Source: Bolinopsis microptera (Eukaryota > Ctenophora > Tentaculata > Lobata > Bolinopsidae). From it: 64,000 nucleotides of DNA. The stretch is from the NCBI RefSeq assembly GCF_026151205.1, contig NC_087084.1, forward strand, positions 4,147,538-4,211,537. The letters run 5' to 3'. Made by a program: the position numbers and the translations under genes. Position 1 is the stretch's first letter. Each line of letters begins with the position of its first letter. Positions 1 to 64,000 of this stretch are shown here, piece by piece. The notes below the pieces were generated by a model. It saw only the letters and a program-made list of their open reading frames with translations, made no database searches and was not told the origin of the DNA.

Positions 1-1544
1 GGAATTAACAGAAAGGGATACCAAGGTGTTAATATCGAGAATATGAGTCAAATGGGAAATATAAACTCGTTACGAACGCTAGTAGAAACACTAAACTCTT
101 AGAACTTGCACTTACTCTGAATTGACTGAAACACGATCTCCGAGTATCGAAAGCTTACTAATTTACCCCACACGGAAATAGGTGAGGCAACTTTAATTTG
201 AACGGTAAAATGTGGTACAATACGTTCCTACGCTAGTGTTGAACAAGGGAAACAGTTGAATCGATTAATAACGTTCGAAGATGAAATATACGGTTAATTA
301 ACAACAATTAACAACTATAAACTGTGGCAATACGGGCCACGCCGGGTTCGTTCCAGATCAGCGGTTAACCCTTATATTGAAAGTTAAACACGTCACCTAA
401 AAAGCTTTTCCAGAACTGACTCCAACGTGTCCAGAACTGCGTTAACGACCCGCGCCACGTGATACCACGTGGTCACCCACGTGGTACCGCGCGGCTCGGC
501 CCAGCCATAATACTATAACAAAACCTACACGCCCGACTAACACGTGCCCTACTTTACACAAATCACTAAACCTAACTACTCTAAATCTACACTAATCCTA
601 ACGGTTTTTCTTCACTTAACTGCAATATCCTAACTAAAACATGACTACTAAAAACTGCTTAAAGATCGCTGCAACCAGCCCACACATTACACTAATACGG
701 AGATATAACTGCCCCACTATTAACTCAAGGAATATTGAGTTTGTTGACTCAAATATAAAACTTAAATTTTTACATTCTGTAACTGGACAGGTGAAGGGAA
801 GTAAAATTCGGAATAAAATGTACGACTCTATTTGCCCAAACGAGCTGTCCCCATTAAGTCAATGGGTATTGGTAGGGGGTGCACCATAAAAATAAACTTG
901 CTCGGATTTTTAAAATTTTTGTACCATTGTTTTCTAGAGACTGTGAGAATTTTCACAATACCAAATTTGTCATACCTTTTTGGAAAGATCAGTGATTGTC
1001 GCAGCTAGGTGCCATATTTGATGGTGCGCGGCTTTTGGAGCAAAATTAGCTGTAAAAGTCGCGTAATTTGACCAAATTTGACCAAATTCGACCAAATTCG
1101 TTGATTTTTGTCGTATTATTTGGATATATCTTCAGTTCCTTGTATGAGATCATTCTGAAAATTGGCGACTACCTTCCAATAAGGCTTTCACAACTGTCCG
1201 AAAAATTTGGTGGATATCGGAGTTGATATAGTGATCAAAATGGGGCAAAATACCCTGCTTTTAGCTGTAACATAATGTCTGATGGGTGGATCGGCTTTAA
1301 ACTTTTCGGACACCTTCCTTGTAAGTCTATGAGTAAGCTTACCAATTTTTGTTGCAATCAGAGGTCGGGAAGGATACTTAATATCTATTTGTTTGAAGAA
1401 AATTGTGCTGGCCGAAATTAGCGCTAAAAAACCATCCTACAGTCGGCACGCGCGGCTCACTGTCGATGGCGCACTACCTAGTATTGGGTTATTGACCTAA
1501 ATAATCAACCAATAGATTGGGCGGTCGTTCTTAGCAACCTATTT
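1..1544. other. Non-coding, no gene recognised
   Basis: I see no convincing coding exon here; the open frames are short and lack recognisable motifs. Visible structure is limited to three CACGTG palindromes within 28 bp (456-483) and a short tandem of the 11-mer tgaccaaattt/tgaccaaattc at about 1069-1101. The last 500 bases may belong to the 5' side of the LINE relic that follows, but I cannot read protein in them. Confidence 0.5.
456..483. promoter_or_regulatory. Cluster of three CACGTG E-boxes
   Basis: CACGTG occurs at 456-461, 466-471 and 478-483, spaced 10 and 12 bp, roughly one helical turn. CACGTG is the canonical site of bHLH/bHLH-Zip factors (Myc/Max, USF, clock-type). No transcription unit is seen next to it, so a regulatory role is only a possibility; it could also be the residue of a short palindromic repeat. 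Confidence 0.25.
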
Positions 1545-2472
1545 TTCTTAGTATCTAAAAATTTTAAGTTGATTCAATTTCAGTACAAGCTTTTAATGAG
1601 GATCACGACGTGTAGATACATGAGACACAAAATGAAAATTGTTACAGATACTCCCATGTGTAGTCTGTGTAACACATACTTAGAAACAATTCCTCATATC
1701 TATTGTATCCACACAAATAGCTTCATCACAATACTTGAAGACTTTATAAAAAGGAAAATCGATAGAAATTACAAAGACCCCAATAAAATTAATTTTATAG
1801 TTTGTAATCACACTTCACAAATTATAAATTATTTTAATATTGTTGCCAAATGGTACATTAGCAAAAGATTTCAGGCAGGGGACATGCCGATCTGGCAGGG
1901 ATATATCAAACTTCTTAAACTTTCACTTACTGGAGACAAAATAGGCCACAAAAGTTCTATTGTGTCGATCTTGGCCGATTAGGGCAAATTGTCCACCCCA
2001 TTTATATTGCTGTCTTTGTTATTTTACTATCAATGGTTATTGTTACTATCTTACAGTACTACTAACTGTTTTTTGTAGTACATGCCCTGCTTCCTTCCAT
2101 TCCTAAACTACCTTACAAGCTCTTCCTCTTTTACACCCTTTTCAATCACTTCATTTCACTCATTCACTTCATATCTTATTACCACAGTATCTGCCAAAAC
2201 CAACATGGCCCATGTGGAAGGGGGCCTTGACGTTGTTGACCACTTAGCCCTGCATCCCAAGCTGACGGTCGGCCTCCACTCTCTAAAAACATACCTTCAG
2301 TGAAGGCAGATGGTCAGCAAATAGCGATGCTAGGGCTTGGTGTGAACAAATCTTGACCTACTTTCACACCTTTGGGATGACTCTCGCAAATGCGAGAGTA
2401 ATGACCCCGGGGAGGGCCCCATTGGTTTTAGTAGGTTGCATATTTATAATTAAAAAAAAAAAAAAAAAAAAA
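1545..2472 (+). mobile_element. 3' end of a LINE (non-LTR retrotransposon), 5'-truncated
   Basis: The open frame at 1569-1982 reads like the extreme C-terminus of a LINE ORF2 protein. A segment starting FQYKLLMRI is followed by MKIVTDTPMCSLCN and a His/Cys pair, matching the C-x2-C...H...C zinc-knuckle-like motif downstream of the reverse transcriptase in many LINEs. The last 60 residues are a Lys-rich helical tail. A non-coding stretch follows, with a small hairpin (ctctcgcaaatgcgagag, about 2380-2397) and a CCCC/GGGG-rich segment. It ends in an A-tract of about 22 bases at 2451-2472, as expected for a LINE 3' UTR with poly(A) tail. No upstream reverse-transcriptase motifs are visible, so the copy is 5'-truncated and dead. 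The family is unassigned. Confidence 0.6.
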
Positions 2473-3092
2473 TTAAAACAACAAATTCATAGTTTCTTAA
2501 ACATTGAAAATAAAAGAAACGTCTTATTTTGCTTTGATCACATTTTGCATGGTCGAAGCAACACTTTGATTATATTTTGCATGACCAAAAGCTCGAGTCG
2601 GCACACGGCAAATCGTTTTTTATTTTAAAATTTGAAATAATAAATTAAAAATGGTTGAGATTAGCAATAGTGAACTCCTTAAAAATAAGTAGGGCGGTGA
2701 ATTAAGATTCACGGTGTTAGTAAAATAAGATCACCTTCAAAATAAAAAAAGCCGTTTATATCAAAACTTAATAAAAACCCTCAAATATGAAATACGAGGA
2801 GTACCAATTTAATTCTAAAAATCGCGTCCTTCATCCTACCCTGTATTAATAAGAAAGTTGTTTAATCAAACGTTAATGACAAGCGATATATCATACAGTA
2901 AATTAACCTATAATACATACAATGTAAGTCATGTATAAAGATGAGCTGCTATCGAGAAATCAGAATTCTGCAAAATGATGGAATAAGCTTTATAAATTCG
3001 GTCCGCATACAATCTCAAATATTTTCAACACTCTCAAGTAATTGTACGTCATCTCTTCAGTTCAGCAGCTTCATCGATTACGTGTCTACTAC
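2473..3092. other. AT-rich intergenic / collagen IV 3' flank
   Basis: No coding sequence seen. This is the minus-strand 3' flank of the collagen IV locus, whose stop codon ends at 3093. Possible minus-strand polyadenylation signals are ATTAAA (plus TTTAAT, 2861-2866) and AATAAA (plus TTTATT, 2619-2624). Confidence 0.5.
2861..2866 (-). terminator. Candidate poly(A) signal for the collagen IV locus
   Basis: Plus-strand TTTAAT reads ATTAAA on the minus strand, the commonest variant of AATAAA, about 230 nt after the collagen stop codon. A canonical AATAAA lies further on at 2624-2619. Which is used cannot be told from sequence. Confidence 0.3.
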
Positions 3093-5407
3093 TTATTTTC
3101 GCCTACTGCCATTCCATCGGCTGGATTTCTTGCAAACTGCACATCTACTCACATTAGCGAGCCTCTTTTTAGCATCAATAGTGGTGTCGTAGATGCTAGA
3201 GTTTGCGTTAGCACCGGGTACGTTGTCCGTGTTGTTGATGTCGTCTGCTCGCAGCCAATAATCGGAGAAGGCTGTGTTGTATGTGCAGTACCCGCGGCCT
3301 AAGAGTTGAGGGGGTTAACAGACGAAGAGGTTATATAAAGTGCAAATAAACAATTTGCAACAAAATGGAAATAACTTATAATACAAATAGCTAATAATTG
3401 TAACTCAATAAACGGTAACACAACCTGCTGTTGACGGATATAAAGACGACCTTTTGATTTGCCGTCAACGGAAATATCTCTTAATAAATTCATTAAAAAC
3501 ATATGTTATCACTCGAATGATTTAGGAGACCTACAACATGTTTCTACATAAACATAATGTTTGTGAATAATTTCTGGACCATCTTGATCTTCCTAGTTCG
3601 ATCTCAGAAGGAAATGTGGTTTCCCACGATAGATTATTTTCACATCGCACAGTCAAACACCTTTCATGTTGTTTGAAAGAGCGGTTATCTTTTAAAACTG
3701 GTCGAACAGAGAAAGATTTTATTTGCAACTTCGCAGAAATTAAGCTAATTTAACCCATAACTGTGCCGGCCCATAAAATTATTTGATTTTAAAATGAAAA
3801 TCAAATATTTGTTTTGACACAGTATATAATGGTCGTAAATCAACCTAAATTTAACAGTTCCTACACAACTAGCAGGAACCCGTCTAACTTTAAAGTGGTG
3901 TAAAGAGACGATATTTATTTATTTATTAAGCGATTTTGACACCACTTGGGGCTCCAAATTTCGTGAACTAAAGTTCTTATTCCTTGGCCAATTTTTTATT
4001 TTTTAATACTAGTCAAATAAAAACATTTGACCCAACCAAAAAAGTTTGAAGGGTATAATTATTATAGATATATATCTCTCACAGTTGTTGCAGAAAGTCG
4101 TGTTAAAGTTGATGTCGTGGACCGTAGTGTCAGTAAAATGGCAACAGACATATATATCGTCTCGCTTTATATACATATAATAATAAGATTATAAAGAAAG
4201 CTCATAACATTGTGTTTATTGTATATTCAAAGTAAAAAGGTATTATACTATATATTATATTATAGCAAGACTCACTGAGGCACTCAAGATAAGAAGGTGT
4301 CTGAAGTTCAGGTAGACAGGACCCGGGAGAGTTGGTTGGGATGCCTTGTCCCGCTCTACCTGTCTTCCCATCAGATGCTGGGTTCATTGCGTCTAAAATA
4401 GGGATCAGGTAGCTGTACCTGTTAAGATATTATATAAATTATTATCAAAGTTAGTAGTTAATTTAAATATAATATGATAGCAAAATGTGGTGCCGATTCG
4501 TTTTCTGTCTTCTGATCGTGACTATTTCTATAATTCAGTTCGAAAAGACTTTTCGGAAAAGTATCCTAACTCTATCTTAACACTGTTAAACAGTTCGATT
4601 ACTTGTTCAGCCCCAGTAGTGGTTCAGTCCCAGTACTAAGTCAGTACCAAGGACCTCCACGAGTACAGAAGACAAAAAGACATGGTCCTATATAGCTATC
4701 ATAACCAATTACCAAAACTTAAAACTTACCCCGCCCAGATTTCTTCGAATCCAATGGGACAGTTAGGTATATCTGTCGAGAAAGAGTGCACTGTTTGTAC
4801 AAGACTAGGTCCCATACAGACATTACAACGGCTGATATGCGCCTCAACCTGGTCCATCGTCGTTAGTCGTATCATTGGGTCTTCACTGGAGATATGATCG
4901 GGGTTAGGAAGAGAAAGAGAGAAGACGTTATCTTACATACGATTAACTTATAAAGAATTTCGGAAAATCTTAATTATTGGTTGAACCAAATGTGGATTTG
5001 ACATCGATTTGTAAATCAATCGCATGGGAAGTTATTGAACAAATTGTATGGGAAGGTAACCCCACAAGCTGCTAAAAGCGGTAGCGATTCACCCTACCTT
5101 ACTTCTGCTCCCATCCAAACACTCTTCTCAGTTCTGAAGTTGTGTCCACACTCACCACTCCTAAACACAATCCATATTACAATTCAATAAATAATTTTTA
5201 TCAAAATCAAACTTACACCTAATAACTGAACACCCAAGCGCCGTTAAGTAAAAGTTCAAAACTTCCACTGGATTAATAAACACAAATCTAAACTACCTGT
5301 CACAGGTGACGAATGGAGTGGGAAGGAATGTTTCCATGCAACTGCCCGCACTCCCCGGGTCTTGCAGCATGTTCACTCCGTTCTCAAATATCATTAAGAA
5401 ACTGTAC
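3093..5407 (-). other. Shared NC1 exon cassette of the collagen IV locus (five exons)
   Basis: Five small exons encode nearly all of the NC1 domain: 5407-5297 (GYSFLMIFENG..GSAGSC..TC), 5160-5098 (SGECGHNF..VWMGAEV), 4885-4730 (end of C4 repeat 1, HISRCNVC, and start of repeat 2, TVHSFSTDIPNCP), 4418-4276 (GYSYLIPIL..NSPGSC) and 3298-3093 (RGYCTYNTAFSDYWL..VSRCAVC, then a basic tail and TAA). The first acceptor accepts phase 2, which both upstream giant exons supply. In collagen IV the NC1 domain sets chain selection and trimer registration, so chains sharing this cassette would carry nearly identical selection signals. Confidence 0.85.
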
Positions 5408-8400
5408 CTGTAGAAAAAGTGGGATTTAGAGGAAGGAAATTCCGTTGGTGATTGCAACTTTACATTTTACAAGTTAGTCCTGTAACAGTATAATGAGGCT
5501 AGGGTAAATTTGAACGGCCAGTTGGTAGATCACCGACCGGCTATAAGCCGGCTACTAACCGGCTATAAGCCGGCTTATAGCCGGCTACAATTTTTATAGC
5601 CGGCTATAAGCCGGCTTATAGCCGGTTAGTAGCCGCTTACATTTGTTGTTGAGCGACGGCTATTAGCCGGTTATAAGCCTGCTATTAGCAGTTTTGGTAT
5701 TAAAAGTGGTTATAAGCCGGCTATAAGCCGGTTATAAGATATTAACTCAACTACATCGTACTGAACGATAGTCAGGAGCCGGCTATAAGAAATTCAGTTA
5801 CTAACCGGCTATAAGCCGGCTTATAGCCGGCTATAAAAATTGTAGCCGGCTATAAGCCGGTTTATAGCCGGCTTATAACCGGCTTATAGCCGGTCGGTGA
5901 TCTACCAATTTCCCATTTGAACAAAAATCAACAGAGTATACCTAAAATGAGCGAATGTTGGAGAATGAAGGGGGTGAAATGAGTGTATTAGCCAACTAAC
6001 CCAATCCACAAGGACTTCCACTTGTCAGGACACCTGGGTATATCAGTATTCTGACTGTGCATGACAAGAACATGTGTATCACAGCCACACTTCTTCTGAG
6101 CTCCTGCCGTCAGAGGGACATTGTTTGGGGTACATATTTGACTGCAGACTCCCGGTTCTCCGTTTTGTCCATCTTTTCCATGTTCACCAAGTATACCCTC
6201 TACACCAAGATCACCTTGAGCACCTTGATCACCTTCGTCTCCCCGATCACCTCTCACCCCTCGTTTCCCGTCAACACCTGTGGCTCCAGGGATTCCTAAA
6301 TCTCCTCTCATTCCAGGTTGTCCGAGCAGGCCCTCAAATCCTTCCAAGCCTGGTACTCCATCAGTTCCAGGTTCTCCATTCACTCCGGGAACACCGGGTA
6401 AAGCCACATCACCATAAAGACCTTTTGCTCCCTTGGCACCCATGGATCCTAGTTCTCCAGGTTGTCCCGGAGAAACAATCAGATCGTTAACATTTATAGT
6501 CTCCAGAACAAAATCAAATAAATCCCTATGTGCGCCTAAAGGATCCAGACCTTCGGAAGGATTGTAAATGTTTCTCACGGATAATGGTTTGCCTTTGTTG
6601 CCTTTGGTTCCTGGATCTCCCACCTCACCTTCTGCTCCATCCGCTCCTTCTTCACCGTAATTTCCATCCTCTCCACGCTCACCAGGTTCACCAATAGATC
6701 CTTTGTATCCGATTGGACCAACCCTTCCAACAGTTCCTTCAGCACCCTCTAATCCTGGTAGACCAGTTGAACCTTTGTTGCCCGGAAAACCTACATCACC
6801 AGGGATACCACTCACACCTGTGATGCCAATTAGTCCTTGCTGTCCCTTCTCACCATCAGCACCATTAACACCATCACGTCCTGACCTACCCACCGCTGAA
6901 TCACCCATCGCACCTTTGAAACCCTTATATGCTGGAAAACCCTTAATTCCTGGTAGCCCTGGCTGTCCGTCAAATCCAGTATTTCCTTTGTCACCAGTTG
7001 GCCCTCTGCGACCAGTTGAGCCGAAAAATCCTTGCTGTCCCTTCTTTCCGTCGGGTCCACGTCTTCCTCTTCTACCTTTGCCTCCTTTGGATCCAATTGG
7101 ACCTTTTGGGCCTTGGTCACCGACGTCACCGTCTTCACCTTTCGGCAGATCCGGATCTATCACCCAATTTTCATGAGGTTCTCCTTTAGGACCTCTCTTT
7201 CCCTGTAGGCCGGGCTCTCCTTGTTCTCCCTGATCACCCAAGGGCCCTTTACGTCCTTGGTCACCAATTGGTCCCCGAATTCCTTGTTGTCCCTGTCTTC
7301 CAGGCCGTCCAGGACAGCCGTCTAATCCAGCCAAACCTTTAATGCCAGAATTTCCGTTGAGACCTGGTAGACCTTTAGGCCCTACTGATCCTTTTCGTCC
7401 ATCTGGCCCAGGAATTCCTCCTTCTGCTGGGATGCCCGCATTCCCAGGCGTACCCTTAACTCCTGGTGTACCAGGTAAACCATCCGCACCATCCGCACCA
7501 TCCATTCCATCTAACCCACGCGGACCACGTCCCCCAAAATGACCTTTGTCACCATCCTTACCTTTATCACCTGGTGTACCAACTGCATCAGGACCAGGCT
7601 GTCCGGTATCACCGTGTTCACCAGGTCTACCCTTTTCTCCTTTGAAACCCTGCAGACCTGATGTTCCATTGACACCATTGGCTCCTGCAACCCCGACAAA
7701 ACCTTGAGGACCGTTCACCCCTTCATCCCCATTCTCTCCTTTCAATCCAATGACGCCCTGAATACCAGTTTCTCCTGCAGGTCCTTTATTGCCATCTAAA
7801 CCTTTGGGACCAGGAACTCCTTTCAAACCTGTTATGCCAGCAATACCAGCCGATCCTTTTTGACCTTCTGCTCCATCTTTCCCATCAAGTCCAGAGACAC
7901 CAGTCAGTCCAACCTTTCCAACTTTTCCTTCTCTGCCAAGTACTCCAGGTACGCCAACAATTCCCCTCGGTCCAAGTGCTCCATGCTCGCCGTCTGCTCC
8001 CATTCTACCGACGTATCCCTTGATACCAACTATGCCTTGTGGGCCGGGCTCACCAGGTTCACCTTTGTTATTGCTGATACCTTTAAGTCCTCTGTTACCT
8101 TTCAATCCTCGGTATCCTGGTCTTCCTCTGACACCCGTTCTTCCTTGTTTTCCTTTCTCACCTGGAACATTTGGTGCAGGCTCTCCCTTTTCTCCCTTTG
8201 GACCTTCAACACCTTTTATTAACGATTGAATGTCGATATCATCGGGATTTCCCTGGCGACCAGGGGCACCTCGAGTACCTTTTGAACCAAGTTGACCTTT
8301 ACGACCAGGTACACCGTTACTGCCATTTTCTCCGAAAGCACCAACTAGACCTGGTCTACCATGAAAGCCGTTTAAACCAGCTTGGCCGGGAATTCCTGGA

Positions 8401-11102
8401 ACACCATATTCTCCACGCGGACCACGCTCACCCTTTTGACCCTGATTACCATCAGCTCCTTTGTCTCCAATTTCGCCAACTACCCCCTTATTACCATGGG
8501 TTCCTGATTTTCCGGGTCGGCCAGGAATGCCGTTGGTGCCATCGGGAGCAGCTTCGCCGGTAAAACCAGTTGTTCCTTTTTGTCCTTTGCTTCCTTGATC
8601 ACCAGCGATACCAAAATGTCCATGTTTTCCCTTTTGCCCAGGTATCCCGTTTATTCCTGGTAATCCTATCAAGCCGTGGTGTCCTCGACTTCCTTTTAAC
8701 CCCTCTGCTCCATCATCACCATCATCACCGGTAACACCTTTGTCACCCTTTTGACCAATTTTACCACTCTGTCCTGGGAGTCCGTTCGTGCCTGGCACGC
8801 CAGGAAGACCAAACTCTCCCTGCCTCCCAACTTCTCCTTCACCCCCAGTTTCTCCCTTGATACCCTCAGCTCCACGTCTTCCTTTTGATGCTGTAGCTCC
8901 TTTGCTTCCTTGGACACCCTTGGAGCCCCGTAAACCCTTTCTCCCTGACATTCCACGAACTCCCGCATATCCGTCTACTCCCTCGTAACCCTTGGTTCCT
9001 GGCTTACCTTTTTCACCGACTGGGCCGATATCTCCATCTTGTCCTTCTGCTCCATCTGTTCCAGGTTTTCCAGGCTTACCCGGTGTACCAGGTGTGCCGG
9101 GAATTCCGTTGGAACCCCTCGCTCCACGTTTACCGTTTATTCCAGGGGTACCGACTTCGCCTCTTTCTGCTGGAACACCAGGCAAACCTGGGAGTCCAAA
9201 CATACCTTTGTTACCCGTGAATCCTTTTAAGCCTGTTATACCGTGTGTTCCATGAAGAGAATGCAGTGCATGTGGTCCAACCGATCCGTCTTTACCATCG
9301 GCACCTAAAGATCCTGGATGACCTTTCTGTCCATTATCTCCATCATAACCAGGAATCCCAGGTACTGCATCGTCTCCTGGAATTCCTTTTCCACCTGTTA
9401 GTCCAGTGGAACCTTGCTCCCCTTGTGGACCTGGTGGACCACGCCACCCTTCTTTTCCTTTAGGACCCGGGTCTCCAGGAATTCCAAGCCTTCCAAAGCT
9501 ACCTTTTGGTGAAGGCAGAGTGGCTCCTTTAACACCACGATCACCAATAACGCCACGATTTCCTCGGAAACCCTTGTCTCCTTGTTCACCTTGAGGGCCA
9601 ACCGTAGCATTTCCTTTGCTTCCAAAATCTCCCGTAATACCTTTCACTCCTTGCCAACCTTTGATTCCTGGTAGCCCTTGAGGTCCCCGTCTGCCGTGAA
9701 AACCGCCTATGCCAACTCGTCCAGGTCCTCCCATCTCTCCATTTTCCCCCATCTCTCCGACCACTCCTTCCACACCCTTTGACCCATCAATTCCGTCTAG
9801 AGCATCTAAACCGTCGATTCCTGGTTCACCTTTGAAACCCTTATTGCCACCTTGTCCAGTACGGCCCTTAAATCCTTCATATCCAGTGTCACCCTTTTCG
9901 CCTTGATCTCCTTGTTCTCTTAAAGGTATTACTTCTTCCCCTGGATCTCCTTTGTTTCCTCTGAGTCCGTTCATACCTGGCATACCATGAATACCTGGTC
10001 GACCAGGGATTCCATGGGGTCCGGGAATCCCGGGAAGACCTTTTTCTCCTTCAAGGCCTGTAACACCACCGTCACCTTTCTCTCCAATAGGACCTTTGGG
10101 ACCATCACCTCCTTTCATGCCTTTTCTTCCGATAATCCCGATCACACCACCATCTCCTAGAGCACCAGTACTCCCTTTTTCTCCATGTATACCTTTCGAT
10201 CCTTCTTGACCAGGGAATCCAATCTGGCCCCAGTGTCCTTTGCGCCCTTTTGAGCCATCAACTCCTTTAGTTCCTTTCGGGCCTCTCGTAAATTCTCCCT
10301 GAACTCCTTTTTCTCCTTTATATCCGACTGCACCATCTGCTCCATCCGCTCCATTCATACCATTCAGTCCGTCTTCTGCTGTGTTTCCTTTATAACCCTT
10401 CACACCTTTTACGCCATCAGGACCGATTTTTCCCATCATGCCTTTCTCTCCGTCTATTCCCCAAAATCCCATTGGCCCCCTCCTACCTTTATCACCAGGT
10501 ATACCATTATCACCGGTCAGGCCAGTGTCTCCTTTAATTCCAGTTCGTCCTATATGTCCTTCTACACCCTTAATTCCTTTCAGTACTATACCGATAGAAC
10601 CCCTGTCTCCCTTGAATCCAAGTTTTCCTGCTAGACCGTCAATTCCTGAAGTTCCAGTAACGCCTGGTGCACCTGTCTCTCCTTTCAGTCCATTTTCTGC
10701 ATTTGTTCCATTTACTCCGTTTATTCCCCTTAAGCCATGCATGCCCGGCAGAGCATCTCTACCAGTATGCCCTGACACGCCAGGACTGCCTGGCTGTCCT
10801 TGATATCCCTGATCTCCCCTCCCTCCTAAGTCACCAGGTAAACCAGGGGGTCCTTGTTCTCCTTCTGGACCCAGAGCTCCATCACGGCCAGGTAAACCAT
10901 TAACACCAGTTTGGCCGATTTTTCCTATCACTCCCACTAGACCGGGTAGACCTGTATCTCCTCTGACAAACTTTACAGGCTCACTACAGCAAACAATTGC
11001 GGTGTCATTCTTTGAGTTAACAACCCCTAGTCTGTTCCTCCGTGCAGGGTCCGGATCAGATTCTGCAGACACGAACGAGATAATGAGGAAGCCGAGGATC
11101 AT
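3093..11102 (-). CDS. Collagen IV alpha chain, proximal form (6 coding exons, 1,926 aa)
   Basis: Basement-membrane collagen IV chain: secreted, forms trimers and networks through 7S and NC1 ends. Model: 11102-6001, 5407-5297, 5160-5098, 4885-4730, 4418-4276, 3298-3093. All junctions are GT..AG, phases match and the total is 5,781 nt. Residues 1-13 form a signal peptide (MILGFLIISFVSA). A CC pair near residue 37 opens a 7S-like region, followed by about 1,600 residues of interrupted Gly-X-Y with the GCPGRPG motif and two non-helical segments (WVIDPDLPKGE, and a block of about 40 residues starting near SVRNIYNP). Tandem C4/NC1 subdomains start at CGCDTHVLVMHSQ and keep all 12 NC1 cysteines, with HISRCNVC closing the first half and VSRCAVC the second. 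RGD occurs in VRGDRGDEG. The whole helix sits in one exon, which is unusual. The five short NC1 exons appear to be shared with the distal unit upstream. Family call is firm; exon joins are inferred. Confidence 0.9.
5522..5908. mobile_element. Foldback (long-TIR) element in a collagen IV intron
   Basis: Left arm 5522-5631 and right arm 5799-5908 are near-perfect inverted copies of about 110 bp, beginning TTGGTAGATCACCGACCGG on each strand. Each arm is built of smaller palindromic units (ccggctataagccgg, ccggcttatagccgg), so arms and whole element can form hairpins. The 167-bp centre holds further diverged ccggctataag units and no ORF. The shape suits a non-autonomous foldback/MITE element. It lies in the intron between the proximal giant exon and the first shared NC1 exon. 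I could not define a target-site duplication. Confidence 0.7.
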
Positions 11103-11290
11103 TGTCGATTGTATGTCTCACATCATCTTTTCTCTACACGATAAGGGCATGTCACTATACATTGAGAAATTTAGTAAATTTTTGGATACGTTGAAAAGTC
11201 CACGGCACCAACCTAAGGCTCAAAAATCGAATGAATGATTGTGGGATGATGGGATGGAAAATATGAAAATAAAAATAGTTCGAAACTTAC
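11103..11290 (-). promoter_or_regulatory. 188-bp gap between the collagen IV giant exons (inferred proximal 5' UTR/promoter)
   Basis: The distal exon's donor GTAAGT is at 11290-11285 and the proximal ATG at 11102. Nothing else coding fits between. If the proximal chain has its own transcript, its core promoter and 5' UTR must lie here or inside the distal exon. No clear TATA box is seen. One AG preceded by T-rich sequence (ccttag, near 11215) could serve as acceptor, but joining the distal exon to it runs into an in-frame TAG before the proximal ATG, so it would not fuse the two chains. Confidence 0.4.
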
Positions 11291-14200
11291 CCAACCCAGA
11301 GTGATTTCCAATGCTGAGGACATTGAGGTATGTCAGTTGTCTGGCTGTGCATGGTAATAACGTGGGTATCACAATGACACCCCTTCTTCTCACGGGGACC
11401 CGTTCCAGAACAGCTTTCAGTACACTGACCAGCCTCCCCCACATCACCATCTCTCCCAAATTTACCAATAAAACCAATGATACCTGCGTCCCCTTTCGCA
11501 CCATTGTCACCAACATCTCCTCTGTTGCCTCTAAAACCATTCCTTCCGGAAGGTCCTCTGTTGCCAGCTAATCCCACGTCTCCAGGAGATCCCTGAATTC
11601 CCGGCATACCATGAATACCAGGAGTACCAGGAATACCGACCACTCCACTTTTTCCATCGGAACCATCAGCCCCAGGAATCCCTGAGTCTCCATCATCTCC
11701 GAATCCACCTCTATTCCCAGTAGTTCCAGTTTCCCCGGGTTTACCTAGTAAAGAAGGGTGGTCCAAGGCCCTGATATCTTCAACGAGCATATCAACAACT
11801 TTTCTTCCAATCAAGTCCATTCCCTTGATTCCTGTTTTGGGGTCGTAATGATCAGAAATGAGAAAATCTCTACCTTGATCACCTTTGAGCCCGGGTGTTC
11901 CAGTTGAACCCTGGTCACCCCTTGTCCCTGGGAATCCTCTGAAACCCTGAGAACCTTCGAAGCCTTGTTTTCCCTTGTTTCCAGTTTCTCCCTTATTCCC
12001 TTGTTTTCCTATTGGACCTAACGCACCTCTTAAACCCCGACTACCAGGGAAACCTATTTCACCTTCATCACCATCTTTACCAAATTGTCCCTTTGGTCCG
12101 ATAGCACCACGGCCTCCCCTGCCACCACGTCTACCATTCCTCCCTCTCATCCCTGGATTCCCTGGATCTCCCACCACGTTATCACCTGGATGTCCTTTAA
12201 AACCGGGATGTCCGGGGTACCCTTTTACTCCGGGTCCTCCAGCAGTACCCGTATTTCCCACGTCCCCTTCTTCGCCAGCAATTCCTCTAATACCCTGCAT
12301 ACCAAGCTGTCCTTGAGATCCTTTCTTTCCTCTTTCTCCAGACCTTCCTGTCTTCCCCTTATCTCCTTTCGGTCCTGGGTAACCAGTTTCACCGGGATCA
12401 CCAACGTCACCTGCTTCACCCTTAGGGAGATCAGGGTTGATCACATAATCGGGATGTGGCTCTCCTTTTGGTCCTATTTTACCTGGACGTCCTACTTCTC
12501 CCCTGTCTCCCCTATCGCCCGGGAGACCTTTAATACCTGTGTAACCGACAGGACCTCGAGAGCCTTGCTGTCCTAAGTTTCCAGGACGTCCAGGGCACCC
12601 CTCCATTCCAGGAGTTCCCTGGTCTCCATCTTCACCAGGGGTTCCAGGTGCACCTTTGAGGCCGATCACACCTTTAAAACCACCCTCACCGACCGCTCCC
12701 TTTTGACCAGGATCTCCAGGGTTTCCAGTACGACCTGTTCTTCCTCTCATTCCAGGATAACCTGGAGGACCAAGTGAACCAGTAGAACCTGGAACTCCTT
12801 CTGCTCCATCTTCTCCTACTAAGCCTGGCAATCCGGCTGGACCCTTATCACCTGGCGGACCAGGTATTGTTTCACCTTGTACACCAATATCTCCAGGATA
12901 ACCTTTGATTCCTTGTCGTCCCTTTTGTCCAAGTGGACCTCTCAATCCTTTAGGGCCTCGTTTTCCATATTGCCCAACATAACCTTTAATTCCTTTTTCG
13001 CCAGGATACCCTTTTCGTCTTTGCACACCCTTGTTACCAACATCTCCTCTGGGACCTCTTTTGCCTTTTGGACTAGGATTTCCCTTTGGTCCAAGGTATC
13101 CTTGTTTTCCTGGAGGACCAACTTCCCCATCTTCTCCTTTTTGTCCATCAGCACCCACTGCTCCTGCACGTCCTTCAATTCCAGCATCTCCAATTCTGCC
13201 TTTTTTTCCTAGTCTCCCTTGCTCGCCTTTCTCTCCAGGCCATCCTCTAAATCCAGGAAGCCCAGGGAAACCATCATCACCAAGACGTCCAATATACCCT
13301 TTAACTCCTTGAGGGCCTGGCTCTCCCCTCTTTGCATTATCACCTGGCGCACCAACTGGACCAACACCTCCTGGAAGGCCTTTCATTCCTTTGCGTCCAA
13401 CAAAACCAGCCCACCCGTTTCGACCCATAGAACCTTTATCACCCTTGATTTCTGTGCCATCAATACCACGTGTCCCTTTCCTTCCCTCGTTTCCTGGTTC
13501 TCCTTCAGGTCCGACGTCACCACGTCGCCCAAAGAAACCACCAAAGCCCGTGGATCCAGGTTTCCCATCAATTCCATTTATTCCGAGATGACCAGGTATT
13601 CCAGTTATACCAGGCCTACCGTGGTCCCCGTTTTTTCCAGGGCTTCCATGCTGACCTGGGGGTCCGTGCCGACCAAGTTTACCCTTTATTCCTGGTGTAC
13701 CTTTCAATCCTTTCAAACCGCTTTCTCCATAAATACCAAGCAGTCCATCTAGCCCGTTCGAACCATCAACTCCAGGTAATCCAGGAATACCATTACTTCC
13801 ATGCACACCAGGGTCACCTTTTTGTCCGATAAAGCCAACAATTCCAATAAGTCCTTCATCACCAGGCAACCCAGCTGGTCCTTTTTTCCCTTTTGAACCC
13901 TGATAACCATCGATTCCTTTGAAACCACGATTTCCCGGTATTCCTGGTAAGCCAGATGGTCCCTGAATGCCATCATCTCCAACATCTCCTTTAACTCCTT
14001 TGATACCATCATGACCGTCCACACCATTTGTCCCATGAATGCCGTCTTGTCCCGGAATGCCATGAACCCCAGTTTTTCCAGGTAGTCCAGTGTCTCCAGG
14101 AGCCCCAAGAGGACCCTTATTACCAGGGTCTCCTATCTCTCCAACGTTACCGGGAAGCCCTACAGCACCCAAACCACCTTGAATACCTGGCTCACCTTTC

Positions 14201-16518
14201 TTCCCGGTCCAACCCGGCATACCCATAAACCCTTCAAGGCCTAGTTCACCTTTTTGTCCTTTATGTCCTCTAATACCCATTATACCAACATCTCCTTGTT
14301 TTCCTCTCCTTCCATCTACTCCTGGACCACCACCAATCGCGGAGAAACCTGGAATACCGTGTCTGCCAAATGTACCGTCATACCCATACAAGCCGTAAGT
14401 TCCCTTGCTTCCCTTTTCTCCTGTATCTCCATTCTCACCTATTACCCCATCAGTTCCTTGTGCGCCCTTTCCTCCCTTATCTCCAACTTCTCCCTCCGGT
14501 CCAGGAACTCCAGGAAACCCATGATATCCAGGATCACCATCTCTTCCCGCTTTACCGTGTCTGCCTTCAGGACCAAACATTCCTTTTTTACCTCTTTTCG
14601 CTCGCTTTCCTCGTTTTCCTGGTTTGCCATTATCCCCCTCTTCTCCTTTTCCTCCTTTCAATCCTTTTGCCCCCAAAAACCCTTTGACTCCTTCGAGTCC
14701 CTTCTCTCCATCAATACCCTTAGGTCCCACTGGTCCTCGTCTCCCAACAAGTCCAAACTCTCCTTTTCTACCGTAGATGTCTGCACCCTTAGGTCCAATA
14801 TCACCTATTTCTCCTTCCTGTCCTTTTAAACCTTTTTGACCATCTCGACCTTGATCACCTACGGTCGAAGGACCTTGTTCACCTGTGGGTCCTTGGGATC
14901 CAACTTGACCTTTGTAACCCTTTACACCAGGAAAACCTTGAGATCCTTTTGGCCCAAGATCTCCAACGTCTCCTTTTGGTCCTTGATCTCCATCAGTTCC
15001 TTGTTCACCAACAAATCCCTTTACTCCTTTCAGACCTTTTTCGCCTTTTATTCCAGGAATACCATCGTCACCATGAAACCCTGGACGACCTGGCTCACCC
15101 TTATCCGCGTAGTCTCCAGGAAAACCTGTAACTCCTTTGTGACCTGTGGAGCCGGTGAAACCTTTATCACCAGGATTTTTGCTGATAAGGTCTTCAGGAG
15201 GATTTACGCCCAGCTCACCCTTTTGCCCGACAGCACCTTCCGGACCGTGCTTTCCTGGTACTCCATTTAAACCAGGTAATCCTTGACTACCCAGAAAACC
15301 TTTTCGACCTGTTTCTCCCGGTACTCCGACAACCCCTTGATCTCCTTTGAGACCAATCTCCCCTTTCAAACCAATATACCCCTTTTCTCCGATTTCTCCG
15401 ATGGCTCCAGTGATTCCTTGATCGCCCTTAAGACCCTGTTGGCCCTTGACACCTAACCCGCCAAGTCGACCTTTAAGTCCATCTATTCCTTTCAGTCCTT
15501 CTTCGCCTTTGATTCCCTCTTCACCCTTCAAACCCTTTAAACCTTTTGGGCCAACAGTGATAGTTCCTTGCCAACCTTTTCTACCCTTTTCACCCAAGTC
15601 ACCAGTTCTTCCGTCAACCCCATCAGCGCCATCAGGTGCGGTAGGACCAGTATCACCTTTTTGGCCCTTCGCTCCTTCCAATCCGGTAAACCCTATTCGG
15701 CCAATCCTTCCTTTGCTACCCTGTACTCCGGGTAGACCAAATGCACCGTCAAAACCATCAGGAGCGTGCTGTCCGACTACTCCTTTTTGTCCCTTTAGTC
15801 CTTTGCTTCCTAACTCTCCAAATGGAGGCGCAGGAAGTCCTTTGATTCCTTTTATGACAATGCCCGTTGTTCCACGATCTCCGTTTTGACCTAAATCTCC
15901 TTTAGCGCCATCAAATCCAAGGTGTCCCTTGACCCCCTGTTCCCCGGTTGCTCCTTGATCTCCTTTTTCACCGTCCGTACCATTAGTAGCATCAATACCG
16001 TTCAATCCATTCATTGCATCAATACCAATTCTCCCATCTTTACCAGGTTCTCCTCGAACACCAGGTAGTCCAGGATCACCCTTGACACCTCGCAGTCCAA
16101 AAGCACCAGGGAGACCAATGCCACCTTTATCTCCAATTTGACCTTGTATTCCTCTTCTTCCTGGCAAACCTTGAGGTCCAGGATCCCCGGCTAATCCAGT
16201 ATCTCCTGGTTTTCCGGTTCGACCTTGTCTTCCTCGGTTGATTTTAACAGGGTTACTGCAGCAGGCTGGATCTGGTTCATCAGTTGCAGACTCAAACTGG
16301 CCGAGGAAATCAGGATCTCTAACATTCACCTGAACAGACTCGTAATCATCGAATTGAGCGAATTGGAGACTAGAACTTTTCCGAGATTTTTTGGTCGACT
16401 TCTTATTCACTCTCTTTCCTCCTCCTCCTCCCTTCTTTTTGTTCTGTTTCTGTTGAAAAGTAGTATTGATGAGCGCAATCAGGAATAGCAGATACAGAAG
16501 TCTCATCTTTGAAACCAC
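11291..16518 (-). CDS. Collagen IV alpha chain, distal giant exon (own signal peptide, helix and NC1 start)
   Basis: One exon encodes about 1,742 residues of a second collagen IV chain. It has a signal peptide ([18 protein letters not shown], with an ATG four codons upstream), then a 60-residue basic/acidic linker rich in Lys and Gly that the proximal chain lacks. A CC pair in [13 protein letters not shown] parallels DPDPARR..CC in the proximal chain. The helix is of about the same length, with [18 protein letters not shown] and a long interruption near [12 protein letters not shown] at matching places. It ends [13 protein letters not shown]...SLWVG, the first strand of NC1, at donor GG|GTAAGT (11291/11290, phase 2). 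No NC1 continuation exists in the next 188 bp. Joining 11291 to 5407 keeps frame and gives 5,907 nt, 1,968 aa. Alternatives are a truncated duplicate or trans-splicing. The two helices differ strongly in sequence, so the duplication is old. Confidence 0.85.
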
Positions 16519-16815
16519 TCCAACTTGTCACATCGCAGTAGGGACGGCTACTAAAACCAACAAAAATTACAATCTTGTTACAATAAAATGTCCAAATTTG
16601 GTTATCGTCTATAAACTTGGTTAAAAGTGAGGGGATGAGATTAACATTCATCTGAAACACGACTGGTTTCTAGCAGTGACCAATGAATTCCAATAATTTC
16701 TATCACGTGTAAAAACTGATATCCAACACCTCCCTACTTTTAACCAAGTCTATGGATCATTGATGAAATATATTTTCAGACTCATTGAAATAATAACAGG
16801 TGCATGTGGATGAAG

Positions 16816-17056
16816 GGTTGAAAAGGAGCCTTAGACTGGTAACAGTGGACCATTGAACTTGATAGGGTGGAATCTATTCGCTTGATATCTGTAGTAAATG
16901 TGCAACATGTCGAGGTTTGAGTATGCAGTCAGAGACAGAATCACAGAATGCAGTCAGGATGCAGTCAGGATATTGGAATATCATGAATAACTTGTGCACT
17001 TGAGTATGGGTAGATCGTGCGACTAAGGCTCCTTTCTCAACCCTATCAAGTCCAAT
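16816..17056. repeat. Inverted repeat, possibly a decayed MITE
   Basis: GGGTTGAAAAGGAGCCTTAG at about 16816 is matched in inverse by CTAAGGCTCCTTTCTCAACCC at about 17022-17042. A second nested pair (ATTGAACTTGATAGGGT near 16853; ACCCTATCAAGTCCAAT near 17040) is also inverted. The two pairs share the 17-kb arm, suggesting a degenerate foldback of about 240 bp. No ORF or target-site duplication is identified. Confidence 0.4.
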
Positions 17057-18069
17057 GTCTACAATCAAATAGATTGAGTAATTCGACAATGGTAGTAAAT
17101 TTTATGAAATTATAAGACTACTGAATTCTCAATATCTTGATGTTTAAATCAACACGAAATGCTGTGATATAAATTCAACATCACGCTTGCCAGCACTGTG
17201 ATATAAATATTGTAACACTGTAATGTAAGTGTAATATATGGTTGAAAAGTTACAGTGGCAATTCGTGCAACTTAACTTAGACAATAAACGTCAGATTAGA
17301 ATACTATTGGTACACACAAATTCAATTAACAACTTTGTAAGAATATCATAATAAGCTATAAATGCTATGAACGATTTTCTGAAATACGATCAATTTTAAG
17401 GCAAGAAAATATCAAAATTCTTGCAATTGAATGATAAATACGTTTCATTCAACGATCAAATTGTATTTGTAGCAAACGATATAATCAAAATGTCGGCAGA
17501 TTCGACTGGTAGCTCAACGTAAAGTTATTGAAGTTACACAGCCAGCGAGGGATTGAATTTAAACGTAGTAGCAAAATCGGCTGGGATATCAAAACTCAAC
17601 AAAAGTAAAGTTGAACAACATTGTCATTCCGATTACAGCTGATATGGTACAGTTATTTGTTGATCGAGGAAAAACCAGCTAGAAATCCCGAAACTCGGCA
17701 AAATATAAATCGAAATAAACGAAAATTCTGATACAATTTCTGGGACTAAAAGAAATTTATAAATGCTCCATTACGGTAGAAAATTAAGCAAAGAAGAATC
17801 TATGCGTTTGTAAATAAATTGTAAATTATGTCTGTAATTGTGTCCGTTATCATTAAACGAATTGAGTTGAATCGGATAAGAAACTTAAATTCATGTCTGG
17901 GATACTGGTCCTATGATATAATAGGCTCAATTCCGCCGAAAAAAGGACGTGCTAGGGTTATAATTGTGAATCGTATATAATACGTTAGTATGTAGTTTAC
18001 CTTTTCCAAATATGAATATTTGTATCTTAACAGTGACAGGTCTGTCCAATATATTGATCTGAACAGAGG

Positions 18070-18122
18070 AGGGAAGAATTAAGGATTCCCTTAGACTCTA
18101 AGGGAATCCTTAATTCCTCCCT
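18070..18122. repeat. Near-perfect 26-bp-arm hairpin
   Basis: Arms 18070-18095 and 18097-18122 are inverted copies with one mismatch and a single-base loop (centre ccttagactctaagg). Such a tight perfect palindrome is either a very recent foldback insertion/inverted duplication or a structured transcript element. The minimal loop argues against an ordinary microRNA precursor. Confidence 0.6.
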
Positions 18123-21100
18123 CTAAGTTAGAGGTCAAAGCAAAACGTGACCTTTTCTTTACACCAATTAGAAAGATAATTTACTTGTAAACTAATAAAA
18201 CATTGCGGTCACCTATTTTATTAGAGGTGAATGCGTCAAAGAAACAGACAAAACAAAAGTATTGTTATTACTCAATAATCACTCAATAATGCCGTGAACA
18301 ACGTGCTATAGTGCTGACCTCAAAGCTGATAATTGCCAGAATGATTATATTAATTATATTTGGCCTGGATCTTTATTTAGAGAGGCTATGAAGAAGAGCT
18401 GGATAGAATCTATGGATAAAAACATTTTAACTTATAGTGTAAATCTAAAAGTGTAAGTGTCGCAAATAGTGATCAAAATTAGTGATCTTTTCCTTGTTTT
18501 TATGCAAAGGGACAAACAAATTTAAGTACCTCTATTTACATAAACTTGTCTATTTTAGTATTTTATAGACCGTGTTGACATGCGCAAAAGGGTATCACTA
18601 CTTAATAGGTATCATTATTATTCATTGGGTGCAGTCGATTTTTAAACAAACGGCGATCTTTAGCATTGAGTTTACAGACCGTAAAATTTGAAAAGTATGT
18701 ACTTAAAGTTAATTAACGTAAAATTAAGTTATATGATACGGTGTTGTTAAAAACCAATTTAAAAAAGTGTTTAATCTTAATATCTTTGCAAGCAAATCCA
18801 TTTACTTTTAACCATCATGAGGTCGCTTCTTGATTGGTCGAATGTTCGCTTGAAAGATTTCAAAAGGCCGCTACTTTAAATTTATAATATTTAAAACAAT
18901 TGATGCTGTGGTGAACATTTACAAAATGATACGATGAAAAATACATTAGAAATGTTTGGGTTGGGTTTTTAAGCAAAATAGCTACATCGCAGACAGCGAA
19001 AACTAAATTACATGCTGTCTCTAATGATTTAAACTGTATTTTAACCTTTTAACATTTTTCCTGAACCCACATCGGCGGTCCAATCATGACATCACATCTT
19101 CTTTTGAATGATTTACCGACCAGATTCCAGAACGGGTGAATTAGGTAAACTTTCTGCACGCCGCCTGATTCGTGATTGCCGAAAAGCGAGGCTACTTAAG
19201 TTTGATAATGAAAGTTGAACTTTTAACTTTTAAGTCGTGAAAGTTTGAACGTCAAACTGAGAATATGAAAAAGAAAGATTATCCTTGTTTTATTGAAACA
19301 TAACTAAGTTCATGTTCCTGGCAAACAATAAGAAACTTGTTCACCGGACAGCATGATGGAGTTGAGAAGATAAAAGAAGTGGTCTATCCGCAATACGGAC
19401 CACTATGATTTTGATAATGATTGACAATTATAGAAATCAGCTGTGGTTGAATTTTTTAAATTTCTTAACGTCCCATAAAGCTATAATTCATCAGCAGTAT
19501 TTTTTTCACCAATCGATTCGTAGAACTTACCATCATTATAACAGATCAAAATTATGCAGTGTTTTATAATTAAGAATTTGCAGCATCCGGATCCTTGATG
19601 TGCATTTAAACATGGTCAAAATTGAGCTCAGTAATTATAGTGATGCAACCAAAAGCAAACATTTTTCTTTTACTTAGAATTGCTTAGAATTATAAAATCG
19701 TAAATCTGCGAATTTGAAAATGAGAGCAAAATAAAAAGTTATCATGGCCCTTATAGTTATAATGTTATTTTTCATTATTCACAGCTTATACTCTTGTAGT
19801 ACCTGCAGAAGCTTCTAGAGCCCCAATTTTGCCCGATTAAGGCCAAGATCGTCAAAATACGAGTGACTGTGACCCGCCAAATCTTATTAAGCGGAAAGCA
19901 GTGCCTGTTTAATTTTATGTTATCCTTCCAGAACTCTATTATTATATAAATGGTCGACAGGCAGCACGTCTAGGTACTAATTGTAATTGCGTAGTAATAA
20001 CTGTAATGAAATAATCTAATAACTCAATATGTATGATAAGGTATAAATATTAAATATTTGCAACTTACTGTAAAGTATAATTATTAATTACATAGGCTAA
20101 CTTTATGAAATATTAACATCACCTTTAAATAGTATGTCTCAACTAATATTGACGTTCGGGTAATTTGTTGGAAAACTTTCGTATCATAATGGTACCAGGA
20201 TATGATTTAGGGAAAATTGGATCGGAATGCAGTATCTTACCTTTTTTAAGAAAAACCCAGCTGCTGAAAACATTTATTTAAACTTGCAATTTATCATCAA
20301 CGGTTTGTATTTGTAACGAATTCCAAAACGAAAATAGATAAACTTATTCTACAAAACTGTGGAATTCTAGCGATAAAAATGTCACTGCACGTTATTGTAC
20401 CGGGTGCGTGGGGTTTTAAAATCGTTACAATCAATATAATAACTCGACAGTTAGGAATGCGTGATATCGATCTGTAATGACTCTAAGTTTCCAGGATTTC
20501 CCACTCTATAGCAACCGTGTGATGCCACAGGGCTCTGTACGGTTACAAAATTAAGGGATTACGCCGAGTATACTACAGATCATAAAAATTAGATGAATTA
20601 TGAAATTATAAGGATTAAAGAAGGAGAAAGGAATTACCAAACTACTTCTGCAAGAATTTAAATACTCTAGCGCACGTGAATTCAACATAAATATAACTTA
20701 ACTTGATACTTCTGGATTTGAAACTGAATGTTAATAAAAGCGGAGAAACATTAACATTTTAACACTAACAGCAAGTTACTTTCATCGGCTGCTAATAAAC
20801 TAATAAAGCGGAAACCGATAAATCTAATTAAAACTTACGACAATCCTTAACATGTCACCATTTATGAATTTGGAGATTGCTATAAACTGATCAGTCAATC
20901 TATACAATTATAAACTGATTAAAAGTCACATAACATATTGTTCAACACAACAAAATATCCAAATATGATATGGAATCAAAATCACCTCTCAACGATACTC
21001 AGCTAATACCTAATTATTCTGAAAAAGAGGATAATGGACGGCCAGGAATATCTTCAAATGGGTTGGAAGATTTACAACTGTTTATTACCTTGATTTGTCA

Positions 21101-22856
21101 TAATGAGCATAATATAGATGTTAATGATCTGAATATGCAACTTTCACTGAAGTTTAAAGAAATAAGATGACGATTATGTTCGGAGGAACCGATCAAAGGG
21201 CGAACCTCTGTATTCTAACAGACGTTTAAACGATTAATATTTACTAATCTTCACAGCCCCAAGTTTCATTAGGTCTTATAAAGGTCAGGTGACACGGTGA
21301 TATGCACGACAAAACAGAGATTAATCCGAACTAATCGGGCCTAGGAAAAATCCTAACACGTGACTACATATACCTTGCAAGGAGATGGTCCAACATGTGA
21401 TCACATATACCTCGCTTGTAAATATCAAATAAAGCATGCACGATGATTAAACGTCTGCTCTTAGCTCTAAGCATAATATTTAATAAATTTAGATAACTTT
21501 TACAAAATCCAAGGTTGCAGGATTCCATGTAGAAGGGGCGCTTATCTCATTAAAATTTGACCGCAAGACTGGCTGTAATATTGTAATATCACGGACTAGG
21601 ACTATAGCCCTCCCAGTAAACATTTAAAATATACTGAATTTGATACAAATGTAATTCCTAGATTCAAACCGCAAATCCCTAAAAAATGGTTACTGTGGTT
21701 TCTAAACAATAGACCTAAATGAAAATTTCACTGCCGATGCAGGAGTAAAACCCAAAATACGCTTAACAAAGAGCGTGTGCACGATGAGCTAATGACGCGT
21801 GCTTACGATATAATTCCCAAACCCTTGTTAAAACAACTGCATAGCCACATCACAAAGTTCCCAGGGTAATTTAAATACGAAAAATCGCGTCAATCCTACT
21901 AGAAATTATAATAATTACAACACGTTGCTGCTTCCTCAGACCGGGCCCTAAAGTAGTTGTTTAAAACCCCCTAGGTTACAGTACTAGAGATCTGAGTATG
22001 GCAGGCTAGAAATGGGGGAGGGGAGCGGGATGTTAAATCCGCCTCAACCTACTTAGCAGGAGCGCAACATGCAGAAGCTACAATCCTCCTGCAAACTTGG
22101 AAAATAGGTGCAAACCACGTGATCAGGTGGGGAGCTCTGATTGGTCCACATTCAGTCAGGTAAATGTTTGGCGATTCATGAATTTCGGTGGCAGTTAGTG
22201 GGCTCTGGTGGCCGAGTTTTGGAGTCTTGCATCCAATGATCCTCCGACTTTTCCACAAGACGTTGTGAGTGATAGGGGCGGGAGGGAGATACACAAGCAT
22301 GCTGGTGTAACACAATAACAGTAGGTTCAGATACCGTCATCGAGCGTTTTGTGTAACTCAGAGGAGGGATCAGTGTTGGGAAAAAGGTGTGAATTTACAA
22401 GAAATGGCGAACACGACTGCAACATGTTGAAATAGCCCAGTCTACATTTCAGCGTCAGCAGTGTTTACATTTTACAGAGCATGACATTCACGGATCAATA
22501 TCAGGGAGTCACGTTTAGTGTGCGGGGCCGTGTGGTCCACGTTTCTGATTGTGTTTCCTTCTACTTCACTATACCACAGACCTCAACTCGGGCGGAAGTG
22601 GGCGAGGAGAGGTGGGACAATTTTATTAGTGCTTGTGTGAATGGGGGTTATTGGATGGGAGTGTGGATCTGCTAATGGGAGGAGGGGATAGTTGTGGTCA
22701 TAAACAAATGCCCAAGCATGACCCCTCTCATAATTATCTGTTACAATATCCTGGTATGTACCTGACTGCAATCACTTAATATATTTAACCCTTTATTTGT
22801 GGGGAGAAGGCTGTGCGGAAGGCTGAGCAGCTGAAAACATTTTATATTTTTCATAG

Positions 22857-23505
22857 TTGTTCGGTAAAACCGACAATAATCTTACGAGCAATTGACAGTA
22901 CATCTGAAAGGAGGTACTAAAATTAAAATAGGACTTAACCATAATCCAGCCGTCATTACTTTATACTGAGACACTGGTCTTTCAATCGACAAAAACTTTA
23001 GTATTAATCTAAAAAATGTGATGACCGCGACCGACTTTAAGTCTTTGCTACCGCAATATGAATAAGTTGGTAAGAATCTGAAATACTAAAATAAAACAAA
23101 ATCTACAAACTCGGTCATTCGTGCGAATATTGGTATTTAATTTAAATATGTTGATTAACTGATCTAAATATGTTCTACCTGGTTGTTCGGTGAAACCGAC
23201 AATGATCTTAATCTTATGAGCAATTTACACACCTGAAAGAATGATGAGTACTAAAATAAAAAATGCGACCTAATTATAATCACGATATAATATCTAACAC
23301 TTGTATGCGATCCAGCCGTCATTACCCACTGAAACACTAGTCTTTCAATCCCGACAAAAATGTTAGTATTAATATAAAGTATGTGATGACCGCGACCGAA
23401 TTTAAAATAATTGCAACCGCAATAATTTGATAAGGATCTGCAATACTAAAAAAGGACAAAATCGGTCATCCGTGCAAATATTGGCATTTAATTTAAATAT
23501 TTTAA
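22857..23505. repeat. Diverged tandem duplication, two copies of about 300 bp
   Basis: Copy 1 (22857 to about 23152) and copy 2 (23183 to about 23505) share an ordered series of blocks. These are ttgttcggt(a/g)aaaccgacaat, gagcaattt/gacaca, atccagccgtcattac, actggtctttcaatc, tgatgaccgcgaccga, and cggtcat(t/c)cgtgc ending in tggcatttaatttaaatat. Small indels separate the blocks. No ORF spans either copy. It may be two copies of an unclassified dispersed repeat. Confidence 0.6.
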
Positions 23506-26500
23506 ACACAAAACATACTGCGTGGCGTGTATTAATGTAGAAAATACCGTACCAAAGCCACTCTGACAGTGGACCTGGTCCTCCTTCTGCTCGTCATGGG
23601 CTGACGGTCCTGCGGTCGAGTGGAAAAAGTTGCAAATTAGTGCCGAGGATTAATTTGCAATCTCCTCCTCCCTGCAGACCATAGGAACATTATCATGGTT
23701 CTTAATTTACCATGTTTATCATGATGCGAGTAATTCTTGATTTATCCAGGGGTTTCAGGATAGGCCTTGAAATTCGGGGAAACTTTCTTATCGGCGTAAA
23801 AGGATAAATCACGTAATATGTATCCGAGCTCTGATTGGTTGGTGAGGGGGAAGTGAAATCAGTGATTGGTAAGTGTGACAATGTTGCAAAATATGGTGGG
23901 ACATCTTGCAGGGTCGTTAGCATGGCATGCCTGACAACTTAATCAATTAGCCTAATCAATGAGATATACTTGTTATTTGGGGGAGAAGTGATCAGTAGTT
24001 CCGCAAGTTATTAGATCAGTAGCGAGGAGTTATTAGATCAGAAGTTGGAATACTAAACGGCAACATAAGTGGTCCAGTCTACAAGCTCTACAAGCTTGAC
24101 AGTCAATGACTTCATCTCTTCATCAAAAGTTGCTCATCAAATATTTCCATTCTTTTAACATTTGGGGCCGTTTTGAAGAGAAAGCAAAGCTGAAAATTTG
24201 ACACAGGAACCTTCAACCTACAGCTTAGCCATGGATTGTATACTTGAGATCCTTCAAGTTCATGACCTATTGTTCTACATCAGCCCACGTTAGAGCCGAG
24301 ACCGTCAAAACTTAGGATCCTAGATTCCGTCGAATTAGCACGTTCATATTTCATATTTCAACAACTTGCTTGCCAGGGTGCTTGAATGAAGTAAACAAGT
24401 AAGACGTTAGAGTATGAAGCATATATGCAGTATCTTCATAATGAATCCCAAATATTTGAATATGTATTGAAGTATGAAGTTGAGTTTGCCAATACGAATG
24501 TTGGTGGTTTCTCAAATTTTCTTCACAAGTAGAACTGCACCCTACATAAGTACTGATTCTTGCCAAAATTCTAGCCCACCATTGTTCATTTAAGAAATTC
24601 TAAACATTTTAATGCTCATTCATAGTTCGCTGTTCCGTTTTCATTTTTATTTTGCTACTAAAAGGTATTTGTATAAAAAGGCCCACCACTTAACTCACAC
24701 CGTAAATTTACACCTTTTGGTCATTCTCATGTCATGATAACACCTTGGTTATATAAATCCTTGTTATTCACGAGGTCTGCATAATGCACATGGCAACATT
24801 TGGACATTTGCAACACACTGGGCAAGACACAAGTTAAGCAAGTCTCAAATTCAATCTAGCTGTTTACAATTTACATCCATATAATCCGGTAAAGTAAAAA
24901 GCCCGCCCCCATCTTAATTACAAACTTCTCACTTCAAAACCGCAGAAGTTATTTTGTTTTCTCGTCCTTTTAGCTCTTAACCGAGTGTTGACATCTAAAA
25001 TTACGCAGGGAAATGGCTTGTATTACGCAGTTGACCAACTTATCAAGTTTAGGAACATCATCTATAGATTTCCATTCTGTATAAAGATATCCAGCCCTAG
25101 ATATTTTATTATGATTCTCTGCGCCTCTATCAGGCTAAAGGACACGAGCTCAAGCCAGAATGAGACAGCTGCACGCTTAAGACACTACAGAAATTGCAGA
25201 GCTCTTCGAATTTTAACTTTCTTAAGTTTTACAAACACAAGCCTTTTTCGTGCCGCCACGTTCCTCACTCCATTGTTTTGGGTGATCTTTTAAATGTTTT
25301 ACCTTTGCACGGCTTGGAACCTTGTTACAGACAAACATTTTAAACAGCAAAGTTAAGAAGCACAAAATATAATAGTCACGAATGCCTTGGAAGTTATTGC
25401 AAATAAACTAAGGTTTATTTTTAAATGAACTGATTTTAAAAAGAAATAGCCGCGTTAAAGCCCAACTTCTGTACAACTAAGGAAACTGCTGCTAAATTTT
25501 TGAGATTCTGCTCCTTAGAAAGTTAGAAATTAGAATTAAGCGTTATAATTTTCAATATTTATAATCTTGGTCAGTAGATTTGTGTCTTGGCAAATACTCT
25601 AATATCACTTATTATCATGTGGTGTTGTCAATGTAATTTATTCTCATGTTGGACACCTTCAAGTGGGGATGGTAATCTAGGGTGAACCTAATCTTATTAG
25701 ATACGTTTAAATTAATCAGCTCATTCATTGGTCATTGTCAACGTGATAACAGTATCACTTATATCACTTTACTCAGCAACATATTCGCCATTTCTCGCTC
25801 ATAATAAATTTGGGGGAGGGAAACTCCCCCATGTGATAGAATCGCAAAACGTGACCTTTGTTATTTCTTATATGGCACAAGTAGCTGCAATTGATCAGCT
25901 CTTAATTGGGCTGCAATCTTTGACAGGCCTATAATTACCCAATTTTAAATGAATAATATCTCATCGTATGATATGATGATCACGTAAAGAGAATGCTTCC
26001 CGGAATCAGCATAATGAACAGAACAAGATGCTGTCAGCTGTGCGAATGCGGAGAATTCATGCCCCACCTGTAGTCCCTAGAGGGAGAGTTGAACTGGAGA
26101 GGTGAATCATCAGGCATCACACCACTTGCTCGGATGACTTCTTCAGTTACAATAATTTTCGAGTTTTACCCTTGGTATGGTCATCAATAAAACATTTTTA
26201 TCTTTAGACCCGGTTGTAAATTTGGTCTTATCAGGATTACGCGGTATTTTAAGCCATGATATAAACAAGAGACTTGAGATAATCTGAGTGATCTTTAACC
26301 ATGCATTAACTTTATTAACAGGAATAAGTTCTGGAGAAAAGATGCAAGGAAAAATCAAGAGCATCGTTTTCATTATAACATCGAATTAATTATGGTATAT
26401 TTGCACGGTAGTATATGGTCAGTACATTAGTGGGCAATGAACATACAGTTTATAACCAGAAACAGAAAAAATGTCGTGGTTAAAATAATAAATTTGACTG

Positions 26501-26819
26501 ATAACAGAATTGAAATTAATAATAATGTTTTAAGTTGCGAAACTAGGCCACGCCGGCCTGATGCCGATTTAAACCGATTACCTTGCTCATTAGTACATAA
26601 GTATCCCACTTATAGACTTACCTTGGATTAAATTAATAAATTAAAAACATTTAAATGATTGGCTTTCATTCTTGTAAAATGTATCCAAAGCTCCTCCTCC
26701 ACACCCGGAAAAGTTAACGTGAAAACTGCGGCGCCCTTGTTAAATACTATGTGGTACCAGCCAGTGTGCTATTTTCAGGTTATACTTGTTAACTCGTCTT
26801 CTATTTTAGTTTCTGAAGC

Positions 26820-29800
26820 ATGAAGACTCATTTGTGGAACCCGTACTGGCACGGTTACCACAAGATAAGGGGAGGCACCACGTGTGGTTCTGGCACCAAC
26901 CCTTCAACACTGGGAACTTCTGGGAAATACCTTCAGCAAAACTCCACCTGCTATGCTAGTTCTGCAAACAGGTGTAATTCAAATGACGTTCAGGAAAATC
27001 AGCAGCCTAGCAATAATCAGATTCGTACGCTAATGGAAGATCCTTTAGATAAACCAAAACTGATCCCAAAGAAACTAAAAGTTAAATTCCCGATATCTGT
27101 CAAAAAACCAGCCACTTTACCCAGAAAGATAACTATCTCAACTCGAAGGCGTGTGGATTCATTAAATTCGTCGTCTGAACGTATTTCAAATTGTAAGCTA
27201 AGAGCAAGATATGACTGTTGTAAGCACAACATATGTAAAGGTAGACCCGGAGGTCTACCCTCTAGAAGATACATGTCTTCAACTAAGTCATCCAGAGCAA
27301 AAGAGATAAAAGATAGACGGAAAAAAGAGAAATCCGCTATCTACGTACCTCTGCAGTTAGATACAATGGAAGTAGCTAGGTGTGAAGATCGACACGACCT
27401 CGAGGTAGATTCAACGAAGAGTATTTTACCTGCAGACCCTGCAACCAGCAGTCGGCAGTCGTTTGAGCAGTCTTCACACATACTCTCTAAGTTTCAAAAT
27501 GCTGGCCCATCTAGCTTCACTCCAAAGAATAAACGGAGAGAAGTCGGCGGGAAATACCACCAGTCTAACTTGCAACATACAAATCTTAGCCGGGGTAAAA
27601 ATAAGCAGCAAAAGAGAGTCAGAATCTCTGAAACGGTCTGTTATTCAAAGGAAAAGGAGAGTCACGAGTTTAGCGACAGTGTTCTGCAAGTACCAGGCGT
27701 GGGTATCGCTCAAAATAGTATGTTCTCGCACATAAGTGGTTATTTTAGCTCCTATAACGAGCAGAAAGAGAACTCCAAATTGAATCCCTCGTATCCTATC
27801 CTCGGTCGGGAAATGATAAGAAAGTTGAGCACACATTTGTTGGAGGCGACCAATTCATTAAAAAATACAGGGGATGTTGTTAGAGTTTCGGACCCCACGG
27901 CTAACCAAATTAATGATTTGTTAGGACCGAATTTAGGAATTGTTAGGTCTATCTCTAACTCTAGTGACTTAGAAAATCAAAAGGAAACTTGGTTTAAAAC
28001 TAACAACATCGCATGCTCAGAGAGGAGAACCAGAACTGAATATTATTTAAAAGATAAAGTCTCTTACCTAGGCTCCAAGAATCACGAAACTCAAATAGTT
28101 GTTCAGCCGATAAATGAAGCATACCTCACGGACAAGTCCGCATCATCAGAATCTTTGGACATATCAAGAGTTTCTGATCGGCTGGTAACTGGTGCTGTGA
28201 TCGAGCTGCAATCAGTTGGTAGATCTTCACTGCAGCAAACTGATAAATCCCATTCCTTACAACAACCATCATCTCCAACAACAAACTCATTCAACCAACC
28301 ATCATCTCCAACAGCAAACTCATTCAACCAACCATCATCTCCAACAGCAAACTCATTCAACCAACCATCATCTCCAACAGCAAACTCATTCAACCAACAA
28401 TCATTTCCAGGATGTCACTCCTCCCAACAGAAACCATTTTTAATATCACACTCCGTCAACCAATCATCATCTCCAACAACACACTCCATCAGCCAATCAT
28501 CATATCCAACAACACACTCCATCAGCCAATCATCATCTCCAACAACACACTCCATCAGCCAATCATCATCTCCAACAACACACTCCTTCAGCCAACCATC
28601 ATCTACAAAACTGAGTTCTCCAGAGTCATCAGATGGCTATGACGACACTTCCTCTACCAATGCAAACTGTGATATATCATCCAAAAGAGGGAGATTAAAG
28701 ATAAAAGATCTTGCGGAGAGTATTGAAAGCTTGGCGGAGGTTGGTTTGCAACACATTTACATTTCATCAATCTAAAAGTTTGTTTTACTTTCTCAGATAT
28801 GCTGGTAGTATAATTGCATTTCGCTCTTTATGATTAATATTAGGGTCATATAAAGCAATTCATTCACGTTTGCGCGTATCATTTAGAATCTGGAGTATAA
28901 TTTTAGCAGGTACATCGTACATCAAGGGGACCATCACGAAACTGCAGTACAAGATTTCCTTCTGAAAGCAGGTTTGAAATGAATATCGTAAAGTGATACG
29001 TATCATAAAATATGTTCTGGTTGATGATGAGGACCCCTAAAAATATTTGCTCTTCACAGTTTAAAAGATGAAGATTCTGGAGAAAGAAAATCATCACCTG
29101 GGATCAGCAGTTCCAGTTCCCCGACAGTAACTTCTGAACCTATGTCATCAATAAGTGGGGTAATACAATTTGAGTAATATTTCAACTTCATGGATAATTT
29201 AACAAAAATAAGCCATAGCGCAAGTCCTCCTCGCCAGTCGCACAATTGCAATTTCCCATATTTGAAACTACAAGTTTTTTATAGCATGAGTTGATAGTGA
29301 ACTCTTCAGGATGAGAGATACAGCACTCCCCTCCTCGACGAGAAAGAGGTATCTTTACCAGCCAGCCAATCAGCCGTATACACAGAGTCACGTGTCAACA
29401 CGATCACGTTACCTCATCAGCCTACAGAACAGGATCCTACAGCTCCTTTGCATCATGATTCAGAAGACGTGCATAAAACAAAGGACAGTTTTTCATATAA
29501 GCAGAAAAAGTCCTTCGTTGGTCCGTACTGCTCAGAATGCATTCTTCCATCCGGAAAAACTATAAAAAGCCACTCTCCGAGTAGCACAGTGAGCAGACCA
29601 CGGTGGAACTCAAACCAAAACCATACTTCCCCCAATAGATCACGGTGGAATTCTAACCAAACATGTTCTAGTGCCAAATTACAGTTGGAGAAGGGAGATA
29701 TCATGGTGAATGATAAAACCAGTATTTTATGCTCTGAAAACAGTCAGCCTCACTGTAACTCCAGTACAATTGGCTTATCTCATCCACATATTTCGTGGGA

Positions 29801-30536
29801 TTATTATATCTTAGCTCAACAACAAGATGATGTGAACAATTTGCTATCAAGTCAGCTTTCTGGAAACCTATCAACACACCTATCAGCCTCAGAGAAGTCA
29901 CAAGGTACCTTGCCTCAAAATGAGGAAGTGACGAAATATTCCCAATCTCAAGAAAGCAGGCTGCTAAGTAAACATAATTGGAAAGTGTTGGTAACACAAG
30001 ATTTGCCGTATTACAGATCAACCAGCAAAACAGTTAATTCAGCAAATGATCTCTCTATCTCGACTGGCGATGTTTTTCCTTGCAAATGCAATCACTACAT
30101 GACTGATGGTGATTTTGAACGACACACAATCAAAAACGTGGGCGGAACCAAAAACTTAAAAACTCTGAAGCAATATTCGAGATTAAAGTCAGTTAACCGT
30201 TCTGCACGTAGGTCGTTTTTAAAAGAAACGAAAGCGTCAGCAGACAGACGAATCAGTTTTAAACAGCCGAAATACCTCACCTCCAAGGATAATCTTAATG
30301 TTGTTACAGTACCGATACAATTACATTATCTAGAGCTCCTTGATCATCGAACTAGGAATTCTGAACTTAATGATCATGAATGTCAGAAAAGCAGACAAGG
30401 TACTTTCTCTTTTAATAAATCCGATCAGCTCAATTCGAAGGATATAGATAATCCTTGGGTTGTAGTTTTTGCTCGGTTTAACGAAAAAGACAAACAATTG
30501 GTATACGAAGCAATTTTGAGTTTGATGAATAAATAA
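26820..30536 (+). CDS. Unrecognised 1,102-aa Ser/Lys-rich protein, 4 coding exons
   Basis: I do not recognise this protein. Model: 26820-28739, 28910-28971, 29060-29159, 29310-30536 (3,309 nt, all GT..AG, phases 0, 2, 0). The joins are supported because each small exon is open only in the frame its neighbours require. The product is hydrophilic, without signal peptide or membrane segment. It has basic patches (KPKLIPKKLKVKFPISVKK around residue 80) and a Ser-Pro-Thr repeat tract near residues 480-595. The C-terminus is better conserved-looking (NPWVVVFARFNEKDKQLVYE). Two segments resemble each other: VPLQLDTMEVAR, about residue 180, and VPIQLHYLELLDH, about residue 1030; each follows an Arg/Lys-rich stretch. 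The start is uncertain: an upstream acceptor (attttag, about 26812) opens a second frame of about 48 codons across the first 150 bases. AATAAA follows the stop. Confidence 0.7.
28255..28606 (+). repeat. 33-bp coding minisatellite (11-residue repeats)
   Basis: Inside exon 1 of the unrecognised gene, a 33-bp unit encodes NQPSSPTANSF (four copies) and then, after a short spacer, QSSSPTTHSIS (five copies). The two blocks are related and each is internally homogenised, indicating recent in-frame expansion. Ser-Pro/Thr spacing suggests a phosphorylatable disordered linker; that function is inferred. Confidence 0.85.
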
Positions 30537-31026
30537 GATTTTACTATTAAGCAAGGCTATTAATAATGTGACCGTTTATTTTTTCACTTAATAAACATTA
30601 ATTCCATTTTCATCAACCGTAATTGTTAAATCTCACAAACAAAATCAGTTCAATATTAAACTAAATCGAGACTACAATTTAGCATTTTACAGGGTGATTC
30701 AAAGAGAATGTTGGAATGGTTTTTAAATGATACATTTTTTAATGAAGGAGCAAATTAGATGTTGTCTCAAATCACACTAAAAATAACAAATTTCCGATTT
30801 CTATTCGCAGAATCCCACTCAGAAAACGTAGGAAAGACTTCTAGCCAGCTGCGCTCTGTTCCTCTTCCCACTTTCTGTTGCTGGTCTACTTTTCTCACTG
30901 GTTGCGGGTCTTAGATACAGCTTTTTGTAGATTCTATCAACGGTTGTGTACAGCCTGAAAGTTTTGAACAATTAAAAGGGGAAAAAAAAATTTAAGGGAT
31001 TAGTTCAAAAAGAAAATTAATGATAA
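30537..31026. other. 3' flank of the plus-strand gene
   Basis: AT-rich DNA between the plus-strand gene and the 66-bp satellite. Apart from the poly(A) signal I see nothing in it. The consensus starts to look corrupted from about 30,980. Confidence 0.5.
30590..30595 (+). terminator. Poly(A) signal AATAAA
   Basis: Canonical AATAAA 54 nt after the stop codon of the 1,102-aa gene. Another AATAAA overlaps the stop itself (30528-30533). The downstream copy is the likelier signal. Confidence 0.5.
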
Positions 31027-34000
31027 ACCAGGGGGGGGGGCCACTTACCGGGCCCAAAAAGGCCTTAACCCGGGAGGATTCTTTAATCGCTTTTTTGGGG
31101 GGGGAAAAGGGAATTTATTGGATTTGATTTAAACCCATTCTTTCACCCCCAAGCCCGGGGGGGGAAAACCCCGGGTTTCTTTTTTAATGAATTTTGCCCA
31201 AAAGCACAAATAGATTATTGGGGTTTTTTTGGGGTTAAAATTCCCTTCCCTCAAACCAAGGTTCTTAAGGGGACCTTAAAGGGCAAACCCAATTCTTGTT
31301 AAGCAGTCTAGCTTTATTGGGAAAAGGTGGCAAACCCCGGTTTTGCCAAAAGGGGGTTAAACATTTTAATTTACCACCAGTTTTTTAGGGGGGGGGGGGT
31401 TTTTGGGTTTTCTTTTCCCATTTTGGGTTTTGATAAATCACAAACGGGGGGTTGCCCCGGCCCCTTTTTAATGGGGGGGGGAAGCCTTATTGGGTTTTTT
31501 CTTAAAGGGTTTTTCAATTCAAAACGAAACTATTATTGGGGATTAACTTGAAGGGTTTTTTCCCCTAAGCGGGTTCGGGGGGGGGGATTTATTGGGTTAC
31601 TTTTTAAAGGGTTTGTTAAAAAAAGGGGGGAAGGGGAAAAATTTTAAACGGGTTTTGTGGGTTTAAGGGATCTTTTTCCCCAAGTTTAAAATAATTTTAA
31701 ATCTTGAGGTTTGGGGTTTTTATGCAGGGGGGGAAAATTTTTGGGATCTTTGGTTAAACCCAAATTTGCCCACATTTGGGGGGGGGGAAAGCTTTATTGG
31801 GTTTTCCTTCCCCTTTAAACCCCAGTTTTACCACAGGGGGGGAAGGGGGTGAGTTTTTATTTCTTAATTGAAAAGTTCCCCCCAATCCAATAAGGGGATT
31901 TGACCTTTCATTTTCCTAGAATTCGGGGGGGGGGGAATTTTTTCCTTTTTTGGGGGAAACCCTTAGGTGGGCTAAAACCCGGGTTTTGAATAGATGGGGG
32001 GGGGGAGAAATTATTCCCTTATTTTGGGGTTTCCCCCGGGTTTTTCCCGTTCCCCATGGGAAAAAGGGGGTTTAAATTGGGGTTTTGGGGGTTAAAAGGG
32101 GGTTTTTTTTAAAATTGGGGGGGGTTTTTGGGAAATTTGACCTTCCGGATTCCACTGGTTTGGGGGGGGGTTTTACTTGGGATCTTAGGTTAAACCCCGG
32201 AGTTCTTTTCCCAATAGGTGGGGGGGGGGGGGGGGAGTATTATTTGGGGGATCTTGGGGGTTAAAACCCGGATTCTTTTTTCCACTGGGCGGGGGGGGGG
32301 GAGCGGGCTATTATTTGGGGGGATCTTGGGCTTAAACCCCGGGGTTTGTTATAGCAGTGGGGGGGGGGAAGTATTTACTTGGGATTTTGGGAGGGCTTGA
32401 ACCGGGGGTTTTGTTCCATTTGCGTCGGGGGAGGGGGGGGTACTTATTGGGGAATCTTGAGGTTAAAACCGGATTCCCTGTTCCATTGCAGTGGGGGAGG
32501 GGGGCGGGGGTTAATTTTATTTGGGGTTCTTGAGGTTGAACCGGAGTTTTTCCCACTAGAAGTCGGGGGGGGGGGGGAGTCCCAAAACTTGGGATCTTAA
32601 AGGCTTGAAAGGAGTTTTTTTTCCCCTTAGCAGTGGGGGAGGGGAGCTATTTTATTTGGGGGATTTGAGGTTAAACCCCGATTTTCGTTAAAATAGCGGG
32701 GGGGGGGGGGGGGGGAGGGGAGCAAACTTATTTGGGATCTTGGGGGCTTAACCGGATTTTCTTTTTCCAAATTGAGTCGGGGGGGGGAGCTACTTATTTG
32801 GGGATCTTGAGGTTTAAAAACCCGGGTTTTCTTTCCTAGCAGGGGGGGGGGGAGCGGGCTATTACTTGGGTTTGGGTTAAAACCCCGGAGTTCTGTTCCC
32901 TAGCGGGGGGGGGGGGGGGGGGGAAAGGGGAGAATTTTTTTGGGATTTTGAGGTTTTTGAACCGGGGTTTGTTCCACTGGGCAGTGGGGGGGGGGGGCGG
33001 ATTTACTTATTTGGGATCTTGGGGGTTTTTGAACCCGGAGTTCTTTCCATTGCAGTGGGGGGGGGGAAATTATTGGGATTTTTTGAGGTTAAACCCCGGG
33101 GAGTCTTTTCCCATAGCAGGGGGGGGGGGGGGGGGGAAGTTTACTTTTTGGGGGTTTGAGGTTTGGGAACCCCGGGCGTTTTTTTCCCAAACTAGCGTCG
33201 GGGGGGGGCTATTTATTTGGGATCAAAAAGGTTTTTTAACCCGGGGGGTTTTTTTTCCACTAGCAGTCGGGGGGGGGAGGGTACTTATTTGGGAAATCTT
33301 GGGGGGTTTTGAACCGGAGTTCTGTTCATTAGCAGTCGGGGGGGGGGGGAAAGCTACTTTTTGGGATTTGAGGCTTGAACCCGGAGTTCTGTTCCACTAG
33401 CAGTCGGGGGCGGACGCTACTTACTTGGGATCTTGAGGCTTGAACCCGGAGTTCTGTTCCACTAGCAGTCGGGGGAGGGGAGCTACTTACTTGGGATCTT
33501 GAGGCTTGAACCCGGAGTTCTGTTCCACTAGCAGTCGGGGGAGGGAGCTACTTACTTGGGATCTTGAGGCTTGAAACCCGGAGTTCTGTTCCACTAGCAG
33601 TCGGGGGAGGGAGCTACTTACTTGGGATCTTGAGGCTTGAACCCGGAGTTCTGTTCCACTAGCAGTCGGGGGAGCGGAGCTTCTTACTTGGGATCTTGAG
33701 GCTTGAACCCGGAGTTCTGTTCCACTAGCAGTCGGGGGAGGGGAGCTACTTACTGGGATCTTGAGGCTTGAACCGGAGTTCTGTTCCACTAGCAGTCGGG
33801 GGAGGGGAGCTACTTACTTGGGATCTTGAGGCTTGAACCCGGAGTTCTGTTCCACTAGCAGTCGGGGGAGCGGAGCTACTTACTTGGGATCTTGAGGCTT
33901 GAACCCGGAGTTCTGTTCCACTAGCAGTCGGGGGAGGGGAGCTACTTACTTGGGATCTTGAGGCTTGAACCCGGAGTGTCTGTTCCACTAGCAGTCGGGG

Positions 34001-36034
34001 GAGCGGAGCTACTTACTTGGGATCTTGAGGCTTGAACCCGGAGTTCTGTTCCACTAGCAGTCGGGGGGGGGGGAGCTACTTACTTGGGATCTTGAGGCTT
34101 GAACCCGGAGTTCTGTTCCACTAGCAGTCGGGGGATGCGGAGCTACTTACTTGGGATCTGAGGCTTGAACCGGAGTTCTGTTCCACTAGCAGTCGGGGAG
34201 AGGGAGCTACTTACTTGGGATCTTGAGGCTTGAACCCGGAGTTCTGTTCCACTAGCAGTCGGGGGAGGGGAGCTACTTATTGGGATCTTGAGGCTTGAAC
34301 CCGGAGTTCTGTTCCACTAGCAGTCGGGGGAGCGGAGCTACTTACTTGGGATCTTGAGGCTTGAACCCGGAGTTCTGTTCCACTAGCAGTCGGGGGAGGG
34401 GAGTACTTACTTGGGATCTTGAGGCTTGAACCCGGAGTTCTGTTCCACTAGCAGTCGGGGGAGGGGAGCTACTTACTTGGGATCTTGAGGCTTGAACCCG
34501 GAGTTCTGTTCCACTAGCAGTCGGGGGAGGGGAGCTACTTACTTGATCTTGAGGCTTTGAACCCGGAGTTCTGTTCCACTAGCAGTCGGGGGAGGGGAGC
34601 TACTTACTTGGATCTTGAGGCTTGAACCCCGGAGTTCTGTTCCACTAGCAGTCGGGGGAGGGGAGCTACTTACTTGGGATCTTGAGGCTTGAACCCGGAG
34701 TTCTGTTCCACTAGCAGTCGGGGGAGGGGAGCTACTTACTTGGGATCTTGAGGCTTGAACCCGGAGTTCTGTTCCACTAGCAGTGGGGGAGGGGAGCTAC
34801 TTACTTGGGATCTTGAGGCTTGAACCGGAGTTCTGTTCCACTAGCAGTCGGGGGGAGGGGAGCTACTTACTTGGGATCTTGAGGCTTGAACCGGAGTTCT
34901 GTTCCACTAGCAGTCGGGGACGGAGCTACTTACTTGGGATCTTGAGGCTTGAACCCGGAGTTCTGTTCCACTAGCAGTCGGGGGAGCGGAGCTACTTACT
35001 TGGGATCTTAGGTTGCCCCGGGGAGTTCTTTTTTCCACAAAGCGTGGGGGAGGGGGATTATTATTGGGACCCTTGGGCTAAAACCCCGGAGTTCTTTTCC
35101 CACTACCCGTGGGGGGGGGGGAGCTTTTTATTTTGGGATCTTAAAGGTTAAAACCCGGGGAGTTCTGTTCCACTAGCGGGGGGGGGGAAAGGGGGTACTT
35201 ATTTGGGATCGGGGAGGCTTGAACCGGAGTTCTGTTCCACTAGCGTGGGGGGGGGGGGGGGAGCACTTATTGGGACCCTGGGGCTTAAACCCCGGAGTTT
35301 GTTCCACTAGCAGTGGGGGGGGGGGGGGCCTATTTTGGGATTTTGGGTTTAAAACCCGGATTTTAATTTCCTTGGTTGGGGTGGGGAGCTACTTATTTGG
35401 GGGATCTTGGGTTAAAAACCGGATTTCTTTTTTCCATTTGCAGTCGGGGGGAGGGGAGCTACTTATTGGGATCTTGAGGCTTGAACCCGGAGTTCTGTTT
35501 CCACTAGCAGTCGGGGGAGCGGGAGCTACTTCTTGGGATCTTGAGGCTTGAACCCGGAGTTTCTGTTCCATAGCAGTCGGGGAGGGGAGCTACTACTTGG
35601 GATCTTGAGGCTTGAACCCGGAGTTCTGTTCCCCTAGCAGTCGGGGAGGCGGAGCTACTTTTTGGGGATCTGAGGTTTAAACCCCGGGTTCGGTTCCCAT
35701 TTAGCGTCGGGGGAGGGGTGTCCCTTATTGGGATTTGGGTTTTGAACCCGGAGTTTTGTTCCATTTGAGGGGGGAGGGGAGTATTTATTTGGGGACCCTT
35801 GAGGTTTAAAACCGGAGTTTTTTCCCCTTAGAAAGTGGGGGGAGCGGGCAAATTTATTTTGGGATCTTGAGGCTTAAACCCCGGAGTTTTTCACTAGCAT
35901 TTGGGGGGGAGGGGAGCAAATTATTGGGGATTTGAGGCTTAAACCCCGGGTTCTGTTAACTAGCAGTCGGGGGGGGGAGCTATTTTAATTGGGATCTTAA
36001 AGGCTTGCCCCGGGTTTCTGTTCCATTTAGCAGT

Positions 36035-36077
<43 letters not shown>

Positions 36078-39000
36078 TTGGGGGGGGGGGAGGGGGGGGG
36101 GTTTTTAAAATTTGGGATTTTGAGGTTAAAACCCCGGAGTTCTTTTCCATAGCAGTCGGGGGAGCGGGGGACTTATTTGGGGGATCTTGGGTTAAACCCC
36201 GGGGGGTTCTGTTCCACTAGCAGTCGGGGGGGGGGAGCTACTTATTTGGGATCTTGGGGGCTTAAACCCCGGGGGTTCTTTTCCCATTTGGAAAAAGTCG
36301 GGGGGCGGAGCTACGACGGGGATTTTGGGGGGTTTGGGAAACCGGATTTTTCTTTTCCCACTAGCGTGGGGGGAAGGGGAGTACTTACTGGGTTTGAGGC
36401 TTAAACCCCGGGATTTCTGTTCACAGCAGTCGGGGGAGGGGAGCTACTTTTTTTTTGGGATCTTGAGGTTAAACCGGATTTTCTTTTCCCAACTACCCGT
36501 GGGGGAGCGGGCTCTTACTTGGGTTTGGGCTTAAACCCCGGAGTTCTGTTCCCTAGGTCGGGGGGGGGGGGAGCTCTTACTTGGGATTTTTGAGGCTTCC
36601 CCCCGGAGTTTTTTCCCATAGCAGTGGGGGGGGGAGCTATTTACTTGGGATTTGAGGGGGGGGGGGGGGGGGGGATTTAACCCATTTGGTTCTTGCGGTT
36701 GGGGGTTCCATATTGGGGGAGGGGAGTTTATCTTATTGGGGAAATTTGAGGCTAAAACCCCGGAGTTTGTTCCAAAGCAGTGGGGAGCGGGCTATTAAAT
36801 TTGGGATTTTGAGGCTTGAAACCCGGAGTTTTTTTCCCATAGCAGTCGGGGGGGGGAGTATTTAAATTGGGGACCCTTGAGGCTTGAACCGGCCTTTTTC
36901 ATTTGCCAGTGGGGGGGGGTCTTTTTTTTAAATTGGACCCTTGAGGCCTTGAACCCGGGTTCTGCCCCCATAGCGTCGGGGGGGGGAGCTATTTAATTGG
37001 GGAACTTGAGGTTAAACCCCGGGTTTGTTCCATTGCGGGGGGGGGGGGAGTATTTTTATTGGGGATTTTGAGGCTTAAAACCCGGGTTTTTCTGTTCCAC
37101 TAGCAGTCGGGGGAGGGGAGCTACTTACTTGGGATCTTGAGGCTTGAACCCGGAGTTCTGTTCCACTAGCAGTCGGGGGGGGGGGCTACTTACTTGGGAT
37201 CTTGAGGCTTGAACCCGGAGTTCTGTTCCACTAGCAGTCGGGGGAGCGGGAGCTACTTACTTGGGATCTTGAGGCTTGAACCCGGAGTTCTGTTCCACTA
37301 GCAGTCGGGGGAGCGGAGCTACTTACTTGGGATCTTGAGGCTTGAACCCGGAGTTCTGTTCCACTAGCAGTCGGGGGAGGGGAGTACTTACTTGGGATCT
37401 TGAGGCTTGAACCCGGAGTTCTGTTCCACTAGCAGTCGGGGAGGGGAGCTACTTACTTGGGATCTTGAGGCTTTGAACCCGGAGTTCTGTTCACTAGCAG
37501 TCGGGGGAGGAGGGAGCTACTTACTTGGATCTGAGGCTTGAACCCGGAGTTCTGTTCACTAGCAGTCGGGGGAGGGGAGCTACTTACTTGGGATCTTGAG
37601 GCTTGAACCCGGAGTTCTGTTCCACTAGCAGTCGGGGGAGCGGAGCTACTTACTTGGGATCTTGAGGCTTGAACCCGGAGTTCTGTTCCACTAGCAGTCG
37701 GGGGAGCGGAGCTACTTACTTGGGATCTTGAGGCTTGAACCGGAGTTCTGTTCCACTAGCAGTCGGGGGGAGGGGGAGCTACTTACTTGGGATCTGAGGC
37801 TTGAACCCGGAGTTCTGTTCCACTAGCAGTCGGGGGAGCGGATGCTACTTACTTGGGATCTTGAGGCTTGAACCCGGAGTTCTGTTCACTAGCAGTCGGG
37901 GGAGCGAGCTACTTTACTTGGGATCTGAGGCTTGAACCCGGAGTTCGGTTCACTAGCAGTCGGGGGGAGGGGAGCTACTTACTTGGGATCTTGAGGATTG
38001 AACCCCGGAGTTCTGTTCCACTAGCAGTCGGGGGAGGGGAGCTACTTACTTGGGATCCTGAGGCTTGAACCCGGAGTTCTGTTCCACTAGCAGTCGGGGG
38101 GAGCGGAGCTACTTACTTGGGATCTTGAGGCTTGAACCGGAGTTCTGTTCCACTAGCAGTCGGGGGAGGGGAGCTACTTACTTGGGATCTGAGGCTTGAA
38201 CCCGGAGTTCTGTTCCACTAGCAGTCGGGGGAGCGGAGCTACTTACTTGGGATCTTGAGGCTTGAACCGGAGTTCTGTTCCACTAGCAGTCGGGGGAGGG
38301 GAGCTACTTACTTGGGATCTTGAGGCTTGAACCGGAGTTCTGTTCCACTAGCAGTCGGGGGAGGGGAGCTACTTACTTGGGATCCTTGAGGCTTGAACCC
38401 GGAGTTCTGTTCCACTAGCAGTCGGGGGGAGGGGGAGCAAATTACTTGGGATCTTGAGGCTTGAACCCGGAGTTCTGTTCCACTAGCAGTCGGGGGAGGG
38501 GAGGCTACTTACTTGGGATCTTGAGGCTTGAACCCGGAGTTCTGTTCCACTAGCAGTCGGGGGAGGGGAGCTACTTACTAGGGATCTTGAGGCTTGAACC
38601 GGAGTTCTGTTCCACTAGCAGTCGGGGGGAGCGGAGCTACTTACTTGGGATCTTGAGGCTTGAACCCGGAGTTCTGTTCCACTAGCAGTCGGGGGAGGGG
38701 AGCTACTTACTTGGGATCTGAGGCTTGAACCCCGGAGTTCTGTTCCACTAGCAGTCGGGGGAGGGAGCTACTTACTTGGGATCTTGAGGCTTGAACCCGG
38801 AGTTCTGTTCCCACTAGCAGTCGGGGGAGCGGAGCTACTTACTTGGGATCTTGAGGCTTGAACCCGGAGTTCTGTTCCACTAGCAGTCGGGGGAGGGGAG
38901 CTACTTACTTGGGATCTTGAGGCTTGAACCCGGAGTTCTGTTCCACTAGCAGTCGGGGGAGGGGAGCTACTTACTTGGGATCTTGAGGCTTGAACCCGGA

Positions 39001-41680
39001 GTTCTGTTCCACTAGCAGTCGGGGGAGGGGAGCTACTTACTTGGGATCTTGAGGCTTGAACCCGGAGTTCTGTTCCACTAGCAGTCGGGGGGAGGGGAGC
39101 TACTTACTTGGGATCTTGAGGCTTGAACCGGAGTTCTGTTCCACTAGCAGTCGGGGGAGGGAGCTACTTACTTGGGATCTTGAGGCTTGAACCCGGAGTT
39201 CTGTTCCACTAGCAGTCGGGGGGAGGGAGCTACTTACTTGGGATCTTGAGGCTTGAACCCGGAGTTCTGTTCCACTAGCAGTCGGGGGAGCGGAGCTACT
39301 TACTTGGGATCTTGAGGCTTGAACCCGGAGTTCTGTTCCACTAGCAGTCGGGGGAGGGGAGCTACTTACTTGGGATCTTGAGGCTTGAACCCGGAGTTCT
39401 GTTCCACTAGCAGTCGGGGGAGGGGAGCTACTTACTTGGGATCTTGAGGCTTGAACCCGGAGTTCTGTTCCACTAGCAGTCGGGGGAGGGGAGCTACTTA
39501 CTTGGGATCTTGAGGCTTGAACCCGGAGTTCTGTTCCACTAGCAGTCGGGGGAGGGGAGCTACTTACTTGGGATCTTGAGGCTTGAACCCGGAGTTCTGT
39601 TCCACTAGCAGTCGGGGGAGGGGAGCTACTTACTTGGGATCTTGAGGCTTGAACCCGGAGTTCTGTTCCACTAGCAGTCGGGGGAGGGGAGCTACTTACT
39701 TGGGATCTTGAGGCTTGAACCCGGAGTTCTGTTCCACTAGCAGTCGGGGGAGGGGAGCTACTTACTTGGGATCTTGAGGCTTGAACCCGGAGTTCTGTTC
39801 CACTAGCAGTCGGGGGAGGGGAGCTACTTACTTGGGATCTTGAGGCTTGAACCCGGAGTTCTGTTCCACTAGCAGTCGGGGGAGGGGAGCTACTTACTTG
39901 GGATCTTGAGGCTTGAACCCGGAGTTCTGTTCCACTAGCAGTCGGGGGAGGGGAGCTACTTACTTGGGATCTTGAGGCTTGAACCCGGAGTTCTGTTCCA
40001 CTAGCAGTCGGGGGAGGGGAGCTACTTACTTGGGATCTTGAGGCTTGAACCCGGAGTTCTGTTCCACTAGCAGTCGGGGGAGGGGAGCTACTTACTTGGG
40101 ATCTTGAGGCTTGAACCCGGAGTTCTGTTCCACTAGCAGTCGGGGGAGGGGAGCTACTTACTTGGGATCTTGAGGCTTGAACCCGGAGTTCTGTTCCACT
40201 AGCAGTCGGGGGAGGGGAGCTACTTACTTGGGATCTTGAGGCTTGAACCCGGAGTTCTGTTCCACTAGCAGTCGGGGGAGGGGAGCTACTTACTTGGGAT
40301 CTTGAGGCTTGAACCCGGAGTTCTGTTCCACTAGCAGTCGGGGGAGGGGAGCTACTTACTTGGGATCTTGAGGCTTGAACCCGGAGTTCTGTTCCACTAG
40401 CAGTCGGGGGAGGGGAGCTACTTACTTGGGATCTTGAGGCTTGAACCCGGAGTTCTGTTCCACTAGCAGTCGGGGGAGGGGAGCTACTTACTTGGGATCT
40501 TGAGGCTTGAACCCGGAGTTCTGTTCCACTAGCAGTCGGGGGAGGGGAGCTACTTACTTGGGATCTTGAGGCTTGAACCCGGAGTTCTGTTCCACTAGCA
40601 GTCGGGGGGGGGAGCTACTTACTTGGGATCTTGAGGCTTGAACCCGGAGTTCTGTTCCACTAGCAGTCGGGGGAGCGGAGCTACTTACTTGGGATCTTGA
40701 GGCTTGAACCCGGAGTTCTGTTCCACTAGCAGTCGGGGGAGGGGAGCTACTTACTTGGGATCTTGAGGCTTGAACCCGGAGTTCTGTTCCACTAGCAGTC
40801 GGGGGAGGGGAGCTACTTACTTGGGATCTTGAGGCTTGAACCCGGAGTTCTGTTCCACTAGCAGTCGGGGGAGCGGAGCTACTTACTTGGGATCTTGAGG
40901 CTTGAACCCGGAGTTCTGTTCCACTAGCAGTCGGGGGAGGGGAGCTACTTACTTGGGATCTTGAGGCTTGAACCCGGAGTTCTGTTCCACTAGCAGTCGG
41001 GGGAGGGGAGCTACTTACTTGGGATCTTGAGGCTTGAACCCGGAGTTCTGTTCCACTAGCAGTCGGGGGAGGGGAGCTACTTACTTGGGATCTTGAGGCT
41101 TGAACCCGGAGTTCTGTTCCACTAGCAGTCGGGGGAGGGGAGCTACTTACTTGGGATCTTGAGGCTTGAACCCGGAGTTCTGTTCCACTAGCAGTCGGGG
41201 GAGGGGAGCTACTTACTTGGGATCTTGAGGCTTGAACCCGGAGTTCTGTTCCACTAGCAGTCGGGGGAGGGGAGCTACTTACTTGGGATCTTGAGGCTTG
41301 AACCCGGAGTTCTGTTCCACTAGCAGTCGGGGGAGGGGAGCTACTTACTTGGGATCTTGAGGCTTGAACCCGGAGTTCTGTTCCACTAGCAGTCGGGGGA
41401 GGGGAGCTACTTACTTGGGATCTTGAGGCTTGAACCCGGAGTTCTGTTCCACTAGCAGTCGGGGGAGCGGAGCTACTTACTTGGGATCTTGAGGCTTGAA
41501 CCCGGAGTTCTGTTCCACTAGCAGTCGGGGGAGGGGAGCTACTTACTTGGGATCTTGAGGCTTGAACCCGGAGTTCTGTTCCACTAGCAGTCGGGGGAGG
41601 GGAGCTACTTACTTGGGATCTTGAGGCTTGAACCCGGAGTTCTGTTCCACTAGCAGTCGGGGGAGGGGAGCTACTTTGGA
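31027..41680. repeat. 66-bp satellite array, about 10.6 kb
   Basis: Head-to-tail 66-bp unit, with recognisable core ttgggatcttgaggcttgaa followed by cccggagttctgttccacta and gcagtcgggggaggggagct. Units at 39.3-40.6 kb are almost identical; about 160 copies would fit. The main variation is gcgg/gggg after the G run. Two stretches (about 31027-33365 and 35005-37090) are the same unit with inflated G, T, A and C homopolymers and lost bases, which looks like failed consensus. Because 66 is divisible by three, the minus strand stays open for hundreds of codons (22-residue repeat); I regard that as a by-product. On the minus strand each unit has a pyrimidine tract plus CTAG acceptor-like site, 37 nt, then an AA|GTAAGTA donor-like site. 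The array lies between two converging genes, just beyond the ANKAR-like poly(A) signal. Confidence 0.9.
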
Positions 41681-42186
41681 GTAAGGACGGCTCAGTCCCA
41701 GTCTCGTTATATCTTCGTATTTCACTGTATCTACCTTCTGTAACGGTATACATGTTTATTTAAAATTGGGATATTCCAAAATCAACTGTATAAAATCTTA
41801 GGTTACCAAAAGGTTTCTGGCGAAGTAATTGTTTTTCCGGTTTCTTAATTAATTGATATGATGATTATTAAGAAAGCTTCAAACCGAAAGCATTTTGTCT
41901 CCAGGGACGGGTGTCTTAGATCCCTCCCTCATTCCCTTGTTCGGGGATGTTGAACCTGATGACGTCATCACGATACTCTTAGACCTTGAGATATCTGAAA
42001 TATTGCTATTTTAATTTACGTTATAAACAAATGAATTTAATGGTCCAATAATAATATAGTGCTGTTATCACATGTTTTTAATTACAAAAAAGGAAATATC
42101 ATTTTGCTCATCACTTTTTTCCAAAAAATGTTATCAAATTTGACAAAACCGTTACCAATTTTCAAACCCTAACCCACATTTACAAA
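41681..42186 (-). other. Inferred 3' UTR and flank of the ANKAR-like gene
   Basis: Unique sequence between the two satellites. It follows the TGA at 42189-42187 and includes the AATAAA at 41760-41755. A palindromic TGATGACGTCATCA near 41959 contains a CRE-like TGACGTCA. No other coding sequence is seen. Confidence 0.45.
41755..41760 (-). terminator. Poly(A) signal for the ANKAR-like gene
   Basis: Plus TTTATT reads AATAAA on the minus strand, about 430 nt after the stop codon at 42187 and about 75 bp before the satellite begins. It would place the transcript end just outside the 66-bp array. Confidence 0.5.
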
Positions 42187-45100
42187 TCAGAACGAAGACC
42201 ACAAACAACCACACAAACCTGGAAGTTTGGTACTCTTTTCAGGGTTAGTCTTACTGAGAACCCTTCTCCTGTGTTCCCTGATAGAATTACCCTGCACAGC
42301 GGACACCAGAGCGTCTGAAACAGGCACATTAGGACTGAGTCGGGTCACTTCCTCCAAGAGGGCAACGTCCTCGTGGGTTTCAACCAGTAGCTGGCTTACT
42401 CCTGACTGTTGGAATAGGTTATTAGTGTGGGTTTCAACCAGTAGCTGCTTACTCCTGACTGTTGGAATATGTTATTAGTGTGGGTCTCAACCAGTAGCTG
42501 GCTTACTCCTGACTGTGGGAATAGGTATTAGTGTGGGTCTCAATCAGTAGCTGACTTACTCCTGACTGTTGGAATAGGTTATTAGTGTGGGTCTCAACCA
42601 GTAGCTGGCTTACTCCTGACTGTTGGAATAGGTTATTAGTGGTGGGTCTCAACCAGTAGCTGGCCTTACTCCTGACTGTTGGGATAGGTTATTAGTATGG
42701 GTCTCAACCAGTAGCTAGCTTACTCCTGACTGTTGGAATAGGTTATTAGTGTGGGTTTCAACCAGTAGCTGGCTTACTCCTGACTGTTGGAATAGGTTAT
42801 TAGTGTGGGTCTCAACCTGTAGCTGGCTTACTCCTGACTGTGGGATAGGTTATTATAGTGTGGGTCTCAACCAGTAGTTGGCCTTACTCCTGACTGTTGG
42901 TATAGGTTATTAGTGTGGGTCTCAACCCAGTAGCTGGCTTACTCCTGACTGTTGGAATAGGTTATTAGTGTGGGTCTCAACCAGTAGCTGGCTTACTCCT
43001 GACTGTTGGATAGGTTATTAGTATGGGTCTCAAGCAGTAGCTGGCTTACTCCTGACTGTTGGAATAGGTTATTAGTATGGGTCTCAACCAGTAGCTGGCT
43101 TACTCCTGACTGTTGGAATAGGTTATTAGTGTGGGTCTCAATCAGTAGCTGGCTTACTCCTGACTGTTGGAATAGGTTATTAGTGTGGGTCTCAACCAGT
43201 AGCTGGCTTACTCCTGACTGTTGGGATAGGTTATTAGTGTGGGTACTCAACCAGTAGCTGGCTTACTCCTGACTGTTGGAATAGGTTTTATAGTGTGGGT
43301 CTCAACCAGTAGCTGGCTTACTCCTGACTGTTGGGATAGGTTATTAGTGTGGGGTCTCAACCAGTAGCTGGCTTACTCTGACTGTTGGAATAGGTTATTC
43401 TAGTGTGGGTCTCAACCAGTAGCTGGCTTACTCCTGACTGTTGGGATAGGTATTATAGTGTGGATTCAACCAGTAGTTGGCTTACTCCTGACTGTTGGAA
43501 TAGGTTATTAGTGTGGGTCTCAACCAGTAGCTGGCTTACTCCTGACTGTTGGAATAGGTGATTAATGTGGGTCTCAACCAGTAGCTGGCTTACTCCTGAC
43601 TGTTGGAATAGGTTATTAGTGTGGGTCTCAACCAGTAGCTGGCTTACTCCTGACTGTTGCGATAGGTTATTAGTGTGGGTCTCAACCAGTAGCTGGCTTA
43701 CTCCTGGACTGTTGGAATAGGTTATTAGTGTGGGTCTCAACCAGTTAGCTGGCTTACTCCTGACTGTTGGGATAGGTTATTAGTATGGGTCTCAACCAGT
43801 AGCTGGCTTACTCTGACTGTTGGAATAGGTTATTAGTGTGGGTCCTCAACCAGTAGCTGGCTTACTCCTGACTGTTGGGATAGGTTATTAGTATGGGTCT
43901 CAATCAGTAGCTGGCTTACTCCTGACTGTTGGAATAGGTTATTAGTGTGGGTCTCAAACAGTAGCTGGCTTACTCCTGACTGTTGGAATAGGTTATTAGT
44001 GTGGTCTCAACCAGTAGCTGGCTTACTCCTGACTGTTGGAATAGGTTATTAGTGTGGGTCTCAACCAGTAGCTGCTTACTCCTGACTGTTGGAATAGGTT
44101 CTTAGTGTGGGTCTCAACCAGTAGATGGCTTACTCCTGACTGTTGGGATAGGTTATTAGTATGGGTCTCAATCAGTAGCTGGCTTACTCCTGACTGTTGG
44201 AATAGGTTATTAGTGTGGGTCTCAACCAGTAGCTGGCTTACTCCTGACTGTTGGGATAGGTTATTAGTATGGGTCTCAATCAGTAGCTGGCTTACTCCTG
44301 ACTGTTGGAATAGGTTATTAGTGTGGGTCTCAACCAGTAGCTGGCTTACTCCTGACTGTTGGGATAGGTTATTATAGTGTGGGTCTCAACCAGTAGCTGA
44401 CTTACTCCTGACTGTTGGAATAGGTTATTAGTGTGGGTCTCAACCAGTAGCTGGCTTACTCCTGACTGTTGGAATAGGGTATTAGTGTGGGTCTCAACCA
44501 GTAGCTGGCTTACTCCTGACTGTTGGGATAGGTTATTAGTATGGGTTTCAACCAGTAGCTGGCTTACTTCTGACTGTTGGAATAGGTGATTAATGTGGGT
44601 CTCAACCAGTAGCTGGCTTACTCCTGACTGTTGGAATAGGTTATTAGTGTGGGTCTCAACCAGTAGCTGGCTTACTCCTGACTGTTGGAATAGGTTATTA
44701 GTGTGGGTCTCAACCAGTAGCTGGCTTACTCCTGACTGTTGGAATAGGTTATTAGTGTGGGTCTCAACCAGTAGCTGGCTTACTCCTGACTGTTGGAATA
44801 GGTTATTAGTGTGGGTCTCAACCAGTAGCTGGCTTACTCCTGACTGTTGGAATAGGTTATTAGTGTGGGTCTCAACCAGTAGCTGGCTTACTCCTGACTG
44901 TTGGAATAGGTTATAGTGTGGGTCTCAACCAGTAGCTGGCTAACTCCTGACTGTTGGAATAGGTTATTAGTGTGGGTCTCAATCAGTAGCTGGCTTACTC
45001 CTGACTGTTGGGATAGGTTATTAGTGTGGGTCTCAACCAGTAGCTGGCTTACTCCTGACTGTTGGAATAGGTTATTATAGTGTGGGTCTCAACCAGTAGC

Positions 45101-48100
45101 TGGCTTACTCCTGACTGTTGGAATAGGTTATTAGTGTGGGTCTCAACCAGTAGCTGGCTTACTCCTGACTGTTCGAATAGGTATTATAGTGTGGGTCTCA
45201 ACCAGTAGCTGGCTTACTCCTGACTGTTGGAATAGGTTATTAGTGTGGGTCTCAACCAGTAGCTGGCTTACTCCTGACTGTTGGAATAGGTTATTAGTGT
45301 GGGTCTCAACCAGTAGCTGGCTTACTCCTGACTGTTGGAATAGGTTATTATAGTGTGGGTCTCAACCAGTAGCTGGCTTACTCCTGACTGTTGGAATAGG
45401 TTATTAGTGTGGGTCTCAACCAGTAGCTGACTTACTCCTGACTGTTGGAATAGGTTATTAGTGTGGGTCTCAACCAGTAGCTGGCTTACTCCTGACTGTT
45501 GGAATAGGTTATTAGTGTGGGTCTCAACCAGTAGCTGGCTTACTCCTGACTGTTGGGATAGGTTATTAGTGTGGGTCTCAACCAGTAGCTGGCTTACTCC
45601 TGACTGTTGGGATAGGTTATTAGTATGGGTCTCAAGCAGTAGCTGGCTTACTCCTGACTGTTGGAATAGGTTATTAGTGTGGGTCTCAACCAGTAGCTGG
45701 CTTACTCCTGACTGTTGGGATAGGTTATTATAGTGTGGATCTCAACCAGTAGTTGGCTTACTCCTGACTGTTGGAATAGGTTATTAGTGTGGGTCTCAAC
45801 AGTAGCTGGCTTACTCCTGACTGTTGGAATAGGTGATTAATGTGGGTCTCAACCAGTAGCTGGCTTACTCCTGACTGTTGGGATAGGTTATTAGTATGGG
45901 TCTCAAGCAGTAGCTGGCTTACTCCTGACTGTTGGAATAGGTTATTAGTGTGGGTCTCAACCAGTAGCTGGCTTACTCCTGACTGTTGCGATAGGTTATT
46001 AGTGTGGGTCTCAACCAGTAGCTGGCTTACTCCTGACTGTTGGAATAGGTTATTAGTGTGGGTCTCAACCAGTAGCTGGCTTACTCCTGACTGTTGGGAT
46101 AGGTTATTAGTATGGGTCTCAATCAGTAGCTGGCTTACTCCTGACTGTTGGAATAGGTTATTGGTATGGGTCTCAACCAGTAGCTGGCTTACTCTGACTG
46201 TTGGAATAGGTTATTAGTGTGGGTCTCAACCAGTAGCTGGCTTACTCCTGACTGTTGGGATAGGTTATTAGTGTGGGTCTCAACCAGTAGCTGGCTTACT
46301 CCTGACTGTTGGGATAGGTTATTAGTGTGGGTCTCAACCAGTAGCTGGCTTACTCCTGACTGTTGGAATAGGTTATTAGTGTGGGTCTCAACCAGTAGCT
46401 GGCTTACTCCTGACTGTTGGAATAGGTTATTAGTGTGGGTCTCAATCAGTAGCTGGCTTACTCCTGACTGTTGGATAGGTTATTAGTGGTGGTCTCAACC
46501 AGTAGCTGGCTTACTCCTGACTGTTGGGATAGGTTATTATAGTGTGGGTCTCAACCAGTAGTTGGCTTACTCCTGACTGTTGGAATAGGTTATTAGTGTG
46601 GGTCTCAACCAGTAGCTGGCTTACTCCTGACTGTTGGAATAGGTTATTAGTGTGGGTCTCAACCAGTAGCTGGCTTACTCCTGACTGTTGGGATAGGTTA
46701 TTAGTATGGGTCTCAAGCAGTAGCTGGCTTACTCCTGACTGTTGGGATAGGTTATTATAGTGTGGATCTCAACCAGTAGTTGGCTTACTCCTGACTGTTG
46801 GAATAGGTTATTAGTGTGGGTCTCAACCAGTAGCTGGCTTACTCCTGACTGTTGGAATAGGTGATTAATGTGTGTCTCAACCAGTAGCTGGCTTACTCCT
46901 GACTGTTGGAATAGGTTATTAGTGTGGGTCTCAACCAGTAGCTGGCTTACTCCTGACTGTTGCGATAGGTTATTAGTGTGGGTCTCAACCAGTAGCTGGC
47001 TTACTCCTGACTGTTGGAATAGGTTATTAGTGTGGGTCTCAACCAGTAGCTGGCTTACTCCTGACTGTTGGGATAGGTTATTAGTATGGGTCTCAAGCAG
47101 TAGCTGGCTTACTCCTGACTGTTGGAATAGGTTATTAGTGTGGGTCTCAACCAGTAGCTGGCTTACTCCTGACTGTTGGGATAGGTTATTAGTGTGGGTC
47201 TCAACCAGTAGCTGGCTTACTCCTGACTGTTGGGATAGGTTATTAGTGTGGGTCTCAACCAGTAGCTGGCTTACTCCTGACTGTTGCGATAGGTTATTAG
47301 TGTGGGTCTCAACCAGTAGCTGGCTTACTCCTGACTGTTGGAATAGGTTATTATAGTGTGGGTCTCAACCAGTAGCTGGCTTACTCCTGACTGTTGGAAT
47401 AGGTTATTAGTGTGGGTTTCAACCAGTAGCTGGCTTACTCCTGACTGTTGGAATAGGTTATTAGTGTGGGTCTCAACCAGTAGCTGGCTTACTCCTGACT
47501 GTTGGGATAGGTTATTAGTATGGGTCTCAATCAGTAGCTGGCTTACTCCTGACTGTTGGAATAGGTTATTGGTATGGGTCTCAACCAGTAGCTGGCTTAC
47601 TCCTGACTGTTGGAATAGGTTATTAGTGTGGGTCTCAATCAGTAGCTGGCTTACTCCTGACTGTTGGAATAGGTTATTAGTGGTGGTCTCAACCAGTAGC
47701 TGGCTTACTCCTGACTGTTGGGATAGGTTATTATAGTGTGGGTCTCAACCAGTAGTTGGCTTACTCCTGACTGTTGGAATAGGTTATTAGTGTGGGTCTC
47801 AACCAGTAGCTGGCTTACTCCTGACTGTTGGAATAGGTAATTAGTGTGGGTCTCAACCAGTAGCTGGCTTACTCCTGACTGTTGGGATAGGTTATTAGTA
47901 TGGGTCTCAAGCAGTAGCTGGCTTACTCCTGACTGTTGGGATAGGTTATTATAGTGTGGATCTCAACCAGTAGTTGGCTTACTCCTGACTGTTGGAATAG
48001 GTTATTAGTGTGGGTCTCAACCAGTAGCTGGCTTACTCCCGACTGTTGGAATAGGTGATTAATGTGGGTCTCAACCAGTAGCTGGCTTACTCCTGACTGT

Positions 48101-51100
48101 TGGAATAGGTTATTAGTGTGGGTCTCAACCAGTAGCTGGCTTACTCCTGACTGTTGCGATAGGTTATTAGTGTGGGTCTCAACCAGTAGCTGGCTTACTC
48201 CTGACTGTTGGAATAGGTTATTAGTGTGGGTCTCAACAGTAGCTGGCTTACTCCTGACTGTTGGGATAGGTTATTAGTATGGGTCTCAAGCAGTAGCTGG
48301 CTTACTCCTGACTGTTGGAATAGGTATTAGTGTGGGTCTCAACCAGTAGCTGGCTTACTCCTGACTGTTGGGATAGGTTATTAGTGTGGGTCTCAACCAG
48401 TAGCTGGCTTACTCCTGACTGTTGGGATAGGTTATTAGTGTGGGTCTCAACCAGTAGCTGGCTTACTCCTGACTGTTGCGATAGGTTATTAGTGTGGGTC
48501 TCAACCAGTAGCTGGCTTACTCCTGACTGTTGGAATAGGTTATTATAGTGTGGGTCTCAACCAGTAGCTGGCTTACTCCTGACTGTTGGAATAGGTTATT
48601 AGTGTGGGTTTCAACCAGTAGCTGGCTTACTCCTGACTGTTGGAATAGGTTATTAGTGTGGGTCTCAAGCAGTAGCTGGCTTACTCCTGACTGTTGGAAT
48701 AGGTTATTAGTGTGGGTCTCAACCAGTAGCTGGCTTACTCCTGACTGTTGGGATAGGTTATTATAGTGTGGATCTCAACCAGTAGTTGGCTTACTCCTGA
48801 CTGTTGGAATAGGTTATTAGTGTGGGTCTCAACCAGTAGCTGGCTTACTCCTGACTGTTGCGATAGGTTATTAGTGTGGGTCTCAACCAGTAGCTGGCTT
48901 ACTCCTGACTGTTGGAATAGGTTATTTAGTGTGGGTCTCAACCAGTAGCTGGCTTACTCCTGACTGTTGGGATAGGTTATTAGTATGGGTCTCAATCAGT
49001 AGCTGGCTTACTCCTGACTGTTGGAATAGGTTATTGGTATGGGTCTCAACCAGTAGCTGGCTTACTCCTGACTGTTGGAATAGGTTATTAGTGTGGGTCT
49101 CAATCAGTAGCTGGCTTACTCCTGACTGTTGGAATAGGTTATTAGTGGTGGTCTCAACCAGTAGCTGGCTTACTCCTGACTGTTGGGATAGGTTATTATA
49201 GTGTGGGTCTCAACCAGTAGTTGGCTTACTCCTGACTGTTGGAATAGGTTATTAGTGTGGGTCTCAACCAGTAGCTGGCATACTCCTGACTGTTGGAATA
49301 GGTTATTAGTATGGGTCTCAATCAGTAGCTGGCTTACTCCTGACTGTTGGAATAGGTTATTAGTGTGGGTCTCAACCAGTAGCTGGCTTACTCCTGACTG
49401 TTGGGATAGGTTATTAGTGTGGGTCTCAATCAGTAGCTGGCTTACTCCTGACTGTTGGGATAGGTTATTATAGTGTGGGTCTCAATCAGTAGCTGGCTTA
49501 CTTCTGACTGTTGGGATAGGTTATTATAGTGTGGATCTCAACCAGTAGTTGGCTTACTCCTGACTGTTGGAATAGGTTATTAGTGTGGGTCTCAACCAGT
49601 AGCTGGCTTACTCCCGACTGTTGGAATAGGTGATTAATGTGGGTCTCAACCAGTAGCTGGCTTACTCCTGACTGTTGGAATAGGTTATTAGTGTGGGTCT
49701 CAACCAGTAGCTGGCTTACTCCTGACTGTTGCGATAGGTTATTAGTGTGGGTCTCAACCAGTAGCTGGCTTACTCCTGACTGTTGGAATAGGTTATTAGT
49801 GTGGGTCTCAACCAGTAGCTGGCTTACTCCTGACTGTTGGGATAGGTTATTAGTGTGGGTCTCAAGCAGTAGCTGGCTTACTCTGACTGTTGGATAGGTT
49901 ATTAGTGTGGGTCTCAACCAGTAGCTGGCTTACTCCTGACTGTTGGGATAGGTTATTAGTGTGGGTCTCAACCAGTAGCTGGCTTACTCCTGACTGTTGG
50001 GATAGGTTATTAGTATGGGTCTCAAGCAGTAGCTGGCTTACTCCTGACTGTTGGAATAGGTTATTAGTGTGGGTCTCAACCAGTAGCTGGCTTACTCCTG
50101 ACTGTTGGGATAGGTTATTATAGTGTGGATCTCACCAGTAGTTGGCTTACTCCTGACTGTTGGAATAGGTTATTAGTGTGGGTCTCAACCAGTAGCTGGC
50201 TTACTCCTGACTGTTGGAATAGGTGATTAATGTGGGTCTCAACAGTAGCTGGCTTACTCCTGACTGTTGGAATAGGTTATTAGTGTGGGTCTCAACCAGT
50301 AGCTGGCTTACTCCTGACTGTTGCGATAGGTTATTAGTGTGGGTCTCAACCAGTAGCTGGCTTACTCCTGACTGTTGGAATAGGTTATTAGTGTGGGTCT
50401 CAACCAGTAGCTGGCTTACTCCTGACTGTTGGGATAGGTTATTAGTGTGGGTCTCAACAGTAGCTGGCTTACTCCTGACTGTTGGAATAGGTTATTAGTG
50501 TGGGTCTCAACCAGTAGCTGACTTACTCCTGACTGTTGGAATAGGTTATTAGTGTGGGTCTCAACCAGTAGCTGGCTTACTCCTGACTGTTGGAATAGGT
50601 TATTAGTGTGGGTCTCAACCAGTAGCTGGCTTACTCCTGACTGTTGGGATAGGTTATTAGTATGGGTCTCAACCAGTAGCTGGCTTACTCCTGACTGTTG
50701 GAATAGGTGATTAATGTGGGTCTCAACCAGTAGCTGGCTTACTCCTGACTGTTGGAATAGGTTATTAGTGTGGGTCTCAACCAGTAGCTGGCTTACTCCT
50801 GACTGTTGGAATAGGTTATTAGTGTGGGTCTCAACCAGTAGCTGGCTTACTCCTGACTGTTGGAATAGGTTATTAGTGTGGGTCTCAACCAGTAGCTGGC
50901 TTACTCCTGACTGTTGGAATAGGTTATTAGTGTGGGTCTCAACCAGTAGCTGGCTTACTCCTGACTGTTGGAATAGGTTATTAGTGTGGGTCTCAACCAG
51001 TAGCTGGCTTACTCCTGACTGTTGGAATAGGTTATTAGTGTGGGTCTCAACCAGTAGCTGGCTTACTCCTGACTGTTGGGATAGGTTATTATAGTGTGGG

Positions 51101-54100
51101 TCTCAACCAGTAGTTGGCTTACTCCTGACTGTTGGAATAGGTTATTATAGTGTGGATCTCAACCAGTAGTTGGCTTACTCCTGACTGTTGGAATAGGTTA
51201 TTAGTGTGGGTCTCAACCAGTAGCTGGCTTACTCCTGACTGTTGCGATAGGTTATTAGTGTGGGTCTCAACCAGTAGCTGGCTTACTCCTGACTGTTGGA
51301 ATAGGTTATTAGTGTGGGTCTCAACCAGTAGCTGGCTTACTCCTGACTGTTGGATAGGTTATTAGTATGGGTCTCAATCAGTAGCTGGCTTACTCCTGAC
51401 TGTTGGAATAGGTTATTAGGTATGGGTCTCAACCAGTAGCTGGCTTACTCCTGACTGTTGGAATAGGTTATTAGTGTGGGTCTCAATCAGTAGCTGGCTT
51501 ACTCCTGACTGTTGGAATAGGTTATTAGTGTGGTCTCAACCAGTAGCTGGCTTACTCCTGACTGTTGGGATAGGTTATATAGTGTGGGTCTCAACAGTAG
51601 CTGGCTTACTCCTGACTGTTGGAATAGGTATTAGTGTGGGTCTCAACCAGTAGCTGGCTTACTCCTGACTGTTGGAATAGGTTATTAGTGTGGGTCTCAA
51701 CCAGTAGCTGGCTTACTCCTGACTGTTGGAATAGGTTATTAGTGTGGGTCTCAATCAGTAGCTGGCTTACTCCTGACTGTTGGGATAGGTTATTATAGTG
51801 TGGGTCTCAACCAGTAGCTGGCTTACTCCTGACTGTTGGATAGGTTATTATAGTGTGGATCTCAACCAGTAGTTGGCTTACTCCTGACTGTTGGAATAGG
51901 TTATTAGTGTGGGTCTCAACCAGTAGCTGGCTTACTCCTGACTGTTGGAATAGGTTATTAGTGTGGGTCTCAACCAGTAGCTGGCTTACTCCTGACTGTT
52001 GGAATAGGTTATTAGTGTGGGTCTCAACCAGTAGCTGGCTTACTCCTGACTGTTGGATAGGTTATTAGTGTGGGTCTCAACCAGTAGCTGGCTTACTCCT
52101 GACTGTTGGAATAGGTTATTAGTGTGGGTCTCAACCAGTAGCTGGCTTACTCCTGACTGTTGGAATAGGTTATTAGTGTGGGTCTCAACCAGTAGCTGGC
52201 TTACTCCTGACTGTTGGAATAGGTTATTAGTGTGGGTCTCAACCAGTAGCTGGCTTACTCCTGACTGTTGGATAGGTTATTAGTGTGGGTCTCAACCAGT
52301 AGCTGGCTTACTCCTGACTGTTGGAATAGGTTATTAGTGTGGGTCTCAACCAGTAGCTGGCTTACTCCTGACTGTTGGATAGGTTATTAGTGTGGGTCTC
52401 AACCAGTAGCTGGCTTACTCCTGACTGTTGGGAATAGGTTATTAGTGTGGGTCTCAACCAGTAGCTGGCTTACTCCTGACTGTTGGAATAGGTTATTAGT
52501 GTGGGTCTCAACCAGTAGCTGGCTTACTCCTGACTGTTGGAATAGGTTATTAGTGTGGGTCTCAACCAGTAGCTGGCTTACTCCTGACTGTTGGAATAGG
52601 TTATTAGTGTGGGTCTCAACCAGTAGCTGGCTTACTCCTGACTGTTGGAATAGGTTATTAGTGTGGGTCTCAACCAGTAGCTGGCTTACTCCTGACTGTT
52701 GGAATAGGTTATTAGTGTGGGTCTCAACCAGTAGCTGGCTTACTCCTGACTGTTGGAATAGGTTATTAGTGTGGGTCTCAACCAGTAGCTGGCTTACTCC
52801 TGACTGTTGGAATAGGTTATTAGTGTGGGTCTCAACCAGTAGCTGGCTTACTCCTGACTGTTGGAATAGGTTATTAGTGTGGGTCTCAACCAGTAGCTGG
52901 CTTACTCCTGACTGTTGGAATAGGTTATTAGTGTGGGTCTCAACCAGTAGCTGGCTTACTCCTGACTGTTGGAATAGGTTATTAGTGTGGGTCTCAACCA
53001 GTAGCTGGCTTACTCCTGACTGTTGGAATAGGTTATTAGTGTGGGTCTCAACCAGTAGCTGGCTTACTCCTGACTGTTGGAATAGGTTATTAGTGTGGGT
53101 CTCAACCAGTAGCTGGCTTACTCCTGACTGTTGGAATAGGTTATTAGTGTGGGTCTCAACCAGTAGCTGGCTTACTCCTGACTGTTGGAATAGGTTATTA
53201 GTGTGGGTCTCAACCAGTAGCTGGCTTACTCCTGACTGTTGGAATAGGTTATTAGTGTGGGTCTCAACCAGTAGCTGGCTTACTCCTGACTGTTGGAATA
53301 GGTTATTAGTGTGGGTCTCAACCAGTAGCTGGCTTACTCCTGACTGTTGGAATAGGTTATTAGTGTGGGTCTCAACCAGTAGCTGGCTTACTCCTGACTG
53401 TTGGAATAGGTTATTAGTGTGGGTCTCAACCAGTAGCTGGCTTACTCCTGACTGTTGGAATAGGTTATTAGTGTGGGTCTCAACCAGTAGCTGGCTTACT
53501 CCTGACTGTTGGAATAGGTTATTAGTGTGGGTCTCAACCAGTAGCTGGCTTACTCCTGACTGTTGGAATAGGTTATTAGTGTGGGTCTCAACCAGTAGCT
53601 GGCTTACTCCTGACTGTTGGAATAGGTTATTAGTGTGGGTCTCAACCAGTAGCTGGCTTACTCCTGACTGTTGGAATAGGTTATTAGTGTGGGTCTCAAC
53701 CAGTAGCTGGCTTACTCCTGACTGTTGGAATAGGTTATTAGTGTGGGTCTCAACCAGTAGCTGGCTTACTCCTGACTGTTGGAATAGGTTATTAGTGTGG
53801 GTCTCAACCAGTAGCTGGCTTACTCCTGACTGTTGGAATAGGTTATTAGTGTGGGTCTCAACCAGTAGCTGGCTTACTCCTGACTGTTGGAATAGGTTAT
53901 TAGTGTGGGTCTCAACCAGTAGCTGGCTTACTCCTGACTGTTGGAATAGGTTATTAGTGTGGGTCTCAACCAGTAGCTGGCTTACTCCTGACTGTTGGAA
54001 TAGGTTATTAGTGTGGGTCTCAACCAGTAGCTGGCTTACTCCTGACTGTTGGGATAGGTTATTAGTATGGGTCTCAATCAGTAGCTGGCTTACTCCTGAC

Positions 54101-57100
54101 TGTTGGAATAGGTTATTAGTGTGGGTCTCAACCAGTAGCTGGCTTACTCCTGACTGTTGGAATAGGTTATTAGTGTGGGTCTCAACCAGTAGCTGGCTTA
54201 CTCCTGACTGTTGGAATAGGTTATTAGTGTGGGTCTCAACCAGTAGCTGGCTTACTCCTGACTGTTGGAATAGGTTATTAGTATGGGTCTCAACCAGTAG
54301 CTGGCTTACTCCTGACTGTTGGGATAGGTTATTATAGTGTGGGTCTCAACCAGTAGCTGGCTTACTCCTGACTGTTGGAATAGGTTATTAGTGTGGGTCT
54401 CAACCAGTAGCTGGCTTACTCCTGACTGTTGGAATAGGTTATTAGTGTGTGTCTCAACCAGTAGCTGGCTTACTCCTGACTGTTGGAATAGGTTATTAGT
54501 ATGAGTCTCAACCAGTAGCTGGCTTACTCCTGACTGTTGGAATAGGTTATTAGTGTGGGTCTCAACCAGTAGCTGGCTTACTCCTGACTGTTGGAATAGG
54601 TTATTGATGATCTTCTGTAGAGGTATTCATCCTATTTAGCTTTCATAAAATATGATGTTATGTTTGAGCTGGATGCATTAACCAGTTGCTCTGGTTCATA
54701 TCCGACTACAAGAAATACAGCTGATTACAGTCAACAGTGTTGATGTTATATCGCCCGATGGTATAGCGGGCTCCCGCTATATCAGCGGGCTGTGAGAGCG
54801 GGCCGGGATATATCATGTCTTCTAACTAGCGGGCTGCACGGTCCTGCTGGCGCAAATATAGCCCGCTGGTGGATATATATATATATCATTGGTGACACAT
54901 AATGTGTGCATACCTTGGTATAAGATAAAGATGCGATAGCAGTGGCAGCTGACTCCTGAACTCTAAGACTCCCTTCGTATAGAGCTTTTGTTAAAAAGTC
55001 AATTCCGTGTTTCACTACGTCATCAGCACACGATTTCAGCTTGCTCAGTGTAGCTCTGAAACAGGATGTGATCAGATGGAGTCATTTATCTTCCAGCTAA
55101 AATCAGTGCTTAATCCTGTTATCTGATCACAATAACTTCACGTAGAAACATCTACATGAAACTGTACTAAATAAAATAAAAATGTTTCTGGTGATCAAAA
55201 GTAATTAGAATCACAACCAGCCCAATTATAAATAAAATATAGGTTCAACCTATAAGTTTGTTAGTTTTTCGGAGGAATATTCTGCGATCGTAAAGATCTG
55301 TACTTACATGGAAATATAGGCTTCTATGTCGGGGTGTTCTAACATTTCCATTATCTTTGATGTTTTGTCTTTGCTGGATAAATTTCCCAGGATTATCTGG
55401 AGATACAAGAATCAATGTTTCCCGCATTAAGACAACGAATGAATTTTAAAATTCCGATAATAATTGAGGATACGCAGTATCTTTACCGATAGTTGAAATT
55501 CGACATCTAGCGTCATTTAGCGTCAGATGACGCTAGATGACGCTAGATAGCGATAGATAGCGCTAGATAGCGCTAGATAGCACTAAATAGCAATAAATAG
55601 CACTAGATAGCACTAGATAGCACTATAACGGGTGATGAATAAAAAATGGGACTACATGTTTTTTAGCCCTCAGATTCCACCTGAACAAAATTTTGATATT
55701 TTACCACAACCACCAGTTACTCTGAACGATACTCGAACAGTTTCCACCCCCATTTGATAAAATTGGTTGATCTTTGTCCCCGATAATGGTCTCGAACTAG
55801 GGGAGGGGTCCTATAAAAACTTTACAGTAAAGCTCTGTTCACAGAAGTCGCCTCACAGGTAGTTAAAGCTTCCATACCAAAAAATATTTAGCAGAGAGTA
55901 TGCCGAATGTTATGCTTAAGACGAGGGTTCAACACCCATCAGCGTAGCTAAAACCAGTAAGAAGATATTTGAGCTCAAAACCACCTGAGGGGTAAAATTT
56001 TACCGTGTGAAAGATCGAGGCTAGGTCCACTATCGGCTTTAGCATGGTCTATAACGGTACCACGTAAAAATCAAAGTGCTTGAAGCCTTGCCAGGTGTTG
56101 TTCCTACAAGAAAATATCCCTAAGGGTGGAAGGTGGTTCGTTAGGATGGGGCTAGATCGTATTTTTCTGGGAAAACCACATCTTTATTTGCCATAAGGGC
56201 CAATTTCGTCCCAAAAGTTATCGACCAAAGTAAATTTTGACAATCTCAACCCATAGAGGACTTCTTTAGAGTCCTGGCAACACATGTACATGCCCGGAAT
56301 ATGGCTTACAAGCATACATGGGCCTTAGGGCACAAAAGAAGAGACTGCGCCAACACGATTTTAGGCCCAACTGTACAGACGGATTTTTGAGCTTGATGAA
56401 AGAAGCCCTCCTGAACCAATCAAAATGGGCTCATGGGCGCTTGTCATTGACCATACTCGTTTAAAATTGCCCGTTTTACAACGCTGTTTCATTGGTTTGA
56501 ACCAAAAATAGTTTTATCGACACTAAAAAGACCCTTGAAAAAAGTCCCATTTTTTAGTCATCACCCGTTATAGCACAATGCCGCCAATTGCATGGCACCA
56601 TTCCAATGTCATCATCTAGATGTCGCCCACAAAAAGGCCAGAAATTCTATGCAAATAGCTCTAGATAGCGTCATATAACGTCATCTAGCGTCATCTAGCG
56701 TCATCTAGCGCAATCTAGCGTCATCTAGCGCAATCTAGCGCAATCTAGCGCTAGATGACGTTAGATGTCGAATTTCAACTATCGGTAAAGAACCTTCATT
56801 TCTTCGTCGATATGCCCAGCACGTTATTTAAACGAGCGGAACGATAAATTTGATTTACCACACTGCTTTACTGAAAATAAAACGATGTCTTCGTGGCTTC
56901 ATTTCCTAATTCCTAATCAAGTATTGAGCACTCACATTGAATAGAGAAACGGTAGTGTCATTCTCAAACCGGCATCTGAACCTGTACTTATCATTGTCCA
57001 TAAGTAAGGCGTGGTATCTGAACATGCTGATAGCTCTTATTGCGTTCTGCACTGCGGAGAAGGGATTATCATTAAAGCAAGCTTCTAGTTTCGGGATAGT

Positions 57101-60100
57101 CTGTAGCAGACAAGCCCGATACTAATGCTTCTACAGACCTACACAAGTGGCACCCATTACGGTAACCACTAGTGCGGAGAAGGGATTATTAGATGAACGA
57201 TAAAGTAAATGATTCGCTTATTGAATTGTACAGCAAGACATGCTCGACCCCAGATAGGATTGAGGGATAAACAAATGAAACTCAAAGTCTTACGAAATAA
57301 CAAATAAATAAGCGGCTAGTTTATAATTTTACACGAAGAGTACTATAAGTAGGAAATTAACAGTCCTTACTTGATTGTTCGTTATGTTTACTCTGTTTCA
57401 AAAGTTCACCCTCTATGTCAATATCTAGTTCTGATAACCGTTTTTCTGTTATCGGATTCCCTGAAATAAAAACTGTAAAATCCATCGTTTCGAAATTTAG
57501 TCACTCACGTAATTTTACTATCTTGACATTGTTTAAAAATATGTGAACAGCCACGTTATGTAAGTGGGTCGAGAATATATTTAGACCACTAAAAAGGATG
57601 TTTGAAAATCTCATAAAAAGTCAAATCAAGAAATCAAATAGTACGTTTTAACTTACTATGTAACGTACTATGTTTAAAAACAAAACATTCCCCACTAAAT
57701 TAAACATGTGAGTAATATTTAAAGTTAAGCTAACTGACCGAGTAAAGTAGCAGCAATGAGGAGGAATGCAGCGCTCTGCAGGTTAGAACTGTTGAGCTTG
57801 CTGGTGTGTGCGATCTGGACTAGCTTACCCAGGCAGTCGTGCTGCAGAACACAATTCTGCGGGGAGTAAAGAGAGGTTAGCATTATTGTTAGCATTAATA
57901 TTAGCAGATTGTTCGTACTGGAGGTCATGTTTTTTATGGGAATTGCATTTTGAGAGTATCTATAATGATTTATGATAACAATCAGTAAATAGTAGACTTT
58001 ATTTAAGAAGACATTAAAATGAACGCTGGGGCCTCCATTGTTCAATTAATGTCCGTTCAAATAAATTCAATTAAGGTATATCAATTTACGTTGACAGTAC
58101 AGAAAATAGTAAAACCTGAACAGCTGGTACGGGGTGCAGGGAGGACCAGGAGATAGCAAGGGAGGCTAGTGACGTCATCACACAGTATAACACGTGACCT
58201 GTAGAGAACCCTGACAGCAGCTTCACCAGCTTAACGTGCACTTCTGAGGGGATAAAGGTGCACTTAGAGGTGCACTTCTGAGGGGATAAAGGTGCACTTA
58301 GAGGTGCACTTCTGAGGGGATGAAGGTGCACTTAGAGGTGCACTTCTGAGAGGATAAAGGTGCACTTAGAGGTGCACTTCTGAGGGGATGAAGGTGCACT
58401 TAGAGGTGCACTTCTGAGAGGATAAAGGTGCACTTAGAGGTGCACTTCTGAGAGGATAAAGGTGCACTTAGACGTGCACTTCTGAGAGGATAAAGGTGCA
58501 CTTAGACGTGCACTTCTGAGAGGATAAAGGTGCACTTAGAGGTGCACTTCTGAGAGGATAAAGGTGCATTTAGAGGTGCACTTCTGAGAGGATAACGGTG
58601 CACTTAGAGATGCACTTCTGAGAGGATAACGGTGCACTTAGAGGTGCACTTCTGAGTAGAGTTTATTCATATTATACAATATACATATAATTAAAACAAG
58701 TCCTTCATATTACGGAGGGGTTTATATTTCCTCAAAATTTCTGTTTAATTAGTTGGCTAAATAAATATTATGGTATTTTATTTACAGTTTACTGCTCAGT
58801 GTTACAGTTGAGATACCATCACCTTATCATCTAAAAAGTTAAGATCTAAAAAAAATGTAGGTTTTATTGTCCATACTTTACCTGTTATATGATTAAAAAA
58901 TTAAAAATATGATTAAAAACATCATCTAAAAAATAAAGAATACCCACCTCTCCTCACTAAGTCACCCCTGTAGTCGTGTTTATCAGAGTTGAGCAGTATT
59001 CTGACAGCTTCACAAGCAATACACACGATCTCACTATCGTGACTATCCAGCATCCTGATAACTGTCGTCATTCCTGTTAATTTGTAAAGTTACTGTCGTC
59101 ATTCCTGTTAATTTTTCGTCATTTTTGATATGTGGGGCTGAATTATTGCTTTGTAAAATAAAAAACTAATGAGTCATATAATGGAAAAACATTTATTTTA
59201 ATTAGTTAAATTAATATTACCGATGTTTTCAATGACTTTCACTGAATCTTGGAGGTTGCTGAAACTTTGGATCAACTTCCACAGAAGCTTTATGCACTTA
59301 TCAAACCTGTAAAACATTTTATTCTAGTCACAAATGAGACGTAACCGTTTAATACTACTATCCTTCTGGATAGTAAAATGGTAATGATATATTATTTTTG
59401 AGCAATCAGCAAATTAAATCATATACCAGCGAAAGTGTCACAAATACTGCCCGATTATAGAGACTAATATATAGATCTAAATTACAGAATCTCTGATATC
59501 AATAAACTTTATAAGTTCCCCAAGTAAGTTATTTATTATTTAATTGTTATTCAATTGTTATTTAATTGTTATTTATTTGTTATTTTATTGTTATTACCAG
59601 CTACCAACTAACCTGTCTTCAGTTTCCAGGATGACCCTGTTAACTAAGTATGTAAAACTGTTGGCTGACTTGAATATAGCCTGTACTCCTGCCTCGTCAC
59701 CTGCTATCAGTAACAGTAGATCCAGGCTGATAGCTGTTGCTTCAGTATCTGGTCCATCCAGTCCTTGTGGAGTATAACAGTGTTACTTTCAGTACGGAGA
59801 TGGTTAATCAGAAATATTTATCAGAGATATATATTCATGATTATTTAGTTTAAGCCGTATCCTTTTATAATTCTCGTCTGAGCATTTTTTTGGTGAAATA
59901 CCGCGACAAGCTCGGATTCGTTAAATAGTTAAATATAGAAATAAGAATTGGTTCCGCGTAGGAGATAATCAATTGGCTCGTTTGTTCCTATAAAAGAAAC
60001 GTGTTTCCAAATAAACCTGGATTGAAATATAATTGTTAAACCGACGACGTGTCATTATGTTACTATAATAACTGGTAATGTCATGCTAGAACTACAACTA

Positions 60101-62788
60101 ATAGATCAATATAAAAACCTGATAGTAAAGTTTCAATCCCACTATCCCCGTACAAGTGGTGCTTTGACTTTCCGCTTTTAAAGAAATCTTTCAGAAGAGA
60201 AATGAAAAACTTCTTAATATCTGTTCGTTTTTCTGTTTCCATAATGGTTAGCATAACTTCTATTTCAGAGGACGATATGTTGTCCAGTAACGTCGTCGGA
60301 TTCTCGCTAAAAATTTAAATGTTTGACAATCTTCACAAAACCTTGATAAGTTTGATCGAAAAAGTTTATGGGACATTAAAAATGAGTCCTAATTTGCTCT
60401 AGAAAATTAAATGATGTAACACTATAAGAAATACCCTAAGCTACTGACGTTTCGCTATTGTTTACCGTAACAGCCGGCTAATAGCCGGCTAATAGCCGGT
60501 TAATAGCCGGTTAATAGCCGGTTAATAGCCGGTTAATAGCCGGTTAATAGCCGGTTAATAGCCGGTTAATAGCCAGTGAATAGCCGGTTAATAGTCGGTT
60601 AATAGCCGGTTAATAGCCGGTTAATAGCCGGTTAATAGCCGGGTATTGGCCGGTTAATAGCCGGGTATTAGCCGGGTATTAGCCGGGTATTAGCCGGTTA
60701 ATAGCTGGTCGTTCCATTGACTGACCTATAGGCTGTCTTGATGATCTGGAACTGTATGAGAGAGTACGGATCTAACAGAATACTCCTCAGTATCTGGGTA
60801 ATAGTACAACTCTTAGCAAGACAGACCACACCCCACTCATCTGCTCCAGCTATCAGCTGCAGACATTGCCCTGCCAACTGGGACTCCTCTTGGGACTCAA
60901 CATCTGTACTTCCTACATGGTGGATTGAAATAGTATGGTATTTAAAATGAGAGTTTCCTCACGTGACGACACACTATCCATTACGTCCAAAACTCAAACA
61001 AATTCCACTAACAATTCGACTATAAAATGTGCTACCAGGAATTCAACAAATAACTCAAATTTGGTAATTTGTACAAACCTTTATTCATGATCCTTACAAG
61101 AGACATGATAATCTCTTTGTAGTGAGAAGACAGAATCTTCCCTTGCTCCACTGTCATTTGTTTCAGAATCCCTTCCAATGTCTTTAAAGTTCTTAAATAC
61201 ACCTGGTCTAATCTTTCCTCTTGCTCCTCCTGTTCTATCAGCTAGAGAAAAGAGAGAGGCCTTATTTATTTATTATTTTTTATTTTATTTTTCATTTATT
61301 TGGGAAATAAACAACCAGCTAGACCTGATTGACAATGACATTTGCGTATTACTGTAGTGACGGATCTGAGAAATCTTAATTACATACTTGATTATTGATT
61401 AATTACCTTGAGCTTGCTATATTCAGTGACTGCCTCCTTATCCAACTTCATTCTCTTTCTATCAGCACAGGCTGCCGACAAATCTCTAATGGAGCCCAAC
61501 CCTCCCTTTTGTATAAAGCTCTCAACATAACGCGGTTCCCGGTTCATTAAGATCTCAGTCATCTGTAAAGCAGAGTGTCTGAAGTCAGTGTTTGCTTTTG
61601 TCTCTTCTCCGTCCCTCGTGAAGAGCATGGAGAGTAGCCCCTGCCATACATCAAGATCTTTTAGCTCGTATCTGGTTGATATGTTAAACCTTAGTTATAA
61701 TATCATTCTCCAGAGTGAGAAATAGTGAAGCACAAAATTTATAAAAATAACGGTATTTTGAAGTTGAACTCCACTATAAGAGTATTTTACAAAACCTATG
61801 CACAAGAAGATGCTCAAAGACATCGATGCTAGCAAACGACACCGCCACTTCCACTACGCCATGACCATTCAGATCTTTAGCTGCAATATCAGCACCATTT
61901 GATATGAGTATATTAAAGGTTTCCACAGCGTTGCCTTTAACCGCACAAAGTAGAGGTGTCATGTTGCAGCCATCTGATATGTCTGTTCTGGACTCAAGAT
62001 GACAGAAACCATCTTGGTTTATCACGTCTTCCAATATCTAATGATATATATTGTTGGGTTAGAAGGGATAACTATGTCAAATTATGGTTTAACCGCCACG
62101 ATTTCGTTTAGCCGAAATAGATTTTACTTACATTTTCTCACTCCACTCACTGTCTGACAGTGTTGATATTTCCCTAACCTTCATAAATCATTATCGATAT
62201 TTTGGTCTTGTGTAAATGTAATATCATAATACATTGATGTAAAACCTATTCGAAAACTAAAATATAAAAGTATAACCTCAGTATCATTAGCAGCTGCTGC
62301 ATGGTGGAAAGTACTCCATCCTTCATAATCAAGATCCTCAACTCCCACCGGGTAGATTATAACCTTCTCCTGCAACTGCTCTATATCAAACCCATAGGCT
62401 TGTCGGAGATGATCAGCATGTGTCTCGTCACTGAGGGGTCGTGTATTTCGTGAGTAATAGATCCGGATACTGAGTACTGGTGTGGACTGTGATGTGAATA
62501 TGCTAATAATATGTTAATAATATGTTCTTAATCTCCACGTTACAATCCAGATCTATATACAACTTTTGTATATTGTCGTCAAGGAAAGTTAAAATGCAAA
62601 CAAAAGCCAACAATAGAATCCAAACGTAAACCTAAAGAAACAGAATCCTTGATTAAACCAACAGGCTTAAGTGTTGACTTGAAGTTAAACAGCACAACAG
62701 TAAAAGAATAAAGCCAAATAAAATTTGAGATGAAGGCTGCAATTTGAGCGGTGAAGAGTGTTTACCGTTTAATTGTAGTAAGATCCAT
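42187..62788 (-). CDS. ANKAR: Ankyrin and armadillo repeat protein, ANKAR-like (17 coding exons, 852 aa)
   Basis: Model: 62788-62766, 62502-62277, 62037-61796, 61671-61407, 61241-61079, 60912-60726, 60306-60119, 59763-59613, 59306-59221, 59073-58948, 58243-58116, 57856-57739, 57460-57371, 57051-56936, 55396-55308, 55055-54914, 42405-42187. Every junction is GT..AG, every phase matches, and the total is 2,559 nt. Ankyrin repeats lie at about residues 60-165 (GWSTFHHAAAANDTE; CNMTPLLCAVKGNAVE; ISNGADIAAKDLNGHG). Armadillo-type helices run from about 250 to 820, for example ATAISLDLLLLIAGDEAGVQ, VCIACEAVRILLNSD, QSAAFLLIAATLLG and QESAATAIASLSYTK. This ankyrin-then-armadillo order is that of ANKAR, a soluble scaffold-type protein of poorly known function. 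The product is shorter than human ANKAR, so 5' exons may be missing. Exon 1 is the weakest part; exon 2 could instead start at 62486. The last intron (12.5 kb) is nearly all 54-bp repeats. Confidence 0.8.
42373..54605. repeat. 54-bp satellite array filling the last intron of the ANKAR-like gene
   Basis: About 226 head-to-tail copies; unit core gtgggtctcaaccagtagct, then ggcttactcctgactgttgg, then aataggttattagt. Variants recur: gggatagg, gcgatagg, gtgattaatg, ttattatagtg (+2 bp), caagcag and caatcag. Some variants recur in the same order, giving a higher-order pattern between about 43.5 and 51 kb. Copies from about 52.45 to 54.05 kb are almost identical. On the minus strand each unit contains CCTATTCCAACAG|TCAGGA, the acceptor of the last coding exon, so the exon-proximal unit (42405-42373) is part coding. 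GGA|GTAAGC, six bases after the acceptor, resembles a donor. Long open frames on both strands follow from the 54-bp period. Confidence 0.95.
54725..54890. repeat. Palindromic agcgggct-rich segment in the last ANKAR-like intron
   Basis: Several agcgggct/agcccgct units occur within 160 bp, including the hairpin tatagcgggctcccgctata at about 54762-54781, ending in a (TA)n run. It resembles the palindrome-built elements elsewhere in the window but has no clear terminal repeats. The call is tentative. Confidence 0.35.
55480..56791. mobile_element. Outer MITE-like element with subterminal tandem repeats (interrupted)
   Basis: Ends are inverted copies, TCTTTACCGATAGTTGAAAT on each strand, continuing about 37 bp into atgacgctagatgtcg. 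Inside each end is a tandem of about 10 bp (gatgacgcta, gatagcgcta, gatagcacta). TIRs plus subterminal short tandem repeats, with no ORF, describe a non-autonomous DNA transposon. It is split by a second element at 55624-56572; without it the length would be about 360 bp. It sits in the intron between exons 14 and 15 of the ANKAR-like gene. The family is unassigned. Confidence 0.65.
55624..56572. mobile_element. Inner TIR element (949 bp) inserted in the outer MITE
   Basis: Terminal inverted repeats of about 30 bp begin TATAACGGGTGATGA at both ends with one mismatch in 30. The tetranucleotide GCAC flanks both sides (55620-55623 and 56573-56576), consistent with a short target-site duplication, although TA or longer alternatives cannot be ruled out because the ends are AT-rich. 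I see no transposase ORF in the 890-bp interior. It breaks the tandem-repeat arm of the outer element, so it is the younger insertion. Confidence 0.65.
58237..58655. repeat. 34-bp tandem array abutting an ANKAR-like exon
   Basis: About 12 copies of a 34-bp unit (gtgcacttctgaggggataa, aggtgcacttagag). On the minus strand each unit reads TTTATCCYCTCAG|AAGTGCAC: the pyrimidine tract and AG of a 3' splice site plus the first eight bases of exon 11 (58243-58116). The exon-proximal copy is the acceptor used in the model. The repeated AAGTGCAC/GTGCACTT is itself palindromic. Confidence 0.9.
59061..59114. repeat. 31-bp duplication of a splice acceptor, ANKAR-like exon 10
   Basis: The 23-mer starting actgtcgtcattcctgttaa occurs at 59061-59083 and again at 59092-59114, offset 31 bp. 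On the minus strand each copy gives AAATTAACAG|GAATGACGACAGT, the intron end and first 13 bases of exon 10 (59073-58948). The upstream acceptor would extend the exon by 31 nt and shift the frame, so the inner copy is modelled as used. Confidence 0.85.
60472..60708. repeat. 11-bp tandem array (agccggttaat), about 21 copies
   Basis: Units agccggctaat, agccggttaat and agccgggtatt run head-to-tail in the intron just downstream of exon 6 of the ANKAR-like gene; the donor at 60725 lies about 17 bp away. The core ccggctaatagccgg is close to the palindromic units of the foldback at 5522-5908. Confidence 0.9.
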
Positions 62789-63490
62789 CGTACATACGTT
62801 CGCTACACACAACTGCACTGCAACAAAAAGAAATACTAAGCAATATTAAGATGTAGCAAGCATAAATCAGAACGAAGAAACGCTCTATTAAATGTAATTC
62901 ATTTAGAGCCGCATTTTCAGAATCATTCAGAATTTTTTACGTGAAAAAGACGTACCAATTAAATAATTTTGGAGATTCGAACAAAATCACAACAAGAAAC
63001 GACAGGTTACCTTTCATGTGATTAAAGAAGTTAAACTTTTTACCTTAAACGCCTCCGGTTGATCATGGCATTTGAAGTGACTAATTCTGCATAGTAAGAG
63101 CAATGGAATGGCACATCGGGGGGCATCATGCATGCACAGTTTTAACTTAAGAACTAATCAATTCAGTCAATCACTTGTTAAATATTCATTGAAATATAAA
63201 TTACGGATAAAACGTTGAATTAAGGCAAAATAGTAATATAGTAATATAGTAGTAGTAAATAAAATTAAAGATATTTTTCATTGAGCTATAATGATTGGTG
63301 ACTAAACATGCAGCATTGTATTGTGCTGTAAGCATTGTAGGATAGTTAATAATTAATGATTTTAAAGTTTCCTACCTGCAAATCTAGAATAAATATGTTG
63401 AACACTGACTTGTGGTCTAAATGTAGTTTGATGACGTCATATGTTTCTTTTAAGTTTTCAAGTGTGTGAATGAAGTTGAGACATGATTAC

Positions 63491-63610
63491 CTAGCTTGCT
63501 AGTCTATTTCTCGCTCCTCTCACGTATAAAGGAGCTTCCTGTAGAGCTTCCTCGATCCAGATCCAGTCTTAACCTTACTTAGCTTGCTAGTCTATTGCTC
63601 GCTCCTCTCA
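63491..63610. repeat. Direct repeat pair, 32 bp, 88 bp apart
   Basis: tagcttgctagtctatt(t/g)ctcgctcctctca occurs at 63491-63522 and 63579-63610 with two differences. It immediately precedes the hammerhead-like motif and may be part of the same mobile-element remnant. Confidence 0.7.
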
Positions 63611-63637
63611 TTGAGCTTTGTAAGCTGGTATTGTAAC

Positions 63638-63673
63638 GTCCTGTCTATGACAAAGGCATGTTGCCGAAACGTC
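63638..63673 (+). ncRNA. Possible degenerate hammerhead-ribozyme-like motif
   Basis: The sequence has CTGTCTATGAC, then a GGC..GCC stem around a short loop (aaaggcatgttgcc), then GAAAC and GTC, flanked by aacgtc on both sides. Minimal hammerheads, found in Penelope-like retroelements and retrozymes, have CUGAUGA, a GC stem II and GAAAC in this order. The CUGAUGA box is disrupted here, so a catalytic RNA is unlikely in this copy. It is best seen as a decayed element end. Confidence 0.3.
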
Positions 63674-64000
63674 TACAACTAATTTGTTTTGAAACAGTGA
63701 GTGGATACTCACCAACATAACCATTGCTATTAATATTTTGGTAATCTATATTATGATAAAAGAAATGGGTGGGGCTTATCATAGGATACTATTAGTACCA
63801 TCGTGACTTTACAAAGCTCAAATAGTGGTTATCGCGAAGCCAAACTCAATAAAAAATTTAGAATATTATTTGGATTGTCATAATGTCATACTTTCAAATG
63901 TGACATTCAAATGTGTAACCTCAGGTGAGTCAGGTAGCATGTTCCCTTAACAAATTGTGCCGCAGTTGCAGCTGTGATCTCTCAAATCAATTAATATCTC

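Follow-up and report, generated by a model that had tools for sequence, protein, structure and literature searches.

Two giant first coding exons upstream of one NC1 exon set: a likely shared-NC1 collagen IV gene in the ctenophore Bolinopsis microptera

Can two collagen IV chains with different bodies be completed by one and the same NC1 domain? Collagen IV chains are described as products of separate genes, often arranged in head-to-head pairs (PMC12141075), and the NC1 domain as the recognition module of their assembly (PMC5395295). The window analysed here, a stretch of 64,000 nucleotides from Bolinopsis microptera (contig NC_087084.1, positions 4,147,538 to 4,211,537), raises this question: two giant collagen IV exons lie in it in tandem, head-to-tail, both on the minus strand, and only one set of NC1 exons follows them. 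We think it likely that the two giant exons serve as alternative first coding exons of a single ctenophore Group II collagen IV gene, whose NC1 set is constant. An earlier note on this DNA had proposed a common NC1 for both chains, and the evidence still favors this reading most. The distal exon has an intact body and an NC1 stub that fits the C4 profile as well as the proximal one does, and genome searches, which can miss weak matches, revealed no second NC1 near it or downstream on the chromosome.

The distal giant first coding exon (11291..16506, minus strand; identified by its open reading frame, its translation and the C4 match of its stub) encodes a signal-like N terminus, a Cys-Cys 7S-like start, an interrupted Gly-X-Y helix and a 40-aa NC2, followed in its 3' part by a Cys-rich loop and the start of the first C4 repeat (profile positions 2-25). 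The proximal giant first coding exon (6001..11102, minus strand; open reading frame and translation) has the same plan, with an NC2 of 39 aa. The translations agree with the earlier description of a signal peptide, a 7S-like start and a full helix in each exon; the signal-like N termini, each with its own start codon, were judged by eye. From stop to stop, the open frames span 1746 (distal) and 1709 (proximal) codons. The coding frames run without a stop for 1,738 and 1,700 codons, where about 104 and 97 stops would be expected from base composition, so that the giant exons, as first noted, are real open frames and not products of chance.

The two exons are separated by a gap of 188 bp (11103..11290, minus strand), the length given before, which takes in the first part of the distal intron (GTAAGT) together with the sequence flanking the proximal exon on its 5' side; no N occurs in it or elsewhere in the window. 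Downstream follow proximal intron 1 (5408..6000), which would at the same time form the last part of the 5,883-nt intron predicted for the distal transcript, and the five common NC1 exons, delimited by splice sites and frame and likewise on the minus strand: exon 2 (5297..5407), exon 3 (5098..5160), exon 4 (4730..4885), exon 5 (4276..4418) and exon 6 with the stop codon (3093..3298). Poly(A)-like signals are found 3' of exon 6 at 2866, 2813 and 2624. Proximal intron 1 also harbors an inverted-repeat element at about 5513-5917, whose terminal 20-mer has 83 + 82 genome matches with at most one mismatch (reversed control, 0 + 0).

Both giant exons end at the same NC1 residue and in the same phase, as had been observed. 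The distal donor (TGG|GTAAGT, intron from 11290) and the proximal donor (TGG|GTTAGT, intron from 6000) each split the Gly codon of SLW-[V/I]-G in phase 2; GTAAGT is closer to the U1 consensus than GTTAGT. Upon conceptual splicing, either exon continues in frame through the single NC1 set (five exons, 5407-3093) to one terminal stop, which yields a CDS of 5,781 nt and 1,926 aa for the proximal join and of 5,895 nt and 1,964 aa for the distal join. The arithmetic of the earlier note thus closes for both joins, and its proximal length stands; its distal length of 5,907 nt does not, as the ATG is located at 16506 and not at 16518.

How well does the distal stub fit this common domain? The C4 profile (PF01413) matches two stretches in both products, with 178.2 bits for the distal and 176.2 bits for the proximal join, and the distal stub alone reaches 33.1 bits (C4 positions 2-25). 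In both giant exons, the last 35 codons have a GC3 of 0.486, and the helices one of 0.28-0.29. Low GC3 in the helix and higher GC3 in the NC1 were likewise found in all eight paralogous collagen IV loci measured, where the NC1 values are rough, the codons having been taken from tblastn pieces. By these sequence measures, the distal stub has the character of NC1 sequence, retaining both its C4 fit and NC1-type codon use. In the NC1 fold, the first Cys of C4 pairs with a partner that later exons encode; the distal stub would therefore need the common exons to fold.

Under the shared-NC1 reading, either giant exon would contribute a whole body (signal, 7S, helix, NC2, Cys-rich loop and the NC1 start) and join the five common NC1 exons, and the distal transcript would remove the proximal exon inside its 5,883-nt intron. 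The proximal exon should be easily skipped because, if it always acts as a first exon, it has no 3' splice site in use. We infer that the splice from 11291 to 5407 is made.

The two bodies are 45% identical over 1,647 aligned positions, and 22.5% identical with the shared Gly residues set aside. Their four-fold third positions are identical at a frequency of 0.376, compared with 0.343 expected without relation (n = 558), and synonymous sites between them appear near saturation. Still, with 222-aa C-terminal queries, the two exons are reciprocal best relatives in the genome (162 bits; next match about 70 bits). They are also closely matched in layout: 1,630 versus 1,636 residues lie between CCS and CDTHV, with eight Cys each in corresponding order, and the helices comprise 494 (distal) and 492 (proximal) triplets with 19 and 24 interruptions, respectively, in a scan of runs of at least three triplets. 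The N-terminal Cys pair is found at residues 82-83 in the distal and 38-39 in the proximal chain, and each chain has four Cys next to NC1, spread over 18 and 22 residues, respectively. When the distal NC2 was searched by itself against the genome, it matched only its own sequence and not even the proximal NC2. Given this long divergence and the intact frames, both bodies must have been under selection for long, and by their sequences they are old sisters.

The splice position offers a clue to their origin. An intron at SLW-x-G is absent from the paralogous NC1s in all six loci that are readable at this site, four of them read directly (L013, L015, L016, L019) and two through unbroken alignments (L012, L017); the site in L014 and L020 falls outside this count. 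Since the intron is absent there, a single ancestral intron of this gene probably gave rise to both donors, and duplication of the giant exon would have followed its appearance. The duplicated unit may have been the giant exon alone, or it may have been the entire gene, with the distal NC1 lost afterwards; the sequence fits both. The gap itself yields only short blastn matches to the proximal intron and the distal 5' flank. It shows no resemblance to the start of the proximal intron, for which 106 of 500 shuffles reach the same score, and no clear one to the distal 5' flank, where a borderline 35 of 500 do so.

Genome searches for NC1 sequence, which can miss weak matches, returned 48 C4 matches, all on C1, C10, C12 and C13 and none on an unplaced contig, and 40 NC1 matches with a query of 278 aa that is two residues short. 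Among these 48 + 40 matches, none lies near the distal exon as a second copy, and on C13, the contig of the window, the window's own set is the lowest, so that none is listed further along the direction of transcription. Grouped manually, they represent about 17 loci, of which we examined L012-L017, L019 and L020 (L018 being taken as the 3' end of L017) and, in part, L021; the 5' ends of several may be cut. In 8 of 8 of these paralogous loci, the helix is divided into many pieces and a single NC1 region is located at the 3' end, with 633-1,571 helix codons per locus, i.e. at most one helix per NC1 set. Among the matches listed in a genome search with a 222-aa C-terminal query (150 of 452 candidates scored), only the two frames of this window exceed 1,000 codons. 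The layout of two bodies with one NC1 is thus likely to be unique within this genome. Other collagen IV loci occur in same-strand tandem as well, each with its own NC1.

Of the alternatives, the one that survives best, though still improbable, is that the distal gene recently lost its NC1 exons and is now either dead or encodes an NC1-less chain that ends at the TAA of its donor (GG|G TAA). The short distance of 188 bp between the bodies fits such a loss, as do the read-through of the distal donor, which adds one Gly before the stop, and the individual NC1s of the other same-strand tandem loci. However, neither the 5.2-kb frame nor the stub nor the donor shows any damage, and the loss would have to be very recent. 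Moreover, with a ready acceptor downstream, splicing to the common NC1 would be expected even after a deletion. The gap also contains no AATAAA or ATTAAA, which is a weak argument, as merely 26% of shuffles have one.

Somewhat less probable still is an assembly error, by which an NC1 set of the distal exon was lost from between 11291 and 11102. For the published Bolinopsis assembly, which may be the one used here, wtdbg was run on PacBio reads, followed by gap closing and haplotig purging (PMC10232365), steps that leave some room for such an error. On the other hand, the window is free of N, no C4 match lies on an unplaced contig, and, had a tandem repeat collapsed through similar NC1s, the proximal giant exon would be missing as well. 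A loss of the NC1 alone requires a flanking repeat, and the gap has no clear similarity of this kind by the shuffle comparisons given above.

A further, rather improbable variant is compatible with the shared NC1: either giant exon might in addition be spliced directly to exon 5 (4418), and the chain would then end in half an NC1. EIWAG is interrupted by intron 4 at a position and in a phase homologous to those of intron 1, and the skip is in frame for both giant exons; yet it leaves only half of the domain, and the homology may simply go back to the internal duplication of C4.

If both giant exons use the common NC1, how is the first exon chosen? The sequence may fit two promoters, or one promoter combined with spliced leader (SL) trans-splicing or mutually exclusive splicing, alike. 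Own promoters are the simplest mechanism, though the gap holds no TATA-like promoter signal. It does hold eight AG dinucleotides, each of which, when joined to the distal donor, leads to a stop within 25 codons. A distal-proximal fusion with a double helix, made through the gap, can therefore be rejected (8/8), and a distal donor using any AG of the gap would yield a chain without NC1. The three better AGs are preceded by 9-10 pyrimidines of 15, compared with 8-13 for the five NC1 acceptors, and the distal donor is located just 78-157 nt upstream of them. This closeness to AGs that a proximal transcript might use counts against the shared-NC1 reading.

As for trans-splicing, at least 56% of Hormiphora Iso-Seq reads are reported to carry a leader (PMC8527503). 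A 16-base probe, composed of the end of this Hormiphora leader (PMC8527503) and GT, has four exact matches in the genome, all at C13:12.81-12.89 Mb, and 30 + 14 matches with up to one mismatch, compared with 4 + 7 for the reversed control. In three SL-like loci, a resemblance to the Hormiphora leader, judged by eye, extends into the bases upstream, and a second copy is present in one of them. Three exact patterns found no leader copy in the 64-kb window. Because leader-like genes exist in the genome, SL trans-splicing within the gap is possible, but the three better AGs would be acceptors of middling quality. More speculatively, and with a good deal of doubt, trans-splicing just upstream of the proximal exon could compete with cis-splicing from the distal donor, and chain selection by NC1 would be bypassed in favor of trimers of any mixture. 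An operon-like arrangement, in which the distal unit yields a short product that stops within the gap while the NC1 is used by a trans-spliced proximal unit alone, draws on the same leader-like genes and on the leader frequency in Hormiphora but is very improbable, as a collagen IV without NC1 lacks the recognition module for assembly and would have no need for the NC1 sequence and codon use that the distal stub retains.

The alternative exons of C. elegans let-2 form a short cassette. Neither a shared NC1 nor alternative first exons for whole collagen IV bodies turned up among the matches listed in our literature search, which covered titles and abstract openings, with most subscription papers, bioRxiv preprints and all supplements outside its range; to this extent, the earlier impression that no such arrangement has been described holds. 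The earlier note had set the locus against bilaterian collagen IV genes, which are the wrong comparison for a ctenophore. Like the head-to-head COL4A1|2 pairs (PMC12141075), the locus would provide two collagen IV chains, but its two bodies follow each other head-to-tail, and they would have the 3' exons in common rather than a promoter region; a head-to-head pair can be rejected, as both bodies lie on the minus strand without divergent orientation.

A close parallel among known collagen IV genes is found in Mnemiopsis, for which 11 full-length collagen IV genes have been described, seven of them in Group II, either single or in a same-strand tandem array (PMC5395295). According to the same source, the NC2 domain is restricted to ctenophores, and Group II is characterized by an NC2 of 38-44 residues inside the helix and by a loop of 11-13 residues adjoining NC1 that contains 3-4 Cys (PMC5395295). 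With 40 (distal) and 39 (proximal) residues, both NC2s of the window are within this range. The chains also have a Cys-rich extension before NC1, the four Cys of each being spread over the 18 and 22 residues given above, and the same-strand tandem order is found in some Group II genes as well. The Mnemiopsis genes are reported to have 6 to 33 exons, with a largest exon of 4,867 bp (PMC5395295), and a gene of six exons with an exon of this size could be read as a giant exon followed by five for the NC1. In contrast to our locus, however, the Mnemiopsis Group II genes are presented as separate full-length genes, with no mention of a shared NC1 in the parts of that account available to us (PMC5395295). 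These full-length tandem genes are the main caution: if two of them are the orthologues, the shared NC1 would be derived or an error. Tandem collagen IV genes at C13:11.39-11.42 Mb are other candidates for the counterpart of the Mnemiopsis array.

By anatomy, as far as sequence can tell, the locus is a member of the class of genes with variable first exons and constant exons. Its large first exons are paralogous and in tandem, each with a start codon and a signal-like N terminus, and, by frames, phases and the NC1 inventory, the constant set can be joined by both in one phase. Available descriptions of the clustered protocadherins alpha and gamma (PMC7811963) and of UGT1 and GCNT2 (PMC1885805) likewise show tandem large paralogous first exons followed by small constant exons, and in all of these, as here, the N-terminal part is variable and the C-terminal part constant. 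Unlike in these genes, there are only two variable exons, the product is an extracellular matrix chain, its constant part is an extracellular assembly domain, and the clade is one with SL trans-splicing. In the clustered protocadherins, every variable exon carries a promoter of its own and is joined by splicing to the shared constant exons (PMC7811963); the two giant exons may do likewise. C. elegans sma-9, where one locus gives different mRNAs by trans-splicing (PMC2904332), illustrates a possible route to the choice of the proximal exon; there, however, trans-splicing produces shorter, non-overlapping transcripts of one gene, whereas here nearly the whole chain would be swapped. On the best reading, then, this is the variable-first-exon and constant-exon layout of clustered protocadherins and UGT1, here carried over to collagen IV.

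If this reading is true, the locus puts one NC1 on two bodies that match in length but have diverged deeply. The identity that governs assembly would then be uncoupled from that of the chain, and the locus would provide a natural test of whether NC1 alone dictates chain mixing. With a near-identical assembly domain and helices of equal length, the chains could mix freely in one trimer, and variation would then be confined to the 7S and helix surfaces. The variable-first-exon genes named in the sources at hand belong to vertebrate families (PMC7811963, PMC1885805); this locus would add one from a phylum that is supported as sister to all other animals (PMC10232365). Finally, ctenophore trans-splicing, if used here, would be an unusual way to choose a first exon.

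The helix and NC1 portions of collagen IV differ in codon use, the GC content at third codon positions (GC3) rising from 0.24-0.29 in the helix to 0.44-0.61 in NC1, both in the gene under study (giant exons 11291-16506 and 6001-11102; NC1 exons 3093-5407) and in the eight paralogous loci measured (L012-L017, L019 and L020), for which the NC1 figures are rough. The step is also present within both giant exons. In one of these paralogs, L012 (C13:11416623-11417324), the entire NC1 lies within a single frame of 413 codons, and the helix is split into many pieces.

The chromosome that carries the window, C13, also carries a cluster of spliced-leader RNA-like genes (L009, L010 and L011; 12.81-12.83 Mb), the leader of which ends in AATTTGAG, followed by GT. 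Within the window, further long open frames are found on the plus strand at 26817-28775 and 29301-30536 (652 and 411 codons between stops), as well as in tandem repeat arrays at 39100-41759, 44346-44924, 46729-47364, 50416-51102 and 52391-54345. The units of these arrays read SSPPPTASGTELRVQASRSQV and NNLFQQSGVSQLLVETHT, and some arrays are open on both strands.

Intron 1, common to both predicted joins, contains a palindromic element of about 400 bp (5513-5917), which is composed of CCGGCTATAAGCCGG-like units and has arms of 119 nt that are 92% complementary. Genome-wide, its terminal 20-mer has 83 + 82 matches, against 0 + 0 for the reversed control, and facing pairs are frequent among the matches listed; the element is a member of a MITE-like family. 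At exons 2 (5297-5407) and 5 (4276-4418), introns 1 and 4 cut the two C4 repeats of NC1 at homologous positions and in the same phase (W-x-GG|G-Y-S). Because of this correspondence, a skip from either giant exon directly to exon 5 is in frame for both chains.
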